The position numbers were made by a program, and so were the translations under genes. A DNA stretch of 64,000 nucleotides from an uncultured Paracoccaceae bacterium. Its GTDB lineage: Bacteria; Pseudomonadota; Alphaproteobacteria; Rhodobacterales; Rhodobacteraceae. The notes under the pieces are model-generated. The model saw only the letters and a program-made list of their open reading frames with translations, had not been told where the DNA came from and searched no databases. Location: contig CANMPD010000005.1 in the NCBI GenBank assembly GCA_947499635.1, positions 124,001 to 188,000 of the forward strand. The letters run 5' to 3'. Each line of letters begins with the position of its first letter. Within the stretch, counting starts at the first letter, position 1. This document shows positions 1-64,000 of the stretch, one piece after another.

Positions 1-404
1 CCATTGTCAGCTGGCCTCCCGTCGCGCGTCTGGTGCGCGGCGAAGTTTTAAGCCTGCGAGGCCGTGAGTTTGTCGAGGCCGCCACACTTTCAGGCCAAGG
101 ACACCTGCGGATCATCTGCGCACAGGTGCTGCCCAATGCGCTGCCGCCAATTATTGTGCTGGCCTCTCTTATGGTGGCCACAGCGATCTTGCTGGAAAGC
201 TCGCTCAGCTTTTTGGGGTTGGGTGACCCGAATGTCATGTCATGGGGCTATATGATTGGGGCCGCGCGCACGGTTTTGCGCACGGCTTGGTGGCTCAGCT
301 TTATCCCCGGCATCGCAATCCTACTCACTGTGTTGGCCCTAAATTTGATCGGCGAAGGGTTAAACGATGCGTTAAACCCCCGCCTACGGAGACGTGGCAC
401 ATGA
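1..404 (+). CDS. Peptide/opine-type ABC transporter permease, DppC/OppC family (C-terminal part, cut by window edge)
   Basis: The reading frame is open from base 3 and the gene starts before the window; about 133 codons of the C-terminal half are visible. It carries the permease EAA loop (GREFVEAATLSGQG near bases 63-105), which docks on the ATPase. The conserved end follows: the SSLSFLGLGDP segment, a last membrane helix, and the NLIGEGLNDALNPR ending typical of DppC-type inner-membrane subunits. The stop overlaps the start of the following double ATPase by 4 bases (ATGA), so the two are translationally coupled. The binding protein and DppB-type partner are presumably upstream of the window. 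The substrate cannot be read from this piece. Confidence 0.9.
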   Translation, partial: IVSWPPVARLVRGEVLSLRGREFVEAATLSGQGHLRIICAQVLPNALPPIIVLASLMVATAILLESSLSFLGLGDPNVMSWGYMIGAARTVLRTAWWLSFIPGIAILLTVLALNLIGEGLNDALNPRLRRRGT

Positions 405-2047
405 CAGTGTTGAGCATCCAAAACCTCTCTATCGCGCTGCCGGAAACAGCCGACCGGGCGTTGGCTGTCAAAGATGTATCGCTGACCCTTGAGGCTGGTG
501 AAATCCTTTGCATCGTGGGCGAAAGTGGCTCGGGAAAATCCATGTCGGCAAATGCCGTGATGGGGTTGCTGCCCGAGGGTGTCACACCCGTGGCAGGGGC
601 CATCCACTTTGATGGGCGCAACCTTCTGGAGTTGTCCGAGACCGCGTTACTGGACCTGCGCGGCCGCGATCTGGCCATGATCTTCCAAGAACCCCTCAGC
701 GCGCTTAACCCCTTGATGCGGATTGGCGATCAAATCGCCGAAGTGTTCGAGGCCCACAACCGCCTGACCCCAACCAAACGCCGCACCCGCGCATTGGAAT
801 TGCTGGAAGAGGTCGGCCTGCCCGACCCTAAAACCATCATTCGCGCCTATCCGTTTCAACTGTCCGGCGGGCAACGCCAACGTGTGGTCATTGCCATGGC
901 GCTGGCTCTTGAACCAAAGATCCTAATCGCGGATGAACCCACAACCGCACTGGATGTGACGACACAGGCGCAAATTCTTACCCTCATCGAAGAGCTGCGC
1001 GCCCGTCGCGGGATGGCGGTGCTGTTCATCACCCATGACTTTGGCGTCGTCGGCGACATCGCAGACCGGGTCATCGTGATGCAACAAGGCGAAGTGGTCG
1101 AACAAGGCACTGCCGACAGTGTTTTGCTGAACCCCACCCATCCCTATACCCGTCGTCTGTTGGATGCGATCCCGCGTATGACCTTTCGCACCCCCCGCCC
1201 GCGCGATGCAACGCCCTTGCTGCGGGTGCAAGATCTTAGCATGACATTCACCAGCCCCACCTCTGGATTGTTAAAAAAACCGCGCGTTGTCAAAGCGGTC
1301 CAGCAGGTTAGCTTCGATTTGGGAAAGGGCGAAACCATTGGCATTGTTGGTGAAAGCGGATCGGGGAAATCCACTTTGGGCCGCTGCATTGTGCGCCTGC
1401 TCAAACCACAGGCCGGTGTGGTCGAAATTGGCGGACAAGATATTTCCAAGGTCAGTGGTGACGCCCTGCGTCAACATCGCCGCCGTATTCAGATGGTGTT
1501 CCAAGACCCCTATTCCTCGCTCAATCCGCGCGCGCGGATTGGCACCATCTTAACCGACGGGCTGATCGCTTATGGCGCCGATAAAGCCGTCGCGCGCAAA
1601 AAGGCCTGCGACTTACTGAACCTTGTGGGTCTTGATGACACCGCAATGGCGCGGTTTCCTCATGAATTCTCAGGCGGTCAACGTCAACGCATCGGCATCG
1701 CCCGCGCCCTCGCCCTTGAGCCCGAAGTCATCATCGCCGACGAAGCAGTCTCGGCTCTTGATGTGTCCATTCAGGCGCAGGTGCTGGATCTGTTGGCCGA
1801 CCTCAAAGAGCGTCTCAATCTCGCGATGGTCTTTATCACCCATGATTTACGCGTCGCCGCACAGGTCTGTGATCGTATCATCGTCATGCAACAGGGCAAA
1901 ATGGTCGAATTCGGCCCCACACAACACGTGCTTGGAAAGCCCGAAACCGCATATACCCAATCCCTGCTTGCAGCCATTCCCGGCAAGGCTCTCGAGCAAG
2001 CTCATGACCAAGCATACGTACAAAAACAAGAAGGCATAGGCCCATGA
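401..2047 (+). CDS. Fused double ABC ATPase of a peptide-type transporter (DppD-DppF fusion, YejF/GsiA-like)
   Basis: A 548-residue protein with two complete nucleotide-binding domains in tandem. The first has Walker A GESGSGKS near residue 40, signature LSGGQRQR and Walker B ending [10 protein letters not shown]. The second has GESGSGKST near residue 320, signature FSGGQRQR and IADEAVSALD, with Ala instead of the usual Pro after the catalytic Glu. Each half ends with the HPYTRRLL/AYTQSLL element of oligopeptide-transporter ATPases. The ATG at 401 was chosen because it overlaps the permease stop (ATGA) and gives the normal N-terminus; an in-frame start further upstream would lie inside the permease. 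It overlaps the following dehydrogenase gene by 4 bases. It energises import by the membrane subunits encoded just upstream. Confidence 0.93.
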   Translation: MTVLSIQNLSIALPETADRALAVKDVSLTLEAGEILCIVGESGSGKSMSANAVMGLLPEGVTPVAGAIHFDGRNLLELSETALLDLRGRDLAMIFQEPLSALNPLMRIGDQIAEVFEAHNRLTPTKRRTRALELLEEVGLPDPKTIIRAYPFQLSGGQRQRVVIAMALALEPKILIADEPTTALDVTTQAQILTLIEELRARRGMAVLFITHDFGVVGDIADRVIVMQQGEVVEQGTADSVLLNPTHPYTRRLLDAIPRMTFRTPRPRDATPLLRVQDLSMTFTSPTSGLLKKPRVVKAVQQVSFDLGKGETIGIVGESGSGKSTLGRCIVRLLKPQAGVVEIGGQDISKVSGDALRQHRRRIQMVFQDPYSSLNPRARIGTILTDGLIAYGADKAVARKKACDLLNLVGLDDTAMARFPHEFSGGQRQRIGIARALALEPEVIIADEAVSALDVSIQAQVLDLLADLKERLNLAMVFITHDLRVAAQVCDRIIVMQQGKMVEFGPTQHVLGKPETAYTQSLLAAIPGKALEQAHDQAYVQKQEGIGP

Positions 2048-3030
2048 CCCGCCAAAACACCGCGACCACAGTCCCGAGTTCTGACAAAATCGAAGGGGTT
2101 TACCTCTGCGATGACCTCGATATGCCAGATTTGTTTGATGCAGCCATGGCGCAGCACCCCGCATTGCGCCTTTATCCTGCGTCAGATGTTCCTGATCCGG
2201 AAAACATCCGTTTTGCCGTAGTTTGGCAACCCTCGGAACAAGCCTTCGCCCCTTTTCCAAACATCGAATTGGTCCAAGTGGTCGCAGCCGGTGTAGATGG
2301 CGTATTGACCAATCCCAACCTGCCACCCAAGGCCTGCGTCACTCGGGTTCTTGACGCAGAACAAGCCAGCATCATGGCCGGTTTTGCCGCCTGGCACGTC
2401 GTCTGGCATCACCGCCAAATGCGCAACTATCTGGCAGCACAGGCCCAAGCACATTGGGACCGCACGACGATCAAAACCATGCGTCCACCCTCACAAGTCA
2501 CGGTCGGGCTCTTGGGCTATGGGCGTTTAGGGCAACGCATCGCCACAACTGTTGCCGGAATGGGGTTTCCCGTCGTCGCTGCCAGCCGCTCACCGGGAGA
2601 GGCAGGGGATAACATTACGCGTATCGCGGGCCCAGACGCCATTAAAACGGTCGCGGCACAGGCCGATATTTTGATCAATGTATTGCCCCTAACACCTGAA
2701 ACCCACGGTATTTTAAACGCCCATTTGTTTGCACACATGCCCGAAGGGGCCTGTCTCATACAGCTTGGGCGCGGCGCACATATGGTCGAAGACGACCTGC
2801 TTGCAGCCCTGAACAGCGGTCACCTGGGCGGCGCGTCACTGGACGTGTTCCAAACCGAACCCCTGCCGCCGGAACATGCCTTCTGGCACCATCCCAACAT
2901 CGTGATCACCCCACATGAGGCCAGCGTCTGCTCGCCGCATGCAGTCGCGCAAACACTCGCGCTGTCGATCAAAGAACTCACATTGGGCGTTCCGCTCAGC
3001 GCTGCCGTAGACCGATCAAGCGGGTATTAG
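2044..3030 (+). CDS. D-2-hydroxyacid dehydrogenase, glyoxylate/hydroxypyruvate reductase A-like
   Basis: A 328-residue member of the D-isomer-specific 2-hydroxyacid dehydrogenase family, which reduces 2-keto acids with NAD(P)H. Seen here: the Rossmann motif GYGRLG at 158-163, catalytic Arg243 (LGRG), Glu272 (FQTEPLP) and His291 (TPHEAS). The length and the short N-terminal catalytic domain fit the GhrA branch rather than SerA or formate dehydrogenase. The start overlaps the ATPase stop by 4 bases, so the enzyme is probably made with the transporter and acts on an imported compound or its breakdown product. The exact keto acid is unknown. Confidence 0.88.
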   Translation: MTRQNTATTVPSSDKIEGVYLCDDLDMPDLFDAAMAQHPALRLYPASDVPDPENIRFAVVWQPSEQAFAPFPNIELVQVVAAGVDGVLTNPNLPPKACVTRVLDAEQASIMAGFAAWHVVWHHRQMRNYLAAQAQAHWDRTTIKTMRPPSQVTVGLLGYGRLGQRIATTVAGMGFPVVAASRSPGEAGDNITRIAGPDAIKTVAAQADILINVLPLTPETHGILNAHLFAHMPEGACLIQLGRGAHMVEDDLLAALNSGHLGGASLDVFQTEPLPPEHAFWHHPNIVITPHEASVCSPHAVAQTLALSIKELTLGVPLSAAVDRSSGY

Positions 3031-3045
3031 ACAAAGCAAGGACAG

Positions 3046-4083
3046 ATGATGAAAAGCTTTTTTGACGAACGCCAACTGGGCCACAAACCCCAAGTATATT
3101 TTCGCGGCGGCGCCGCTATGACCCATCCAGAACAGCCAGAACGTGCAATTTTGATCCGTGACATGCTGCTTGAAAATGGCTTTCCCGTAGAAGCACCACA
3201 AGACTTTGGTCTTGATCCAATCAAAGCGGTGCATGACCCGGCCTATGTCGATTTCTTCATCGACGCTTATGCGCGGTTCAAGGATGCCGCCCCCAGCGAC
3301 GACGCCTTGGCGATCCCAACACGTCATCCCGGCACACGCCGGGGGCGCTGTCCACAGGACATAAATGGCGCCATGGGCTGGTGGATGACGGATACATCGA
3401 CACCCCTGACCGAAAACACATTTGAATCGATCTATTGGTCCGCGCAAACAGCACTTGCCGCCGCAAACGAGGTCGCAACCGGCGCGCGCGCCGCCTATGG
3501 GCTTAGCCGCCCGCCCGGCCACCACGCCATGCGTGACTGTGCCAATGGGTTTTGCTTTTTTAACAACGCCGCCATCGCCGCGCAGCATCTATGCGGCACA
3601 TGGGACAAAGTTGCCCTGCTGGATGTGGACGTCCACACAGGCAATGGCAGTCTGGATATTTTCTATGAACGCGGCGACGTATTTTTCTGCTCGCTTCATC
3701 CCGACCCAAGCGTCTACCCGACCTTTTATCTGGGCCATGCGGATGAAACCGGCGAAGGCGCGGGCGCAGGGACTTCACTTAATGAACTGTTGGCCATGGG
3801 CGATGGTGAGGCCGAAATCTTTGCCGCATTAGACCGCGGTATCGCTGCGATCGAAACCTTTGGCGCGCAGGCCTTGGTGGTCTCGCTCGGGTTTGATATG
3901 GCCGCCGATGACCCATTGGCCGCCGTGAACATGTACCCCGACAGCTTTGCAAAAATGGCCGAACGCATCGCGCAGATGAACTTGCCAACCGTACTCGTCC
4001 AAGAAGGTGGCTATCTTGGACCCAGCCTGCGGGCCAACGCCGAGGCGTTTTTGACATCCTTTCGTCAGACGCATTCAACCTGA
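3046..4083 (+). CDS. Acetylpolyamine amidohydrolase / class II histone-deacetylase-like hydrolase
   Basis: A 345-residue arginase-deacetylase-fold protein. Family members remove acetyl groups from polyamines or related amines using one zinc. The active-site pair is in RPPGHHA (His159, His160). The zinc ligands Asp195 and His197 lie in DVDVHTGNG and Asp284 in SLGFDMAADDP. The usual second His of DxDxHHGNG is Thr198 here, but it is not a zinc ligand. AAGGA at 3038-3042 precedes the ATG at 3046 (a second ATG follows at 3049). It is the last gene of the transporter operon, 15 bases after the dehydrogenase, suggesting the imported substrate is N-acylated. A strong hairpin follows at 4095-4124. Confidence 0.88.
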   Translation: MMKSFFDERQLGHKPQVYFRGGAAMTHPEQPERAILIRDMLLENGFPVEAPQDFGLDPIKAVHDPAYVDFFIDAYARFKDAAPSDDALAIPTRHPGTRRGRCPQDINGAMGWWMTDTSTPLTENTFESIYWSAQTALAAANEVATGARAAYGLSRPPGHHAMRDCANGFCFFNNAAIAAQHLCGTWDKVALLDVDVHTGNGSLDIFYERGDVFFCSLHPDPSVYPTFYLGHADETGEGAGAGTSLNELLAMGDGEAEIFAALDRGIAAIETFGAQALVVSLGFDMAADDPLAAVNMYPDSFAKMAERIAQMNLPTVLVQEGGYLGPSLRANAEAFLTSFRQTHST

Positions 4084-4094
4084 TCCATCGTTTC

Positions 4095-4124
4095 GTGGTC
4101 TGCAAAACAGGCGTTGCAGACCAC
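4095..4124 (+). terminator. Hairpin after the first transporter operon
   Basis: Perfect 11-bp inverted repeat, GTGGTCTGCAA (4095-4105) and TTGCAGACCAC (4114-4124), with an 8-base loop, 11 bases after the deacetylase stop. There is no clear T-run, so it may stabilise the mRNA end rather than terminate intrinsically. Confidence 0.55.
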
Positions 4125-4270
4125 ATAGCGGAATGGTGAAACGCCCTATGTCACATTTCTCACGACTGGTCACATCCCTGTTCTGACCTTTGCATTATCA
4201 CGATACGCACGCCAAGTTCCCCTCAAGCGGCCGTTCCATCTCGCGGGCGCATTCATTCATTGAGGACACT

Positions 4271-5077
4271 ATGTTAAACCGACGCTCTGCACTGACCTTA
4301 CTTGCATCAACCGCACTGGTTGCATCTGGTGCTCTTTCCGCGCAAGCCGCACCTGCTTCGTCTTTGATCGACAAGCATTGGACCAAATTTGGTTCCAAAT
4401 CTAGCGTCGACCATTCCGCCTGGAACCAGTTTCTCTCGTCTTACGTCTCTGCAGGATCTGACGGTGTGAACCGCGTCAACTATGGCGCTGCAAAAGGGGC
4501 GCAGGCCGCGTTGAAACGTTATATTGCCGGGCTAGAGGCATCTGATCCGACCACCCTGACCCGCGACGCGGCGATGGCGTTTTGGATCAACTTGTATAAC
4601 GCAAAAACCGTCGATACCGTGCTCGACAACTACCCCGTCGCTTCTATTCGCGACATCGGTGGCGGCGTGTTCTCCCGAGGGCCTTGGGACAGCAAAATCT
4701 CAACAGTCAGCGGACGTTCCTTGTCTCTGAACGACATTGAACATGGCATCCTGCGCCCAATCTGGAAAGATGCGCGCATTCATTATGCCGTCAATTGCGC
4801 GTCTATCGGCTGTCCAAACCTGCGCACCAAAGCTTTTACTGCCAAATCTCTGAACCGTGATCTGGATCAGGCCGCGCGCGACTATGCCACCAGCTCTCGG
4901 GGTGCTGAGCAGACGTCCAAGGGCCTCGTCGTATCATCGATTTACGAATGGTATAAGGCCGACTTTGGCGGTAATGATGCCGGTGTAATTGCACATATTG
5001 CACAATATGGTGGCCCAACTGGTGCAACCAAGATCAAAGATGACAGATACGACTGGTCTTTGAACGACGCGAAATAA
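4271..5077 (+). CDS. Secreted DUF547-family protein
   Basis: A 268-residue protein beginning with a signal peptide (MLNRRSALTLLASTALVASG, cleaved near AQA). The body matches the DUF547 family: AFWINLYNAKTVDTVL, a following NDIEHGILRP segment, INCASIGCPNL-like VNCASIGCPNL with two cysteines, and SSIYEWYKADFGG near the end. The function of DUF547 is not established; bacterial members are periplasmic and sometimes compared with cysteine-protease folds. The ATG at 4271 has GAGGA five bases upstream and gives a proper signal peptide; the upstream in-frame ATG at 4190 would bury it. The gene is monocistronic, with hairpins after it at 5095-5117 and 5139-5173. Confidence 0.82.
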   Translation: MLNRRSALTLLASTALVASGALSAQAAPASSLIDKHWTKFGSKSSVDHSAWNQFLSSYVSAGSDGVNRVNYGAAKGAQAALKRYIAGLEASDPTTLTRDAAMAFWINLYNAKTVDTVLDNYPVASIRDIGGGVFSRGPWDSKISTVSGRSLSLNDIEHGILRPIWKDARIHYAVNCASIGCPNLRTKAFTAKSLNRDLDQAARDYATSSRGAEQTSKGLVVSSIYEWYKADFGGNDAGVIAHIAQYGGPTGATKIKDDRYDWSLNDAK

Positions 5078-5094
5078 CCGCATATCAGACAAAG

Positions 5095-5117
5095 CTTGGC
5101 ACGGTACAGCTGCCAAG
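5095..5117 (+). terminator. Hairpin after the DUF547 gene
   Basis: CTTGGCA (5095-5101) and TGCCAAG (5111-5117) form a perfect 7-bp stem followed by TTT. It lies 17 bases after the stop of the DUF547 gene and is a plausible weak intrinsic terminator. Confidence 0.5.
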
Positions 5118-5138
5118 TTTAGCCCTCTCATAAACAGC

Positions 5139-5173
5139 ATGGGCGCGCATTTTTAAAATCAATGCGCGCCCAT
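5139..5173. terminator. Strong 13-bp hairpin between convergent genes
   Basis: ATGGGCGCGCATT (5139-5151) and AATGCGCGCCCAT (5161-5173) are perfect inverted repeats with a 9-base AT-rich loop. The position between a plus-strand gene ending at 5077 and a minus-strand gene ending at 5223 suggests a bidirectional terminator, although neither side has a long T-run. Confidence 0.6.
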
Positions 5174-5222
5174 CTAAATTACATATCTCTTTCAATCCAA
5201 TGGGTTGAACCCATCGCGCGCA

Positions 5223-5876
5223 TCAATCGCGCATTTGTTGTAATTGGCTCAGTATGCTTTGGTAATTTTCAGTGCCCTGCGCACCTGTCACCAAATGCTG
5301 GCGATCAAACACAACGGCCGGAACGCCGCTAATACCCTGCTGCATCCAGAATTTCTCCTGCTGACGCACCTCTGCAGCAAAACGCTGATCTGCCAAAACC
5401 GCCGTTGCCTCGGACTGATCAAGACCAATCTCAGCGGCAATTTCAACCAACACCGCATCATCTGACAGATCACGGCCATGCGTGAAATGTGCGGTAAACA
5501 GCGCCTGCTTCAATGCATCTTTACGGCCCTGTTCACTTGCCCAGTGTAACAATTGATGGGTCTTGAATGTGTTGTGCATCCGAAACCCTTCAACAAAGTT
5601 GAAATCAAAACCAACCTCTTTGCCACGTTCCGTCATATTGGCACGGTTGGCATCTGATTGCTCCGGCGTCGTGCCATATTTCTCGATCAGATGCTCGCGC
5701 ATGTCCTGACCCTGCACAGGCATGTCAGGATTCAATTCAAACGGATGCCAGTGAATCTCATGCTCAACACCGCTGGTTTCCAATGCGCTGGCAAGCTGGC
5801 GATATCCAATGACGCACCATGGGCACATCACATCAGAAATAATATCAATGCGCAGTGGTGAATTCTGTGTGGCCAT
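5223..5876 (-). CDS. DsbA-family thioredoxin-fold oxidoreductase, FrnE-like
   Basis: A 217-residue protein with the redox motif CPWC at residues 18-21 (DVMCPWCVIGYRQL), the helical insert typical of 2-hydroxychromene isomerase/FrnE-type DsbA proteins, and the cis-Pro loop GISGVPAVVFD near the C-terminus. There is no signal peptide, so it should be cytoplasmic, unlike classical DsbA. Members catalyse disulfide exchange or isomerise polyketide-like substrates; the actual substrate is unknown. The start at 5876 (MATQN) was chosen because the family begins about ten residues before the CxxC strand. A further upstream in-frame start at 5942 gives a basic extension not expected in the family. The gene appears monocistronic. 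Confidence 0.87.
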   Translation of the reverse strand: MATQNSPLRIDIISDVMCPWCVIGYRQLASALETSGVEHEIHWHPFELNPDMPVQGQDMREHLIEKYGTTPEQSDANRANMTERGKEVGFDFNFVEGFRMHNTFKTHQLLHWASEQGRKDALKQALFTAHFTHGRDLSDDAVLVEIAAEIGLDQSEATAVLADQRFAAEVRQQEKFWMQQGISGVPAVVFDRQHLVTGAQGTENYQSILSQLQQMRD

Positions 5877-6002
5877 CAAGACCCCCTTCCGCAAATAGAT
5901 TGTCACGCGGAGACCCCGCCTTGGGTATCGACTTGTGAACACAGGATCACGATAACAAGAGGCGAAAATTCACGCTTTTGTGAGTGTCAATCTAAAGCAA
6001 AA

Positions 6003-7436
6003 TCAAACGCTCGTTTTCGTATCTACCCGAAACAACACGGCACAAATGGCCAGAATAGAAAACGCCCCAAGTGTATAATAAAGTGACGTCACCAAAGCCG
6101 CAGTATGGGCAGAATGCGTATCAGACGAAGCATGACCCAATGTTGCGAAATACAGCCCGCTCATAATTGCAATCCCAAGCGCAGATCCCACTTGTTGAAT
6201 GGCCCGCGATGCCCCTGACGCAGATCCGGTATCCGCCTCATCTGCCTCAGATAAGGCCAATTGGAACAAAGGCCCGGCTGTTGTTCCAACTCCAAACCCT
6301 GCAAAAAACAAAATGGGCGCAAAGGCCGCCCATGAATATTGGTCTGCCTGCGCAAGAACAACAAAATGCAACGCCAGATGTGCGCCCGCCAATGTCACCC
6401 CACCCGCGAAAACCCGACGGCGCAGGTAACGGTCCCCCAACCGGTTCGAAATCGGCGAAGAGGACAAAACCCCAACCGAGAATGGCACAACCGTCAAACC
6501 CGACCACAAAGGTGACAACCCAAACCCGTCTTGCAAATAAAGCGCCATAACCAGGAAAAACCCGGGAACCCCCGAAAAGAGCAACCCCACAAGGCCCGCC
6601 CCAAACCGAAAGGATCTTTGGCGCATCAATGTGATCGGCATCAATTGCGACCGCCCCGTCGCAGCGCAATGTTTTTCCCAGCTTACAAAGCCAACCGCCA
6701 GCAAAGGTGCCGCAACAACAAAGGGCCACATCCATGTTTTCCACCCCAGACCAGGGGCTTCTACCAGTGGCAACAACACACAAAACAGCGCTGACCCCGC
6801 CAAGAGCATACCCAGATAATCAATGCGAATGCCCTTATTGCCTGCAACATTTGGAACAAGTCGCATCGCCAGTGCAATCGTCAAACCTCCCACAGGCACA
6901 TTCACCAGAAAGATGGTTCGCCATCCCAAATCCAAGATATTCGCATCAATCAAAAGCCCGCCCAAAATCGGACCTGACACCGACGCGAACCCGGCCGCCA
7001 ATGCGAAAAAGCTAAACGCGCTTCCGCGTTCTTGGGGCGGAAACAAGGACGGGATTAACGCCATCGCCTGCGGTGCCATCATCGCGGCCCCAACGCCTTG
7101 CAACACCCGTGCGGCAATTAAAGAGTCAATTGACCACGCCAGACCGCACAACGCTGATGCGAAGGTAAACAGTGAAACCCCAGCAACAAAGACCCTGCGC
7201 CGCCCAATGATGTCTCCCAATCGACCGCAAGGCAAAAGTAAGATCGCAAACACAAAAACATAAGCCGCAACCACCCATTCAATCTTGTTCGCAGTCGCGT
7301 TGAAATCCGTTTTCAACGTTGGCAGCGCCACATTGACGATTGTGACATCCATAATGTTCATAAAATTCGCAGCCAATAGCACTGCAAAAGCCAGCCAGCG
7401 GTTTGCGGGCGGCTCAAAGGTCTCGGATCGCGACAA
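6003..7436 (-). CDS. MFS multidrug exporter, DHA2 (EmrB/QacA) family
   Basis: A 477-residue inner-membrane protein with about 14 hydrophobic segments. Family motifs are clear: NIMDVTIVNVALPTL in helix 1 (motif D1 with Asp), GRLGDIIGRRRVF (motif A) after helix 2, RVLQGVGAAMMAP (motif B) in helix 4, and a GPILGGLL-type motif C in helix 5. These proteins expel hydrophobic or cationic drugs in exchange for protons. No membrane-fusion partner or adjacent regulator is present. A 16-base inverted repeat lies 89 bases upstream of its start (7525-7540) and may be an operator. The substrate cannot be predicted. Confidence 0.9.
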   Translation of the reverse strand: MSRSETFEPPANRWLAFAVLLAANFMNIMDVTIVNVALPTLKTDFNATANKIEWVVAAYVFVFAILLLPCGRLGDIIGRRRVFVAGVSLFTFASALCGLAWSIDSLIAARVLQGVGAAMMAPQAMALIPSLFPPQERGSAFSFFALAAGFASVSGPILGGLLIDANILDLGWRTIFLVNVPVGGLTIALAMRLVPNVAGNKGIRIDYLGMLLAGSALFCVLLPLVEAPGLGWKTWMWPFVVAAPLLAVGFVSWEKHCAATGRSQLMPITLMRQRSFRFGAGLVGLLFSGVPGFFLVMALYLQDGFGLSPLWSGLTVVPFSVGVLSSSPISNRLGDRYLRRRVFAGGVTLAGAHLALHFVVLAQADQYSWAAFAPILFFAGFGVGTTAGPLFQLALSEADEADTGSASGASRAIQQVGSALGIAIMSGLYFATLGHASSDTHSAHTAALVTSLYYTLGAFSILAICAVLFRVDTKTSV

Positions 7437-7901
7437 CGTGTCTTTTCCTTTTGATCGGCAGCAGGGTGAACGTCACCAGAACCGGGGGGTCGCTCCGTGT
7501 GGTGATGTAATAACCATCGCACGGGGTCCTACACAGGACCTATCTTAGGCGATCACCCGGATGAGCACAGCTGTCCTCTAAATAAGTCTTAAATGTGTAT
7601 TTCCCCCAAAAATCAATTTTATAGACCACAGTCAAATTGATTTTTCGACTGCCCCGAATAAAGAACGACACTGACCTGCGCAAAGGCGCATGGCATGCAA
7701 AGTGTGATTGCGGTGTTGACCGCGCTTTTTGTATTGCTAGGATGCATCCCTGACAGGATCTTGATCATGGCTTTGACACCTCGATCATCATTCCAGTTAT
7801 TGCTTTGGTAGGGACTGATCCGACCTGTTTCTGGATCTTATTCACCGCATTTCCGGACATGACACCTTGGCTTGCGCAGAAAACGACTGAAGGCTCACCA
7901 T
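7437..7901. other. 465-bp divergent intergenic region between the MFS exporter and the amidase
   Basis: No supported gene. It holds a GGTCCT-N4-AGGACC inverted repeat (7525-7540) and a CAGTC...GACTG imperfect hairpin at 7629-7651 with an AT-rich interior. It must contain the promoters of both flanking genes, but I could not fix a confident -35/-10 pair for either. Confidence 0.5.
7525..7540. promoter_or_regulatory. Inverted repeat GGTCCT-N4-AGGACC, candidate operator
   Basis: Perfect 6-bp arms with a 4-base ACAC spacer, 89 bases upstream of the MFS exporter start. The size and symmetry suit a dimeric TetR/MarR-type repressor, but no such regulator is adjacent. The role is inferred from position only. 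Confidence 0.35.
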
Positions 7902-9107
7902 ATGACGAACACTCCTCAATCTCTGCTTGATGCTGCACGCACACGCGCAAAAGCGCCTGACTTCACGGCGGTCTTTGACGATCCGATCCTCGACACAGGG
8001 TCGCTGTCCGGACTTAACATCGCCGTCAAAGATCTGTTTGATGTCCGTGGATATGTCACACGCGCAGGCTCACTGGTGCGCAAAGATACGCCACCAGCCA
8101 CCAAAGATGCCGCAGCCGTCGCGCGATTGCGTAGTGCCGGAGCGGGGTTGATCGGTCATGCAAATATGACCGAATTCGCGTATTCCGGCCTTGGCTTGAA
8201 CCCCCACTACGGCACCGCGATGACCCCTCTACACGAAGGGTGCATTGCTGGAGGATCCACCTCTGGAGGGGCGTCTGCAGTGGCGCGCGGTGTGGCGGAT
8301 ATCGCCCTTGGAACCGACACCGGCGGCTCGGCGCGCATTCCCGCAGCCTTTTGCGGACTTGTGGGTTTTAAGCCCACCGCATCAACAATCTCACGCGAAG
8401 GGGCCGTCGCCCTGTCCCATTCTCTCGACAGTGTCGGCGTTCTAACCCGCGAGGCTGGTCTGTTGCGTCCAGTGCTGAATGTGCTGCGCGACAGTGCCAT
8501 CCCGACAACACCCATGCCGCGCTCGGTCATTATACCTGAAAACTTCGGCATGGATGCTCTAGACCCAGACGTTACCGAGGCCTTTGAAACGGCGGTCACC
8601 GCCCTCACCACCGCAGGCGTTGCCATACGACGATTGAGCCTTGATATATTCGACCACTATAACGCCCTATCCGCTTGGCATTTTTCGGCTGTGGAATCAC
8701 GTGCACATCACGGCACATATTTCGATACCGCCCGCGACAGTTTTGATCCGCGCGTCAGCGCACGAATGGCGCGTGCCGATGGTGTCACTGCGATTGAATA
8801 CGCCGCCACATTGGCCGCCCGCGATGCTTTGATCACCGAGGCTGCGCATCTGTTTCGCGACACACCTTTGATGATGCCTACAGTGGCCATCATGCCGCCA
8901 AAGCTGGACGATCTGCACGATGATATCGCCTATGACCGTACCAACCAGTTGGTGTTGCGAAACACCAGCTTTGGCAATCTGATCAACGGCTGCTCAGTCA
9001 GTCTGCCAATTACCAGCCATCCCGGAGCAGGGCTGATGCTGACGGCAAGTGGCGGCCAAGACGGATTACTCGTAACCATGGCCGAGACACTGCAAGGGAT
9101 TTTATAA
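7902..9107 (+). CDS. Amidase (amidase-signature family)
   Basis: A 401-residue amidase-signature enzyme, hydrolysing a carboxamide (or aryl/acyl amide, or the amide of an amino acid) to acid and ammonia or amine. The Ser-cisSer-Lys triad is visible: Lys43 (NIAVKDLFDV), Ser119 (GGSTSGG) and Ser143 (GTDTGGSARIPAAFCG). It is shorter than GatA (about 480) and lacks the GatA C-terminal region, so it is a catabolic amidase rather than a tRNA amidotransferase subunit. The ATG at 7902 is used; the in-frame start at 7872 only adds a basic stretch. It stands 247 bases before a peptide-type transporter operon, so it probably acts on what that system imports. Confidence 0.88.
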   Translation: MTNTPQSLLDAARTRAKAPDFTAVFDDPILDTGSLSGLNIAVKDLFDVRGYVTRAGSLVRKDTPPATKDAAAVARLRSAGAGLIGHANMTEFAYSGLGLNPHYGTAMTPLHEGCIAGGSTSGGASAVARGVADIALGTDTGGSARIPAAFCGLVGFKPTASTISREGAVALSHSLDSVGVLTREAGLLRPVLNVLRDSAIPTTPMPRSVIIPENFGMDALDPDVTEAFETAVTALTTAGVAIRRLSLDIFDHYNALSAWHFSAVESRAHHGTYFDTARDSFDPRVSARMARADGVTAIEYAATLAARDALITEAAHLFRDTPLMMPTVAIMPPKLDDLHDDIAYDRTNQLVLRNTSFGNLINGCSVSLPITSHPGAGLMLTASGGQDGLLVTMAETLQGIL

Positions 9108-9249
9108 TTTCTCAGCAATCTCATCAGCGTTTGAGTGACATTCAAGTCACCCATATCTGCACCTCAAACAGACCCCACCGAACCAGAAAAATATTCAAAC
9201 ACCTCAAGCAGAAATGCAAAAAAAAGCGTCACATCAAGTGGAAACACGT

Positions 9250-9330
9250 TATAGTGAACACGAATATGTTGTTATATTTGCGCCGTTTAGTGGATGTCTG
9301 ATTTATTAAAGACCAATCATATAGTGAACA
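9250..9330 (+). repeat. Direct repeat TATAGTGAACA upstream of the transporter operon
   Basis: The 11-mer TATAGTGAACA occurs at 9250-9260 and again at 9320-9330, 70 bases apart, in the leader of the binding-protein gene. It could be a pair of regulator half-sites, or one copy may overlap the promoter. No adjacent regulator gene supports a specific assignment. Confidence 0.35.
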
Positions 9331-9354
9331 GCAATAAAACTTTGGGAGAAACAT

Positions 9355-10917
9355 GTGAGACGAATTATCTCTGCCACCGTCGTGGCGTTACTGGCCGCGC
9401 AGCCAGTCTCTGCCGAAACATTTCGCTGGGCTGGCAAGACGGATCCACAGACGATGGACCCACATGCGGTGAATTCAGCACCTGTGTTAGGATTCTTGAA
9501 TAACGTCTACGAAGGCTTGATGCGCCGGGACCAAAATATGCAAATCGAAGGTGCATTGGCCACGCATTGGGAGCCCATCGGGTCCGAAGGCTGGCGCTTT
9601 CACCTCAGAGAAGGTGTAACCTTCCAGAACGGGTCACCTTTTACCGCCGCAGACGTTTTGTTCTCGTACAAACGCGCAACCTTGCCGCAATCTGATGTGG
9701 CCAGCTGGTTTGCCTCTGTCGCCGACGTCAAAATCATCGATGATTACACCGTCGAATTTCACACTGTTGCGCCAAATCCAATTTTCCCTGACACCATCAC
9801 CAATTTCATGATCATGGATCAGGAATGGACCGAGGCAAACGATGCCGCAGTTCCTGCCAAAGATGCTGAAAACTACGCGACCCGCCATGCAAACGGCACC
9901 GGCGCCTTTAAAGTTGTTGATCGTCAGCCGGATCTAAAAACTGTGGTCGAACCTTTTGCCGATTGGTGGGATGAGGCAACGCACAATATCACCCGTGCGG
10001 AATATACCCCAATCCAAAACCCCGCCACAGCCGTAGCAGCCCTGCTTTCTGGCGAAGTTGACATGATCAATCCGGTCCCCACCCAAGACGTGGCACGTTT
10101 ATCACACAACGCAGATGTCAAAGTTCTAGAAGACATCGAAGCGCGCGTCATCATGTTCGGCTTTTCAAACCAAGCAGACACTTTGAAGTACACGGACGAT
10201 GCAGGCGAGCCGAACCCCTTCAAAGACCCCCGCGTTCGGATGGCCGTCAACCACGCCATTAACGTGGACGCAATTGTGCAAACCATCATGCGCGGCTCCG
10301 CGCAACCCGTGTCCCAGCTGGTCAGCCCAGCCATGCGCGGATATTCTGAAAAACTGGCGGACCGTCCAGCCTATGACCTCGACAAAGCACGCGCGCTTTT
10401 GGCCGAGGCCGGATACGCAGACGGTTTCAGCTTTGGTCTGAAATGCCCAAACAACCGTTACATCAATGACGAAGCCGTTTGTCAGGCGGCCGTTGGCATG
10501 CTCGCACAGATCGGGCTAGACGTCGAACTCGAGGCGATGCCCGTCAGCAACTATTGGGGCGAACTGCGCGCCGGTAATTTTGACATGTATATGTTGGGGT
10601 GGTCTCCCGGATCCTTTGACGCCGAACACCCCATTCGTTTCCTTGTCACCACACCAGATCCCGAAAAGAAATTGGGCAGCTGGAACTTTGGCGGGTTCTC
10701 GAATGACAAAATCGACGCTTTGTTGCCGCAGATCCAGTCTGAAATCGACGATACAAAACGTCAGGCTCTGCTCGATGACTCTGTCAAAATCCTGCAAGAC
10801 GAAGCGGGCTATGTTCCGATGTATGTCCAAGCGCTTCTTTGGGGAGCACGTGAAAATGTTGATCTGGTACAACGTGCCGACAACTTCTTTATTTTACGCT
10901 GGGTTACCGTTAATTAA
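9355..10917 (+). CDS. Peptide-type ABC transporter periplasmic binding protein (SBP family 5)
   Basis: A 520-residue family-5 solute-binding protein (DppA/OppA type). A short signal peptide (about 20 residues, ending VSA-ET) precedes the typical start of the mature protein, DPQTMDPHAVNSAP. Inside are LREGVTFQNGSPFTAADV and LLSGEVDMINPVP, both family landmarks. It uses a GTG start at 9355 with GGGAGA about 6 bases upstream. It captures the substrate in the periplasm and hands it to the permeases encoded downstream. A 10-bp hairpin (10935-10969) separates it from the permease genes, a common way to make the binding protein in excess. The substrate is unknown; the amidase next to it suggests an amide or peptide. 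Confidence 0.92.
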   Translation: MRRIISATVVALLAAQPVSAETFRWAGKTDPQTMDPHAVNSAPVLGFLNNVYEGLMRRDQNMQIEGALATHWEPIGSEGWRFHLREGVTFQNGSPFTAADVLFSYKRATLPQSDVASWFASVADVKIIDDYTVEFHTVAPNPIFPDTITNFMIMDQEWTEANDAAVPAKDAENYATRHANGTGAFKVVDRQPDLKTVVEPFADWWDEATHNITRAEYTPIQNPATAVAALLSGEVDMINPVPTQDVARLSHNADVKVLEDIEARVIMFGFSNQADTLKYTDDAGEPNPFKDPRVRMAVNHAINVDAIVQTIMRGSAQPVSQLVSPAMRGYSEKLADRPAYDLDKARALLAEAGYADGFSFGLKCPNNRYINDEAVCQAAVGMLAQIGLDVELEAMPVSNYWGELRAGNFDMYMLGWSPGSFDAEHPIRFLVTTPDPEKKLGSWNFGGFSNDKIDALLPQIQSEIDDTKRQALLDDSVKILQDEAGYVPMYVQALLWGARENVDLVQRADNFFILRWVTVN

Positions 10918-10934
10918 ACAACTGTAAAACCTAT

Positions 10935-10969
10935 TTGTTCCGGCACTGCCTCGTGCCCTGCCGGAACAA
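10935..10969 (+). terminator. Intra-operon hairpin between binding protein and permease genes
   Basis: TTGTTCCGGC (10935-10944) and GCCGGAACAA (10960-10969) pair perfectly and are followed by TTTCT. It is probably a partial terminator or mRNA-stabilising stem that raises binding-protein yield over the permeases. Confidence 0.65.
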
Positions 10970-10990
10970 TTTCTATTCAATCGGTGCCAC

Positions 10991-11953
10991 ATGGTTTCAT
11001 TTTTAATCCGCCGCGTGCTGCAGGCCGGACTGGTTTTGCTGGTCGTCGGTCTTGTTGCCTTTTCTATGTTCAATTTCGTGGGCGACCCCATCGACAATAT
11101 GTTGGGCCAAGAACGCACACAGGCCGATATTGATCGTCTGCGCGCGCAACTGGGGCTGGATCAGCCGTTTGTCATCCAATACTGGACATTCCTGACCAAT
11201 GCCGCCGAAGGAAACTTTGGCGTCAGCTATCGCCAAGGGCGTCCCGTCTCCGAGATCATCGCCGAGCGCGCACCGGCGACGTTGGAACTGGCCACCGTGT
11301 CCGCCCTTTTTGCCATGTCCATGGGCGTTATACTTGGCATTTTCACCGCTATCCGCCGCAAAGGTGTTCTTGCCCATGTCATCATGTCCGCAAGTTTGAT
11401 TGGCGTCTCTTTGCCAACGTTTTTAATCGGCATCTTGCTGATCTACCTGTTTTCAGTCGAACTTGACTGGCTGCCCAGTTTTGGCCGCGGCGAAGTCACG
11501 CAGGTTGGTGCGTGGTCGACCGGTTTCCTGACCAGCAGTGGTCTCAAGGCTCTTGTGCTGCCCTCGATTACATTGGGTCTGTTTCAAATGACCCTGATCA
11601 TGCGGCTTGTGCGTTCAGAGATGCTCGAAGTGCTGCGCCAAGATTACATCAGGTTCGCCCGCGCGCGCGGCCTGTCCGAACGCACAATCAATTTCCGTCA
11701 CGCGCTGCGCAACACGCTGGTGCCCGTCATCACTGTCACCGGCTTGCAACTGGGCAGCATCATCGCTTTTGCAATTATCACCGAGACAGTGTTCCAATGG
11801 CCCGGCGTCGGACTTTTGTTTATCAACGCGGTCCAGTTTGTCGATATCCCCGTCATGGCAGCCTATCTCATGCTGATTTCCGTGATGTTTGTGACCATCA
11901 ACTTAATCGTCGATATCCTCTATGTTGCGATTGACCCAAGGCTGCGCACATGA
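10991..11953 (+). CDS. Peptide-type ABC transporter permease, DppB family
   Basis: A 320-residue inner-membrane subunit with about six helices. It opens with the DppB hallmark MVSFLIRRVLQAGLVLLVVG and a GDPIDNMLG segment. A periplasmic domain LGLDQPFVIQYWTFL, PATLELATVSALFA, and the EAA-type loop ending in the RARGLSERTINFRHALRNTL stretch follow. The C-terminal VDILYVAIDPRLRT is typical. Its stop overlaps the next permease start by 4 bases. It pairs with that gene to form the membrane channel of the importer. Confidence 0.93.
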   Translation: MVSFLIRRVLQAGLVLLVVGLVAFSMFNFVGDPIDNMLGQERTQADIDRLRAQLGLDQPFVIQYWTFLTNAAEGNFGVSYRQGRPVSEIIAERAPATLELATVSALFAMSMGVILGIFTAIRRKGVLAHVIMSASLIGVSLPTFLIGILLIYLFSVELDWLPSFGRGEVTQVGAWSTGFLTSSGLKALVLPSITLGLFQMTLIMRLVRSEMLEVLRQDYIRFARARGLSERTINFRHALRNTLVPVITVTGLQLGSIIAFAIITETVFQWPGVGLLFINAVQFVDIPVMAAYLMLISVMFVTINLIVDILYVAIDPRLRT

Positions 11954-12897
11954 CCCATTCACACAACGACACAGACACCACCCCATCTAGACTGTCGCGC
12001 GCATGGCACAGCGATCTTGCATGGAAATTTCGCCACAGTCCAATTGCGATGCTGTCCATGTCAGTGACAGTTCTGCTTGTCCTGTCAGCAATATTTGCAC
12101 CGCTGATTGCACCGCATAACCCATTTGATCCGGGCAGCCTAAACCTGATGAACGGGTTTACCCCGCCGCTTACGCCCAATGCTTTTACCACAGATACGTT
12201 TATTCTGGGGACTGACGATCAAGGTCGGGATATTTTCTCGACCATTTTATACGGCATGCGCATTTCACTGTTTGTCGGTTTTGCCGCTGTGTCTTTGGGC
12301 ATGATCATCGGCATCACTCTGGGTCTGATATCTGGATACTTTGGCGGGATCGTCGATGCTGTGATTATGCGTATCGCAGACATTCAGCTGACGTTCCCTT
12401 CGATCCTTGTGGCCATGTTGATTTTCGGCGTTGCCAAGGGGTTCACTCCGCCGCAATACCGTGACGAAATGGCCATATGGGTCTTAATCATCGCCATCGG
12501 CCTGTCAGATTGGGTTCAATTCGCCCGTGTCGTGCGCGGGGCGACCCTGGTTGAAAAACACAAAGAATACGTCCAAGCTGCCCGCCTCATCGGGCGCAGT
12601 GCGACCGCGATCATCTTTAGCCATATCCTGCGCAACGTGATGTCGCCTGTGCTGGTCATCGCCACCATTTCGCTCGCCCTCGCGATTATAGCCGAGGCAA
12701 CCTTATCGTTCCTTGGTGTCGGCGCGCCGCCAACTCAACCCTCGCTGGGAACCTTGATCCGTATTGGGCAAGGGTTCCTCTTTTCTGGTGAGTGGTGGAT
12801 CTTATTCTTTCCCGCGGCAACACTTTTGATGCTGGCTCTTGCTGTAAATCTCATGGGGGATTGGTTGCGCGATGCGCTCAATCCAAAGCTCAAATGA
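11950..12897 (+). CDS. Peptide-type ABC transporter permease, DppC family
   Basis: A 315-residue partner permease. The N-terminal cytosolic tail and first helix precede APHNPFDPGSLNLMN; LGTDDQGRDIFSTILYGMRI is the diagnostic DppC motif. The ATPase-docking loop includes VQAARLIGRSATAIIFSHIL and the end is [13 protein letters not shown]. The start overlaps the DppB-type stop and its own stop overlaps the ATPase start (both ATGA), so translation of all three is coupled. Confidence 0.93.
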   Translation: MTHSHNDTDTTPSRLSRAWHSDLAWKFRHSPIAMLSMSVTVLLVLSAIFAPLIAPHNPFDPGSLNLMNGFTPPLTPNAFTTDTFILGTDDQGRDIFSTILYGMRISLFVGFAAVSLGMIIGITLGLISGYFGGIVDAVIMRIADIQLTFPSILVAMLIFGVAKGFTPPQYRDEMAIWVLIIAIGLSDWVQFARVVRGATLVEKHKEYVQAARLIGRSATAIIFSHILRNVMSPVLVIATISLALAIIAEATLSFLGVGAPPTQPSLGTLIRIGQGFLFSGEWWILFFPAATLLMLALAVNLMGDWLRDALNPKLK

Positions 12898-14597
12898 CCT
12901 TATTGAACATTGAAAACCTGACAGTTGAATACCCGTCTCGCCATGGGAGCTTCAAAGCCGTCTCTGGTGCCAACCTCGCACTCGAGCCCGGCGAAATTCA
13001 CGGACTGGTCGGAGAATCCGGTGCGGGAAAATCAACCGTTGGCGCGGCGATCCTTGGGCTGCTTGAGGCCCCAGGCCACATTTCCAGTGGCGAGATCACC
13101 CTGCGTTCGCGCGCAATTAGCGGATTAGACAGCGCAGCAATGCAGTCGTTGCGTGGCAAAACCATCTCGATGATTTTCCAAGATCCGCTCACATCGCTCA
13201 ACCCGCTGATCAAAGTCGGGGAACAGCTTACAGAGACGATCATCACCCATTTGGGTGTCTCGCAACAACAGGCTCATCAGCGTGCTCTTGATTTGCTAGA
13301 TCGTGTGGGCATTCCCGATCCAGCTCTGCGGCTCAACCAATTTCCACACCAATTCTCAGGCGGAATGCGCCAACGTGTGGTCATTGCCCTGGCCCTGTGT
13401 TCAGAACCCGACGTGATTATCGCAGATGAGCCCACAACCGCCTTGGATGTTGCAGTTCAGGCGCAAATTCTTGATCTGATCAAAGACCTCGCTGCCGAAC
13501 GCCAAGTGGGCGTCATCCTGATCACTCACGACATGGGTGTCATCGCGGATACAACCGACCGCGTCACCGTGATGTACCAAGGCCAAGTGGTCGAAACCGG
13601 GCCGACCAAAACCGTGATGGGCCAGCCACAACACCCATACACCCAATCGCTTATCGCTGCGGTGCCCCGCCCACAGGTGAAACTGAGACGGTTTTCGCAG
13701 GTCAGCTATGGAGGTCGCGACACTCGATTTGCAATCGAAGATCTGGCCCGCAACTGGCCCAAGGCGACACCCAGCGATGGCCCCTTGCTGAGCGTTCGCA
13801 ACCTCACCAAAAAATTCCCCATTGCCAAAAGCCTTATCCCCGGCAGGTCTAAGTGGTTGACCGCAGTTGATGATATCTCCTTTGATATCAACTCAGGAGA
13901 CGTGTTCGGCATCGTTGGTGAAAGCGGTTCTGGCAAATCCACAGTGGCGCGGTTGATCAGCGGGCTATACCCCCTGAACGGCGGCACCGTGCATTTTGAC
14001 GGAGCCCTTGTTAGCGACCCCAAAGATAAGGCCGCACAACAGAATTTTCGCCGCGACATTCAGATGATCTTCCAAGATCCCTATTCATCGCTCAATCCGC
14101 GTATGCGCGTTTTGGATATCATCGCAGAGCCCATCCGCCATCACACAACACGCAACAGCCACGACCTGACACCCCGCGTACACGAGTTGCTGGACCAAGT
14201 TGGGTTAGGAAAATCCGCCGCCGCCAAATACCCTCATGAATTTTCCGGTGGCCAGCGTCAGCGCATCTCAATTGCGCGTGCCTTGGCCACTCAACCCCGG
14301 TTTTTGATCTGTGATGAGCCAACATCCGCTTTGGATGTGTCTATTCAAGCCCAGATTTTGAACATCCTCAAAGATCTCCAAGATCACCTTGGCTTGACAC
14401 TGCTGTTCATCAGCCACGACCTGCCCGTAGTGCGGCAAATGTGCGATCGGGTGGCGGTGATGAAACAGGGGAAATTGTTAGAGCTGCAAGACACCCAAGC
14501 GCTCTTTACCACGCCAAAAACCGCCTATACCCAAGAACTGCTTGGCCTCATGCCACGTCTTGACGGGCTATCAACACAAGGGCTCGATCTGCGATGA
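12894..14597 (+). CDS. Fused double ABC ATPase of the second peptide-type transporter
   Basis: A 567-residue tandem ATPase. Domain 1: GESGAGKST near residue 40, signature [18 protein letters not shown]. Domain 2: GESGSGKST near residue 345, [18 protein letters not shown]. Each half ends with the [15 protein letters not shown] element of oligopeptide systems. The ATG at 12894 overlaps the permease stop; an earlier in-frame ATG at 12792 lies inside that permease and is rejected. It has the same fused architecture as the protein at 401-2047, so both importers belong to the subgroup with one double ATPase rather than separate D and F subunits. It overlaps the following GST gene by 4 bases. Confidence 0.93.
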
Positions 14598-15220
14598 TTA
14601 CACTATACGGCTATCGGTCGATTAATACTTTTAAAATCTTGATGCTGCTCTATGAAACCAAACAAGAGTTCAAATTCATCCCCATCAACATCCGCAAAGG
14701 CGAACAGCGCGAACCCGCGTTTCTGGCGCTAAACCCCGTAGGTCGTGTGCCTGTTCTGGTGGACGGCGACCTTACCCTGACCGAATCCAACGCCATTTTG
14801 CTGTACCTAACGCAAAAACTGTCATGGGGTTTGGAAAACCGCCCCGGCTATATCGAAACCGTAACCGCATGGTTGTTCTATCAGGCCTCAACCCAAGGGC
14901 CGTTTTTCGGCCAAGTTGAATACTGGACTCAATTCGCCAAGACCCCCAACCCCGAAGCCCTCGCGCATTACAAATCCATTGCCCATAAAACCATCGCATT
15001 GTTGGACAGCTATCTCAGCAAAACACCCTTTTTGTGTGGCGACACATTCAGCATTGTCGATATTGCCCATTTCGCATGGATCGACGAACACGCAGAACTC
15101 GGCCTCACCCTTGACGACGCCCCCCACACAAAACGCTGGTGGACCGAAGTCGCGGCGCGACAATCGGCCTCTCAAGCGCGTGACTTTATTGCTGAAACGC
15201 TGGGGAGCCGTCCAACCTAA
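14594..15220 (+). CDS. Glutathione S-transferase family protein
   Basis: A 208-residue GST. The thioredoxin-like N-terminal domain has the cis-Pro loop GRVPVLVD and the glutathione-contacting LTESNAILLYL at about residues 60-70; an all-helical C-terminal domain follows (FSIVDIAHFAWI is the N-capping box). The general look is of the YfcG/nu-like or beta-like bacterial classes. It is translationally coupled (ATGA) to the ABC ATPase, an unusual partner, and suggests that the imported compound is electrophilic or a glutathione conjugate, or needs thiol-dependent cleavage. Its 3-prime end overlaps the convergent gene on the minus strand by 35 bases. Confidence 0.88.
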   Translation: MITLYGYRSINTFKILMLLYETKQEFKFIPINIRKGEQREPAFLALNPVGRVPVLVDGDLTLTESNAILLYLTQKLSWGLENRPGYIETVTAWLFYQASTQGPFFGQVEYWTQFAKTPNPEALAHYKSIAHKTIALLDSYLSKTPFLCGDTFSIVDIAHFAWIDEHAELGLTLDDAPHTKRWWTEVAARQSASQARDFIAETLGSRPT

Positions 15221-16028
15221 ACCGAACACAGGCGCAATGTGCGATCTTTTCGATCCCACCCTGCGCCTCGCTGCGTCGCTTGTATAACGCCAACGTATCC
15301 TGCGTGCAGGCTGCACCAATTACGGATTCACCCTGTTCTATATTGCCAAAATAAAACACATCCCGACGCCGTACAGGCGACCAAGCTGTGTCACGTTCCA
15401 ACCGCACTTGGGCCTGATCAAGCAAGCGCGTGTAGCTTGGGAAATACAACAAACCCACCGCGTTGAAATCACTGCCAACGGCCGTGTATAGCTCTACTTG
15501 GTTCACAGGCGCAGATCTATCGGCGCGCAATTGCTTGGCCGTTGCCGCGGTCTCTTGGGCAAAGCTGTCGGGCGCAGATTGCAAAATCGGTATCAAATAA
15601 GGCGTCGCGCGGCTAACACTGGCATTCACACCCGTCTGTTGATGCACAACAAAGGTCGACACCAAACGAAACTGCGCGATTTCAATACCATCCAGCTCCA
15701 ACCTATGGTTGGACTGTATCCGACTACGCCCCCCTGACCATAGATTTGACCGCACACGCAGGCTCTGTCCCAGTTGCGCCAGATCAGGACGCAACTGTTC
15801 AAATTGCGTGGCACAAAACGCCGCGTACATCTGGCGCCCCTGACTGTCACGAAACACAGTAGTGCGCTGGCCAACTGCATCCGCAATCAGCTGCCAATGG
15901 ACATCACCCAGAAACTTAAGCCACCAATCCTCGGACAGCCCCTGCACCGCCAGATGCGCCATCCCCAGTGGGATATGCACCTCGCGGGCGATCTGTTCCG
16001 TCCTAAGTGCTGCCGGCCCAGCCATCAT
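15186..16028 (-). CDS. LnmK/Pnap_2097-like hot-dog protein linked to the Nit1C cluster
   Basis: A 280-residue protein that I match, from memory of the family, to the Pnap_2097 biosynthetic proteins related to LnmK (acyltransferase/decarboxylase with a double hot-dog fold). Supporting features are the opening IPLGMAHLAVQGLSEDWWLK, the GDVHWQLIADA segment, and a second half with LYFPSYTRLLDQAQ and RRDVFYFGNIEQGE. The start at 16028 (MMAGP) lies 2 bases after the flavoprotein stop, so it is the last gene of the nit operon; the in-frame ATG at 16070 would overlap that gene. Its last 35 bases overlap the convergent GST gene. The reaction is unknown; if LnmK-like it would act on an acyl-CoA or acyl-carrier substrate. 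The family call is moderately sure. Confidence 0.62.
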   Translation of the reverse strand: MMAGPAALRTEQIAREVHIPLGMAHLAVQGLSEDWWLKFLGDVHWQLIADAVGQRTTVFRDSQGRQMYAAFCATQFEQLRPDLAQLGQSLRVRSNLWSGGRSRIQSNHRLELDGIEIAQFRLVSTFVVHQQTGVNASVSRATPYLIPILQSAPDSFAQETAATAKQLRADRSAPVNQVELYTAVGSDFNAVGLLYFPSYTRLLDQAQVRLERDTAWSPVRRRDVFYFGNIEQGESVIGAACTQDTLALYKRRSEAQGGIEKIAHCACVRFRLDGSPAFQQ

Positions 16029-16030
16029 CG

Positions 16031-17299
16031 TCACGACGCAGCTCGCACTGTCTGTTTTGCTTGCGCGCAAATCGCATCAACCAAATAACGAGAGTCCTCG
16101 TCAATTCCCAAGAACCGACCCGAGCCCCAAGTGTTCAACCACCCAAGACCGATAAAGTAGAACCCGTCCTCCTGACACACACCACGCGTATATTGCGGGC
16201 GGCCATGATCATCAAAAACATCGACATCAATCCAGTTGTAATCTGGCCGAAAACCAATCGCCCACAAAATCGATGTAATTCCTGCCTTTTCACAATCGAT
16301 TTCGGTGATCTCTTGTGCAGGGCGCCATGCCTTTTCGAACTCTGGTTCTTTTGGGGCATCAATGTTGTTTTTGTCGATATGGGCGTCAATTGCCTGTCGA
16401 ATACCCAGATAACTTGCGTCCGCATCGTCTAGGTTCTTCTCAAGATCCGGTAAAAACTGCACCTTGGTCCCGGACATGCCGCTGACCGATCCATAAAGCG
16501 ATACACCTGCGTTTGCGAATTTACGCAGGTCAATTTCATGCCCGCCGTCGCGACCTGTCATATAGTGATTGGTCTTAGAAACCGCATGTACAGGGTTCGG
16601 ATGCTGGTCGATTGTGATGTGATAATGCCCCATCTCATACAGCCAATCGGTCGCATCACGTCCACGATACATGCGTGGCGACCGCGGCGCAGGGCCAACC
16701 GCCAGATGAACGTCACGCCCTTCGAGATGCATGTCTTCCATCAACTGCACACCAGACTGTCCAGTCCCCACGATCAACGTGGCCCCTTCCGGCATTTGGG
16801 CAGGACGGCGGTAATCAACGGAATGCATTTGCTTGATCGACGCATCCAGCTGGTCCGCATATGGGGGCACAATCGGTGCGTCATACCCGCCGGTGGCAAT
16901 CACCACCTGATCCGTCGTGTAATTGCCTTGGCTGCTGTCCACCAAATACCCGCCGCCGGGCCGTTTGGTGATCATCGTCACTTCGCAGTTTTCAACAATC
17001 GGCGGATTGAACGTTGCCGCAAAGGCATCGAGATAGTCGGTGATTTCCTCTTTCACCATAAATCCATCGGGATCATTGCCCTTGTAGGGGAAATTCGGCA
17101 GACGGCATTGCCAATTGGGCGTCACCAGACAAAAGGTGTCCCAGCGATTGACGCGCCACGAGTGAAATTTAGCGTGGCGTTCCAGAACCACATGGTCCAT
17201 TCCCGCCTGCGTCAGATAATAGCTGACCGACAGCCCTGCCTGTCCGCCGCCTACAATAACAACTGACTTTTCTTCGCGTGCAGTGATGGAAGTATTCAT
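16031..17299 (-). CDS. nitH: Nit1C flavin-dependent oxidoreductase (MSMEG_0569 family)
   Basis: A 422-residue FAD/NAD(P)H two-dinucleotide-binding oxidoreductase, resembling flavin monooxygenases. The FAD motif VVIVGGGQAGLSVSYYL is at 13-29; WRVNRWDTFCLVTPNW follows the first domain; a second GxGxxG, LIVGTGQSGVQL, lies near residue 165 for NAD(P)H. WAIGFRPDYNWID and GLGWLNTWGSGRFLGI near the end complete the fold. It is placed in the MSMEG_0569 family because of these segments and the invariant neighbours. AAGGA upstream supports the start at 17299. It is expected to oxidise the product of the nitrilase/radical SAM pathway; the chemistry is not known to me. Confidence 0.88.
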   Translation of the reverse strand: MNTSITAREEKSVVIVGGGQAGLSVSYYLTQAGMDHVVLERHAKFHSWRVNRWDTFCLVTPNWQCRLPNFPYKGNDPDGFMVKEEITDYLDAFAATFNPPIVENCEVTMITKRPGGGYLVDSSQGNYTTDQVVIATGGYDAPIVPPYADQLDASIKQMHSVDYRRPAQMPEGATLIVGTGQSGVQLMEDMHLEGRDVHLAVGPAPRSPRMYRGRDATDWLYEMGHYHITIDQHPNPVHAVSKTNHYMTGRDGGHEIDLRKFANAGVSLYGSVSGMSGTKVQFLPDLEKNLDDADASYLGIRQAIDAHIDKNNIDAPKEPEFEKAWRPAQEITEIDCEKAGITSILWAIGFRPDYNWIDVDVFDDHGRPQYTRGVCQEDGFYFIGLGWLNTWGSGRFLGIDEDSRYLVDAICAQAKQTVRAAS

Positions 17300-17309
17300 A
17301 GGGTCGTCC

Positions 17310-17588
17310 TTAAAAAATCGACAGACAGGTCACATCAGCTGGCGCATTAAAGGCGCGAGCTTTGCGTTCAATTTTGCCCAGCTGTGCATCAGCGCTGGTA
17401 CATCGATATCCGAATTTGGCCTCTACCCTCAGGCTGGCTTGCTCCAGCGCATTGCGACAACGCAGGAGAAAATCATCCAGTGGATATGTCGTGCCCGCAC
17501 TCAGAAAGTCGTGCACAATGGTTGATGGGGAATAGCACTCTTCCGTCTGGCCATCAGGCCAGCGAATGGTGAAACGGGTCTCAGGCAT
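17310..17588 (-). CDS. nitG: Nit1C small conserved protein (MSMEG_0570 family)
   Basis: A 92-residue protein beginning MPETRFTIRWPDGQTEECYS, with YPLDDFLLRCRNALEQAS in the middle and FGYRCTSADAQL after. This is the MSMEG_0570 'nitrogen starvation response' family found only in this cluster, as far as I recall. There is no catalytic motif; a small cytosolic accessory subunit is likely. GGAGG precedes the start, and its first 8 bases overlap the end of the AIR-synthase-like gene, so it is translationally coupled. Confidence 0.85.
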   Translation of the reverse strand: MPETRFTIRWPDGQTEECYSPSTIVHDFLSAGTTYPLDDFLLRCRNALEQASLRVEAKFGYRCTSADAQLGKIERKARAFNAPADVTCLSIF

Positions 17589-18567
17589 GAAGCGCCTCCG
17601 GTGAGCTTAAATTCAAATAGGGTGTGCGGGCATGATCCCAAAACAGCGCGGCCCCGTCGCGTCCGGTCAGATGAACCGCGCTGCCTTCGGTAATGTCACC
17701 GCAAGCCGTTGCGCAGACACCGTGATCGCCAAAGGCTTTGCACACGGCCTCGGCATTTTCGGCGGCAACCGACAACAAAAAGCCAAAGCTGGGAAAACTG
17801 CGCAACCACCGAGCCATATCCACGCCCTGCGGCTGAGGCAGCCCCTCGAGCTGGATGTTGATCCCAACCCCCGAGGCTTCGGCCAGCATCAAAGCCGTGC
17901 CCACAATACCACCTTGGCTGATATCTTTGCCCGACCGAACCAATCCGGCTTCGGCAAGATTTGGCAGGATTTCCATGTTTTTACGCAATGTACCAGGCGC
18001 TGTTGTCAGCGCAGCGTTCCAATTGTCAAACGGTTCGCGATAATTGCCATTCAGATCAATTGCGCAGATCAACACATCCCCCGGGCGCGCTGAAAAGCTA
18101 GAAATTACCTGCTTTGCGTGACCCAAGATCGACACTGCCAATTGCAGTTCTCCGGTGTTGAGGTTGGTGTGCCCGCCAACGATAGGCACACCATAGGCGC
18201 GCGCAGCTGCTTTCATTCCGGTCAGTACAGGCTGTGCCTGCTCCGCGTTTGGGGCCCAAATCGCATTGGTCACGCAACGTGGACGCCCCCCCATCGACAA
18301 GATATCCGAGATGTTGACCATCACACCGCACCAACCCGCAAACCACGGATCGGCCTGTACAAACGCATTTATGAACCCTTCGCAGGCAAACAGATCATAT
18401 CCATCTGCGGTTGGTAAAACGGCGCAATCATCCCCGGGCTGCCCTTCGCTTGTAGCCGTCAATCCAAGCGTCGCGGTGCTTTGGGCAATATCCAATTTAC
18501 CGCGGATGGACGGGTGCTCGCGCAACGCGCGCGCCATTTGGCGAACAGAGGCAGGCGATTTGCTCAT
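17581..18567 (-). CDS. nitF: Nit1C AIR-synthase-like protein (sll0787 family)
   Basis: A 328-residue protein of the PurM/SelD/ThiL-type ATP-binding superfamily. It has GDDCAVLPTADGYDLFACEG, a conserved GVMVNISDILSMGGRP segment that binds metal-ATP in PurM-like enzymes, GVPIVGGHTNLNTG, and SQGGIVGTALMLAEAS in the C-terminal half. Family members phosphorylate an amide or carboxylate oxygen to drive cyclisation or amination. The ATG at 18567 overlaps the GNAT stop (ATGA). The position in a fixed cluster suggests it activates the product made by the nitrilase and radical SAM steps; the true substrate is unknown. Confidence 0.88.
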   Translation of the reverse strand: MSKSPASVRQMARALREHPSIRGKLDIAQSTATLGLTATSEGQPGDDCAVLPTADGYDLFACEGFINAFVQADPWFAGWCGVMVNISDILSMGGRPRCVTNAIWAPNAEQAQPVLTGMKAAARAYGVPIVGGHTNLNTGELQLAVSILGHAKQVISSFSARPGDVLICAIDLNGNYREPFDNWNAALTTAPGTLRKNMEILPNLAEAGLVRSGKDISQGGIVGTALMLAEASGVGINIQLEGLPQPQGVDMARWLRSFPSFGFLLSVAAENAEAVCKAFGDHGVCATACGDITEGSAVHLTGRDGAALFWDHARTPYLNLSSPEALHA

Positions 18568-19112
18568 GACACCCTCCGCCGTGTAGACAGAGCTTTCCAT
18601 CCCGCCATCGGGTCAGTGATCGGTGGATAGGCGGCCAAATCGGCTTCCATCTCCATATGAGGGACGCCGTGTACCTCTATTTCATTCAAGGCAGTCCAAT
18701 GCAGGCGCTGGAACAACTTGACGTTTTGCATCTGAACTTGCGCCAAAAACCGGTCACAGCCACGGCCATGCGCCGTCGATACGGCGAGCCGGATCAGCTC
18801 GGCACCCAAACGTCCCATACGTCGGTGACTGTCTGCCACAGCCAGACGCGACCCCCGCCAGATACGCGGGCTTTCTTCGTGGATCCGCACGGTGCCCACC
18901 ACTTGATCCGCTTCGGAGGCAAAGGTGCTGATCGCAGCAAGCGGCATTGCGATATCGTCGATCGCATCGCGGTCATGACCAACAAAAATCTGCTGTTCAT
19001 CGACAAAGACCTTGCGCCGCAATTCTCGCACACCGTCAAGTTCCCAGGTCTGCGAGGCTGCACGGATAATGAAATCAGGGGATAAAAAGGCCCGTGGGCG
19101 ATGAATGCTCAT
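18564..19112 (-). CDS. nitE: Nit1C GNAT N-acetyltransferase (MSMEG_0567 / sll0786 family)
   Basis: A 182-residue GCN5-related acetyltransferase. It has the expected core: VDEQQIFVGHDRDAIDD early, VGTVRIHEESPRIWRGSRLAV (beta4-5 region), and the acetyl-CoA loop RRMGRLGAELIRLA (variant of Q/RxxGxG/A) near residue 105. It transfers an acyl group from CoA to an amine of an unknown intermediate. In many genomes this domain is fused or adjacent to the AIR-synthase-like protein, as here. It overlaps the neighbouring genes on both sides by 4 bases. Confidence 0.87.
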   Translation of the reverse strand: MSIHRPRAFLSPDFIIRAASQTWELDGVRELRRKVFVDEQQIFVGHDRDAIDDIAMPLAAISTFASEADQVVGTVRIHEESPRIWRGSRLAVADSHRRMGRLGAELIRLAVSTAHGRGCDRFLAQVQMQNVKLFQRLHWTALNEIEVHGVPHMEMEADLAAYPPITDPMAGWKALSTRRRVS

Positions 19113-20209
19113 GACACACGCAGTTTTTCATAGACCGACAACGCAGAGCACGCGCCGCATTTACCACACCCTGCCTTGATGCTCTCGGCACTCATACCTG
19201 CGCGCACGATCATTCCCGACAGCGGCTTTAAAATACTGGCCATAAAGTCAGAATTCGGCGCGGGATGGCTTTCCAGCGGCGTTCCGGATACGGGAACAAA
19301 TGGCACGACAAACGGGTACACCCCGATGTTGCACAGCTCTTGCGAGGTTTTTAAGATCGCCTCTGGGGTGTCACCAAGACCTGCAAGGATATAGGTCGAG
19401 ACTTGCCCACGGCCAAACACCTTAACGGCCGCCTTAAAGCTGGAGAAATATTTCTCTAGACTGACCTGCGCCTTGCCCGGCATGATACGGGCGCGCACCT
19501 CTGGAGTAACAGCCTCGAGGTGCATCCCCAATGTGTCCACACCTGCATTGAACATGCGCTCGTGCCAGATGTCATCTTCGGGCGGCTCACATTGTGCCTG
19601 TATCGGCAAGTCCACCACCGCTTTGATCGCTGCGGCACTGTCGACCATAACTGCCGCACCGCGATCTTTGCCAGCAGGCGTGCCGGTGGTCATAACCATA
19701 TGTTTGACGCCATCCAGCTCAACCGCAGCCTTGGCGACCTCGGCCAATTGCTGTGGTGTCTTATGGGCAATCGTCCGCCCCGCCGCCAAGGATTGGCCGA
19801 TAGAACAAAACTGACAGGTCTTTTTGCGACTCTCGTAGCGAATACACGTCTGCAAGACGGTTGTCGCCAGCACGTCTTTGGAGTGCAGCGTCGCGATCTT
19901 GTTGTACTCCACACCATCTGCGGTTTTCAGATCATAGAACTTAGGCCGCGATGGAAACCGCACTTTTCCCAGAGAAACCCCAGATTTCGTCACCTCTGCC
20001 AGACCACCTGCGTCAGGAGCCTGCACCAAATAGGGACTGTCAAAGGCGGGTGCCGTGTGTACTGGCACCATGACCGTCGTATTCCCAACAGTCACCGCCT
20101 TGTGGTCCGTGGGCCCTGCCCCGCCACGACGACTTTCTAGGCCCGCGCTTGGGTCAACCAGACGCATCCCACGCGTTTGTAATTCATTGATCAGCTCGGC
20201 TTCAGACAT
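19109..20209 (-). CDS. nitD: Nit1C radical SAM protein (MSMEG_0568 family)
   Basis: A 366-residue radical SAM enzyme. The cluster-binding cysteines are Cys122, Cys132 and Cys135 ([18 protein letters not shown]), spaced CX9CX2C rather than the usual CX3CX2C. The barrel contains [14 protein letters not shown] and [20 protein letters not shown], and the C-terminus has a further CGKCGAC motif (Cys348, 351, 354) that could bind an auxiliary cluster. It resembles the biotin-synthase/lipoyl-synthase branch in layout. It is proposed to perform the key carbon-centred step of the Nit1C pathway; the substrate is unknown. The start at 20209 overlaps the nitrilase stop by 8 bases. Confidence 0.88.
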
Positions 20210-21182
20210 CTTCGATCTCCACTTCGGGGGTTACGGTCAGGTCTTGGGCGTTTTCAATGCGTCGAACCGTCGACGCAGGGCGGGCATCATGAACCAGATG
20301 CAGCAATTCAGGGCGGGCATAATGGCCCACGCTGTCCATCATACGTTTGCGTTTGGTCACCAGCTTCATGTCCAGATCCGCAATCAAGATCCCCTCCCCT
20401 TCGGTCAAAGGCGGCACAACATGACGCCCCTCAGGAGAAATGATGCAGGTCATGCAACCGTCGCGCAGACCTTTTTGCAGCTTGGGGTCATCCGAGACGC
20501 TGTTGATTTGCTCGTCGGTCAACCACCCCGTCGCGTTGACGACAAAGGCACCGGACTCTAGCGCGTGGTGACGCATGGTGACCTCAATCTGTTCACCAAA
20601 GATTGGCCCCACCAAACTTCCTGGGAATTGCGCCACATGAATTTCTTCGTGCTGCGTCATCAAAGCATAGCGGGCAAGCGGATTGTAATGCTCCCAACAG
20701 GCCAACGCGCCAATGCGACCCACTTTGGTCTCAACCACCTTCAGGCCAGCGCCATCGCCCTGCCCCCAGATCATGCGCTCATGATAGGTTGGTGTAATCT
20801 TGCGTCGTTTTAGCGCCAAAGACCCATCGGCATCAAAAACCAGCTGCGTGTTAAACAGCGATCCTTCGTCGCGCTCGTTTACGCCCAGAACAACAACGAC
20901 ACCATGTTTGCGTGCCGCATCAGCCACGGCTTCGGTTTCAGGCGATGGCACAACGACGGCTTCGTTATAAAGGCGCAGGTGCTCTTTGCCCTGCAACATC
21001 GGCGGCAGCACGAATGAGAAATACGGATAATATGGCACAAAGGTTTCGGGAAAAACGATCAGCTCTGCGCCCTTTTGGCTGGCCTCGGCAATGGCATTCA
21101 AAACCCGCTCAATCGTGCCGGCTCGGCTGGTCAAATCTGGAGCAATCTGAATTGCAGCAGCACGGACGATGTTATCTGACAT
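20202..21182 (-). CDS. nitC: Nit1C nitrilase (sll0784 / Nit6803 family)
   Basis: A 326-residue nitrilase-superfamily enzyme. The catalytic triad is visible as Glu46 (FPETF), Lys128 ([12 protein letters not shown]) and Cys162 ([11 protein letters not shown]); CWEHYNP is typical of true nitrilases, which turn R-CN into R-COOH plus ammonia. A second helper Glu is in PTYHER. The start MSDN at 21182 has GAAGGAAG at a suitable distance; longer in-frame starts (21197, 21254) lack one. The cyanobacterial relative is known for aliphatic and aromatic nitriles, but inside this cluster the natural substrate is undetermined; Nit1C genes have been linked to use of cyanide as nitrogen source. This is family knowledge, not shown by the sequence. 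Confidence 0.92.
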
Positions 21183-21278
21183 CGGATCTTCCTTCATAGC
21201 GGGTATTATATCTGGCACGAGGCGGGCATAGGGATAAGGCAGCCCGCGCAACAAAGCGCCACGCGGGCCAGCACAAAA

Positions 21279-21761
21279 TTACATGGTCCACGTGTCCAAG
21301 ATCACTGCGTTGTCACGCTCGTGCAGCAGCTTCAGATCCAAAACATCCTGTGGTGCAATTGGTGTGATGCCTGGCAACAAGGATGGCTCGCCGTGACCCA
21401 TCAGCATTTGCAGCGCAAAACGGCAGGCGTAAACTTTGCCGCCCTCTTTCATGAACTTGGTCAGGTTCGCAGCATAGTTCTGCGCGCCGGGGAACGCTTC
21501 GTCACCCAAGGTTGGGAAACCGCGCTGTACACCCAAGGATACACCGGGGCCGTACAACAGAACGGATGTCTCAAAACCTTTGCGTTGCAGACGGATGGCT
21601 TGCAAAATGTTTACCAAACCGATGGAGCCTTCAAAGGCAACGGTGTGGAAAGTCACAAGGGCTTTCTGGCCCTCTTCAGCCTGAACATCTTCAAAGACTT
21701 TCTCTTCGTAGTTTACAAAGAAATCACCGTCTTTATGGGCTGGTGTTGTCACTTCGGGCAT
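21279..21761 (-). CDS. nitB: Nit1C conserved protein, DsrE-like (MSMEG_0572 / sll0783 family)
   Basis: A 160-residue protein, first gene of the nit operon. [36 protein letters not shown] and [18 protein letters not shown] give a DsrE/DsrF-like Rossmann layout with a cysteine in the usual place. It belongs to the MSMEG_0572 'nitrogen starvation response' family seen only with this cluster, as far as I recall. GGAG lies 8 bases before the ATG. The name in cyanobacteria comes from induction by nitrogen lack. The biochemical role is unknown. Confidence 0.86.
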
Positions 21762-21830
21762 TGCGTTCTCCTGTCAATCGCATGTCTCTGCCTTGAGCTA
21801 AGCGATGCGAAAACGAGGACGCCATTGATA

Positions 21831-21992
21831 CATACAATATTGCATTCAATCTAATTGTATTGATTGTATGAATATGCATATAAATTGGACAAATGCCCAA
21901 TGATAAGGCCACGAATTCGAGAAATAAGCGTAATTGAGCAGAAAATTACCTTTCATCCGCTAGATAGATTGTAGGGATTTAAGGCATACAAT
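21831..21992. promoter_or_regulatory. ATACAAT / ATTGTAT repeats in the nit-mocR divergent promoter
   Basis: The octamer CATACAAT occurs at 21831-21838 and 21985-21992, its complement ATTGTATG at 21863-21870, and ATTGTAT also at 21854-21860 (a direct repeat 9 bases from the next). All lie in the 264-bp divergent region between nitB and the MocR-type regulator. MocR/GabR-type proteins typically bind short direct repeats such as ATACCA in such regions, so these are the best candidate operators. Binding is inferred. Confidence 0.6.
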
Positions 21993-22025
21993 ACGCAACA
22001 CCCGCGCAAACATTCGAGATATACG

Positions 22026-23390
22026 ATGGAAAACTGGCATCAAAGAATCACACAATCCGGCAAACCCCGCTATCTTGCGATTGCGGATTGCATTGCACAG
22101 GACATGAAAGACCGGGTTCTACTCCCCGGGGATCGTCTGCCTGCGCAGCGGCGTTTGGCGGATATAATAGGCGTCGATTTCACCACTGTGTCGCGCGGGT
22201 ATTCCGAAGCCATAAACCGAGGGCTCGTGAAATCTCACGTAGGCCGTGGGACATTTGTTCTGCCCCAACAAAGCCTCAGCAATACCAGTGACGAACGCCG
22301 CGCGCTGGCGAATGATCTAACCATGAACGCGCCACCAGAACCCACCGATCCAGAACTGTTGAATCGTATGCGCGCCGGTCTCTCTGCGGTCTCTGATGAT
22401 CTGGTGCATCTGCTGCGTTATCAGAACCCGATTGGCGGAGACATCGACAAAGAGGCCGCCTCGATCTGGTTGTCCATGCGCGGCTTGGTTCCAAATCTTA
22501 ACAGGGTGGCCGTGACTCCAGGGGCTCACGCAACGATGCTGGCCATTTTGACCATCCTCGCCCGTCCGGGTGACTGTATTCTATGCGAAGACATTACATA
22601 TGCAGGGTTCAAAAAAATCGCGGCGCAGCTCAGACTAAAATTGGTCGGGTTGCCGATGGATGACGATGGTATTCTTCCCGAGGCATTAGATGCTGCAATT
22701 GCCGAACACAGTCCGAAAGCCTTATATCTGAACCCGACCCTTCACAATCCAACCACGATGATCGTACCCAAAGGGCGCAGGTTACAGATTGCACAGGTCA
22801 TGAAACGACATGCCCTGCCCCTGATCGAAGACGACGCCTATGGGTTTGTCCTCCCCGACGCGCCGCCGCCTATGGCGACCTATGCGCCCGACCTCACATG
22901 GTATATTGGCGGATTGGCAAAATGTATCGGCGCAGGACTGCGACTGGCCTATTCCGTCGCACCAACTGCACGGGCGAACTTTGCTCTCGAAGACAGCATC
23001 CGCGCGGTCTCTGTGATGGCCTCTCCACTTTCAATGGCGCTCACCACACGTTGGGTACTAGACGGAACCGCCGATCAAATCCGCCGCTTCATCCGTAAAG
23101 AAAGCGCCATCCGCCAAGACATTGCCAAAGACAGCATCACCGAAACCGACTTTGTGGCACACACCCATGCATTCAACATCTGGCTGCGCCTCCCTCAAGG
23201 CGTGACCTGCGCAGCATTGATGTCACATATGTCCAACCACGCTATCGGCATCTCGCCCGAAAGCGCCTTTCGCACTGCGGGTGATCAGGAACGTTATGTG
23301 CGAATTTGCCTTGGCGGCCAAATTCAACGCGACGCACTGCCGCAAACCCTGTCACACTTGAACAATCAAATATGGCAATTATCTCGATAA
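22026..23390 (+). CDS. MocR-family regulator (GntR-type HTH fused to PLP aminotransferase domain)
   Basis: A 454-residue fusion. Residues 15-78 form the winged helix (LPAQRRLADIIGVDFTTVSRGY, ending HVGRGTFVLP). The rest is a fold-type I aminotransferase domain with NPTLHNPTTMIVP, IEDDAYGFVLPD and the probable PLP lysine Lys299 in GGLAKCIGAGLRLAY. Such proteins sense an amine or PLP adduct rather than catalyse. It is transcribed away from the Nit1C operon across 264 bases containing ATACAAT repeats, which makes it the likely regulator of that operon and of itself. The gene ends 20 bases from the convergent rep gene. Confidence 0.9.
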   Translation: MENWHQRITQSGKPRYLAIADCIAQDMKDRVLLPGDRLPAQRRLADIIGVDFTTVSRGYSEAINRGLVKSHVGRGTFVLPQQSLSNTSDERRALANDLTMNAPPEPTDPELLNRMRAGLSAVSDDLVHLLRYQNPIGGDIDKEAASIWLSMRGLVPNLNRVAVTPGAHATMLAILTILARPGDCILCEDITYAGFKKIAAQLRLKLVGLPMDDDGILPEALDAAIAEHSPKALYLNPTLHNPTTMIVPKGRRLQIAQVMKRHALPLIEDDAYGFVLPDAPPPMATYAPDLTWYIGGLAKCIGAGLRLAYSVAPTARANFALEDSIRAVSVMASPLSMALTTRWVLDGTADQIRRFIRKESAIRQDIAKDSITETDFVAHTHAFNIWLRLPQGVTCAALMSHMSNHAIGISPESAFRTAGDQERYVRICLGGQIQRDALPQTLSHLNNQIWQLSR

Positions 23391-23409
23391 GTGCTTGGCA
23401 AACCTGTCG

Positions 23410-24717
23410 TCAGCCAACAAAGGCGTCAGGTTCAAGCTCGTGCCAAAAAGCGATGATATCACTGGCAACCAGCGCAGAACGCCAACCATGTTGACGGAAA
23501 TGTTCTCGATCCAAGTCATGTTCCAGCCGGGTCATGAACAATCGTTTATCGGCATCTCGCTGGGTCGGGTTTCGTCGCGAAACCAAATCTTGAACAATAT
23601 CCAACTGCTGTGCTCGCTCTCTCCGTTGCGCAGCGCGGTCGTCAAACGCAGCACTTTCCTGCACTTGTTCCATACGCCGCGCAGCCGCGATCGCATCTAA
23701 TTTGGCCTGGTCCTCCGCGGACACCTTAACCCCTGTATTCTCTGCTGCGTAATTCCCTTTGATTGCAGCCCGCAAATAGCCAACCGTCGACTTCACATCA
23801 CCTTGCCCTGCGACATAGTTCAGCTTTTCTTGCACATAGTCTGGCCCATGCTCCGTAATCCACTGACGCGCCAATCGATCAGCGACCCCTTGCCCACGCA
23901 AAGCTTTGTAAACAGGTAAGCCGCGGACCCCATCACCATCATCGATTTCAAACATTGTCATTTGTGGATTTTCACGGATCAAAAACCGGATTTCGCTCAC
24001 TGAGCGTCCTTTTTTGCGAATTTCGGGCTCAATATGAATATCTGAATTTTTATTCACCTCAGCCACAGCAGGTTTAATGATCTTGGCATTCAGATGCTTG
24101 TAACTTGTATAGTAAGCAGATTCATCGACGCCCATGAGCTTGCGAAAAATATCCAGTGACCACCACCCTGTGCTACGCGTGCGCACAAAGCGATAGCAAT
24201 TTTCGTATAGTGCCAAACCATGCCCTGATGAGAAATTACGTTGGATGTGAACATTGATCAGCGCAAAAATTTTGGGATCATGCAACTTTTGCGCCAAAGC
24301 TGGGGAATACGCATATTCGCAAATCCCGTTCTTAAGTGTCGCATAAGATAAAAGTGCTGAAACACCCCATTCCTGATGGCCTTGCTCATCCAACATATCC
24401 CATTCGGCCACTGTCTCGGCCAAGGCCCGCAAACTGCCGCGCAGAGTGTCAAAATCATTTGAGTTATATCCGACCATCATCGCAAGTGTCCGCGCATCAA
24501 TTGAATGGTTTTTCGCGGTGGTTAACGTGTCATATGCGTTCAACAGCAACACGTTTGAAAGCTTGCGTTGAAGCAGCGTCAACTTACCGCTGATATGAAT
24601 TGCGGCAACATTCTTTTTCACCGTCTCGCGCGTAAGCGCGCCGGTCAGACGATCCGGGTCAAATACCTCTTGAGAGCTTTTGACGAGGCTCGGGTCTTTG
24701 TGTTCCATTGTCGCCAT
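23410..24717 (-). CDS. Plasmid replication initiator, RepB/Rep_3 type
   Basis: A 435-residue initiator of the Rep_3-like (RepB) superfamily found on Rhodobacterales plasmids. It has the double winged-helix region: LTLLQRKLSNVLLLNAYDTL near residue 50, YSPALAQKLHDPKIFALINV, the diagnostic RTRSTGWWSLDIFRKLMGV with YKHLNAKIIKPAVAEVNKN, then IRFLIREN. A C-terminal extension rich in Gln/Arg (AAQRRERAQQLDIVQDLVSR) follows. It should bind iterons and open the origin. It is divergent from parAB, with a 638-bp non-coding region between them that contains the repeats. A parS-like site lies inside the gene at 23569-23583. The start at 24717 is the longest; Met4 is an alternative, and no strong RBS decides it. 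Confidence 0.85.
   Translation of the reverse strand: MATMEHKDPSLVKSSQEVFDPDRLTGALTRETVKKNVAAIHISGKLTLLQRKLSNVLLLNAYDTLTTAKNHSIDARTLAMMVGYNSNDFDTLRGSLRALAETVAEWDMLDEQGHQEWGVSALLSYATLKNGICEYAYSPALAQKLHDPKIFALINVHIQRNFSSGHGLALYENCYRFVRTRSTGWWSLDIFRKLMGVDESAYYTSYKHLNAKIIKPAVAEVNKNSDIHIEPEIRKKGRSVSEIRFLIRENPQMTMFEIDDGDGVRGLPVYKALRGQGVADRLARQWITEHGPDYVQEKLNYVAGQGDVKSTVGYLRAAIKGNYAAENTGVKVSAEDQAKLDAIAAARRMEQVQESAAFDDRAAQRRERAQQLDIVQDLVSRRNPTQRDADKRLFMTRLEHDLDREHFRQHGWRSALVASDIIAFWHELEPDAFVG
23569..23583. promoter_or_regulatory. parS-like palindrome 1 (GTTTCG-TCG-CGAAAC), inside rep
   Basis: GTTTCGTCGCGAAAC, perfect 6-bp arms and 3-base centre, within the 3-prime part of the rep gene. The identical 15-mer is found at 26037-26051 inside parA, and a one-base variant at 25221-25235. 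Proximity to parAB suggests ParB-binding centromere sites. Confidence 0.62.
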
Positions 24718-24770
24718 GGAATCGCTTACCTGTACTGCTTATGTTTTAGTTAATGACATATTGCCATAAA

Positions 24771-24856
24771 GGCACCCATGCGACAATGAATATTGGAACC
24801 TTTAGCAACACGACCAACAGGCACCCAAATACAGGATTAAGGAACCTAAATACGGG
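24771..24856 (+). repeat. Iteron-like cluster A (rep-proximal)
   Basis: Four degenerate copies with the head GGNACC: at 24771 (GGCACCCATG), 24795 (GGAACCTTTAG), 24820 (GGCACCCAAATACAGG) and 24841 (GGAACCTAAATACGGG), spaced 24, 25 and 21 bases. The last two share AAATAC. They lie upstream of rep and may mediate both initiation and rep autoregulation. Confidence 0.5.
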
Positions 24857-25018
24857 AGGAGATCAAACACCGATGTATGATGCCCGATTCGCAACGCCAC
24901 TCTTTACGTCGATAGCACGCGTCTCTAACGAGGGAAGAAAAAGACCCTAAGCCGCAACTCACCCAGCCTACGCCGCGCTCCGGCGCCCTGCGAGAGTCTC
25001 ACGTGATAACCGCATATA

Positions 25019-25080
25019 GGCACCCTTAATCCCGATGCTGGCGCCCCTAAATCCTGCATATGGGTACCTTTAATCCTGTA
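25019..25080 (+). repeat. Iterons, cluster B: three 22-bp direct repeats
   Basis: Heads GGCACCC, GGCGCCC and GGTACCT at 25019, 25040 and 25063, and cores TTAATCC, TAAATCC and TTAATCC at 25026-25032, 25048-25054 and 25070-25076, exactly 22 bases apart. This is about two helical turns, typical for Rep_3 iterons. An AT-rich stretch follows to the right. Confidence 0.65.
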
Positions 25081-25149
25081 AGTAGATACTACTCATACCG
25101 TAACCGTATACCTAAAATACTCTAAGGTACTGAATAGAAGTACAAATTA

Positions 25150-25183
25150 TAGAATAAAGATTCTAAATATCTTAAAGATTCTA
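25150..25183. repeat. AT-rich repeats next to the iterons
   Basis: AAAGATTCTA occurs at 25156-25165 and 25174-25183. The first copy is half of an inverted repeat TAGAAT-N4-ATTCTA (25150-25165). The stretch is very AT-rich and is a candidate unwinding element or binding site near the parA promoter. Confidence 0.4.
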
Positions 25184-25189
25184 TACGTT

Positions 25190-25219
25190 TTGCTGTCAGT
25201 TATTATTAATAAATATAAT
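25190..25219 (+). promoter_or_regulatory. Candidate sigma-70 promoter of parAB
   Basis: TTGCTG at 25190-25195 and a perfect TATAAT at 25214-25219, 18 bases apart, pointing toward parA. The expected transcription start falls within the palindrome at 25221-25235, so ParB or ParA bound there would block the promoter. Confidence 0.5.
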
Positions 25220-25220
25220 G

Positions 25221-25235
25221 GTTTCGTGGCGAAAC
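25221..25235. promoter_or_regulatory. parS-like palindrome 2 (GTTTCG-TGG-CGAAAC), upstream of parA
   Basis: Perfect 6-bp arms identical to the other two copies, with TGG instead of TCG at the centre. It lies 2 bases after the TATAAT and 120 bases before the parA ATG, so it may serve as both centromere and operator. Confidence 0.6.
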
Positions 25236-25355
25236 ATAAGGCTTTGCATCTAACACACATAAGAAGCAGCCTTTTTCCTAGTAAAATAAAACAATGTGCT
25301 CTAGTTTAAGGGATATAAGCGATAAACACGCACATTGTCTGAGGCAGAGCATAAA

Positions 25356-26726
25356 ATGTCGACAACGCCCCCCCCGCCATATTTCAATCTGGATCCCAAA
25401 GCTGCGGCTGAAAAATTGCCCGATCCCATACAAACAACCCGTTTCGCAAAGGCCGCGGCTTTTTGCGCGAAAGGTCGCGAAGATCTTGCACGGCGCGGAT
25501 ATGCACCGGATGGTGAAAAGCGTCTGCGGAAGTTTTCTATATGGGAAATCACCAAATATTTGATCCCTGTTGCCGCCGCACATCTACGTCGTGTCTTGAA
25601 GGCAAACCCTGAACTGCCCCAAGGCGAAGGGGACAGTGGGTCAAAGTGGTTTACTTTAGAAGAGGTCCTTATCTTACGGCAACACTTTGCCAACGAGGGT
25701 GTCTCTACCAAAGAGTATTTGCCCTACCGGCCTCAGGGGCAACAAGCTAAAGTCACAGCTGTTGCCAATTTCAAAGGTGGCGTTGGCAAAACCTCAACCG
25801 CGGCGCATTTGGCCATGTCGGCGGCTTTGGACGGCTATAAAGTTCTCGTTATTGACTTGGATTCCCAAGGTTCCATGACCTCGATTTTAGGAGGTAAGGT
25901 TGACGACGAATGGAGCACCGTCTTTCCGTTGGTCGCAAAGGATTATGCCAAAGCCGTTGTCGCCGAGAATAAGGTGCGTGCAGCGTCGGGACAGGTTGAA
26001 ATTCCGCTGGATGAAACCTTGCAAGAAGCGCTACGGGTTTCGTCGCGAAACGTGATTCAAAATACGCATTGGCCAAATATTGATCTGATCGGTGCGCAAT
26101 TAAATTTGTACTGGGCCGAGTTTCAAATCCCTGTGTGGCGCATGGGATTGCGCAGTTGGCCATTGTGGGATGCATTGACCAATTTTCTCGAGGATGAGGG
26201 GATTTTGGATGACTATGACATCGTCTTCTTAGACACGCCTCCGGCACTTGGGTATTTGACAATTAATGCGTTGGCGGCTGCAGATATTTTGCTGGTTCCT
26301 TTGGGTGCCTCGTTTCTCGAGTTCGACTCAACAGGGCGGTTTTTTGACATGCTCTATTCGACGTTTGCCAGTATTGAAGAGGGGGAAAACGTTGCGCAGC
26401 GTGCGGCGGGTTTACCTGAAATTAAGTTCGAATGGGATGTTGTTCGTGCCCTGATCACTCGGTTTGATGCGAGCCAACAGACCGATATGGCCAATGTTAT
26501 CCAAGCCTATTTCGGCGATTTTATGAATGCTTATCGTCAGGATGTCACGGCCTTGGTTGGTCAGGCCGGTGAGCAGGTGAATGGGATTTATGAGGCTGAT
26601 TACCGCGATTTCAACCGTGAAACCTATGTCCGTGGACGCGAGACATTTGACCGAACCTATGCAGAATTCAAAGAGCTTTTAATCGGCAGTTGGTGGCGTG
26701 ATGTTCAGATGGAGGAGACTGAGTGA
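25356..26726 (+). CDS. parA: Plasmid partition ATPase ParA
   Basis: A 456-residue type Ia ParA. An N-terminal DNA-binding helix-turn-helix region (KFSIWEITKYLIP...WFTLEEVLILRQHF, about 59-111) precedes the ATPase domain. That domain has the deviant Walker A KGGVGKTS at 140-147, DLDSQGSMTSIL, and FLDTPPALGYLTINAL (Walker B). The protein moves ParB-bound plasmid copies and, with the N-terminal domain, usually represses its own operon. The ATG at 25356 follows GAGGCAG at 8 bases and is preferred over an in-frame TTG at 25335. A parS-like site sits within the coding region at 26037-26051. The stop overlaps parB (TGATG). Confidence 0.93.
   Translation: MSTTPPPPYFNLDPKAAAEKLPDPIQTTRFAKAAAFCAKGREDLARRGYAPDGEKRLRKFSIWEITKYLIPVAAAHLRRVLKANPELPQGEGDSGSKWFTLEEVLILRQHFANEGVSTKEYLPYRPQGQQAKVTAVANFKGGVGKTSTAAHLAMSAALDGYKVLVIDLDSQGSMTSILGGKVDDEWSTVFPLVAKDYAKAVVAENKVRAASGQVEIPLDETLQEALRVSSRNVIQNTHWPNIDLIGAQLNLYWAEFQIPVWRMGLRSWPLWDALTNFLEDEGILDDYDIVFLDTPPALGYLTINALAAADILLVPLGASFLEFDSTGRFFDMLYSTFASIEEGENVAQRAAGLPEIKFEWDVVRALITRFDASQQTDMANVIQAYFGDFMNAYRQDVTALVGQAGEQVNGIYEADYRDFNRETYVRGRETFDRTYAEFKELLIGSWWRDVQMEETE
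26037..26051. promoter_or_regulatory. parS-like palindrome 3 (GTTTCG-TCG-CGAAAC), inside parA
   Basis: The same 15-mer as at 23569-23583, embedded in parA codons (VSSRNV region). Conservation of an exact palindrome within a coding sequence argues for selection on DNA binding rather than chance. Confidence 0.62.
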
Positions 26727-27796
26727 TGGCAAAACGTAGACGGCTGATCGCCCCTGACACATCTGAGTTGAATGCAATCGAAGAAGAGTTCGACGTCAAG
26801 CCCGGCGTGAACCCTTTTGAAAACACTCAAAGCACGGTGCCACCGATTGCCAAAGTCTCGGCCGAGGCTGCACAAGCGCACGGACAGGCCAATATGGTTG
26901 ATCGCGTTGCTATGGCGAAAGATCAGAAGGATGCCGAAAATTGGCGTGCTGCAGAAGCGGGAGGGCGTGCGGTTCGTTTGATCCCACTGGACCAAATTGA
27001 GCGCGAATATCTGCGTCGTGATCGGATGGGGCTGGATGAGGACGAACTGCAAGAGCTGATGGCTTCGGTTTTGGAGCATGGCTTGCGCAGCCCAATCGAA
27101 GTGGCACAGTTTGATGCTGGATACGGTTTGATTTCGGGCTATCGCCGCTTAGAAGCTGTGGTGCGTCTGGCGACCGAGGGTAAAATCACAGACACTACAA
27201 TTGCGGCCTTTGTGCGTAATGGCGAAGACAGTGCGTTTGCTTATGTTTCGATGGTCGAAGAAAACGAGCTGCGGTCGAATCTGACACCTTATGAACGTGG
27301 GCGCATCGCTGTCTTAGCAGTGGGGCAGGGCGTGTTTGAAACTGTCGAAGAGGCCGTTGACCAGCTGTATGCCGCGGCGTCCAAGGCAAAACGTTCCAAG
27401 GTTCGCAGCTTTGCCGCCGTTCACGAGGCACTGGGCGATATGTTGTGTTTTCCCAGTCAGATGTCTGAAAAATTGGGACTGAAGCTTGCGGCTGTTCTGC
27501 GAGCAGGCGGGCAGGGGCCTTTGCGTATCGCGCTTGCAGGGACCGTGCCGATGACCTTGAAAGAGGAAACCGCGGTGCTGGAAAAGGCGCTGCAAGAGCA
27601 CGAAACACCCAAAGATAACAGTCGAGGGGGACGGCCCAAAGAGGTTGTTAAGCTGGATGGTGGTTACTTGACGCTGGGCGGCAAAATGACCGCCGAAGTC
27701 AGCGCACGGGGTTTGCGAATTGATCTGAAAGGCTATGATTTCAGCGCGCGCGAAGCACAGGATTTGATGGATAAAATCCGAGAGTTTCTGAAATAA
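26726..27796 (+). CDS. parB: Plasmid partition protein ParB
   Basis: A 356-residue ParB/RepB-family DNA-binding CTPase. The N-terminal domain has IPLDQIEREYLRRD, LMASVLEHGLRSPIEV, GLISGYRRLEAV (GxxR nucleotide motif) and VEENELRSNLTPYERG (ENxxR motif), followed by a helix-turn-helix central domain and a C-terminal dimerisation stretch after GGRPKEV. The ATG at 26726 shares a base with the parA stop. It should bind the GTTTCG-N3-CGAAAC palindromes. A hairpin terminator follows at 27807-27836. Confidence 0.92.
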   Translation: MAKRRRLIAPDTSELNAIEEEFDVKPGVNPFENTQSTVPPIAKVSAEAAQAHGQANMVDRVAMAKDQKDAENWRAAEAGGRAVRLIPLDQIEREYLRRDRMGLDEDELQELMASVLEHGLRSPIEVAQFDAGYGLISGYRRLEAVVRLATEGKITDTTIAAFVRNGEDSAFAYVSMVEENELRSNLTPYERGRIAVLAVGQGVFETVEEAVDQLYAAASKAKRSKVRSFAAVHEALGDMLCFPSQMSEKLGLKLAAVLRAGGQGPLRIALAGTVPMTLKEETAVLEKALQEHETPKDNSRGGRPKEVVKLDGGYLTLGGKMTAEVSARGLRIDLKGYDFSAREAQDLMDKIREFLK

Positions 27797-27806
27797 CGCT
27801 TACAAA

Positions 27807-27836
27807 AAAGGCTTGGAATATTAATCCCAAGCCTTT
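27807..27836 (+). terminator. Terminator of parAB
   Basis: AAAGGCTTGG (27807-27816) and CCAAGCCTTT (27827-27836), a perfect 10-bp stem, starting 11 bases after the parB stop, with A-rich left and T-rich right flanks. Confidence 0.75.
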
Positions 27837-27854
27837 GTAATAAATACTGACTTT

Positions 27855-27889
27855 AGACCTCAGCACCAATTATTTTGGCGCTGAGGTCT
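27855..27889. terminator. Second hairpin between parB and the symporter
   Basis: AGACCTCAGC (27855-27864) and GCTGAGGTCT (27880-27889), a perfect 10-bp stem followed by CGTTTGGTTTT. It lies 18 bases after the end of the minus-strand symporter gene and probably terminates transcription between the convergent units. Confidence 0.68.
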
Positions 27890-27906
27890 CGTTTGGTTTT
27901 GCGGTA

Positions 27907-29436
27907 TTAAACAGCTTTAGGCGTTTCTGCCGGCATCTCATCAGTGCCGCTTTTTTTCGCAACGCCTGCACCCATGTAGTGAGCAAACAGATCGTGATAG
28001 GCTGCGATCGAAGCCGCTGAGATTGGCGTTGTGACGCGGCTCACGCCATAGGTCACGGCGATATTGACCAACAGGCCAGATGTTCCGCCGCCAAGTCCGA
28101 TTGAGACGCCGCCAAGTTTGACCAGCACCAATGTTGCCACACCGGCGATCAAGCCTGCAAAGGCGCCAGCTTCTGTAATGCTGCGGAAATACAGCATACC
28201 TAAAGCGGATGGGACAAGTTGTAGGCCGAGCCCGAAACCAAGGGATGCAATCGGAACCAGATGTCCTGCGCCACCGGGGGTGAGGGCAAGAACGAACACC
28301 AAAATGGTCAGACCGGCGACGACAATCCGTGTTACGCGGGTGCTTTCACCATCGCTTAACGGGCTGCCACGCAGCGTGCCCCAGATGTCTTCGGCGACCA
28401 AGCTGGCAGAGGACAACAACTGGCTGTTGATGGTTGAAATGGCTGCAGCTAAGATACCTGCCACGACAAAGGCTGCTAGAATTGGTGCGTGTGCCGCAAA
28501 GATTTGGGGCAGGATGGTGTCGGATGTTTCGCGCGTGACCTCTGGCGCGACGCCTGGAATCACAGCAGCAAGACCAATGATCAGCGGAATAATCGCCATC
28601 ATCCATGAATTCCAAAACGGTGTCGCAACGGCCACTTTGCCTAGTGTGTCAGCAGATTTTGCAGAATAGAATTTCTGCCACATATGCGGTAAAACCCATG
28701 CACCAAAGCCAAGGCCCAACCACAATTCTAACATCGAGCCAGGTTTGCCGGGGTTTGTGACAAGAGCTGGGTTGATTTCAGAAACGCTGGCAAATAGCGC
28801 CAGACCGTCGACCAAATTCAGGACGTAAAGTGCGGTAAAGATCATGATTGCGGCGAAGAATACGCCCAAAAACAGGTCAGACCAAGCTGTACCGCGGAAA
28901 CCGGCCCACAGGACAATTGCGCCAACCATTAAGGTGGCCAAGGTCACGCCAAGTGCGTAAGGCACAGCACCGTCTGTCAGGGTTTCCAACGCACGTGCGC
29001 CACCTGAAACCTGAATAAGCATCACAGGCACCAGTGAGGTAATGCCAACAAGGGCAACCAAAACGCGCAGGCGACGGCTTTGATAGTAATGCTCAACCAT
29101 CTGGCCCGGTGTCAAAAAGCCATAGCGCTTGCCGATCAACCAGATGCGTGTGCCGAACATCCAGACAAACAGGCCGTGGAAAATGGTCCAGACGGCAAAG
29201 CCAGCAAACCAGATGCCTTCGCGAAAATAGGCACCGAATGATCCCAGCAGGGTCCATGTCGAGAAATAAGTTGCGCCCATAGACAACAGCAAAACGACGG
29301 TGCCGATTTTACGACCACCGACGACGTAATCTTCGGCGGTTTGTTGTCCTGGGGTTTGGCGCCCAGCGAGATAAGCGATGCTGAGCAAAATGGCCGTGAA
29401 GCCTGCCAGAATAATAAGGGTGGGAAGTGCTGCCAT
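27907..29436 (-). CDS. Sodium:solute symporter (SSS family)
   Basis: A 509-residue inner-membrane transporter with about 13 hydrophobic segments. The SSS pattern is clear: EDYVVGGRKIGTVVLLLSMGATYFSTWTLLGS in helices 1-2 of the core, RYGFLTPGQMVEHYY in the cytosolic loop, and the conserved AAAISTINSQLLSSASLVAEDIWG motif. Family members carry organic acids, sugars or amino acids with Na+. MAALPT at 29436 is used; the in-frame extension from 29511 is hydrophilic and overlaps the upstream gene. A small membrane protein is encoded 4 bases upstream, and a sugar-acid gene set lies beyond the LysR gene, so a sugar acid or organic acid is a reasonable guess for the cargo. Confidence 0.9.
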   Translation of the reverse strand: MAALPTLIILAGFTAILLSIAYLAGRQTPGQQTAEDYVVGGRKIGTVVLLLSMGATYFSTWTLLGSFGAYFREGIWFAGFAVWTIFHGLFVWMFGTRIWLIGKRYGFLTPGQMVEHYYQSRRLRVLVALVGITSLVPVMLIQVSGGARALETLTDGAVPYALGVTLATLMVGAIVLWAGFRGTAWSDLFLGVFFAAIMIFTALYVLNLVDGLALFASVSEINPALVTNPGKPGSMLELWLGLGFGAWVLPHMWQKFYSAKSADTLGKVAVATPFWNSWMMAIIPLIIGLAAVIPGVAPEVTRETSDTILPQIFAAHAPILAAFVVAGILAAAISTINSQLLSSASLVAEDIWGTLRGSPLSDGESTRVTRIVVAGLTILVFVLALTPGGAGHLVPIASLGFGLGLQLVPSALGMLYFRSITEAGAFAGLIAGVATLVLVKLGGVSIGLGGGTSGLLVNIAVTYGVSRVTTPISAASIAAYHDLFAHYMGAGVAKKSGTDEMPAETPKAV

Positions 29437-29440
29437 GGGT

Positions 29441-29683
29441 CTAGGCTTTCTCGATTGGGTCGGAGTCAAGCTTCTGCTGGAGGGGGCGGAAGCAGAGCGG
29501 ATACAGCGCAATGACGCAAAGTGTCAGGACAACATTTGCCGCCAGCACGATGGCCAAAGCCTGTGGAAAGGGGCCGATAAAACGGGGTGCGGCAAAGAAG
29601 CCGAGGTAGGGCAGCGCGGTAATCGCCAGACATGCACAAAAAAGCACCCCAACGAGGCGTCGCAAAACCATTTGCATAGTCAT
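29441..29683 (-). CDS. Small two-helix membrane protein, probable symporter partner
   Basis: An 80-residue protein with two hydrophobic segments (about 10-30 and 39-63) and a charged C-terminus (QQKLDSDPIEKA). It ends 4 bases before the symporter start and so is its operon partner. SSS transporters of this kind often have a small upstream membrane protein (DUF3311 or DUF4212 type). I cannot decide between these families from the sequence. A stabilising or targeting role is inferred. Confidence 0.72.
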   Translation of the reverse strand: MTMQMVLRRLVGVLFCACLAITALPYLGFFAAPRFIGPFPQALAIVLAANVVLTLCVIALYPLCFRPLQQKLDSDPIEKA

Positions 29684-29706
29684 CTCCTGTTGAATTTTAT
29701 GTTATT

Positions 29707-29781
29707 TGTATACATCTATTCACATTGGGCGTTCACTGATATTTCCAATGAACGAATTCCGCGTTCTTGATTTTAGAACGC
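29707..29781. promoter_or_regulatory. Inverted repeats in the symporter-LysR divergent promoter
   Basis: Three symmetrical elements: TGTATACA (29707-29714), CGTTCA-N13-TGAACG (29730-29754) and GCGTTCT-N7-AGAACGC (29761-29781). The last two share GTTC/GAAC half-sites at similar spacing and are candidate LysR-family sites. The first has a GTATAC core as in the element at 31848-31865 and could be bound by a GntR regulator. Confidence 0.5.
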
Positions 29782-29797
29782 CCCTTTTGAAAACCCG

Positions 29798-30721
29798 ATG
29801 AAGGGTCTTTCTCGTCTGATGAGTGTGACCATGTTACCAACCTCCTATCGCTATTTTCTGTCTGTGGCCGAGAGCGGATCAATCAGAGCCAGTTCGCAGA
29901 TGCTAAATGTCGCGGCTTCGGCGATCAGTCGTCAGATCCAAATTCTAGAACACCAATTTGGCCATCAACTGTTCGAGCGTTTTGCAGCCGGTATGATCTT
30001 GACTCAGGAGGGGCATATCTTGGCGCGGCATCTGCGGCGTACGATGCACGAAGTCGAAGCGGCCCATGCCGAGATTGATGCTCTGCATGGTTTGGTCACC
30101 GGCACCATACGGTTTGCGGCAATTGAGGGGGTTTTGACCTCATGGCTGATCCCGGCCATGGCTGATTTTCGCGTACACCATCCTGGTATAACTTTTGATG
30201 CACGCATTTTGGGGTCGCAGGCGGCCTATGATCTGGTAATGGCGCAACGGTTGGATTTTGGCGTGGTGGTGTTTTCACAAGATTGGCAAGGGATTGATAT
30301 CTTGAAACGTTATGAGACCCCGCTGCTGGCGGCGATGCGGCCGGATCACCCTCTTGCGTCCCAAGATAGCGTGTCTGCACGGGATTTGGTCGGACAACCA
30401 ATGACCATGCTGGACCGGACATTTGCCACCCGTCATGCGTTTGATCAGTTGTTTGCGCAAGCGGGGCTAGAGCCAACGGTGGCTTTTGAAGTAAACCACA
30501 TTGAGATCGCCAAACGCCACATTCGCGCGACGGGCGGGGTTACTGTCTTGCCACAATATGCAGTCAGCGCGGACGTTGCCGAGGGGAACATTGTAGCGCG
30601 GCCTGTGTCTGATAAATACGCAAGTCTGGATACAGTGATTTTCACGCGCAAGAACAGTATGCAGCTTAAAGCAGCCGAGGCCTTTTTGGACAACCTGATG
30701 GCAGTGGCTGCGATTCCTTAG
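29798..30721 (+). CDS. LysR-family transcriptional regulator
   Basis: A 307-residue LysR protein. The N-terminal winged helix is YRYFLSVAESGSIRASSQML with AASAISRQIQILEHQFGHQL, and a periplasmic-binding-like effector domain follows (GTIRFAAIEGVLTSWLIPAM). The start is uncertain: 29798 is the longest frame, while 29831 (MLPTSYRYF) gives the usual 4-5 residues before the HTH. It is divergent from the symporter pair across 114 bases full of inverted repeats, so it most likely controls those genes. The effector is unknown. Confidence 0.88.
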   Translation: MKGLSRLMSVTMLPTSYRYFLSVAESGSIRASSQMLNVAASAISRQIQILEHQFGHQLFERFAAGMILTQEGHILARHLRRTMHEVEAAHAEIDALHGLVTGTIRFAAIEGVLTSWLIPAMADFRVHHPGITFDARILGSQAAYDLVMAQRLDFGVVVFSQDWQGIDILKRYETPLLAAMRPDHPLASQDSVSARDLVGQPMTMLDRTFATRHAFDQLFAQAGLEPTVAFEVNHIEIAKRHIRATGGVTVLPQYAVSADVAEGNIVARPVSDKYASLDTVIFTRKNSMQLKAAEAFLDNLMAVAAIP

Positions 30722-30740
30722 GGTATTCAACATGTTAATG

Positions 30741-31778
30741 TCAGGGTTCTGAGAAATCCAATTGCACTTTCATAGAGTGTGATTTGTCGCTGGCGATGTC
30801 GAAGGCCCGTTGAAACTCTGTATAAGGCAGAGTGTGGGTGATGAGAAAATCGACGTTGATTTTTCCGGTTTGCATCATGTGAACGGCCATAGGGAATTCG
30901 CTGTGAAAACGAAATGAACCGCGCAGTTCAATCTCTTTAGCGAGCAGAGCCAAAAGCGGTATCCTAGCGTTGCCCATGATCCCCAATTGAACAATGACGC
31001 CACGAGGGGCAAGGGATTTAAGTCCTTCGGCCAGTGCGCTTTCGATGCCAGAACATTCGATCATCAAGTCGAAATGACCTTTGCCGCTTTGATAAGGGGC
31101 CAGCGCGTCAGGGTTTGTTTTGATATTGAGTGTCTGATCCGCACCTGCTTGCTGCGCAAAGCTAAGGGCGCGATCGCTGATGTCAGTGGCGATGATCCGC
31201 GCGGCACCGGTGGCGCGTAAGGCAAGGATGGTGAGCACGCCAATGGGGCCACACCCCGTGACCAACACTGTTTTCCCCAATATGGGCCCTGCTTGTTTGA
31301 TCCCGTGCAAGACCACCGCCAAAGGTTCGGCGCTGGCGGCCTGTGCTGGGGTCAGCCCCTGGGCCGCCACACATTGTTGGGCGTCGGCGATGATGTCTTG
31401 GCGAAAGGCGCCTTGGATGTGGGGAAAGGGTTGGGCAGAGCCATAAAACCGCATGTTTTCGCAATGGTTGGGCAACCCGCGCAGGCAGTATTGGCAGGTC
31501 GCACAGGGCCGTGAGGGGGAGATGGCGACGAGGTCACCAAGGTTGAAACCGGTTGTACCCGCGCCGATCTCGGTAATTTTTCCAGAGACTTCGTGGCCCA
31601 AAATCATCGGTTCGCGCAGGCGCACAGGCCCAAAGCCTGCGTGCTGATAATAATGTAAATCGCTGCCGCAAATACCCCCACGCTGCACCGCGATGCGGAC
31701 TTGCTGAGGTCCAAGTGGGTCAGGTGGCACATCCTGTAGGCGCAGATCACGTTGCGCATGGATAAATAGGGCTTGCAT
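30741..31778 (-). CDS. Zinc-dependent polyol/sugar-acid dehydrogenase, L-idonate 5-dehydrogenase-like
   Basis: A 345-residue medium-chain zinc alcohol dehydrogenase. Catalytic zinc ligands are in GGICGSDLHYY (Cys) and GHEVSG (His-Glu); the structural zinc cysteines are in CATCQYCLRGLPNHC; the NAD motif is VTGCGPIGVL. HYYQHAGFG is typical of L-idonate 5-dehydrogenase and related enzymes. MQALF at 31778 is used because GGAGG is 9 bases upstream; the ATG at 31784 would be too close. It oxidises a hydroxyl of a sugar acid or polyol. It is divergent from the sugar-acid dehydratase with a hexuronate-type operator in between. Confidence 0.85.
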   Translation of the reverse strand: MQALFIHAQRDLRLQDVPPDPLGPQQVRIAVQRGGICGSDLHYYQHAGFGPVRLREPMILGHEVSGKITEIGAGTTGFNLGDLVAISPSRPCATCQYCLRGLPNHCENMRFYGSAQPFPHIQGAFRQDIIADAQQCVAAQGLTPAQAASAEPLAVVLHGIKQAGPILGKTVLVTGCGPIGVLTILALRATGAARIIATDISDRALSFAQQAGADQTLNIKTNPDALAPYQSGKGHFDLMIECSGIESALAEGLKSLAPRGVIVQLGIMGNARIPLLALLAKEIELRGSFRFHSEFPMAVHMMQTGKINVDFLITHTLPYTEFQRAFDIASDKSHSMKVQLDFSEP

Positions 31779-31847
31779 CGGCATTCTCCTCCCAAAGAAT
31801 ATGGGTTGAGTGTGGTGTCTTGTGAAAAATACGTCAAGACACTGTTG

Positions 31848-31865
31848 AATTTGGTATACCAATTT
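31848..31865. promoter_or_regulatory. ExuR/UxuR-like operator in the dehydrogenase-dehydratase divergent promoter
   Basis: AATTTGGTATACCAATTT, centred on the perfect 12-base palindrome TTGGTATACCAA (31851-31862). It matches 17 of 18 positions of the enterobacterial ExuR/UxuR consensus as I remember it. It lies 56 bases before the dehydratase ATG and 69 bases from the divergent dehydrogenase start. The probable binder is a GntR-family FCD protein, such as the one at 35475-36146. Confidence 0.7.
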
Positions 31866-31921
31866 GTAAAAGTAGTGTCGAAACTGACGCTTAAAGACCG
31901 TCTAGCTGGGACATATAAGCC

Positions 31922-33703
31922 ATGACAAAAACCACTGCAGATAGAAAATTCCGCTCGCAAGAATGGTTTGATAATCCCAATAACCCAGGCATGACGGCGC
32001 TCTATCTTGAGCGGTATCTCAATCAAGAGTACACGCGCGGCGAATTGCAGGGCGGTAAGCCAATCATCGGGATTGCACAGACGGGCAGTGATTTGACACC
32101 CTGCAACAAGATTCATGTGTTTTTGATGGATCGTATCAAAGCCGGTATTCGTGATGGCGGCGGTATTCCGATGGAATTTCCAGTGCATCCGATTCAGGAA
32201 ACCGGAAAACGGCCAACGGCGGCGTTGGATCGGAACTTGGCTTATTTGGGTCTGGTCGAGGTGCTGCATGGCTATCCCATTGATGGCGTGGTGCTGACGA
32301 CGGGATGTGACAAAACCACACCTGCCATGTTGATGGGGGCGGCAACGGTTGATTTGCCTGCGATTGGGCTGAATGGCGGGCCGATGTTGGATGGCTGGTG
32401 GAAAGGAAAACGCGCCGGATCAGGCACGATCATCTGGGAAAGCCGTCGTTTGCTGGCCGAAGGTGCAATCGATTATGAGGAATTCATGGAACGGGTCTGT
32501 TCCTCGGCGCCGTCGTTGGGACATTGCAACACCATGGGCACGGCCAGTACGATGAACGCGATGGCCGAAGCATTGGGGATGACTTTGACTGGGTGCTCTG
32601 CGATCCCCGCGCCATTTCGCGAGCGTATGGGCATGGCCTATGAGACGGGTCGTCGGATTGTTGAGATGGTGCACGAAGATCTGAAACCGTCGGATATTAT
32701 GACCCGCGAGAGTTTTGAAAACGCGATTGTAGTGACCTCTGCGATTGGGGGGTCAACCAATGCGCCGCCGCATTTGCAGGCGATTGCGCGTCATGTTGGC
32801 GTGGATATGGATGTCAAAGACTGGGAGACCGTCGGATTCGATGTGCCGCTGCTGGTAAATATGCAGCCTGCGGGTGAATTTCTGGGCGAGAGCTTTTTCC
32901 GCGCGGGCGGCGTGCCTGCTGTAATGGGCGAGCTGATGGTTGCAGAGCGGCTGCACGAGGGGGTGATGACTGTCACAGGGCAGTCAGTGGGCGAAAATAT
33001 CGCGGATCTGCGCAGCCAAGACCCTGCAGTGATCCTGAGCCATGACGCGCCGATGCGTGAAAACGCTGGGTTTAAAGTGCTGTCGGGGAATTTGTTCGAC
33101 TCGGCTTTGATGAAAACCAGCGTGATCTCGGATGACTTTCGCGCGCGGTTTCTGAGTAAACCAGGAGAGGAAGATGTTCACGAAGCCCGCGCCATCGTGT
33201 TTGAAGGCCCCGAAGATTATCACGCGCGGATCAATGATCCGACGCTGGAGATTGACGATACCTGTATTTTGTTCATCCGCAACGTGGGCTGTGTGGGCTA
33301 TCCCGGTTCAGCCGAAGTGGTGAACATGCAGCCGCCGGATGCGTTGATCAAGGCGGGGGTGAACCATTTGCCAACGGTTGGGGATGGGCGGCAATCTGGC
33401 ACCTCCGAGAGCCCTTCGATTTTGAATGCCAGCCCAGAGGCTGTGGTGGGCGGTGGATTGGCGCTGTTGAAAACCGGGGACATGGTGCGGTTAGATTTAA
33501 CATATAGCCGCATGGATGCGTTGGTCGACGAGACCGAGTGGCAGGCCCGCAGGGAAGCATGGACTGCACCGACACTGGAACACCAAACCCCATGGCAGGA
33601 GATTTATCGCCAACATGTAGGGCAATTGGGTGAGGGTGGTTGTCTGGAGTTGGCGACCGCCTACCATAAAGTCTCTAAAACCTTGCCGCGCGATAATCAT
33701 TAA
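31922..33703 (+). CDS. IlvD/Edd-family sugar-acid dehydratase (L-arabonate/galactonate-type)
   Basis: A 593-residue iron-sulfur dehydratase that removes water from an aldonic acid to give a 2-keto-3-deoxy acid. Cluster cysteines are Cys61 (TPCNK), Cys129 (TTGCDKTTPA) and Cys202 (LGHCNTMGTAS); the catalytic Ser lies in GRQSGTSESPSIL. Length and the SQEWFDNPNNPGMTALYLE opening fit the pentonate/hexonate branch rather than IlvD or phosphogluconate dehydratase. It is divergent from the idonate-dehydrogenase-like gene. The exact sugar acid is unknown. Confidence 0.88.
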   Translation: MTKTTADRKFRSQEWFDNPNNPGMTALYLERYLNQEYTRGELQGGKPIIGIAQTGSDLTPCNKIHVFLMDRIKAGIRDGGGIPMEFPVHPIQETGKRPTAALDRNLAYLGLVEVLHGYPIDGVVLTTGCDKTTPAMLMGAATVDLPAIGLNGGPMLDGWWKGKRAGSGTIIWESRRLLAEGAIDYEEFMERVCSSAPSLGHCNTMGTASTMNAMAEALGMTLTGCSAIPAPFRERMGMAYETGRRIVEMVHEDLKPSDIMTRESFENAIVVTSAIGGSTNAPPHLQAIARHVGVDMDVKDWETVGFDVPLLVNMQPAGEFLGESFFRAGGVPAVMGELMVAERLHEGVMTVTGQSVGENIADLRSQDPAVILSHDAPMRENAGFKVLSGNLFDSALMKTSVISDDFRARFLSKPGEEDVHEARAIVFEGPEDYHARINDPTLEIDDTCILFIRNVGCVGYPGSAEVVNMQPPDALIKAGVNHLPTVGDGRQSGTSESPSILNASPEAVVGGGLALLKTGDMVRLDLTYSRMDALVDETEWQARREAWTAPTLEHQTPWQEIYRQHVGQLGEGGCLELATAYHKVSKTLPRDNH

Positions 33704-33804
33704 AGCGGTTTAAAGCCAGAATGCATGTCCAGAGGTGGACGCCTTGCAGTCTTTGTTGTACTGCGGCGGCGACTTTGGGCCTTTGGAAACGGGACGGACA
33801 CCTC

Positions 33805-34239
33805 ATGACGAAACGCATTGTGTTATCAAGCGATCACGCCGCGATTGACCTGCGTCAGGCGATTGCCGCGCATATCACGGTTAAGGGTTGGGAAGCCGTT
33901 GATATCGGCCCGACCACCAAAGAGAGCACGCATTACCCGATCCACGGGAAAGCGGCGGCGGAAATGGTTGCGGCGGGTGATTGTGATCTGGGTATTATCG
34001 TATGTGGCACCGGCCAGGGTATTATGATGGCGGCCAATAAGGTTGCAGGCATCCGTTGTGGCGTCTGTTCTGACACGTTTTCGGCGGAAATGATCCGCGC
34101 GCATAACAATGCCAATATGCTGGCTTTGGGCGCACGGGTGCTGGGCGAAGGTCTGGCGCTGGAGGTTGTTGATGCCTTCCTAGAGGCAGAATTCGAAGGC
34201 GGCCGTCACGCCACGCGCGTGGACATGATCGAAGACTGA
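33805..34239 (+). CDS. RpiB/LacAB-family sugar-phosphate isomerase
   Basis: A 144-residue RpiB-like isomerase (ribose-5-phosphate isomerase B or a relative acting on another aldose or ketose phosphate). It has SSDHAAIDLR near the start, the CGTGQGIMMAANKVAGIRCGVC core with the catalytic Cys, and HNNANMLALGARVLG. The ATG at 33805 follows GGACGG; the longer in-frame start at 33721 gives a non-family N-terminus. It is downstream of the dehydratase in the same direction and may act on a by-product sugar phosphate. Catabolic RpiB paralogues of this type are used for tetrose or pentose phosphates. Confidence 0.85.
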   Translation: MTKRIVLSSDHAAIDLRQAIAAHITVKGWEAVDIGPTTKESTHYPIHGKAAAEMVAAGDCDLGIIVCGTGQGIMMAANKVAGIRCGVCSDTFSAEMIRAHNNANMLALGARVLGEGLALEVVDAFLEAEFEGGRHATRVDMIED

Positions 34240-34299
34240 TTGTGTCTTTGGCCTGAGATCTGACCTGAGAGTTGGCGAGACATATTAGAACCGAATAGG

Positions 34300-34332
34300 A
34301 AAATGGCGCGTGCGATGTGGACGCGCCATTTT
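34300..34332. terminator. Bidirectional terminator between convergent genes
   Basis: AAAATGGCGCGT (34300-34311) and ACGCGCCATTTT (34321-34332), a perfect 12-bp stem flanked by A-runs and T-runs on the two sides, between genes ending at 34239 (+) and 34349 (-). Confidence 0.85.
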
Positions 34333-34348
34333 GTTGTTAAGCTGTACC

Positions 34349-35233
34349 TTAGGTTTTGATATGCTTGAGCAGATAGTCCAGAACTTCTGGCACCATATTG
34401 TCGCCAAAGCCGTCTTCTTTGGCACCTGACAGGGCCTCGGCGGTGGCGCCTGCGATCCAGGTGCGCGCGCCGAGGTCTTTGGCCATTGTGTTATAATAGC
34501 CCAGATCTTTGCCTGCATTGCCGATAGAGAAGCCCATGTTTGGGTTGCCGTCTATCGCATAGTTTTTCACAAAATCCATCATCATTGAGTGCGAAGGACC
34601 CGAGGATAAAATCGCATACACGGTTTCGCGCGGCACGCCTGCGGTGTCTGCCATTGCGAAAGCTTCGGCCATTGCAACAGCGCTGGTCATGCCCATGTAG
34701 TTGTTGATCAACTTCATTTTATGGCCAGAGCCAAGCGCGCCGAGGTGGAAGACGTTTTCACCTAAATCTTCCAGAACAGGACGCACAGCGGCAAAGGCGG
34801 TTTCATCGCCTGCGCCCATGATGTTCAGCTTGCCTTCCAGCGCGCTTGCGGGGGTGCGGCCCAAAGGTGCGTCAAGGTATGTGGCGCCTGCAGCGGCCAC
34901 TTCTTCGCCCAAGACGATGGTGGAGGCCGGCAGCGAGGTGCCGAAATCGATGACGGTTTTACCTGCGGACAGACCTGCGATCACGCCAGTTTCGCCGCGC
35001 ATACGGGCTTCGACTTGGTCAGACGTGGTGATGCATAGCATGATGATGTCAGAGGCTTCGGCCAGCGACTTTGCATCCGTGGCTTCGGTGGCGCCGCGGG
35101 CAATGGCGGCGTCGATGCGGGGGCGAGATTTGTTGCCCAGAACCGTCAGCTCATAACCGCAAGATTGCAGACGCTCTACCATAGCTGCGCCCATAAGGCC
35201 GAGGCCGATAAAGCCGATTTTGGGTTTGGTCAT
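34349..35233 (-). CDS. 3-hydroxyisobutyrate/tartronate-semialdehyde reductase-type dehydrogenase
   Basis: A 294-residue beta-hydroxyacid dehydrogenase. NAD(P) motif GFIGLGLMGAAM at 7-18, the substrate-binding DFGTSLPAST segment, and the catalytic lysine region LGSGHKMKLINNYMG are present. The family interconverts a 3-hydroxy acid and its semialdehyde, for example 2-hydroxy-3-oxopropionate and glycerate. Its place beside a dehydratase and an FAH-type hydrolase suggests a role in sugar-acid breakdown. It is divergent from the GntR regulator gene. Confidence 0.88.
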   Translation of the reverse strand: MTKPKIGFIGLGLMGAAMVERLQSCGYELTVLGNKSRPRIDAAIARGATEATDAKSLAEASDIIMLCITTSDQVEARMRGETGVIAGLSAGKTVIDFGTSLPASTIVLGEEVAAAGATYLDAPLGRTPASALEGKLNIMGAGDETAFAAVRPVLEDLGENVFHLGALGSGHKMKLINNYMGMTSAVAMAEAFAMADTAGVPRETVYAILSSGPSHSMMMDFVKNYAIDGNPNMGFSIGNAGKDLGYYNTMAKDLGARTWIAGATAEALSGAKEDGFGDNMVPEVLDYLLKHIKT

Positions 35234-35418
35234 AATATATCCTTTCGGAATTTTTGTATAAATTAGTTCGCTTGGACGTTAGGGGTGTCTGCATGTTCTT
35301 TACACCTTTTGACAGGTGGAGGGGAAGCCTTGGGTTTGCTGAATTTTCTGTGTCTCTGAAGCGATGTAGAAATGGCGCAAATCCGCAATAATTAGGAAAT
35401 GTTGTTATTTGGCGCAGG

Positions 35419-35436
35419 TTTAAGATTGATCTTAAA
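35419..35436. promoter_or_regulatory. Palindrome TTTAAGAT-TG-ATCTTAAA upstream of the GntR gene
   Basis: TTTAAGATTGATCTTAAA, perfect 8-bp arms and a 2-base centre, 38 bases before the GTG start of the GntR gene in the divergent region shared with the reductase. It is a candidate autoregulatory operator. It differs from the GTATAC element at 31848-31865, so it may bind a different protein. Confidence 0.5.
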
Positions 35437-35474
35437 TGTCACTTAAGGAAGCCTAGGAGGCTAGTTCAGAACAA

Positions 35475-36146
35475 GTGAGACGTGGCGTGAGTAATATTAT
35501 TCTAGCAGAGGGCATCGCAGAGCAATTGCGGCGTGGAATTTTGCGTGGAGTTTATCACCCAGGAGCGGCCTTGAAAGAACGCGAATTGGCGGTTGAGATG
35601 GATGTGTCGCGGACGCCGATGCGTGAAGCAATTCGTATTTTGGCACAACAAGGATTGGTAACCCTACGCGCATCGCGCAGCCCCGTGGTGTCCGATCCAA
35701 GTTATCAAGAGATTACAGATACGGTACAGGTCCTGATCACGCTGGAGGAATTGGCCGTGCAGCTGGTGTGTGAGCGCGCGGACCCGCAAATACTGGTGCC
35801 AATACGGGCATTGTATCAACGATTGTTGGATCAGGCGGACCAGATTGACAGCATTGACTTGTTTGCTTTGGATATGGAGTTTCACGCAGCTGTGGTTGCC
35901 GCGACGCAAAACACTGCGCTTGGAATGGTGCATCGCCCCCTTGTCGAACGGATGTGGCGGGTCCGTTATGTCTCAGCCAATCAGAGCGGTGTGCGCGCCC
36001 AGACGTTTTCTGAACATCTTGAGATCGTCGAGGCCCTCGAGGCGGGTAACAGTCTGCGCGCAAAGAGAGCCGTACGGGCCCATATGAGTACGATGCTTGA
36101 AAACATCCGCTATATGTATGACGATGGCATGGTTGTCTCGTCATAA
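35475..36146 (+). CDS. GntR-family (FCD) transcriptional regulator
   Basis: A 223-residue GntR regulator. Winged helix: IAEQLRRGILRGVYHPGAALKERELA with VSRTPMREAIRILAQQGLV (about 10-65). An all-helical FCD ligand domain follows, with metal-site histidines in EFHAAVV, FSEHLEIVEAL and RAHMSTML. The GTG at 35475 is the first possible start after an in-frame stop at 35454; AGGAGG is 14 bases upstream, longer than usual. It heads a run of genes (FAH hydrolase, ABC transporter) and is the only GntR-FCD gene here, so it is the best candidate for the GTATAC-centred operators at 31848 and 29707. Confidence 0.88.
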   Translation: MRRGVSNIILAEGIAEQLRRGILRGVYHPGAALKERELAVEMDVSRTPMREAIRILAQQGLVTLRASRSPVVSDPSYQEITDTVQVLITLEELAVQLVCERADPQILVPIRALYQRLLDQADQIDSIDLFALDMEFHAAVVAATQNTALGMVHRPLVERMWRVRYVSANQSGVRAQTFSEHLEIVEALEAGNSLRAKRAVRAHMSTMLENIRYMYDDGMVVSS

Positions 36147-36158
36147 AGGAATTGCGCT

Positions 36159-37004
36159 TTGAAACTGTTACGTTTTGGTCCGGTAGGGCAGGAGAAGCCG
36201 GGGATTTTGGATGAGGTAGGACGCCTACGAGATCTGAGTGCACATGGTGTTTCGCTGGCGGGGCAGGGGGTGTCGCTGGAGGCATTGGCCGCGATCCGTG
36301 CATTGGATATCGACAGTTTGCCTGTGGTGGACACTCCCGAGCGGATTGGCTCGTGTCTGGCATATGTGCCGAATTTCCATTGTGTGGGGCTGAACTATGC
36401 CAAACACGCCGTTGAGGCCGGGATGGAGTTTCCCAAAGAGCCTGTGTTGTTCAACAAAGCGACGTCTGCGCTGTCTGGCCCGTTTGATCCGGTGGTTTTG
36501 CCCAAGGGCGCAGATAAGACCGACTGGGAGGTCGAGTTGGGCGTGGTGATCGGTCGCGCGGCCCATTACGTGAGCGAAGCCGATGCGCTGGACTATGTTG
36601 CGGGCTATTGCACGGTGAATGATGTGTCAGAGCGTGCGTTTCAATTGGAGCGCTCTGGTCAGTGGATGAAAGGTAAGTCTGCCCCAACCTTTGGCCCTGT
36701 TGGTCCGTGGCTTGTGACCGCAGACGAAGTGCCGGATCCACAGGCGTTGATGCTGCGTCTGAGCTTGAATGGCAAAGTGGTCCAAAGCGAAAGCACAGCA
36801 GATATGATTTTCTCGGTCGCGCAGATTGTCTCGCATATGTCGCAGTTTATGCGGTTGGTGCCGGGGGATATTATTTCGACGGGAACACCATCAGGCGTGG
36901 GTATGGGCATGTCACCGCAGCGCTATTTAAAGCCCGGCGATGTCATGTCGCTCGAGGTCGAAGGATTGGGTGAGCAACGTCAAGACGTTGTGGCACTGAC
37001 CTGA
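36159..37004 (+). CDS. Fumarylacetoacetate hydrolase family protein
   Basis: A 281-residue FAH-fold hydrolase or hydratase. Metal ligands are the Glu cluster of TDWEVELGVVIG and Asp of YCTVNDVSERAFQ; the active-site segment GKSAPTFGPVGPWLVT and ISTGTPSGVGMGM are standard. Related enzymes cleave 2,4-diketo-3-deoxy sugar acids or dehydrate 2-keto-3-deoxy acids, which fits the dehydratase and dehydrogenases nearby. It uses a TTG start at 36159 with AAAGGA 8 bases before, 12 bases after the GntR stop, so it is cotranscribed with the regulator. Confidence 0.87.
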   Translation: MKLLRFGPVGQEKPGILDEVGRLRDLSAHGVSLAGQGVSLEALAAIRALDIDSLPVVDTPERIGSCLAYVPNFHCVGLNYAKHAVEAGMEFPKEPVLFNKATSALSGPFDPVVLPKGADKTDWEVELGVVIGRAAHYVSEADALDYVAGYCTVNDVSERAFQLERSGQWMKGKSAPTFGPVGPWLVTADEVPDPQALMLRLSLNGKVVQSESTADMIFSVAQIVSHMSQFMRLVPGDIISTGTPSGVGMGMSPQRYLKPGDVMSLEVEGLGEQRQDVVALT

Positions 37005-37124
37005 ATGCTGACCTAAACGACGACGGCTCCGACCTAGGGGGCGCATAGGCCTATGCAAAATCGGCATTGGCCGATCTTCATAGAGTGCGCGACTGTGGGG
37101 AAAATAAAATTCAGGGAGTTTACT

Positions 37125-38684
37125 ATGTTTAGATTCAAGAATTGTGTTGCAAGCCTTGCGATGGTCACAGCCTTGGCCGGCCCGGCATTTGCCGAGGTGT
37201 CTGTTAAGGTGGCTTATGATGCTGATCCAGTATCGCTTGACCCCTATGAGCAACTGTCTGGCGGTACGCTACAGTTGAACCACATGACGTTTGACCCACT
37301 TGTGCGCTGGACCCAAGATCTGCAATTCGAAGGACGTCTGGCAGAGAGCTGGGAGCAGATTGACGCAACCACGATGCGTTTTAAGCTGCGTGAAGGTGTA
37401 ACCTTTCATTCCGGCAATGCGTTTACCGCCAAGGATATCGACTGGACGTTTGATCGCGTCAAAGAAAGCCCTGACTTTAAGGGTATTTTTGCACCCTTTA
37501 CGGATGTCGAGGTTGTCGACGACTATACGATCGATTTGAAAACAGCCGAGCCTTTCCCGTTGGTGCTGCACACTGCGACCTATCTGTTCGCTATGGACAG
37601 TGCGTATTATGCAGGCACGACTGCGGATGGGAAAGACAAGGCCGAGATCGTCAAACATGGTGACAGCTTTGCATCGCGTAACATCTCTGGCACGGGGCCG
37701 TTTGTTGTCTCCGAGCGTGAGCAGGGCGTAAAAGTGGTGTTTGATCGGTTCGACGGCTATTGGGACACCGCATCCGAAGGCAACGTTGACGAAATCATTC
37801 TGACGCCAATCAAAGAAGACCCGACCCGCGTTGCGGCACTTTTGTCTGGAGATGTTGATTTCATCGCCCCTGTTCCCCCAACCGATCTGTCCCGCGTTGA
37901 GCAGGCCGAAGGTGTGAACCTGATTACGATGGCGGGCACACGCATCATCACATTCCAAATGAATCAGGAACGCGTTGAGGCGTTCAAAGACCCCAAGGTG
38001 CGTCTTGCGATTGACTATGCGGTGAATAACGCAGGTATCGTAGACCGCATTATGCGCGGTTTCGGGACTGTTGGTGCACAGGCGTCTCCCGAGGGATATG
38101 CGGGTTATATCGACACGCTTGATGCGCGTTATGACGTCGAAAAGGCCAAAGAGCTGATGGCCGAAGCTGGCTATGCCGACGGGTTCACCGTTTCGATGAT
38201 GGCGCCAAACAACCGCTATGTGAACGATGACAAAATCGCGCAAGCGGTGGCGTCTATGCTGTCGAAAATCGGTATCAAGGTTGATCTGCAAACTCTGCCA
38301 AAGGCGCAGTATTGGCCCGAGTTTGACGCGCGCGCAGCAGATATGATGATGATCGGCTGGCACGCAGATACCGAAGATTCTGCAAACTTTCACCAGTTTC
38401 TATCGGCTTGCCCGGATGCCGAAACCGGCAACGGACAGTACAACTCTGGCAATTACTGCAACCCTGAGGCAGATAAGCTGATGGATCTGGCCAATACGGA
38501 AACAGATCTGGCGAAACGTTCTGCGTATCTGCAACAACTAGAGCAGATCCTCTCGGATGAGGCGGCGTTTATTCCGCTGCATTGGCAAAACCTTGCGTGG
38601 GGTGCCAAAGAAGGCATGAACGCAAGCGAGATCGTCAATGCGCTGAATTTCCCTTACTTTGGTGACCTGAAGGTATCTGAGTAA
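37125..38684 (+). CDS. Peptide-type ABC transporter binding protein (SBP family 5), third system
   Basis: A 519-residue family-5 binding protein. Signal peptide MFRFKNCVASLAMVTALAGP, cleaved near AFA-EV; DADPVSLDPYEQLSGGTL starts the mature part; KLREGVTFHSGNAFTAKD and LLSGDVDFIAPVP are the standard inner motifs. The ATG at 37125 has AGGGAG 8 bases upstream. It resembles the protein at 9355-10917 in layout but comes from a separate five-gene operon, 120 bases after the FAH gene. The substrate may therefore be a sugar-acid derivative or glycoside rather than a peptide; many family-5 proteins bind such ligands. This is inference. Confidence 0.92.
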   Translation: MFRFKNCVASLAMVTALAGPAFAEVSVKVAYDADPVSLDPYEQLSGGTLQLNHMTFDPLVRWTQDLQFEGRLAESWEQIDATTMRFKLREGVTFHSGNAFTAKDIDWTFDRVKESPDFKGIFAPFTDVEVVDDYTIDLKTAEPFPLVLHTATYLFAMDSAYYAGTTADGKDKAEIVKHGDSFASRNISGTGPFVVSEREQGVKVVFDRFDGYWDTASEGNVDEIILTPIKEDPTRVAALLSGDVDFIAPVPPTDLSRVEQAEGVNLITMAGTRIITFQMNQERVEAFKDPKVRLAIDYAVNNAGIVDRIMRGFGTVGAQASPEGYAGYIDTLDARYDVEKAKELMAEAGYADGFTVSMMAPNNRYVNDDKIAQAVASMLSKIGIKVDLQTLPKAQYWPEFDARAADMMMIGWHADTEDSANFHQFLSACPDAETGNGQYNSGNYCNPEADKLMDLANTETDLAKRSAYLQQLEQILSDEAAFIPLHWQNLAWGAKEGMNASEIVNALNFPYFGDLKVSE

Positions 38685-38718
38685 TCAGACCCATAGGCTT
38701 GCTGCCTGTGAACGACCC

Positions 38719-38749
38719 AGAGCGGGTGTGCCCAAAGCATGCCCGCTCT
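38719..38749 (+). terminator. Intra-operon hairpin after the third binding protein gene
   Basis: AGAGCGGG (38719-38726) and CCCGCTCT (38742-38749), followed by CTTTTCTCT. It is likely a partial terminator that keeps the binding protein in excess over the permeases, as at 10935-10969. Confidence 0.65.
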
Positions 38750-38794
38750 CTTTTCTCTAAGGCTGCGTGCTAGCCACCTGCAAAGGAAGCTGAG

Positions 38795-39775
38795 ATGATT
38801 GCGTATCTCATAAAACGTGTTTTTCAGGCCATTGCCGTTATGTTGGTCATTTCTCTGATTGGGTTTGCGATCCAGGGAAACCTAGGCGATCCGTTACGAG
38901 AGCTGCTTGGACAGTCGGTTTCGGAACAGGTGCGTCAGCAGTTGCGTGACGAGCTTGGTCTCAATGATCCGTTTTTGGTGCAATATATGCGCTTTTTGGG
39001 CAATGCGATCCAAGGCGATTTGGGCACGTCTTATTTCTTTAAAGAACCCGCGCTTGAGGTCATTTTGAAAAAGCTTCCCGCCACGCTTGAGCTGGTGTTT
39101 GGCGCGACTGTGATCATCATTGGCCTGTCGATCCCCTTGGGCGTGTTCACGGCCATCCGACCCAATGCTGTGTTCAGTCGCTTGATCCTGGCATTGTCTA
39201 TTGTGGGCCTGTCGATCCCTGTGTTTTTGACGGCGATCCTGATGATCTTTGCCTTTTCTGTTGAACTTGGGTGGATGCCATCCTTTGGCCGCGGAGAGGT
39301 GGTGCATGTCTTTGGATATTGGCAGACCAATTTTGCGACCAAAGACGGTTGGGTTCACATTATTATGCCGTCAATCGCGCTGTCCTCGATCATGTTGCCG
39401 ATGTTCATCCGGCTGATCCGTGCGGAGATGATCGAAGTCTTGCAAAGCGAATATGTGCGCTATGCACAAGCCAAGGGGATCGCACCGTGGCGTATTTATT
39501 TTGTGCACGCGCTGAAAAATACACTGCTGCCGGTGATCACTGTTGGCGGTGTGCAGATCGGAACTATGGTCGCCTACACCATCCTGACCGAGACGGTGTT
39601 CAGCTGGCCCGGCATGGGGTCGATGTTTCTTGAGGCGGTCAATCGTGTCGATACGCCTTTGATTGTGGCCTACCTCATTGTTGTGGGATTTATCTTTGTC
39701 GTGACAAACACAATTGTTGATCTGATCTACGGGTTGGTCAATCCGACGATCAAACTGGGGAGGATGGGTGCATGA
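38795..39775 (+). CDS. Peptide-type ABC transporter permease, DppB family (third system)
   Basis: A 326-residue DppB-type subunit: opening MIAYLIKRVFQAIAVMLVIS, GDPLRELLGQSVSEQV, LGLNDPFLVQYMRFLG, the EAA-type loop with YAQAKGIAPWRIYFVHALKN, and a C-terminal VDLIYGLVNPTIKLG. AGGAAG precedes the ATG by a good distance. The stop overlaps the DppC-type gene. It forms half of the membrane channel. Confidence 0.93.
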   Translation: MIAYLIKRVFQAIAVMLVISLIGFAIQGNLGDPLRELLGQSVSEQVRQQLRDELGLNDPFLVQYMRFLGNAIQGDLGTSYFFKEPALEVILKKLPATLELVFGATVIIIGLSIPLGVFTAIRPNAVFSRLILALSIVGLSIPVFLTAILMIFAFSVELGWMPSFGRGEVVHVFGYWQTNFATKDGWVHIIMPSIALSSIMLPMFIRLIRAEMIEVLQSEYVRYAQAKGIAPWRIYFVHALKNTLLPVITVGGVQIGTMVAYTILTETVFSWPGMGSMFLEAVNRVDTPLIVAYLIVVGFIFVVTNTIVDLIYGLVNPTIKLGRMGA

Positions 39776-40734
39776 GCAACTCTGTGTTTGGTAACCAGCC
39801 TGGTGCGCCGTCAAAGCCCTCGCGGATCTTGGCAATATGGAACAGCAATATCGGATATTCCTTTCGCAGCAATCCTGTTGCGGTCGTATCGATGGCGGTG
39901 TTTTTGCTGATCGTCCTAGCTGCGTTTTGTGCGCCGCTTCTCGCGCCTTACAATCCCTATGATCCGGCCCAGATCGACATTATGAACAGCGAATATCCCC
40001 CGTTTTGGGTGGATGGTGCGCTGGAAGAGTTTTCGCTTGGTACGGATGACCAAGGACGGGATTTGCTGTCGACGATCCTGTACGGCACACGTTTGTCGCT
40101 GATTATTGGTATTTGCGCGGTGGCTGTACAGACCGTTCTGGGCGTGTCTTTGGGTCTTATTTCTGGATATGTGGGGGGGCGCACCGACAATCTTTTGATG
40201 CGTATCGCTGACATCCAACTGTCGTTTTCCACCTTGATGGTTGCGATTATTTTCCTTGCGATTACCCAAGCCATGTTTGGTTCAGAGGTTTTCAGCCGAT
40301 ATGCGGTGATCTTTCTGGTTGCCGTCATTGGCGTTGCCGAATGGCCGCAATATGCGCGCACCGTGCGGGCAACGGTTCTGGCCGAGAAAAAGAAAGAATA
40401 CGTCGACGCGGCAAAGGTCATGGGGTTTGGTCCGCTGCGGATTATGATGCGTCACATCTTACCCAATTCTCTGTCACCGATCTTTGTGATTTTCACAGTC
40501 CAAGTGGCCAATGCGATTATTTCCGAAGCGTCGCTTAGCTTTCTGGGATTGGGAATGCCACCAACACAGCCGTCATTGGGATCCCTGATTTCCTCAGGAT
40601 TTGATTACATATTTTCGGGCAGCTGGTGGATCACGGCTATCCCAGGTGTGGTGCTTGTGGTGCTGGTGCTTGTCATAAACTTACTTGGGGATTGGATGCG
40701 TGATGTCCTTAACCCCAAACTCTACAAGGGTTAA
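39772..40734 (+). CDS. Peptide-type ABC transporter permease, DppC family (third system)
   Basis: A 320-residue DppC-type subunit. LGTDDQGRDLLSTILYGTRL is the hallmark motif; the ATPase-docking loop holds VDAAKVMGFGPLRIMMRHIL, and the C-terminus is GDWMRDVLNPKLYKG. It overlaps the DppB-type gene by 4 bases and is 5 bases from the first ATPase gene. Confidence 0.93.
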   Translation: MSNSVFGNQPGAPSKPSRILAIWNSNIGYSFRSNPVAVVSMAVFLLIVLAAFCAPLLAPYNPYDPAQIDIMNSEYPPFWVDGALEEFSLGTDDQGRDLLSTILYGTRLSLIIGICAVAVQTVLGVSLGLISGYVGGRTDNLLMRIADIQLSFSTLMVAIIFLAITQAMFGSEVFSRYAVIFLVAVIGVAEWPQYARTVRATVLAEKKKEYVDAAKVMGFGPLRIMMRHILPNSLSPIFVIFTVQVANAIISEASLSFLGLGMPPTQPSLGSLISSGFDYIFSGSWWITAIPGVVLVVLVLVINLLGDWMRDVLNPKLYKG

Positions 40735-40739
40735 GCGCG

Positions 40740-41732
40740 ATGTCTTTGTTGTCTGTTCGTGACCTGACGGTTAAATTTGGCAGTCGCACGGGTCCGGTCA
40801 CCGCGCTCAATGGGATTTCCTTTGATCTGGCACGGGGTGAACGCCTTGGCATTGTTGGGGAATCCGGGGCGGGTAAATCTATCACCGGCTTTGCCTTGAT
40901 GAACTTATTGTCCAAACCCGGTTATATTGACGGGGGTCAGATCCTGTTCGAGGGGGAGGATGTCGCGCAGATGTCGCCTCGGGATGTGCGCGCGATGCGT
41001 GGCGACCGCATGGCGATGATTTTCCAAGACCCTATGGTGACGCTGAACCCGGTTTTGACCATTGGTCAACAGATGATTGAAACCCTCAAAGCCCACCGCA
41101 AGCTGTCAACACAAGAGGCGCGCCAGATTGCTTTGGTTAAGCTCAAAGAGGTCTACATCCCTTCGCCGCAGGATCGTTTGGACCAATACCCACACGAATT
41201 GTCGGGGGGCATGCGCCAACGGATTATTATTGCTATGGCGCTTTTGTTGGATCCCAAACTGATCATTGCGGACGAGCCGACAACCGCATTGGATGTGACG
41301 ATCCAAGCGGATATCATGGCCTTGCTGCTGGAGATGTGCCAATCCAATCAGGTCGGGCTTATTCTGATTACCCACGATCTTGGGGTGGTGTCGCAGGTGA
41401 CGGAACGCACGATGGTCATGTATGCAGGGCGGATCATTGAAAGCGGCCCGACGCGCAGCATTATTAACGATCCACAGCATCCCTATACCCAAGGTCTGAT
41501 CAATGCGCTGCCGCAACAAACGCCCCCTGGTCAGCGTCTAAAGCAAATTCCCGGTACTATGCCGACTTTGGCGACGATGCCAAAGGGTTGCCCCTTTCAC
41601 ACCCGCTGCGCTTTGGTCGGCGAAGGCTGTATGACGCATGTGCCAAGCATCAACCAATTTGGCTCGAGCTTTGTGGCCTGTCACGAGGTGCACCGATTGC
41701 AAAACGAAGTTCCTGCGGAGGACGTATCATGA
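40740..41732 (+). CDS. Peptide-type ABC transporter ATPase, DppD family
   Basis: A 330-residue ATPase. Walker [10 protein letters not shown] near residue 40, signature [19 protein letters not shown], and the C-terminal oligopeptide domain with three cysteines in GCPFHTRCALVGEGCMTH that suggest a metal site. Unlike the other two systems in the window, D and F are separate proteins here. The stop overlaps the DppF-type start. Confidence 0.93.
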   Translation: MSLLSVRDLTVKFGSRTGPVTALNGISFDLARGERLGIVGESGAGKSITGFALMNLLSKPGYIDGGQILFEGEDVAQMSPRDVRAMRGDRMAMIFQDPMVTLNPVLTIGQQMIETLKAHRKLSTQEARQIALVKLKEVYIPSPQDRLDQYPHELSGGMRQRIIIAMALLLDPKLIIADEPTTALDVTIQADIMALLLEMCQSNQVGLILITHDLGVVSQVTERTMVMYAGRIIESGPTRSIINDPQHPYTQGLINALPQQTPPGQRLKQIPGTMPTLATMPKGCPFHTRCALVGEGCMTHVPSINQFGSSFVACHEVHRLQNEVPAEDVS

Positions 41733-42772
41733 ATTCGCAGCGCGACAAAACACCGCTTTTGCGGGTTGATGGGCTTGAGAAACGGTTTGACCTTGACCGT
41801 GGGATTTTGGAGAGCCTGAAATTTAAGAATGGCAAGTTGGCCATAGAAACCCGCGCTGTGCATGCGGTGAATACCATCTCGTTTGAGGTGGAGAAGGGCG
41901 ACGCCCTATGTGTTGTTGGGGAAAGCGGTTGTGGTAAGTCGACCATTGCACGGATGATTGCGGGTCTGCTTTCGCCCAGTGGTGGCGCGATTCACTATGA
42001 TGGGGCACGGATTGATACGTTGCGCGGTAAGGCGTTGTTGCCGCTGCGTAAAAAGCTGCAAATGATTTTTCAAAACCCTTATGCGTCTCTCAATCCACGG
42101 ATGACCATTGCGCAAACCCTTGCAGAGCCTTTGCGTTATCATAATCCGGGCCAGTCCAAGGGTGAACTGCAAGATAAGGCGATTTCAGTGATGAAATCCG
42201 TGGGCGTTGATCCGGCATGGGGCGCGCGTTATCCGCATGAGTTGTCCGGTGGTCAGCGTCAGAGGATCGCCATTGCGCGCGCGCTAACCGTGGACCCTGA
42301 GTTTATCGTTGCCGATGAGCCGATCTCAGCCCTTGATGTGTCGATCCAGGCGCAGGTTCTGAACCTGATGCTTGAGATGCAAGAGACCCATGGGCTGACC
42401 TATCTGTTCATTACCCATGACCTGAGTGTAGTTGAGCATTTTGGCACAAAGGTTATCGTGCTGTACCTTGGGTCAATCTGCGAAATGGCGGATACGCGTA
42501 CCTTGTTTGAGGCCCCAAAGCACCCCTATACTAAGGCACTGCTGTCGGCTGTACCGCAACTCAAGGAAAATCAACGCAGCCATATTCGACTACAGGGAGA
42601 GATCCCGACGCCGATCAATTTACCATCCGGCTGCCCGTTTCGCACACGCTGTCCAATTGCCAACACACGATGTGCACAAGAAAAACCACAGCCTTTACAA
42701 CAAGCTGATGGGTCCGTTGTGGCCTGTCATGCCGTAGAAGAAGAACGTCTTGGTGCATTGAACCCAGCCTAG
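41729..42772 (+). CDS. Peptide-type ABC transporter ATPase, DppF family
   Basis: A 347-residue ATPase partner: Walker A GESGCGKST, signature [19 protein letters not shown], and a C-terminal GCPFRTRCPIANTRC cysteine cluster like that in DppF/OppF. The ATG at 41729 overlaps the DppD stop (ATGA); an upstream in-frame ATG at 41588 lies inside the previous gene. A LysR gene follows after 12 bases and is probably cotranscribed. Confidence 0.93.
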   Translation: MNSQRDKTPLLRVDGLEKRFDLDRGILESLKFKNGKLAIETRAVHAVNTISFEVEKGDALCVVGESGCGKSTIARMIAGLLSPSGGAIHYDGARIDTLRGKALLPLRKKLQMIFQNPYASLNPRMTIAQTLAEPLRYHNPGQSKGELQDKAISVMKSVGVDPAWGARYPHELSGGQRQRIAIARALTVDPEFIVADEPISALDVSIQAQVLNLMLEMQETHGLTYLFITHDLSVVEHFGTKVIVLYLGSICEMADTRTLFEAPKHPYTKALLSAVPQLKENQRSHIRLQGEIPTPINLPSGCPFRTRCPIANTRCAQEKPQPLQQADGSVVACHAVEEERLGALNPA

Positions 42773-42784
42773 GAGCAAGGTTTT

Positions 42785-43696
42785 TTGGAAATTAATTGGC
42801 TCAAAGATTTTGTCGCCTTGGCGGCAACGAAGAATTTTTCGCGCGCGGCTGAAGTGCGATTTGTGAGCCAGCCTGCGTTTTCACGTCGGATCCGCGCGCT
42901 GGAAACTTATGTGGGCGCGCGGCTTGTGAATCGTGAGACACTGCCGCTGAGCCTCACACCCGCGGGAGAGCTGTTTCTGGACCATTCAAAAGCGCTTTTG
43001 CGGTCGCTGGAAAGCACGCTGGAGCAGTGCCGATTGATCGAGGTCGAAGATGAAAATGTCCTGCGTTTTGCCGCCAGTCAGTCATTATATACCACCTATT
43101 ATGGGGACTATATTCAGCCCTTTGTGGATCGCGGCCTGTTAACGGTGGACTTGGATTCCGTGTCTTGGCCGGCCGATAAATTTGTCGAAAAGCTACAGCA
43201 CAGCAGTTGTGACCTTATTTTGTTTTACTGGCATCCTTCGATGGGTTTTTTATCGTCAATGACGCGTGGGCAATTGGATTATGTCACGGTTGCAACGGAT
43301 GTCTTGGTGCCAGTGTCTAAACCTGCGCCAGATGGATCAGCACTGTTTCAACTGCCCAACCCAGATAAATCACGCATACCTTTGATTTCATATGGGTCTG
43401 CGTCGGTATTACGACCCGTGGTTGATGAAATTTTAGCCTCTCACAGTGGCACTACGTCGACCTTGTTGGTGAGCCAAAACGCCTTGTCGAATTCGGTGAT
43501 GGCTTTGATACAAGAAGGGTTTGGATTGGGATGGTTGCCGTTGAATCTGTGTCAATCCGCTTTGGATGACGGCAGTTTGGTACGCGCAGGGGGCGCAGAT
43601 TTTGAAGAACCAATCGAAATTCGCGCCTATCGATTGCGGCAAAATCAAAAGCCAAAATTGCAGATGGTTTGGGATGAAATTTCGACCAAACCATGA
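42785..43696 (+). CDS. LysR-family transcriptional regulator (HypT/YjiE-like)
   Basis: A 303-residue LysR protein. Winged helix at 1-60: FVALAATKNFSRAAEVRFVS with QPAFSRRIRALETYVGARLV. The NFSRAAE...SQPAFSRRI pattern resembles HypT/YjiE, hypochlorite-responsive regulators, but that match is only suggestive. It uses a TTG start at 42785 with AGGAGCAAGG upstream. It sits at the end of the third transporter operon and before the glutaryl-CoA dehydrogenase gene; either could be its target. Confidence 0.85.
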   Translation: MEINWLKDFVALAATKNFSRAAEVRFVSQPAFSRRIRALETYVGARLVNRETLPLSLTPAGELFLDHSKALLRSLESTLEQCRLIEVEDENVLRFAASQSLYTTYYGDYIQPFVDRGLLTVDLDSVSWPADKFVEKLQHSSCDLILFYWHPSMGFLSSMTRGQLDYVTVATDVLVPVSKPAPDGSALFQLPNPDKSRIPLISYGSASVLRPVVDEILASHSGTTSTLLVSQNALSNSVMALIQEGFGLGWLPLNLCQSALDDGSLVRAGGADFEEPIEIRAYRLRQNQKPKLQMVWDEISTKP

Positions 43697-43708
43697 GCTG
43701 CGATGCAC

Positions 43709-43728
43709 TTCATCCTGTTTTGGATGAA
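43709..43728 (+). terminator. Hairpin after the LysR gene
   Basis: TTCATCC (43709-43715) and GGATGAA (43722-43728) with a TGTTTT loop, 12 bases after the LysR stop. The T-run is poor; it could mark the end of the transporter operon. Confidence 0.45.
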
Positions 43729-43817
43729 CTTATGTGAAAATACTAATTTTTCGTCTGGTCTCTGAGGTATATAGATCAAAAGGAATATTACCCATTGCCA
43801 GATGAAAGGGTCATCAC

Positions 43818-45017
43818 ATGTCTGCACATTCCTCCAAGGGCATTCCGTTTCAGTGGTCCGACCCCTTCTTGATGGATGGTCAATTTACTGACGAAGAGCG
43901 CATGATCCGCGATGCCGCTGAATCCTTTGCTCAGGATCGGTTGTTACCGCGTATTGAGGATGCCTATCTTGAGGAACGCAGCGACCCTGAGATTTTTGCC
44001 GAAATGGGCGCGCAGGGCCTGCTGGGCGTGACCGTGCCTGAGGAATATGGCGGGGTGGGGGCCTCTTATGTGTCCTATGGTTTGGTTGCGCGGGCCGTTG
44101 AGCGGGTCGACAGCGGATATCGGTCTATGATGTCGGTGCAATCCAGCCTCGTGATGTATCCGATCTATGCATATGGCTCCGAAGAGCAACGACGCAAATA
44201 CCTACCGAAACTGGCCAGCGGTGAGTGGATCGGCTGCTTTGGTCTGACGGAACCAGAAGCCGGTTCGGACCCGGCGGGGATGAAAACACGGGCGGTCAAG
44301 ACGGATGGTGGCTATGTGCTGTCGGGGAGCAAAATGTGGATCTCAAACAGTCCAATTGCTGATGTGTTTGTGGTTTGGGCCAAGTCAGAAGCGCATGACA
44401 ATAAGGTCCGTGGCTTTGTCTTGGAAAAAGGTATGAAGGGTCTGTCGACGCCCAAGATTGACGGAAAACTGTCGTTGCGCGCCTCGATCACCGGTGAGAT
44501 TGTATTGGAAAACGTCGAAGTGCCCGAGACGGCGTTGTTGCCCAACACCCAAGGGATGGGCGGACCGTTTGGATGTCTGAATCGTGCGCGGTACGGGATT
44601 GCTTGGGGGGTTATGGGGGCAGCAGAGGATTGTTTTTATCGTGCGCGACAATATGGGTTGGATCGCAAACAATTTAACCGCCCATTGGCCGCAACGCAGC
44701 TGTATCAGAAGAAACTTGCGGATATGCAGACCGAGATTGCACTTGGTTTGCAGGCGGCACATCGTGTCGGCCAATTGTTTGACGAAGGCCGGTTTGCGCC
44801 CGAAATGATTTCGATTATCAAACGCAATAACTGTGGCAAGGCGTTGGATATTGCCCGCCAGTCCCGCGATATGCACGGGGGCAATGGTATTCAGATCGGT
44901 TATCATGTGATGCGACATGCTGCGAATCTTGAGACGGTAAACACCTATGAGGGCACTCATGACGTGCATGCGTTGATCTTAGGTCGCGCGATTACAGATA
45001 TCGCAGCCTTTGGATAA
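43818..45017 (+). CDS. gcdH: Glutaryl-CoA dehydrogenase
   Basis: A 399-residue acyl-CoA dehydrogenase that converts glutaryl-CoA to crotonyl-CoA and CO2 with FAD, in lysine and tryptophan breakdown. [20 protein letters not shown] at the start, [34 protein letters not shown] (FAD/substrate motif), and [19 protein letters not shown] with the catalytic Glu are characteristic of GcdH rather than short- or medium-chain enzymes. It appears monocistronic, 121 bases after the LysR gene and in the same direction. No ETF or CoA-transferase gene is adjacent. Confidence 0.92.
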
Positions 45018-45076
45018 TGTGCTTTTTTCGTCGCGATATTGAGTTGGATATTGGTTTTTAAAACCGCGCGTTAATA

Positions 45077-45103
45077 ATTCTTGACAGAATCCATTAGGTA
45101 ATT
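45077..45103 (+). promoter_or_regulatory. Candidate promoter and inverted repeat upstream of the heme operon
   Basis: TTGACA at 45081-45086 is a consensus -35 box; no good -10 follows at the usual distance. It lies inside ATTCT-TGAC-AGAAT (45077-45090), a perfect inverted repeat reminiscent of iron-responsive operators (TTCT/AGAA arms), which would let an iron regulator block the polymerase. Assignment to Fur, Irr or RirA is not possible by eye. Confidence 0.4.
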
Positions 45104-45192
45104 GTAACAGCCGACCAGAAACGCAGCACGCAGTTAAGCTAGCTACACAGAGCCGTAACAAAAGCGGCCATATCTATAAAGCTAGGGATAAC

Positions 45193-47199
45193 ATGCATAG
45201 AGCCTCAATGGCCGCTCTGCTGGCAAGCGTATCTGCGTTGCCACTGATGGCGCAAGAAACGACACAAACAGACGGCGAATTTATCGGTACAGTTACTTTG
45301 GGGGAAAGCCGTCGGGGGGTCCAGACGGATGTCGCGGCCTCTGAGACGATTATCACCTTAGACGAAATCGAAGACCGCCAGGCCAGCACTGTTGCTGAGT
45401 TGCTGGATACCATTCCAAACGTTAGCTTGTTGAACGGGAGTACGCCACAAGGTGGTGGTATTTCGATCCGTGGTTTGGGCAGCCAAGCGGGTCTGTATGG
45501 GACGGACGGTAAGGTTTCGGTTGTGGTCGATGGCGTGGCCAGCGGCGCTGAAGAAGTCTATCGTAATGGCGCGTCTTTGGCGCTGGAACCAGAACTGTTC
45601 CGCGAAGTCAAAGTGACCCGCGGCCCGTCCAATAGTTTCCGCTATTCCAGTGGTGCGGTTGGTGGCACGATTGAATTGGAAACCAAAGACGCCAGCGACT
45701 TTTTAGAAGGCGACGACCATTTTGCGTTCCGCCAGAAACTTGGTTATGAAACCAATGGCGCCGGGCGTGTTTCGACATCTATTCTTGCATTTAAGCCGAC
45801 AGACCAATTGGAAGTGTTAGCATTTTTAGGTGTGCGCAGTGTAAAAAACCGTGATGATGGCAATGGTGATACACTGGACGGAACTGAATTCCTGCAGCAA
45901 TCTCAGTTGGTCAAGGCGAAATATCACTTTAGCGACGCCACAACGCTGAGCTTTAGTTACAGCCGCAATGATATTCCTGAACGCGACGTATTTTATAACG
46001 TTTTTGACCCTAATATTGACTCGTTCTTTGGGACCGTCGATCGGTTTACCGAAGACGAAACAGCCTATGTTGAATTGGCATATTCTTCACCGGATAATGA
46101 TCTTGTCAACTTAACTGCACGGTTTCAGTATAAGCACGAAGAGATCGAGATTGACCCGATCACCAACCCTTTTAATACGACGTTGCTTGAGGCGGATCAC
46201 GAAACGGAGACAGTTTCATTTCGTCTAGATAACACGGCCTACTTTTCAACTGGCAGTGTTGCACACGCTTTAAGTGCAGGTGTGGAACTGTCTCGGCGCG
46301 AGCGGACTTCGGTTACCGAGGATGGGACCAATGATACAAGTGCGCCGGGCGGAACCGATCGGTCGATTGCATTTTATATCGCAGATGAGATCCAAGCGAC
46401 TGAAAAGCTGACTTTGACACCGCAAATTCGATTTGAAACCCAAACTCTAGATGGTGACAATAACGGTTCAAATGCCAATGTGGATGATGAGGTTGTTCAT
46501 AACTCTAGGGCTCTTACAGGCGCGTTGAGTGCGAAATATGACATCACCGACAGTTTCTCGGTGTTTGGGACGGCGGCGTACAATGAAAATCTGCCAATTC
46601 TAGATGATTTGAGCAACGATTTTATTGATCAATCTGAGAAGGGCCGCACCTATGAGGCCGGTGTGTCTTATGATGGTTTCGATGTCTTGACATCCAATGA
46701 CGCGTTCAAGGCCAAACTGACCTATTTCAACAGTGAAATTTGGGACGGAACGACGTATTTTGGCATTGATGGCGTTGAGATTGACGGCTTTGAACTAGAG
46801 CTCTCCTATGTCCATCCGCTGTTTTATGCGGACTTTAACGCGGGCACCTCGCGGGCCGAAGTTACTGAGACGGGCGATGATTTCAACTATGGTATCGCGG
46901 ATACGGCACAGTTGACGTTGGGCAAACGGTTCTTTGACAACCAGTTGGATATCAGTGCTGAGGTTAGCCATACCTTTGACTACGATCGCACCAGCGCGAC
47001 ATCCGGAGCACTGGCGCCAACCGACGCCTATACGCTGCTTGATCTGAGTGTAAGCTACACCCCGAAACAGGGCGTCTTAAATGGTTTTGAGTTCCGCGCA
47101 TCGCTCGAGAACGTGACGGATCGTCGATATCGGGCCTATGGCAGCTCTCGCAATGGCGAGGGACAAAACCTTGCCCTCTCAATCGCGAAAACATTTTAA
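45193..47199 (+). CDS. hmuR: TonB-dependent outer-membrane heme receptor
   Basis: A 668-residue receptor with signal peptide (MHRASMAALLASVSALPLMA). The plug domain has AELLDTIPNVSLLNGSTPQG, GISIRGLGSQAG, a DGVASGAEEVY loop, and EVKVTRGPSNSFRYSSGAVG. A 22-strand barrel follows; the end NLALSIAKTF has the terminal aromatic residue needed for outer-membrane insertion. The heme-receptor FRAP/NPNL-type element appears only as NENLPILDDL. It is first in a complete heme operon; a hairpin separates it from hmuS. Heme is bound outside and imported with energy from TonB-ExbB-ExbD encoded downstream. Confidence 0.88.
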   Translation: MHRASMAALLASVSALPLMAQETTQTDGEFIGTVTLGESRRGVQTDVAASETIITLDEIEDRQASTVAELLDTIPNVSLLNGSTPQGGGISIRGLGSQAGLYGTDGKVSVVVDGVASGAEEVYRNGASLALEPELFREVKVTRGPSNSFRYSSGAVGGTIELETKDASDFLEGDDHFAFRQKLGYETNGAGRVSTSILAFKPTDQLEVLAFLGVRSVKNRDDGNGDTLDGTEFLQQSQLVKAKYHFSDATTLSFSYSRNDIPERDVFYNVFDPNIDSFFGTVDRFTEDETAYVELAYSSPDNDLVNLTARFQYKHEEIEIDPITNPFNTTLLEADHETETVSFRLDNTAYFSTGSVAHALSAGVELSRRERTSVTEDGTNDTSAPGGTDRSIAFYIADEIQATEKLTLTPQIRFETQTLDGDNNGSNANVDDEVVHNSRALTGALSAKYDITDSFSVFGTAAYNENLPILDDLSNDFIDQSEKGRTYEAGVSYDGFDVLTSNDAFKAKLTYFNSEIWDGTTYFGIDGVEIDGFELELSYVHPLFYADFNAGTSRAEVTETGDDFNYGIADTAQLTLGKRFFDNQLDISAEVSHTFDYDRTSATSGALAPTDAYTLLDLSVSYTPKQGVLNGFEFRASLENVTDRRYRAYGSSRNGEGQNLALSIAKTF

Positions 47200-47209
47200 T
47201 AAACCTTGT

Positions 47210-47236
47210 GTCGGGGCGGCGTTTTGTGGCCCCGAC
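47210..47236 (+). terminator. Hairpin between hmuR and hmuS
   Basis: GTCGGGGC (47210-47217) and GCCCCGAC (47229-47236) followed by TTTTATG, starting 10 bases after the receptor stop. It is probably a partial terminator making the receptor in excess of the downstream genes. Confidence 0.65.
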
Positions 47237-47261
47237 TTTTATGTCTAAAGGAAATGCGGCA

Positions 47262-48323
47262 ATGACCGATATAATTTCAGCACAAGCCATTCGAAGTGCC
47301 AAGGCGGAAAACCCAAAACAACGGGATCGGGATTTGGCGCAGAGCCTTGGGATTACCGAGGCGCAATTGGTTGCTGCCCATATGGGTAATCATGATGGCC
47401 AACAGGTGACACGGATCAACCCACATCCTGATCAGTTGATGCCAGCGGCATCGCGCTTGGGCGAAGTTATGGCACTGACCCGAAACGCCAGCGCGGTTCA
47501 CGAGCGCGTGGGTACCTATGAAAAATATCGTTCTGGCCCCCATGCTTCGGTGGTTCTGGGCAAGGAAATTGACCTGCGTATTTTCCCGCGCCATTGGGTG
47601 CACGGGTTTGCGATCGAGCAGGAGACCGACAAAGGTATCCGCCGAACTTTGCAGGTGTTTGACGCTGCAGGGGATGCAGTGCATAAGATTTTTCTACGCG
47701 ATGCGTCCAACCATGACGCTTGGGCTGATGTCGTCCGTGATTTGACGGTCGAGGATCAGTCTGAAGCGATTTCTGTTGAGCCGCGTAAACCAACTGAGGC
47801 TGCTAAACGTAACCCCAAAAAGCGGGATATTCTGCTCGAAGAATGGGCGAAAATGACCGATACGCATCAATTTATGCGATTGACGTCGAAACTGGGGATG
47901 AACCGTTTGGGTGCCTACCGTGAGGTTTCCGGCACAAAGTGGGTGCGTCCGATTGACCCAAGCAGCATGGCTGACTTCTTTGAAAAGATGGGTCAAAGCG
48001 GTCAAGAAACAATTTTGTTTGTTGGCAATATGGGCAACATTCAAATTCACTGGGGCCCGCTTGAGACCATCAAACCTATGGGGCCATGGCTGAACGTGAT
48101 GGATCCGCGTTTTAATCTGCATCTGCGTGGCGATCATGTGGCTGAGGTTTATCAAATCATCAAACCGACAAAACGCGGGGATGCGATCTCGCTTGAGATG
48201 TTCGATGCCGAGGGCATGATCATTGCGCAGATCTTTGGTAACCGCACCGATGAGGATGATGATTTGGCGCAGTGGAAGTCCATTTTGGCCAGCCTGCCTG
48301 ACGTTGAAAAGGAACTCGCATGA
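47262..48323 (+). CDS. hmuS: Heme-degrading/trafficking factor HmuS (HemS/ChuX family)
   Basis: A 353-residue cytoplasmic heme-binding protein with two related halves: one around MALTRNASAVHERVGTYEKY and the other near FMRLTSKLGMNRLGAYREVS. WADVVRDLTVE and HLRGDHVAEVYQIIKPTKRG are typical of the family. It accepts heme from HmuTUV and helps degrade or store it. AAAGGA lies 9 bases before the ATG at 47262; an in-frame ATG at 47208 lies in the terminator hairpin region. It overlaps hmuT by 4 bases. Confidence 0.92.
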   Translation: MTDIISAQAIRSAKAENPKQRDRDLAQSLGITEAQLVAAHMGNHDGQQVTRINPHPDQLMPAASRLGEVMALTRNASAVHERVGTYEKYRSGPHASVVLGKEIDLRIFPRHWVHGFAIEQETDKGIRRTLQVFDAAGDAVHKIFLRDASNHDAWADVVRDLTVEDQSEAISVEPRKPTEAAKRNPKKRDILLEEWAKMTDTHQFMRLTSKLGMNRLGAYREVSGTKWVRPIDPSSMADFFEKMGQSGQETILFVGNMGNIQIHWGPLETIKPMGPWLNVMDPRFNLHLRGDHVAEVYQIIKPTKRGDAISLEMFDAEGMIIAQIFGNRTDEDDDLAQWKSILASLPDVEKELA

Positions 48324-49165
48324 TCCGGAATTTTGTTTTTGCGCTGGCCTTGGCTGCCAGCAGTGCGCAAGCTGACACTGAGGCAAAGGCCGTGGTCAGC
48401 ATTGGCGGGCCTGTGACTGAAATCATCTATGCTTTGGGTGAGCAGGATCGCATTGTCGCGCGCGACACCACATCCGTTTACCCGCCGGCTGCGAATGAGC
48501 TGCCGGATGTCGGGTATATGCGCGCACTGTCTGCAGAGGGCGTGCTGTCTGTTGGGCCGGATTTGATTTTGGCCCGTGACACGGCTGGCCCGCCAGAGGC
48601 GTTAGATCAGCTTAAGGCGGCGTCGGTTCCTATGGTTTTGACCCATGATGCCTTTACCGCACAGGCCGTAGTGGATGCGATCACTGTTGTGGGACATGCT
48701 TTGGGCGTTGACGATAAGGCGCAGGATCTCGTGGCCAAGGTCAGCGGTGAGTTGGACAGTCTGGCACATGATGTTGCGGCATTAACCGACAAACGCAAGG
48801 TGATGTTTATTCTATCTCTGGACGGCGGGCGCATGAATGTTGCGGGCGCAGGCACGGGTGCGGACGGGATAATTTCGCTGGCTGGTGGGCAAAACGTGAT
48901 GGCACAAGCCTACGAGGGCTATAAGTTAGTCAGCTCAGAGGCTGTCATCGAAGCGGCACCGGATTTGATCATCATGATGAGCAATGCTGGCGATCACAGT
49001 GGACGTAAAGACGAAGTGCTGGCCCTTGCGCCAATCAAGTTGACACCAGCAGGGGAAACCGGCGGGTTTGCGACGGTTCCCGGAGCGGCGTTGGGATTTG
49101 GACCACGCACCGCGACTTTTGCGCGCGATTTGCATGACGTCTTATACGGGGCCGCGCAGCAATAA
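48320..49165 (+). CDS. hmuT: Periplasmic heme-binding protein HmuT
   Basis: A 281-residue cluster A-III binding protein with signal peptide (MIRNFVFALALAASSAQA). VVSIGGPVTEIIYALGEQDR begins the lobe; Tyr54 in RDTTSVYP is the expected axial heme ligand; AAPDLIIMMSN and GFGPRTATFARDLH are family segments. It carries heme across the periplasm to HmuU. Its stop shares one base with the hmuU start. Confidence 0.9.
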   Translation: MIRNFVFALALAASSAQADTEAKAVVSIGGPVTEIIYALGEQDRIVARDTTSVYPPAANELPDVGYMRALSAEGVLSVGPDLILARDTAGPPEALDQLKAASVPMVLTHDAFTAQAVVDAITVVGHALGVDDKAQDLVAKVSGELDSLAHDVAALTDKRKVMFILSLDGGRMNVAGAGTGADGIISLAGGQNVMAQAYEGYKLVSSEAVIEAAPDLIIMMSNAGDHSGRKDEVLALAPIKLTPAGETGGFATVPGAALGFGPRTATFARDLHDVLYGAAQQ

Positions 49166-50232
49166 TGATACTCAGCGCATATATCCCTAAACCAGATATC
49201 GCAGGTGATCGCCGCTATTTGGCCTTGATGCTGCGCCTTGTTTTGATTGCGGCATTGTTCGTGACGTGTTTGCTCAGCCTTGGCTGGGGCGCGGCGCGTG
49301 ACAGTGATGTCATCGGAGCTTTGCTGGGGTGGTCGGATGTATCGCTGCGGGATCAGGTGATTGTTTGGGACATTCGCATGCCGCGTATGCTGACCGGCGT
49401 TGTGGTTGGCGCTGCGCTGGCGGTATCTGGTGCCGTAATGCAGGGTTTGTTTCGCAATCCTTTGGCTGATCCTGGATTAATCGGGATCAGTGCTGGTGCC
49501 GGATTTGGCGCTGTCGCTGCGATTGTATTGGGCGGGTTATTACCTGTGGCAGTGCAGGCGTTTGTCGGGTCATACTTGGTGCCGATTGCGGCATTCTTTG
49601 GCGGCTGGATCTCCACCATTGTGCTGTATAAAATTGCCACACGTGGTGGACGGACTTCGGTTGCGACAATGTTGCTGGCTGGGATCGCCTTGGGTGCGCT
49701 TATGGGCGCGGTGACGGGGTTAATGGTCTATTCTGCCGATGATGACCAGTTACGAGACCTGACGTTTTGGGGCATGGGATCTTTGGCTGGGGCGACGTGG
49801 GCCAAGTTGATTATAGCTGGCCCGCTGATTGTTGCGACATTGGTGGTGACGCCGTTTCTTGCGCGGTCTTTGAATGCCTTGGCGCTAGGGGAAAATACGG
49901 CGGCGCATTTAGGTATCAACGTGCAACGTATGAAAAACATTGCGATTTTGACGGTCGCAGGCAGTGTTGGCGCGTCTGTGGCCATAACAGGTGGCATTGG
50001 CTTTATCGGTATTGTTGTGCCTCATTTGTTACGGCTGGTCCAAGGGCCGGATCATCGTGGGCTCTTGGTTAATGCAGCACTTTTAGGCGCGGTAATTTTA
50101 CTTATCGCTGATGGTGTGTCACGGACAGTGATTGCACCGGCTGAGCTACCGATCGGGATTATCACAGCGGCGATGGGTGGACCGTTCTTTTTATGGATTT
50201 TGCTGCGTAGCCGTGGAGTCATTGATCTATGA
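49165..50232 (+). CDS. hmuU: Heme ABC transporter permease HmuU (FecCD family)
   Basis: A 355-residue inner-membrane protein with about 10 helices. WDIRMPRMLTGVVVGAALAVSGAVMQGLFRNPLADP is represented by its typical parts, IRMPRMLTGV and QGLFRNPLADPGLIG. GFIGIVVPHLLRL is the ATPase-docking loop near the C-terminus. The permease forms a homodimer with HmuV. It overlaps hmuV by 4 bases. Confidence 0.92.
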   Translation: MILSAYIPKPDIAGDRRYLALMLRLVLIAALFVTCLLSLGWGAARDSDVIGALLGWSDVSLRDQVIVWDIRMPRMLTGVVVGAALAVSGAVMQGLFRNPLADPGLIGISAGAGFGAVAAIVLGGLLPVAVQAFVGSYLVPIAAFFGGWISTIVLYKIATRGGRTSVATMLLAGIALGALMGAVTGLMVYSADDDQLRDLTFWGMGSLAGATWAKLIIAGPLIVATLVVTPFLARSLNALALGENTAAHLGINVQRMKNIAILTVAGSVGASVAITGGIGFIGIVVPHLLRLVQGPDHRGLLVNAALLGAVILLIADGVSRTVIAPAELPIGIITAAMGGPFFLWILLRSRGVIDL

Positions 50233-51026
50233 GCCAGTTGAATGCCCAAAACATCACGGTTCATATCGCCAAAACACAGGTTTTGCACGGAGTGGACTTC
50301 AGCGCAAAGGCAGGCGAGGTCACAGCGATTGTCGGACCTAATGGCTGTGGGAAAACCACATTACTTCGCGCGGTGACCGGTGAATTGCCTTATGGTGGGC
50401 AGGTTCATCTGAATGGTGTGGATGTGGCAACGCAAAGTCCACAGATTTTGGCGCGGATGCGTGGCGTCTTACCGCAAGCGACGGCGCTTTCGTTTCCGTT
50501 CACGGTGCTAGAGGTCGTTCAATTGGGGCTGACCGCAGGTCTGGCAACGACCTCACTTCAAAACGGTGCGCATCTGCCGCAACAGGCATTGGCGCGCGTG
50601 GGTTTGGCCGGATTTGAGGGACGTTTTTACCAAGAGCTGTCTGGCGGTGAAAAGCAACGTGTGCAGTTGGCACGTGTGTTGTTGCAGGTTTGGCAACCGG
50701 TTCTAGAAGGTCAGCCGCGTTGGTTGTTTCTGGACGAGCCTGTCTCGGCCCTGGATATTGGACATCAGCTACAAGTGATGAAAATTGCGCGTGATTTTGC
50801 TGACGATGGCGGTGGCGTCGTGGCAGTGATGCATGATTTGAACCTGACCGCGATGTTTGCCCATTCCATGACCCTGATGCGGGCCGGACGTGTGTTACGG
50901 GTGGGCCGCCCACATGAGGTCATGACGAATACGGCGCTTAGCGCAGCTTATGACTGTCAAATTTCTGTCAACCAACCCCCAGCCGCAGGGCTGCCGTGGC
51001 TGCTGCCACAGGCGGCGACCTTGTAG
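50229..51026 (+). CDS. hmuV: Heme ABC transporter ATPase HmuV
   Basis: A 265-residue ATPase: Walker A GPNGCGKTT near residue 38, MRGVLPQATALSFPFTVLEV (the HmuV-type LPQ segment), signature LSGGEKQR, Walker B WLFLDEPVSALD and switch HDLNLT. These are diagnostic of heme/siderophore-type ATPases. It is translationally coupled to hmuU; the next gene begins after 66 bases. Confidence 0.92.
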   Translation: MSQLNAQNITVHIAKTQVLHGVDFSAKAGEVTAIVGPNGCGKTTLLRAVTGELPYGGQVHLNGVDVATQSPQILARMRGVLPQATALSFPFTVLEVVQLGLTAGLATTSLQNGAHLPQQALARVGLAGFEGRFYQELSGGEKQRVQLARVLLQVWQPVLEGQPRWLFLDEPVSALDIGHQLQVMKIARDFADDGGGVVAVMHDLNLTAMFAHSMTLMRAGRVLRVGRPHEVMTNTALSAAYDCQISVNQPPAAGLPWLLPQAATL

Positions 51027-51092
51027 GTTATTTAGATTTAATCGGCATCCGGCGACGTTTGTCGCGGCATATGCCCGTACCCAAAGGACGAG

Positions 51093-51494
51093 ATGATGAA
51101 ATCCTTTCTTTCTGTAGCAATGGCGCTGTGTCTTGGCTTGCCTGCGGTGGCCCAAGATCAACCTGCACCCATTTCGCTTGAGTTGAATACTTTAACACAG
51201 CTTGAAGGGGCGTGCCGGATGGTTTTCACCGCACAGGCCGCTGCTCCGGTGGAGCAATTGGTTGCTGAGACTGTGTTGTTTGATGCAGCGGGCTCTGTGA
51301 CGTTATTGACCCTATTTGATTTTCGCGACCTGCCTGCGACCAAAGTGCGGGTGCGTCAATTTGATATTCCGGCGGCGCAGTGCAATGGCATTTCACGGGT
51401 GTTGTTCAATGGCCTTGAAAGTTGCAGTGGCGCAGGCTGCGCAAGCGGTCTGGCCCCGGCCTCACGTGTTGATGGCGTAGAGGTGTTGGGATGA
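51093..51494 (+). CDS. Secreted protein of unknown function in the heme operon
   Basis: A 133-residue protein with signal peptide (MKSFLSVAMALCLGLPAVA, start 51093 or 51096). The mature part has ISLELNTLTQLEGACRMVFT, a VRVRQFDIPAAQCNGISRVL segment and several cysteines (ACRM, AQCN, ESCSGAGC) that may form disulfides. I do not recognise a family. It lies between hmuV and exbB and overlaps the latter by 4 bases, so it is cotranscribed and probably helps the TonB complex or heme handling in the periplasm. Confidence 0.8.
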   Translation: MMKSFLSVAMALCLGLPAVAQDQPAPISLELNTLTQLEGACRMVFTAQAAAPVEQLVAETVLFDAAGSVTLLTLFDFRDLPATKVRVRQFDIPAAQCNGISRVLFNGLESCSGAGCASGLAPASRVDGVEVLG

Positions 51495-52081
51495 TGGATC
51501 TGGTGATTTCTCGGTTACATAATATTATCGAACTGGGTGGTCCGGTTGTGATGATCCTGGCATGTATGTCCGTTTTGGCCCTGGCAATTGCGATATGGAA
51601 AGCGATTGTTTTCGAACTCGAAGGGGTGGGCTATGGTCTGCGCCGGGGGTTTGTGCGCACAACGCTGGACGAATTGCATATCGGTACACAGGAAGTGTCT
51701 GATCTGCGTGAACGTATTTATGCGCGACTGGACACGGGCTTTGGACGTGTGTCGTCGGGTTTGCGAATTTTGGATCTGACCGCGCAAATTGCACCGCTTT
51801 TGGGTCTGTTTGGCACCGTTTTGGGCATGATTGACGCATTTCGCACGCTGCAAGAGGCGGGCAGCAGTGCAGATCCATCTATCTTGGCTGGCGGAATTTG
51901 GGTGGCTTTGATGACCACAGCAGCGGGTTTGGTGGTTGCTATGCCGTCTTCGCTGGTGCTGAGTTGGTTTGACGGCCGTCTCGAAGCGCACCGTCGTGCA
52001 GCAACCGAAGCGGTTGAGCAGCGCCTAACGCCACGGGCTTTTGCGGGGCAAGAGGATCTCGGGCATGCGCTACCAGCCTAA
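51491..52081 (+). CDS. exbB: ExbB/TolQ/MotA-family proton-channel protein
   Basis: A 196-residue inner-membrane protein with three hydrophobic segments: GGPVVMILACMSVLALAIAI near the N-terminus, then TAQIAPLLGLFGTVLGMIDAF and IWVALMTTAAGLVVAMPSSL toward the C-terminus. The last two are the pore-forming helices. It works with ExbD to power TonB. It overlaps exbD by 17 bases. Confidence 0.9.
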   Translation: MMDLVISRLHNIIELGGPVVMILACMSVLALAIAIWKAIVFELEGVGYGLRRGFVRTTLDELHIGTQEVSDLRERIYARLDTGFGRVSSGLRILDLTAQIAPLLGLFGTVLGMIDAFRTLQEAGSSADPSILAGGIWVALMTTAAGLVVAMPSSLVLSWFDGRLEAHRRAATEAVEQRLTPRAFAGQEDLGHALPA

Positions 52082-52445
52082 AGCCCGTCGCAGGTTATCG
52101 ATGACATCACTGATCGATGTGATCTTTCTGCTGCTGTTGTTTTTCATGTTATCGTCGACGTTTTCGCGATTTGGTGAGGTCAAGCTGGAACTCGGCGGTA
52201 GCGGTACTGTTGCCCCAGCACAGCAGTTGCCGATGATCCTGTTACGGATCTCGGCAGACGGGTTGGCATTGAATGGTAAGCCGGTTGAGCTGCAAGATAC
52301 GCCTGATGCATTGGGTCAGTTGCGGGATGGCAAACCTGCGCATTTGGTGGTGAGCGTTGCAGAGGATGCGACGGCAGAGGGTTTGGTACAGATCTTACAC
52401 CAAACCCGCAGCGTAACCGATTTAAAAGTGTCGGTGGTACGATGA
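52065..52445 (+). CDS. exbD: ExbD/TolR-family protein, first copy
   Basis: A 126-residue protein with one N-terminal helix, SMTSLIDVIFLLLLFFMLSS, carrying the conserved Asp needed for proton flow. A periplasmic domain follows (LPMILLRISADGLALNGK). The ATG at 52065 has AGAGGA 8 bases upstream; the in-frame ATG at 52041 is inside exbB. It partners with ExbB. Confidence 0.9.
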   Translation: MRYQPKARRRLSMTSLIDVIFLLLLFFMLSSTFSRFGEVKLELGGSGTVAPAQQLPMILLRISADGLALNGKPVELQDTPDALGQLRDGKPAHLVVSVAEDATAEGLVQILHQTRSVTDLKVSVVR

Positions 52446-52846
52446 GACGCAGACTGACCACGAAACGGATTCAATCTGAACCGACGTTACCGTTGATCAA
52501 TATCGTCTTTTTGATGCTGATCTTTTTCCTTGTGGCTGCGCAGTTATCCCGTCCGCTTGAAGGTGATTTGCAACTGGTGCACACGGATGATCCTGAATTG
52601 ATCCCGCCACCGGATGCGCTGATTTTGATGCAAGACGGGCAATTGATGTTCCGTGGCAGCGAGGCCGTAGCCGAAGATGTGATTGCAACCCTGCGTGCGG
52701 ATGCGCCCGGGCAGGAGGCAGGTTTAACTTTGCGATTGCTGCCAGATCAGCGGGCTAAGGCGCATGATGTGATGGACACGGCGGCTGCCCTGCGCGGCGC
52801 TGGTGCAGATGCAGTATTTATTGTGACGCAGAGGGCATTAAAATGA
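52442..52846 (+). CDS. ExbD/TolR-family protein, second copy
   Basis: A 134-residue ExbD paralogue: a helix with PLINIVFLMLIFFLVAAQLS, where Asn replaces the conserved membrane Asp of ExbD (compare LIDVIFL in the first copy), then a periplasmic domain. It overlaps both neighbours by 4 bases. The loss of the charged residue suggests this copy is not itself a proton carrier but may make a mixed ExbD1-ExbD2 pair. Confidence 0.86.
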   Translation: MRRRLTTKRIQSEPTLPLINIVFLMLIFFLVAAQLSRPLEGDLQLVHTDDPELIPPPDALILMQDGQLMFRGSEAVAEDVIATLRADAPGQEAGLTLRLLPDQRAKAHDVMDTAAALRGAGADAVFIVTQRALK

Positions 52847-53751
52847 AATCACGTGTCTGGATTTTGGTGGCGGCCCTTGGAACATCCGCGGCGGCACATG
52901 TTGGGTTGGCTGGTCTGTCATGGCAACCCAATGACGCGGTTTTGGATGGTGGGGCTCTTGCTGGGGCAGCCTCTTTGGGCAGCAGTTTTGCAGATCTTGT
53001 TGCGTATATTCCCGAGAGCCCAAAAGTATCGGCTGTTTCGACACTTATGCCGACATCGGTGACCGAAATATCTGCGACGGCTTTGGCAACTGTCGAAGCG
53101 GTGGATCATGTCGTCACCACGCAAATTGCGGCAACGCAGATTGAAACGAAATTGGCCACGCTAACCCCTGCACCTGTACAGCCGTTGGTGACGGTGACCC
53201 GTGCCAAGGTGACCGCAGCACGGCCTTTGACGTCAACACAGGCCTCTACATCTGTGCTTCCGCCTGTACGCCCTCAGACGCGTGTAGAGCCTGTGCCGCA
53301 AGAGGAACCTGTTGCTAAGCCTAAGCCACAAAAGAAAAAGACGCCTGCAAAAAAGCAGGTGGCGGCCAAATCACAACGGGGTAATGCGACGGCCAATGCA
53401 CGGCGTGGCAGTCAAGATGCCGAGCAGGTCGCCCCCAATGGTGGTGGGACCGGAGCCACTGAAACAACGGCCAAACAGGCAGGCAATGGGGCGTTGAAAT
53501 CTTATAAAACGGCTGTTTTGCGCAAAGTGTCGCGGACCCGTGCACGCAGTGCGGGCGGGCGTGGCAGTGTACATGTGAGCCTTCGTATTTCTGCGGCGGG
53601 TGCTGTAAGCGGAGTTACTGTGGCCAAAAGTTCGGGCAACACACGTGTGGACCGCGCAGCGCTTGCCAAAGTCTCTGGTGCGGGGAATTTTGGCGCAACA
53701 CCAAATGGGCAGGCCGTGCGCTATACCATCAAGGTTGACGTTAAAGGGTGA
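52843..53751 (+). CDS. tonB: TonB-family energy transducer
   Basis: A 302-residue TonB-like protein. N-terminal membrane anchor VWILVAALGTSAAAHVGLAG with the conserved SxxxH pattern; a Pro/Lys-rich linker about residues 140-175 (VAKPKPQKKKTPAKKQ) that spans the periplasm; and a C-terminal TonB domain (SVHVSLRISAAGAVSGVTVA, NGQAVRYTIKVDVKG). It transmits energy from ExbBD to the heme receptor. Its last 11 bases overlap the convergent DUF4386 gene. Confidence 0.85.
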   Translation: MKSRVWILVAALGTSAAAHVGLAGLSWQPNDAVLDGGALAGAASLGSSFADLVAYIPESPKVSAVSTLMPTSVTEISATALATVEAVDHVVTTQIAATQIETKLATLTPAPVQPLVTVTRAKVTAARPLTSTQASTSVLPPVRPQTRVEPVPQEEPVAKPKPQKKKTPAKKQVAAKSQRGNATANARRGSQDAEQVAPNGGGTGATETTAKQAGNGALKSYKTAVLRKVSRTRARSAGGRGSVHVSLRISAAGAVSGVTVAKSSGNTRVDRAALAKVSGAGNFGATPNGQAVRYTIKVDVKG

Positions 53752-54436
53752 TTTTCCCACGGCGTAACAACCACAGGGCAAAGATGAGTTCTGACAAAGC
53801 CACAAGGCTAAACAACGCACCAGTAATCAGGGTGAGCAGGCCAGATGCGGGCATAGCATAGGCACGCAGACCATCAAGCAGGTACCCGGTGCTGCCAATC
53901 AATACGCCATAGATGATCAAACGCGGTATGTCCGTGTTGCGCAACGCCAGTGTACTTAAGAGCCATAGGTGTAGGGCAAATAACACCTGCCAAACCCAAA
54001 GCCCTGCATCACGAATATAATGCAGGGCCCAAGCATGTTCGGCGCGCAGCATTGGGTCTAATCCGGAAAAAACGGGTGTCGGCACGGCGAGTGCATAGAC
54101 GCCGGCTTGGGGCATCAGCATTGCGGCCATGACAGCGGCCACCATCAAGCGTGCGATCATAGCCATCAGGGCGAGAGTTTCACCAAACTGGCGAAACATT
54201 ACATAGAGCAGGACAGAGAGGGCAATTTCAACAAGGACCACAAGGAATTCAGCCGTGAGACCGGCAGTGAACAGGCCCGGGTGTTGTGCAATCAGGTTCA
54301 ACGTGGCCAGTGGGTCATTTGGCACGGTCAGCTGGGATGGCACCCACAACAGGGCAAAGGCACTGGCGAGGGCAATCACCAAATAGGCGAGACCTGCGCT
54401 GCGGGCAAAATTACGAGATGTTGGATCGTCGAACAT
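53741..54436 (-). CDS. DUF4386-family membrane protein
   Basis: A 231-residue protein with about six hydrophobic segments. SAGLAYLVIALASAFALLWV opens it, and ALHYIRDAGLWVWQVLFALH and GSTGYLLDGLRAYAMPASG lie in the second half. These match DUF4386, a family of unknown function. The start at 54436 (MFDDPTSRN) is used; the longer frame from 54508 begins with a non-family extension. It is single and overlaps tonB at its 3-prime end. Confidence 0.75.
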   Translation of the reverse strand: MFDDPTSRNFARSAGLAYLVIALASAFALLWVPSQLTVPNDPLATLNLIAQHPGLFTAGLTAEFLVVLVEIALSVLLYVMFRQFGETLALMAMIARLMVAAVMAAMLMPQAGVYALAVPTPVFSGLDPMLRAEHAWALHYIRDAGLWVWQVLFALHLWLLSTLALRNTDIPRLIIYGVLIGSTGYLLDGLRAYAMPASGLLTLITGALFSLVALSELIFALWLLRRGKITL

Positions 54437-54561
54437 AATGTGGCCTTGGGCTGTCGGTGCGCTGCCGCGGGCTAGGGATGGCAGACTTATGGACAGTTTA
54501 GGCGACAATTCGCATTTGCACAGTATATGTTTGCATATGTGGTTTATAGTAGGTGTTCGCA

Positions 54562-54591
54562 GCGACAGGCAGGGCGCGGCCTGCTTGTCGC
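54562..54591 (-). terminator. Hairpin after the iol operon
   Basis: GCGACAGGCAGG (54562-54573) and CCTGCTTGTCGC (54580-54591), a 12-bp stem with one mismatch (a G-U pair in one orientation), 10 bases after the iolG stop. There is no T-run; it may mark the mRNA end. Confidence 0.5.
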
Positions 54592-54601
54592 CAGAGGCCT
54601 G

Positions 54602-55594
54602 TTACAAGTTGACGGGCAGGCCTGTTTCGCGTGACTGTGTTGCCGCATCGGCAAGGCGTTGCGCCTGCAACCCGTCATGAATGCTGGGCGAGAGCTGGGT
54701 TCCATTGGTGACGGCATCCACAAAATGGGACATCTCGGCGCGATAGGCGGCTTCGTAACGTTCCAGAAAAAACGCCTGCGCCGGGGCGGTGCGTGTGCCT
54801 GCTGCGGTTGACGAGGCAACCGAGTTTTCGATGATATTGCCAGCTTGGAGCATGCCGCCTGATCCATGCACCTCGACGCGTTGATCATAGCCATAAGTCG
54901 CGCGGCGCGAATTCGAGATTTGGCAGATTTTACCACTGGCCGTGGTAAGCGTCACGGCGGCGGTGTCTACGTCCCCAGCCGTGCCGATTTCGGGATCAAC
55001 CAGTGCGGCGCCGACGGCGAAGACTTGGCTGATTTCTTCACCCAACAAAAATCGTGCCATGTCAAAATCATGCACCATCATGTCACGGAAAATTCCGCCG
55101 GAGCTTTTGACATAGGATAATGGTGGCGGCGACGGGTCACGTGATAGGATCGTCACAATCTCGACGTCGCCAATCTCTCCCTCGCGCAGGCGGGTTTGTA
55201 GATTGGCAAAGTTGGGATCAAACCGGCGGTTAAAGGCGGTGAGGAACGGAACATTGGCCGCGTCGACGGCACGGATGCAAGTTTTGATATTGTCGACAGA
55301 CATATCGACGGGTTTTTCGCAAAAGATTGCTTTGCCTGCTGCTGCTGCGGCTTGGATCAAGTCGAAATGTGTATCTGTCGGTGTACCGATCACCACGGCG
55401 TCGACATCATCGCTGGCAATCAATGCCTCTGCCTCCAAAACCTGTGCACCGGATTTCGCGGCAAGTGTTTCAGCTGGTGCCGCAAAGGCATCCGCGACGG
55501 CGCTGATGCGCACATTATCGAGCATAGCGGCAGCGCGGGCATGGACCTGCCCGATGCGACCACAGCCCAAAAGGCCTAGTCTTAACATAGTCAT
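54602..55594 (-). CDS. iolG: myo-Inositol 2-dehydrogenase
   Basis: A 330-residue Gfo/Idh/MocA dehydrogenase that oxidises myo-inositol to 2-keto-myo-inositol with NAD+. The N-terminal NAD motif is GLLGCGRIGQVHARA, the catalytic Lys is in FCEKPVDMS (about residue 94), and the catalytic Asp/His are in GGIFRDMMVHDFDMARFLLG. FNRRFDPNFANLQ is typical of IolG. It is the last gene of the iolD-C-B-aldolase-G operon and overlaps the aldolase gene by 4 bases. Two further paralogues lie at 60281 and 62311. Confidence 0.9.
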   Translation of the reverse strand: MTMLRLGLLGCGRIGQVHARAAAMLDNVRISAVADAFAAPAETLAAKSGAQVLEAEALIASDDVDAVVIGTPTDTHFDLIQAAAAAGKAIFCEKPVDMSVDNIKTCIRAVDAANVPFLTAFNRRFDPNFANLQTRLREGEIGDVEIVTILSRDPSPPPLSYVKSSGGIFRDMMVHDFDMARFLLGEEISQVFAVGAALVDPEIGTAGDVDTAAVTLTTASGKICQISNSRRATYGYDQRVEVHGSGGMLQAGNIIENSVASSTAAGTRTAPAQAFFLERYEAAYRAEMSHFVDAVTNGTQLSPSIHDGLQAQRLADAATQSRETGLPVNL

Positions 55595-56421
55595 GCTCCT
55601 TTAAAGCCCGCAAGAACCCGGCGTGTGGCGGCCACCACAGGATCATGGGTCTCGCTCAGGATGGTCACGCGATCAAAGCGATCGGGATCGGCGTTGACGG
55701 CAGTGCGCAGTGCGGCACCAAAAGCCATGCGCAATTCGGTTCCGATGTTGAATTTGCAAATTTTAGAGCCGCGCGCGAGGGCCGTGCGTTGCGCCATGGG
55801 TACGCCAGAGCCGCCGTGAATAACCAGTGGCACCTCTGTGACGGCTTCAATGGCGCGAATGCGCGGCTCGTCCAGGCCCCCTTCTTTGTCTTGTTGCAAA
55901 TGCACATTGCCCACCGAGATCGCCATAGCATCTACGCCGGTCTCGGCCGCAAATTGTGCGGCCTCGGTGGGATCGGTTCCAGCAGAGTTTTCACCGCCGC
56001 TGTAGCCAACAAACCCAATCTCGCCTTCGCAAGACACGCCCGCGGCGTGGGCCATTTCGACAATCGCACGGGTTTCGGCAATGTTTTCAGCCAAGGGCTT
56101 GCGTGAGCCGTCGAACATGACAGAGGTAAAGCCGCTATCAATCGCCTCGCGGCATTCATCAACTGTGTACCCATGATCCAGATGCGCGACCACCGGAACC
56201 AAAGCGCCCTGGGCCAGATGGCGGAACATTTTGCCAAGGATCGGCAGGGGCGTGTGGGCGCGGCAACTGGGACCGGCCTGTAAGATCACGGGGCAGTTTT
56301 CGGCCTCGGCGGCGGCGATATAGGCGCGCATGTCTTCCCAGCCCAAGGTGACCAGGCCAGCCACGGCGTGACCGTGTTGCAACGCCGGCTGCAACACATC
56401 TTTGAGAGTTACGAGGCTCAT
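55591..56421 (-). CDS. Class II aldolase of the inositol pathway (IolJ-like)
   Basis: A 276-residue zinc aldolase of the fructose-bisphosphate class II family. Zinc/active-site motifs: PVVAHLDHGYTVDEC, GEIGFVGYSGGENSAG and VIHGGSGVP with KFNIGTELR. In this operon it should cleave 2-deoxy-5-keto-gluconate 6-phosphate to malonic semialdehyde and dihydroxyacetone phosphate. The ATG at 56421 overlaps the iolB stop (ATGA). A general FBA role cannot be excluded, but the context favours IolJ. Confidence 0.85.
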   Translation of the reverse strand: MSLVTLKDVLQPALQHGHAVAGLVTLGWEDMRAYIAAAEAENCPVILQAGPSCRAHTPLPILGKMFRHLAQGALVPVVAHLDHGYTVDECREAIDSGFTSVMFDGSRKPLAENIAETRAIVEMAHAAGVSCEGEIGFVGYSGGENSAGTDPTEAAQFAAETGVDAMAISVGNVHLQQDKEGGLDEPRIRAIEAVTEVPLVIHGGSGVPMAQRTALARGSKICKFNIGTELRMAFGAALRTAVNADPDRFDRVTILSETHDPVVAATRRVLAGFKGA

Positions 56422-57275
56422 TTGAATTTTGCCACCATATCCATGATGCCGGGGATCGTGTGCAGCTGTGCTTCGTGTGTGGGTTGGAAATACTGCTTGA
56501 GAGAGCGCTGGCTGAGACCACCAAGGATAGTGAAGTAATACATCTGATAGCCGGGTAAAACTGCACAGGGGTGATAGCCCTTGTCGATGCAAACGGTGGA
56601 GCCATCAACAATGTGATAGGCGTCACCGGATTTTCCGTCTTCGCGCTGCAACATCTGCAGACCCGAGCCGTAGTTGGGCTTGAAACGGAAGTTATAAGTT
56701 TCGTCGTGGCGGGTTTCGATCATCTCGCCCGTATCATCATGGCGGTCGGTGTCGTGTTTGTGGCTTGGAAAACCGGACCAGCCGCCTTCGCCGACGGTGA
56801 ACAGTTCAGAGACCAACAGACGACCGACCGTGTCGTGGTATTTGGTGCCAAGTATATGTTTGATTTTACGATGGGTTTTAGTCTCATCTGATCCGTATTG
56901 CACAATGTCCAGATCAGCGGCGCGTACGTCAAAGGGCTCAAGCACCTTATCGTATTTTGCACCCGCAATGAATGTTTCGGTGGCGTCGGTTTTGCAGGTA
57001 ATGCGCACCTTGGCGCCGGTGGGGACATAGACGCCTTCGGGGTCAGCGTCCCAAACATCGGCGGTGCGCAGGCCAATATCGGGATAAGACGCGCCGTCCA
57101 CTTCGACGTCAACGGTGCCGGTTGCGGGGGCAACACAGGTTTCGTACCCGGGGACGGCGTATTCAAAGGTCTCGCCTTTGGTGAGTTTGATGATGTTGAA
57201 ATAGTTCAACGGAACCAGACCATCCTCGGCGTCGACGATAGGTTTGTTTTGGTTGTCAAAAGGGGCGATGTGCAT
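56418..57275 (-). CDS. iolB: 5-Deoxy-glucuronate isomerase
   Basis: A 285-residue cupin isomerase that converts 5-deoxyglucuronate to 5-keto-2-deoxygluconate. FPSHKHDTDRH supplies the metal-binding His cluster, followed by EETYNFRF-like DETYNFRFKP and DKGYHPCAVLPGYQMYYF, all diagnostic of IolB. The start MHIAPFD at 57275 was chosen; an in-frame start at 57497 would cross into iolC. It lies 28 bases after iolC. Confidence 0.93.
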   Translation of the reverse strand: MHIAPFDNQNKPIVDAEDGLVPLNYFNIIKLTKGETFEYAVPGYETCVAPATGTVDVEVDGASYPDIGLRTADVWDADPEGVYVPTGAKVRITCKTDATETFIAGAKYDKVLEPFDVRAADLDIVQYGSDETKTHRKIKHILGTKYHDTVGRLLVSELFTVGEGGWSGFPSHKHDTDRHDDTGEMIETRHDETYNFRFKPNYGSGLQMLQREDGKSGDAYHIVDGSTVCIDKGYHPCAVLPGYQMYYFTILGGLSQRSLKQYFQPTHEAQLHTIPGIMDMVAKFK

Positions 57276-57303
57276 GGGGTATGTCCTGCGAATAAATAGG
57301 GAA

Positions 57304-58284
57304 TTAAACGGGGGTCGCGCCGGGGTGCGATTGTAAAAACGCATCCAGCTCGGCGGTGGTGGGCATGGCGGGGGCGCAACCTGGTTGCGACACCACGATG
57401 GAGGCACAGGCAGAGCCGCGCTCGATACAGTCGCGCAAGTCGCGACCCTCGGCGATGCCTGCCAAAAGGCCGGAGATAAAACTGTCGCCTGCGCCATTTG
57501 GTTTTACAGCGGTTACAGGATAGATGCCGGTGCGGATTTCTTGGTCGTCCCACAGCGTAATCGCACCCTCGTGACCCATTTTATAAATCACGAACCGGCC
57601 CTGAGATGCGAGGCGGCGGGCCATATCCAGACCTTTGTCAAGGCCACCGGCCATAAAGCCGAATTCCTCGTCATTGCCGACAATCATGTCGCTGGCTTCG
57701 CCTGCGCGAGTCAGGACATCGGCGGCCACCTCGGGGGAGGGCCAAGAATAAGGGCGGTAATCGATGTCAAAGATCACTGGTACGCCTGCGGCTTTGGCGT
57801 TTTCAAACGCTTTAAAGGTTGAACTGCGCGAAGGGTCTGCTGCGAAAACGGTGCCAGCGGTGATAAGCGCGCCGTACTGGTTGTAGGCCACACGGTCGAC
57901 ATCGGCGTCGGTGACCTGAAAATCCACCGCATTGTTGCGATAAATACTGAGTTGAAAGTCGTCCATCGTACTTTCGTATACAGCGAGGGATACGCGGTAC
58001 TCACCGCCCAGAACTTTGATGTATTGGGTGTCGACCCCATAATGTTGCAATTTGTTGGTGCAAAAGCGGCCCACGGTGTCGTCACTGACGGATGTGACCA
58101 GCGCCGATTTCATGCCCAGTTTACACAGACCCGCGCAAATGTTGGCAGATGACCCGCCAAGATCGGCGCGAAACAGATCTGCATGTTCTGCCTTGGTGCC
58201 TTGTGGGTCGGCATACATATCCATGCCCGCGCGACCAAAGACCACGAAATTACCGCGTTTGATGCCGTTGATTAATGCTGACAT
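57304..58284 (-). CDS. iolC: 5-Dehydro-2-deoxygluconokinase
   Basis: A 326-residue PfkB-family kinase phosphorylating 5-keto-2-deoxygluconate. VVFGRAGMDMYADPQG at the start, LGGSSANICAGLCKLG, and the anion-hole/catalytic NGAGDSFISGLLAGI with Asp. FRADLGGSSANI is a well-conserved IolC segment. The start at 58284 shares one base with the iolD stop (TAATG). Confidence 0.93.
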   Translation of the reverse strand: MSALINGIKRGNFVVFGRAGMDMYADPQGTKAEHADLFRADLGGSSANICAGLCKLGMKSALVTSVSDDTVGRFCTNKLQHYGVDTQYIKVLGGEYRVSLAVYESTMDDFQLSIYRNNAVDFQVTDADVDRVAYNQYGALITAGTVFAADPSRSSTFKAFENAKAAGVPVIFDIDYRPYSWPSPEVAADVLTRAGEASDMIVGNDEEFGFMAGGLDKGLDMARRLASQGRFVIYKMGHEGAITLWDDQEIRTGIYPVTAVKPNGAGDSFISGLLAGIAEGRDLRDCIERGSACASIVVSQPGCAPAMPTTAELDAFLQSHPGATPV

Positions 58285-60149
58285 TACACACCCTTTCGCT
58301 GATTTGTGCGGCCGGATTCCCAATCGGTGTGGGCTTGGCGGACAGTGTCGCTGGTGGTGATGTGGGGTGTGCCAACCTCCCACCATGTATGACCTTCGGT
58401 GGTCCAGCCCTCGTAGGGATCTACGTCCATGACGATGACATAAGTGGTGTCAGAGGCTTTGGCGCGTTTAAATGCCTCGGCAAATTCCGCTGGATTAGCG
58501 ACTTTTTCGGATGTTGCACCCATGGATGCAGCATGGGCCACGAAATCGACGCCAAAGGGTTTGGGGATGGTCGGGCAGTCAGCCAACAGGTTGTTAAAAC
58601 TGTCATTTCCGGTGTTGTTTTGCAGCTTGTTGATCACCGCAAACCCACCGTTGTCCAGCACAAGGACGATCATTTTCTTTTGGCTGAGCACACTTGAGTA
58701 GATGTCAGAATTCATCAGCATATAAGAGCCATCGCCGCAAAAGGTGATGGTGTCTTGGTCGGGCTCGCGTTCGGCCTGCGCAATACGTGCCCCCCACGCG
58801 CCGGCCAGTTCGTAGCCCATGCAGCTAAAGCCGAATTCAACATCGACAGTGCCGATGTCCAGCGTGCGCCAGTTGGCGGTGACCTCGGCGGGCAGGCCAC
58901 CGGCGGCGGCAATCACACGGTCACGGGGATCACACAGGTCGTTCACAACCCCAATAGCTTGCGCATAAGAGTTCGGCCGGTTGCCGGGTTTTACATTCTT
59001 GGCGACATAAGCGTTCCACTTTTTACGCTCAGAACAGGCCGTCTCGACCCATATTTGCGGGCCAGTGTACCCTGCCAAGGCGGTGCTGAGTGCGGTGAGT
59101 GACAGTTTCGCGTCGCCGACGATAGGCAAAGACATGTGTTTGCCGGCGTCGTGGCGTGCAGCGTTGATTGCAACAAAGCGCGCGTTTTGGTCAAAGGCTG
59201 TCCAAGATCCGGTGGTGAAATCCTGTAAACGGGTGCCTATGGCCAGTATGACATCTGCTTTGGCTGCGATTGCATTGGCACTGTCTGAGCCGGTGACGCC
59301 GATTGGTCCGATATTCAGGTCATGACTATCCAACAGATTGGCACGGCCAGCGATGGTTTCGACCACGGGGATGTTATGGGTCTCGGCAAAGGCCGTAAGT
59401 TGCGCAACCGCGCGAGAATACTGCACGCCACCACCTGCGATGATCATCGGACGTTCGGCGGATTTCAGCAGGGCAACGGCGTCGGCGATTTCAGCCGCAT
59501 CAGGTGTTTGTCGGCGGATACGGTGAACTTTCTTGGCAAAGAACTTGGCCGGATAGTCGTATGTCCAGCCTTGCACATCCTGTGGCAAGCCAAGGAAAGC
59601 AGGCCCGCAATCGGCAGGATCGAGCATAGTGGCGAGCGCGTTTGGCAGCGATTGTAGGATCTGCGCAGGATGACAGATGCGGTCCCAATAGCGCACAACT
59701 GGTTTAAACGCGTCGTTTACGCCAAAGGTCGGATCATTAAAGTTTTCCATCTGTTGCAACACCGGATCGGGCAGACGGGTGAGGAATTGATCACCACACA
59801 ACAGCAACATCGGCAGCCGGTTGGCATGGGCCAGTGCAGCACTGGTGACCAGATTGGATGTGCCGGGACCTGCAGAGGCGGTGCAGAACATAAACCGTTG
59901 GCGCAGCCATTGTTTGGTATAGGCCGCGGCTGCGAATCCCATGCTTTGTTCGTTTTGGCCACGATACAGGGGCAGCTCGTCGTGCACCTGATTCAGGGCT
60001 TCGCCCAGACATGTCACGTTGCCATGGCCAAATATGCCAAAGCCGCCACCGCAAACCCGCAGCTCCTCTCCGTCGATTTCAATGTATTGATTGGTAAGCC
60101 AGCGGATGATGGCCTGTGCCGTCGTAAGGCGGATTGTCTCTTGGGTCAT
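58284..60149 (-). CDS. iolD: 3D-(3,5/4)-trihydroxycyclohexane-1,2-dione hydrolase
   Basis: A 621-residue thiamine-diphosphate enzyme opening the ring of the inositol intermediate to 5-deoxyglucuronate. N-terminal QAIIRWLTNQYIEIDGEELR; the middle domain has ILAIGTRLQDFTTGSW; the ThDP motif is FCGDGSYMLMNSDIYSS...VLDNGGFAVINKLQ, in GDG-N28-N layout. The ATG at 60149 is the first gene of the minus-strand iol operon; a longer frame upstream would read through the LacI operator. The operator is 89 bases upstream. Confidence 0.93.
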   Translation of the reverse strand: MTQETIRLTTAQAIIRWLTNQYIEIDGEELRVCGGGFGIFGHGNVTCLGEALNQVHDELPLYRGQNEQSMGFAAAAYTKQWLRQRFMFCTASAGPGTSNLVTSAALAHANRLPMLLLCGDQFLTRLPDPVLQQMENFNDPTFGVNDAFKPVVRYWDRICHPAQILQSLPNALATMLDPADCGPAFLGLPQDVQGWTYDYPAKFFAKKVHRIRRQTPDAAEIADAVALLKSAERPMIIAGGGVQYSRAVAQLTAFAETHNIPVVETIAGRANLLDSHDLNIGPIGVTGSDSANAIAAKADVILAIGTRLQDFTTGSWTAFDQNARFVAINAARHDAGKHMSLPIVGDAKLSLTALSTALAGYTGPQIWVETACSERKKWNAYVAKNVKPGNRPNSYAQAIGVVNDLCDPRDRVIAAAGGLPAEVTANWRTLDIGTVDVEFGFSCMGYELAGAWGARIAQAEREPDQDTITFCGDGSYMLMNSDIYSSVLSQKKMIVLVLDNGGFAVINKLQNNTGNDSFNNLLADCPTIPKPFGVDFVAHAASMGATSEKVANPAEFAEAFKRAKASDTTYVIVMDVDPYEGWTTEGHTWWEVGTPHITTSDTVRQAHTDWESGRTNQRKGV

Positions 60150-60237
60150 GATGCGGCGTCTCGGGTTGGTCCTGATTGGGAAATTCCAATGTCGGAGTGA
60201 TTGCGTCTTGCTTGGTTCTGATTCCCACGATACAAAC

Positions 60238-60255
60238 TTTGCAACCGGTTGCAAA
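60238..60255. promoter_or_regulatory. LacI-family operator between divergent iol operons
   Basis: TTTGCAACCGGTTGCAAA is a perfect 18-base palindrome, and the core TGCAACCGGTTGCA fits the LacI-family consensus with central CG. It lies 89 bases from iolD and 26 bases from the plus-strand dehydrogenase, so one repressor could control both. The LacI-type gene at 63492-64000 is the likely binder. Confidence 0.85.
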
Positions 60256-60280
60256 TTGAAATTCAAAAAAGGGGGCAAAG

Positions 60281-61384
60281 ATGCAAAGAATCGGTATTGG
60301 GATTCTAGGCGGCGGATACATGGGTAAGGCCCATTCCGTGGCAATGGCTGCTGTTGGTGCTGTGTTCAACACAACCCTGCGTCCGCATTTAGAAATGATT
60401 TGTGCGTCCCGCCCCGAAAGCGCGGAGCGCTATCGCAAAGCCTATGGATTTGCGCGTGCAACCTGCGAGTGGCGTACCCTTGTCGCTGATCCAAAGGTCG
60501 AGGCGATTGTAATTGCAACCCCGCAGGAAACCCACCGCGAGATTGCGGAACTGGCGTTTTCTCTTGGTAAACCGGTGTTTTGCGAAAAACCTTTGGGCGC
60601 ATCACTTGCAGATAGCCGGGCTATGGTTGCTGCCGCAGAAGCGTCAGGATGTCCGAATATGGTGGGGTTCAATTATATCCGTACCCCTGCCAGTCAATAT
60701 GCGCGCCAGCTGATTGCAGATGGCGCCATCGGCGAGATCACAATGTTTCGCGGCGAGCACACGGAAGATTTTTATGCGGATCCTGAAATGCCCGCCACAT
60801 GGCGCACCGAGGGCGAAGCAAATGGAACCATGGGTGATCTTGCGCCACATATGATCAACGGTGCATTGGCCTTGTTAGGCCCAATTACGCGGGTGATGGC
60901 TGAGGTTGAAACCGTTCACAAAACCCGCCCCGGTGGCACGGTTACAAATGATGATCATGCCCAGATGATGTTGCGATTTGAAAACGGCGCGATGGGGCAG
61001 ATGTATGTCTCGCGCGTCGCGACAGGCCGTAAAATGGGCTATGCTTATGAGATTTTCGGCACAAAGGGCGCGATCCGTTTTGACCAAGAAGATCAGAACG
61101 CCATTTGGCTGTATCGCGCCGAGGGTGAGGCAGCCACACGCGGTTTTACCAAGATCCTGACTGGGCCTGCACATCCTGATTATGAGCCGTTTTGCCAAGG
61201 TCCCGGTCATGGCACAGGTTATCAGGATCAAATCATTATCGAAGCGCGCGATTTTCTGCGTGCAATCGAAACAGGTACGGCCGTTTGGCCGACGTTCCGC
61301 GACGGGATGGAGGTTACCCGCGTGGTTCAGGCAGCATTGCGATCTGCAAAAGATCGGTGCTGGACCGACATTAAAGACATCTGA
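60281..61384 (+). CDS. Gfo/Idh/MocA-family oxidoreductase (inositol-type)
   Basis: A 367-residue dehydrogenase. NAD motif GILGGGYMGKAHSVAM at 6-21, FCEKPLGASLAD with catalytic Lys, and GTMGDLAPHMINGALALLG with the Asp/His pair. The ATG has AAAAAGGGGG upstream. It heads a plus-strand operon with the IolE/IolI-like gene and another dehydrogenase. It may act on an inositol stereoisomer (scyllo or chiro) or methylated inositol; the substrate is inferred from context. Confidence 0.87.
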   Translation: MQRIGIGILGGGYMGKAHSVAMAAVGAVFNTTLRPHLEMICASRPESAERYRKAYGFARATCEWRTLVADPKVEAIVIATPQETHREIAELAFSLGKPVFCEKPLGASLADSRAMVAAAEASGCPNMVGFNYIRTPASQYARQLIADGAIGEITMFRGEHTEDFYADPEMPATWRTEGEANGTMGDLAPHMINGALALLGPITRVMAEVETVHKTRPGGTVTNDDHAQMMLRFENGAMGQMYVSRVATGRKMGYAYEIFGTKGAIRFDQEDQNAIWLYRAEGEAATRGFTKILTGPAHPDYEPFCQGPGHGTGYQDQIIIEARDFLRAIETGTAVWPTFRDGMEVTRVVQAALRSAKDRCWTDIKDI

Positions 61385-61404
61385 GTTTTGGAGGACTACC
61401 CCAG

Positions 61405-62298
61405 ATGAGTATTCGTATTGGAAATGCGCCCTGTAGCTGGGGCGTGGAGTTTGCGGACGATCCGCGTAATCCAACGTGGCAGACCGTTCTCAAGGAATGT
61501 GCTGGCGCGGGTTATAAAGGGATTGAGCTGGGGCCCGTTGGTTTTATGCCGGAAGATCCCGCTGAATTAGGCGATGCCCTTACCGCTCATGAGCTTGAGC
61601 TGATTGGTGGGGTGGTGTTCCAACCCTATCATGACCCAGCGGCATGGGATAAAATTCTGGATGCGACGCATCGCACGGCAAAATCTTTGGCCGCGCATGG
61701 TGCGAAACATATGGTTTTGATCGATTCCATTTCACCGCGCCGTGCCCCAACTGCGGGTCGCGTGTCTGAAGCGGAGCAGATGGACAAAGCGGAATGGACC
61801 GCCTTTCGTGAACGTCTGGCCGAGTCTGCGCGTATCGGGACCGAGGAATATGGCCTGACTGTGGGTATTCATGCCCACGCTGCGGGCTTTATGGATTTCG
61901 AGCCCGAGCTGGAACGCCTGTTGGACGAGGTCGATGAAAAGATCCTCAAGATTTGTTTTGACACGGGGCATCACTCATACGCGGGATTTGATCCGGTAGC
62001 GTTTATGAAACGCCATATTGATCGTATTTCTTATATGCATTTCAAAGACATCGCGCCTCGTGTCAAAGCGGATGTGATCGAAAAGCGCACGGGCTTTTAT
62101 GACGCTTGTGGGCAGGGAATTTTCTGCAAGCTGGGTCAGGGCGATGTTGATTTTCCCGCCGTGCGACAGGTGTTGTTAGATGCAGGTTTTGAAGGTTGGT
62201 GCACGGTCGAGCAGGATATCGACCCAACGCTGGATGTGACTCCAATGGCGGACAATCAGCAAAACCGTGAATATCTTGAATCTATTGGCTTTAATTGA
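61405..62298 (+). CDS. TIM-barrel sugar isomerase/dehydratase, IolE/IolI-like
   Basis: A 297-residue xylose-isomerase-like TIM barrel. Metal ligand segments: LGPVGFMPED after GYKGIELG, GIHAHAAGFMDF, CFDTGHHSYAGFDP and CTVEQDIDPT. In inositol operons this fold serves as inosose dehydratase (IolE) or inosose isomerase (IolI). NAPCSWGVEF near the start is common in both. As no other dehydratase gene is visible and the operon otherwise lacks IolE, IolE is the preferred guess, though IolI cannot be excluded. Confidence 0.75.
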   Translation: MSIRIGNAPCSWGVEFADDPRNPTWQTVLKECAGAGYKGIELGPVGFMPEDPAELGDALTAHELELIGGVVFQPYHDPAAWDKILDATHRTAKSLAAHGAKHMVLIDSISPRRAPTAGRVSEAEQMDKAEWTAFRERLAESARIGTEEYGLTVGIHAHAAGFMDFEPELERLLDEVDEKILKICFDTGHHSYAGFDPVAFMKRHIDRISYMHFKDIAPRVKADVIEKRTGFYDACGQGIFCKLGQGDVDFPAVRQVLLDAGFEGWCTVEQDIDPTLDVTPMADNQQNREYLESIGFN

Positions 62299-62310
62299 GG
62301 AGAGCCTGAC

Positions 62311-63444
62311 ATGACCAAATTGAAATGGGGCATGATTGGCGGCGGCGAGGGCAGTCAAATCGGCCCGGCGCACCGCTTGGGCGCATTGGCTGATGCCCGT
62401 TTTGAGTTCACCGCAGGTGCATTAGATCACCGCGCGGACGTGGGGCGCGAATATGCGCAACGTCTTGGGATTGCGACAGACCGCGCCTATGGCGATTGGA
62501 CCGAAATGCTCGCGCGCGAAAAGGACCGTGAGGATCGCGTTGATCTTGTGACGGTTGCAACGCCGAATTCGACTCATTTTGAGATCACCAAATCCTTTCT
62601 TGAGGCCGGGTTTAACGTGCTGTGTGAAAAGCCGATGACCATGACCGTCGAAGAGGGCGAAGAGATTGTCAAAATCGCGGAAAAGAGCGGTAAAATCTGC
62701 GCCGTGAACTATTGCTATTCGGCCTACCCGATGGTGCGTCAAGCGCGGGCTATGGTGCGGGCTGGCGAGATTGGCAAGGTCCGTGTGGTGGTTGCAAGTT
62801 TTAGCCATGGTCATCACGGCGACGCAACGGATGCCGATAATCCACGCGTGCGTTGGCGCTATGATCCGGCGATGGCTGGGGTGTCTGGGCAGTTTGCGGA
62901 TTGCGGAATTCACGCGCTGCATATGTCCAGTTTTATTGCCAATGATGAGGTGAAGACCCTGTCGGCGGATTTTGCGTCGACGATCCCAAGTCGGGAATTG
63001 GAAGATGATGCATTCGTTAATTTCCGCATGGAGGGTGGCACAGTTGGTCGCCTTTGGACGTCTTCGGTTGCCATTGGTCGCCAGCATGGTTTTGATATTC
63101 AGGTCTTTGGTGAAACGGGTGGCCTGCGTTGGGCGTCTGAGCAGCCAAACCAGCTGTATTACACTCCCGTTGGCGGTCGTACGCAGATCATTGAAAAGGG
63201 CGAGGGCGGTCTGCACGAAGATGCGCAACGCCTAAGCCGTGTGTCTATCGCGCACCCCGAAGGGTTTCCGTTGGCGGTGGCAAATATCTACTGTGATTTG
63301 GCGGATGCGATTGCGGGTGAAATCCGTGATAGTCTGCCAAATGCGGCGGATGGTGTGCGGTCGATGGCCGCTGTTCACGTGGCTGTGGACTCTGCCCGTC
63401 AAGGCAGCGTTTGGATGGATGCGCGTCCGTCTATATTCCGCTAA
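62311..63444 (+). CDS. Gfo/Idh/MocA-family oxidoreductase (third inositol-locus dehydrogenase)
   Basis: A 377-residue dehydrogenase of the longer Idh type. NAD motif MIGGGEGSQIGPAHRLGA, with a wide turn containing GEGS; VLCEKPMTMTVEEG with catalytic Lys; GQFADCGIHALHMSSF with the Asp/His region. It resembles IolW/YcjS-like scyllo-inositol or keto-sugar dehydrogenases. It is 12 bases after the IolE/IolI-like gene and so in the same operon. Substrate undetermined. Confidence 0.85.
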   Translation: MTKLKWGMIGGGEGSQIGPAHRLGALADARFEFTAGALDHRADVGREYAQRLGIATDRAYGDWTEMLAREKDREDRVDLVTVATPNSTHFEITKSFLEAGFNVLCEKPMTMTVEEGEEIVKIAEKSGKICAVNYCYSAYPMVRQARAMVRAGEIGKVRVVVASFSHGHHGDATDADNPRVRWRYDPAMAGVSGQFADCGIHALHMSSFIANDEVKTLSADFASTIPSRELEDDAFVNFRMEGGTVGRLWTSSVAIGRQHGFDIQVFGETGGLRWASEQPNQLYYTPVGGRTQIIEKGEGGLHEDAQRLSRVSIAHPEGFPLAVANIYCDLADAIAGEIRDSLPNAADGVRSMAAVHVAVDSARQGSVWMDARPSIFR

Positions 63445-63491
63445 GTATTTCATTAGGCAAACAAAACGGATCTGTGGTAAGGTGCTGGAAC

Positions 63492-64000
63492 CTATTCGAG
63501 GATGGGTTTCAGCGTTTTGCGTTCTATGATGTTGCAGGGAAACAAGCGCACTTCGGGGTAGCGGTCCGGTTCATCCAGCATGGCGACCACCAGCTCAATC
63601 GACGAGGCCACAATCTGGCGCGTGGGCTGTTGAATGGTGGTGAGGGCGATGTTTTCCCAGCTGGAAATTTCCATATCATTCAGACCAATAAGGCCAATAT
63701 CTTCGGGGATGCGCAGCCCTTTGTCTTGTATGGCGGACAAGGCGCCCACCGATAAAACATCGTCACCACAGAAATAAGCCTGTGCAGGGGTTCCGTTCAG
63801 CAGGCGCATCATTTCGTGGCGCCCTGCTTGAAAGCGGTAAGCACTGGCAAAGCTATAGCTGGTCCGGATTTTTGGATGGGCCGACAGTTCTGACATGAAA
63901 CCGGTATAGCGGTCCTGGGTCGAGGTGGCGTTTTCGGGCCCGCCGAGAAAGGCAACATCGGTATAGCCGCGTGCAATCAGGGTGCGTGCCGCCATGCGCC
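63492..64000 (-). CDS. LacI-family transcriptional regulator (C-terminal part, cut by window edge)
   Basis: The ligand-binding domain of a LacI/GalR repressor: ARTLIARGYTDVAFLGGPEN, AYFCGDDVLSVGALSAIQDK and IGLIGLNDMEISSWENIALT with TTIQQPTRQIVASSIELV are typical. About 168 residues are seen; the N-terminal HTH lies beyond base 64000. It is convergent to the plus-strand dehydrogenase operon and very likely represses the inositol genes through the palindrome at 60238-60255, with an inositol derivative as inducer. Confidence 0.88.
   Translation of the reverse strand, partial: RMAARTLIARGYTDVAFLGGPENATSTQDRYTGFMSELSAHPKIRTSYSFASAYRFQAGRHEMMRLLNGTPAQAYFCGDDVLSVGALSAIQDKGLRIPEDIGLIGLNDMEISSWENIALTTIQQPTRQIVASSIELVVAMLDEPDRYPEVRLFPCNIIERKTLKPILE

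Follow-up and report, generated by a model that had tools for sequence, protein, structure and literature searches.

An LnmK-family gene at the end of a MocR-flanked Nit1C cluster: a possible interchangeable supply of propionyl thioester

The locus is a Nit1C cluster that lies beside a conserved, divergent MocR-type regulator and carries an LnmK-family gene as the last gene of its apparent operon. Nit1C itself is already known (Podar et al. 2005), and what is new here is the result on the eighth position. The joint explanation that we consider best, with a probability of about 0.58 and a chemistry that we infer, is that position 8 is an interchangeable propionyl-thioester module, likely feeding the GNAT acyltransferase of the cluster, and that the MocR regulator acts on ATTGTATG boxes.

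The window, that is, the whole stretch of 64,000 nucleotides analysed (G000:C5:124001-188000), is part of a contig of 229,727 bases. The original prediction had recognized seven Nit1C families in canonical order, and all genes were confirmed at their positions and strands, with each of these seven proteins scoring over the curated cut-off of its own NCBIfam profile. On the minus strand, the order begins with the MSMEG_0572/Sll0783-family protein NitB (21279..21761; TIGR04044, 273.8 bits, cut-off 109.85), a family described both as DsrE-family (PMC6039565) and as YchN-like (PMC1199592), and continues with the Nit6803-family nitrilase NitC (20202..21197; TIGR04048, 554.7 bits, cut-off 502.6), whose reading frame extends to a TTG at 21254 and contains ATGs at 21197 and 21182. 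The MSMEG_0568-family radical SAM protein NitD (19109..20209, minus strand; TIGR04043, 586.7 bits, cut-off 303.7) has a C-x9-C-x2-C motif and a C-terminal C-x2-C-x2-C, and its C122, C132, C135, C348, C351 and C354 are invariant in five sequences. Next on the same strand are the MSMEG_0567-family GNAT acyltransferase NitE (18564..19112; TIGR04045, 222 bits, cut-off 68.45), which also matches the FeeM N-acyl amino acid synthase profile (PF21926, 32.5 bits, cut-off 27), and the sll0787-family AIR-synthase-like protein NitF with AIRS/AIRS_C domains (17581..18567; TIGR04049, 428.5 bits, cut-off 321.3). NitF had been called ATP-grasping, which is imprecise, as it is of the PurM/SelD/ThiL/HypE kind and not ATP-grasp. 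The MSMEG_0570-family small protein NitG (17310..17588, minus strand; TIGR04042, 117.5 bits, cut-off 79.85) gives a confident model (pLDDT 94.8) with no match in a PDB fold search at E 0.001, and the MSMEG_0569-family flavin-dependent oxidoreductase NitH (16031..17299, minus strand; TIGR04046, 614.4 bits, cut-off 498.35) completes the seven.

The overlaps of 4-8 bases noted at most junctions are borne out only just, at four of seven: nitrilase/radical SAM (8 bases), radical SAM/GNAT (4), GNAT/AIR-like (4, if NitF starts at the ATG at 18567 within a frame extending to 18600) and AIR-like/0570 (8). The 0570 and flavoprotein genes are separated by 10 bases, the 0572 and nitrilase genes are spaced, and the LnmK-like gene begins 2 bases past the flavoprotein stop if its start is 16028.

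All seven families are thus in the same order and orientation as in the Nit1C of Podar et al. (PMC1199592), also named nitBCDEFGH in the available text on Pseudomonas (PMC11049912) and the gpr cluster in M. smegmatis (PMC6039565), while the LnmK-family gene is an addition. In some relatives, a glycosyltransferase gene separates the AIR-like gene from the 0570 gene, an arrangement already described by Podar; the window cluster has no such gene. The gene order was identical in 121 of 121 complete clusters (115 of 115 once six duplicates are removed), and likewise in 55 of 55 complete clusters from Burkholderiaceae, which excludes a chance arrangement. Neither the divergent MocR gene nor the LnmK-like gene is special to the window: they were found in 78 and 49, respectively, of 80 near relatives, which are the best 80 of 570 loci, and the distance limits of the neighbour count make some counts too low. 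For instance, a MocR gene is present in L132 outside the distance limit, and is co-directional in L139 and L145; the L135 stretch ends before this gene, and the LnmK gene of L135 is about 1.3 kb past the flavoprotein. Comparison of all flanking reading frames against each other gave, beyond position 8, only generic groups that were scattered over both sides and strands, and a DUF983 gene recurrent near some alphaproteobacterial loci was set aside because it occurs on either side. An amidase, an oligopeptide-type ABC importer and a glutathione-S-transferase-like gene at 7872-15220 were excluded from the cluster; the importer and transferase genes were checked in other loci and are not consistently shared.

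The protein at position 8 (15186..16028, minus strand) belongs to the Pnap_2097/LnmK family of double hot-dog proteins, with scores over the cut-off of both profiles (TIGR04099, 187.8 against 125 bits; TIGR04098, 184.3 against 100 bits), so that the LnmK-like eighth gene was correctly recognized from the start, and the Nit1C and LnmK proteins match named families rather than unrelated ones. Its reading frame extends to a TTG at 16070, with the ATG at 16028. The AlphaFold model (pLDDT 91.1) predicts a double hot-dog fold resembling LnmK, the top seven PDB matches all being LnmK entries. Six residues (H58, W59, Y82, N149, R154 and N203, numbered from 16070) are invariant in 50 of 50 sequences; the tyrosine aligned with LnmK Tyr62, which we take to be the catalytic tyrosine, and a loop asparagine are conserved, the catalytic asparagine being assigned by alignment. 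We regard the protein as a putative (2R)-methylmalonyl-CoA decarboxylase. Profile, fold, tyrosine and loop asparagine are shared with LnmK, the bifunctional acyltransferase/decarboxylase of leinamycin biosynthesis; however, identity over the fold is only 17-18%, the window protein is placed in Nit1C, and none of the ten proteins scanned at the window locus is a carrier protein. According to the available part of one report, the E. coli protein MadA combines a GNAT domain with a malonyl-ACP decarboxylase of the hot-dog type, and LnmK is described as relying on an asparagine of a similar loop (PMC8666670). The window likewise uses GNAT and hot-dog decarboxylase together, but as separate genes rather than as two domains of one protein, and in the same text the GNAT domain of MadA is dispensable for decarboxylation (PMC8666670). 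Literature searches found no published description of an eighth Nit1C gene or of the MocR pairing.

A methylmalonyl-CoA mutase was first met after LnmK on annotated plasmids, where the two genes overlap by 4 bases in the annotated cases and follow each other in six of six Burkholderiales plasmid loci, and the link was therefore tested on a draw of 398 genomes. In this draw, 62 genomes had an LnmK match and 58 were fetched; three of the other four had partial matches below the cut-off (G1064, G1068 and G1263), and in the fourth (G1404) the match was in two pieces. Among the 58 fetched Burkholderiaceae loci, the first profiled gene upstream of LnmK is the Nit1C flavoprotein in 57 and the first one downstream is the mutase in 56, one of these 56 pairs being about 1.3 kb apart; G1335 is the plasmid pick L132, so the draw and the plasmid picks overlap in at least one locus. 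Two cluster mutases scanned directly have a B12-binding domain and score 955 and 990.4 bits, over the equivalog cut-off of 876, and a match over the cut-off was found in 54 of the 58 LnmK-positive genomes. Any mutase was found in 57, the cluster copy being present in 56 of these, and G1098 is without one. Among 56 LnmK-negative Burkholderiaceae genomes, which we chose from the 336 genomes of the draw without a match, a mutase is present in six, of which five belong to a single genus; counting just the six genera with LnmK-positive members, it is present in one of 38 LnmK-negative genomes. In LnmK-positive alphaproteobacteria, the mutase is on another contig in all 19, and the genome of the window has its own at C1:520090. 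E. coli ScpA/ScpB (Sbm/YgfG) is a succinate-to-propionyl-CoA pair, which resembles this pairing in joining methylmalonyl-CoA mutase to a decarboxylase, but here the decarboxylase is of the LnmK hot-dog type and in another cluster.

In enterobacteria and Acetobacter, position 8 is occupied by a propionate-CoA-ligase-like protein. Propionate-CoA ligase is its best profile in Acetobacter ascendens (514.7 bits), Pantoea (502.3) and Klebsiella (443.5, in a copy that is shortened), and acetate-CoA ligase scores lower (448.4, 424.4 and 354.3 bits, respectively). All fall below the PrpE cut-offs of 827 and 955 bits; they are PrpE-like rather than PrpE, and propionate specificity is for this reason a lead only. 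The Acetobacter ligase and its closest PDB chain, 5gxd, both contain HWWQTETGW, which in acetyl-CoA synthetase reads DTWWQTETGG. The ligase is found on 373 Klebsiella and 30 Escherichia plasmid records, counts equal to those of the nitrilase. In L111, the flavoprotein gene is followed by an AMP-binding gene that, as a weak match (7e-20), was not counted as PrpE-like.

No gene occupies position 8 in 28 of 80 near relatives, in 3 of 12 loci from the family draw (6 of the 12 duplicate the named loci), in 13 of 15 from the phylum draw and in 4 of 20 plasmid loci chosen by hand, and no eighth gene is mentioned in the available text on cyanide-using Pseudomonas (PMC11049912); a dedicated supply is thus not needed everywhere. 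Mapped on the tree of the radical SAM protein, with 77 rows scored and 4 dropped, its state changes 15 times, at least six of them forced by well-supported branches, which is more clustered than in shuffles (mean 22.3). Judged by the radical SAM protein, the relatives nearest to the window have no LnmK-like gene, and the same-genus copy closest to it shares 90% identity in the radical SAM protein but only 51% in the LnmK-like one. Position 8 evolves fast, which, together with its gaps and switches, speaks against a central role.

In the preferred reading, the LnmK-like protein of the window would decarboxylate (2R)-methylmalonyl-CoA supplied by the host's own mutase. Burkholderiaceae mostly have no mutase elsewhere, and there the LnmK gene travels with one of its own, which would lead from succinyl-CoA through methylmalonyl-CoA to propionyl; the ligase-like protein would substitute in enterobacteria and Acetobacter. 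The propionyl group is probably accepted at the GNAT of the cluster, so that the Nit1C product would contain such a group or be made by way of one. The radical SAM protein, AIR-like protein, flavoprotein and nitrilase would build or remodel the remainder under nitrogen starvation or cyanide exposure. The early suggestion of a small-molecule biosynthetic pathway is strengthened by these results.

Three other explanations were weighed. The product might be a redox-active or sulfur-bearing small molecule that keeps the NADPH pool reduced, with the acyl group as mere tailoring, which would fit the NADPH effect of cluster deletion, the description of the first protein as DsrE-like and the second cysteine cluster of the radical SAM protein. 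However, that effect may be indirect and no report was found naming a Nit1C product; we consider this rather unlikely, and it is compatible with the propionyl module instead of exclusive of it. It is also unlikely that the locus is an ordinary Nit1C for cyanide or nitrile assimilation with LnmK as a loosely attached passenger that has no pathway role. Pseudomonas growth on cyanide does require Nit1C, whose proteins are induced with cyanide-containing residue, according to the available texts (PMC11049912, PMC8567248), and a passenger would agree with a fast-evolving and often absent position 8. Against this, the LnmK gene is held between flavoprotein and mutase in nearly all Burkholderiaceae loci, the same place is taken by a ligase yielding the same kind of thioester, and the active-site residues are invariant, while a nitrilase alone has no need of radical SAM, AIR-like and GNAT partners. 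Catabolic salvage, where the nitrilase and its partners would break nitriles down to propionate or a similar acid that position 8 passes on to central metabolism, is improbable: nitrilases release carboxylic acids from nitriles and a propionate-CoA ligase could activate freed propionate, but from known chemistry LnmK and mutase would be rivals for a single substrate in catabolism and act in series in supply, the annotated loci show no carboxylase between the two genes or next to them, and this reading offers no explanation for the GNAT, AIR-like and radical SAM enzymes.

The regulator (22026..23390, plus strand), whose divergent position and type were rightly called, has a GntR-type DNA-binding domain fused to an aminotransferase-like domain (PF00392 and PF00155). 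Its best match, the ectoine regulator EhuR, scores 398.2 bits, below the cut-off of 480, so it is termed MocR-like without a named subfamily. In the divergent region (21762..22025), exact ATTGTATG occurs at 21831, 21863 and 21985, the only three copies in the 64 kb window. It is present in 88 of 114 MocR-Nit1C intergenic regions, with 185 copies in 33.8 kb versus 24 in the remaining 2.24 Mb of the same loci, and these boxes are a candidate operator, of which the MocR protein is the candidate reader; its binding there would control both promoters. The other 26 regions have no exact box, ten of them carrying the variant GATTG[C/T]AT, and one common box for all MocR loci is not claimed. Pseudomonas Nit1C uses the sigma54-dependent NitA, in place of which the window has the MocR-type protein; no sigma54 promoter was found in the window, and neither box nor sigma54 site in the MocR-less locus L128. 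Sigma54-like sites mark a different class of loci. In Pseudomonas pseudoalcaligenes, the available text describes a MocR-type protein likewise divergent from a nitrilase-containing cluster, cio-nit4, which becomes constitutive upon mocR loss, but the nitrilase there is Nit4 and not of Nit1C (PMC8567248).

Outside the cluster lie a Rep3-type replication initiator (23410..24717, minus strand; PF01051, PF21205), 78-80% identical to plasmid initiators of Tritonibacter, Ruegeria and Phaeobacter, and ParA and ParB partition genes (25335..27796, plus strand). Mobility, as proposed from the location next to a plasmid origin, is supported: the contig has this plasmid-type initiator and no tRNA gene, and radical-SAM relatedness does not track RpoB relatedness. 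These particular rep/par neighbours are absent from all 130 other fetched stretches (duplicates included; E 1e-25), and the closest same-genus copy (G016) is on a contig carrying rpoB. However, plasmids of Pantoea, Klebsiella and Acetobacter oryzoeni have other, unrelated replication genes about 4-8 kb from Nit1C.

Nit1C is spread over several phyla (PMC1199592), is present in marine picocyanobacteria (PMC10119275) and occurs on hundreds of enterobacterial plasmid records, and it influences cyanide use, the response to nitrogen starvation and the NADPH balance. A tentative extension, which we hold possible at somewhat less than even odds, is that Nit1C is a pathway to an N-propionylated or propionyl-derived metabolite under nitrogen starvation, whose supply modules, an LnmK-type decarboxylase with or without a mutase, or a propionate ligase, are swapped according to gaps in core metabolism. 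The candidate acyl donor offers a concrete experimental handle on the unsolved Nit1C pathway, and the candidate operator a way to find what switches the cluster on.

The complete Nit1C cluster, a LnmK-like gene and a divergent MocR-type regulator gene occupy positions 15186–23390. All seven Nit1C proteins exceeded the curated NCBIfam cut-offs, and the LnmK-like protein, encoded after them on the same strand, passed the Pnap_2097 cut-off as well as that of LnmK, which confirms the original prediction of seven families, an eighth gene and a divergent regulator. Overlaps of 4–8 bases had been noted for most junctions; 4 of the 7 junctions do overlap by 4 or 8 bases, while the other three do not, and the LnmK-like gene would start 2 bases past the flavoprotein stop if its start is at 16028. 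The first Nit1C protein was reported to have a YchN-like fold (Podar et al. 2005, PMC1199592, accessible part), and the MSMEG_0570 protein (NitG, 17310–17588) may have an unseen fold, since its AlphaFold model is confident (pLDDT 94.8) and its best PDB match reaches only E 0.75. Genes at 7872–15220 on the opposite strand point at the 3' end of the cluster: one for an amidase, one that is glutathione-S-transferase-like, and those of an ABC importer with a family-5 solute-binding protein, which comes closest to the glutathione-type GsiB but stays below the cut-off.

The contig (229,727 bases) is very probably extrachromosomal, because no tRNA gene was found in the 228,000 bases scanned and it carries ParA/ParB and a Rep3-type initiator that shares 78–80% identity with initiators from plasmids of Tritonibacter, Ruegeria and Phaeobacter; some of these plasmids measure 0.8–1.26 Mb. 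As the nearest same-genus radical SAM copy (genome G016, 90% identity) lies on the contig holding rpoB, Nit1C occurs on replicons of both kinds. The cluster had been proposed to be mobile from its setting next to a plasmid origin. Mobility is supported by radical SAM identities that are out of step with those of RpoB: the species closest in RpoB (95, 94 and 94%) have radical SAM identities of 86, 80 and 79%, while a different genus with an RpoB identity of 90% has 89%. The window's rep/par neighbours were not shared by any of the 130 other stretches compared, though unrelated replication genes sit close to Nit1C on three further plasmids.

Profiles built from the window's own proteins were used to scan 80 named loci (the best 80 of 570 relatives), 12 family-draw loci (12/295 same-family genomes over the radical-SAM cut-off, own genome included; six duplicate named loci), 15 phylum-draw loci (16/398 phylum genomes over the cut-off, own genome included) and 20 plasmid loci picked by hand. 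All seven Nit1C genes were present in 78, 11, 14 and 18 of these loci, respectively, and the canonical order was kept in every complete cluster, plasmid loci included (121/121, or 115/115 minus the six duplicates). The divergent MocR gene was found in 78/80, 12/12, 14/15 and at least 13/20 loci, and the LnmK-like gene directly after the flavoprotein gene in 49/80, 7/12, 2/15 and 10/20, the LnmK family being present in 9 of 18 genomes of the window's genus. Because the seven genes, the MocR gene and the LnmK-like gene recur at these counts, the window holds a widespread alphaproteobacterial form of Nit1C and no oddity.

Some loci depart from this form. A remnant on a Gemmobacter fulvus plasmid (L137:6549–10199) consists of MocR, MSMEG_0572 and a LnmK match in two pieces, with no profile match for the six genes expected between the latter two. 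The cluster of Methylocystis iwaonis (L016) is rearranged: the nitrilase to AIR-like genes share a strand with LnmK, MSMEG_0572 and an FAD oxidoreductase are encoded opposite them, and a phosphosulfolactate-synthase gene is nearby. Pnap_2097-family proteins also occur outside Nit1C (loci L014 and L013); in Thalassospira the surrounding region encodes an acyl carrier protein and AMP ligases, and in Roseobacter litoralis the match forms one portion of a longer protein encoded in a polysaccharide region.

According to the accessible parts of the literature, Podar et al. 2005 described the seven-gene cluster, its order and the glycosyltransferase inserted in some lineages (PMC1199592), Nit1C is needed by Pseudomonas for growth on cyanide (PMC11049912; PMC8567248), and GlnR switches on the same cluster, gpr, in nitrogen-starved M. 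smegmatis, where the cluster increases NADPH/NADP (PMC6039565). A Synechocystis sll0783 mutant showed no pool shift towards NADPH (PMC3901256), and marine picocyanobacteria also carry Nit1C (PMC10119275). No Nit1C product is named in the accessible parts of these six papers, and neither "propion" nor "methylmalonyl" appears in PMC11049912 or PMC9716671. Our search of open-access literature found nothing on Pnap_2097 and nothing joining LnmK and nitrilase, and the curators of TIGR04099, the Pnap_2097 family profile, may already have noticed the Nit1C setting.

The MocR–Nit1C intergenic region was extracted from the 114 loci with a divergent MocR gene. The box ATTGTATG was present in 88 of them, with two or more copies in 67. 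The 33.8 kb of intergenic DNA hold 185 copies and the other 2.24 Mb of these loci 24, so that the densities differ 512-fold. Copies lie near both divergent genes, and exact copies at 21831, 21863 and 21985 are the only three in the 64-kb window. The clusters fall into two promoter classes, those with boxes and no sigma54 site and those with a TGGCAC-type sigma54 site, the latter mostly (24/28) lacking the box: 84 loci had just the box, 24 just the sigma54 site (L011, L015, L089, L091, L092, L095, L096, L114, L117, L119–L121, L123–L127, L129–L133, L138 and L143), four both (L116, L118, L122 and L141) and two neither. All 20 glycosyltransferase-bearing loci among the 114 had the sigma54 site. 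The box is absent from an Acinetobacter locus in which the cluster adjoins a gene for a sigma54-interacting regulator, and its PLP-dependent aminotransferase-family gene, 8 kb off, gave no match to the MocR profile. In Pseudomonas the divergent gene is nitA, for a sigma54-dependent regulator (PMC11049912; PMC8567248), as far as these accessible parts go; of four open-access papers that mention nit1C together with MocR, at least two, PMC8567248 among them, place MocR at the cio-nit4 cluster. From sequence, ATTGTATG is read as a putative MocR operator, with the promoter type switched between lineages.

An AlphaFold model of the LnmK-like protein made from 50 sequences reached a confident pLDDT of 91.1, and LnmK entries fill the first seven places among its PDB matches (TM 0.67–0.69, 17–18% identity). 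A Tyr aligned with Tyr62, a catalytic residue of LnmK, and an Asn of the loop that precedes the second long helix are conserved in 50/50 sequences and in 61/61 of a wider alignment. In all six Burkholderiales plasmid loci fetched that have the LnmK-like gene, a methylmalonyl-CoA mutase gene comes after it, with a 4-base overlap in annotated cases. The comparison was then widened to 398 genomes from a single family, identified as Burkholderiaceae, of which 62 matched TIGR04099; among the 58 neighbourhoods fetched, the Nit1C flavoprotein was the next profiled gene upstream in 57 and the mutase the next downstream in 56, once about 1.3 kb away. The two exceptions are a contig end, with that genome's mutase on another contig, and G1098, without mutase. 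The mutase was present in 57/58 LnmK-positive genomes (56 single-copy, one with a second, broken-looking copy), against 6 of 56 LnmK-negative genomes that we selected from the same draw, five of them in one genus; in the six genera holding LnmK-positive genomes it was found in 1 of 38 LnmK-negative genomes. All 19 LnmK-positive alphaproteobacterial genomes tested carry a mutase over cut-off on another contig, the window's own (C1:520090) included. Since the mutase travels with the gene in Burkholderiaceae and stands elsewhere in alphaproteobacterial genomes, a requirement of the LnmK-like protein for methylmalonyl-CoA is the simplest reading; hosts making this compound anyway would keep the LnmK-like gene alone, and hosts not making it would carry the mutase beside it. 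Methylmalonyl-CoA mutase makes the (2R) isomer. A title in the reference list of PMC8666670 names LnmK as specifying (2R)-methylmalonyl-CoA.

Pantoea, Klebsiella and two Acetobacter plasmid loci have instead an AMP-forming acyl-CoA ligase at position 8, the place of the LnmK-like gene. In the three scanned (Acetobacter ascendens, Pantoea and Klebsiella), propionate-CoA ligase scored best, 66 to 89 bits above the best acetate-CoA ligase model, but all fell below its curated cut-off. The A. ascendens ligase shares HWWQTETGW with its closest PDB chain, 5gxd, presumably a PrpE, where acetyl-CoA synthetase has DTWWQTETGG. Plasmid records with the ligase numbered 373 for Klebsiella and 30 for Escherichia, equal to the nitrilase counts when totals are compared; 311 of 404 ligase matches on plasmids are less than 60% identical to the Pantoea ligase. 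The Klebsiella ligase read (L143:12625–14124) has 499 rather than 556 residues, about 57 fewer, and may be inactive. In Acetobacter oryzoeni (L145:11656–18924), cytochrome bd-type oxidase genes follow the cluster next to the ligase, and the unannotated AIR-like and glycosyltransferase genes give two profile matches each, as if split.

From the LnmK-like, mutase plus LnmK-like and ligase findings, position-8 enzymes would all end in a propionyl thioester; we infer the chemistry of every step from the protein families. One obvious consumer within the cluster would be its GNAT acyltransferase, which additionally scores against FeeM, a family of N-acyl amino acid synthases; propionate specificity is a prediction for both this GNAT and the ligases. 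E. coli MadA, as described in the accessible part of PMC8666670, is a precedent for a GNAT paired with a hot-dog decarboxylase. Position 8 is missing in many clusters, its state changes at least six times on the tree (15 by parsimony), and in the single close pair compared its evolution outpaces that of the core; therefore, it looks like an accessory supply rather than the heart of the pathway.
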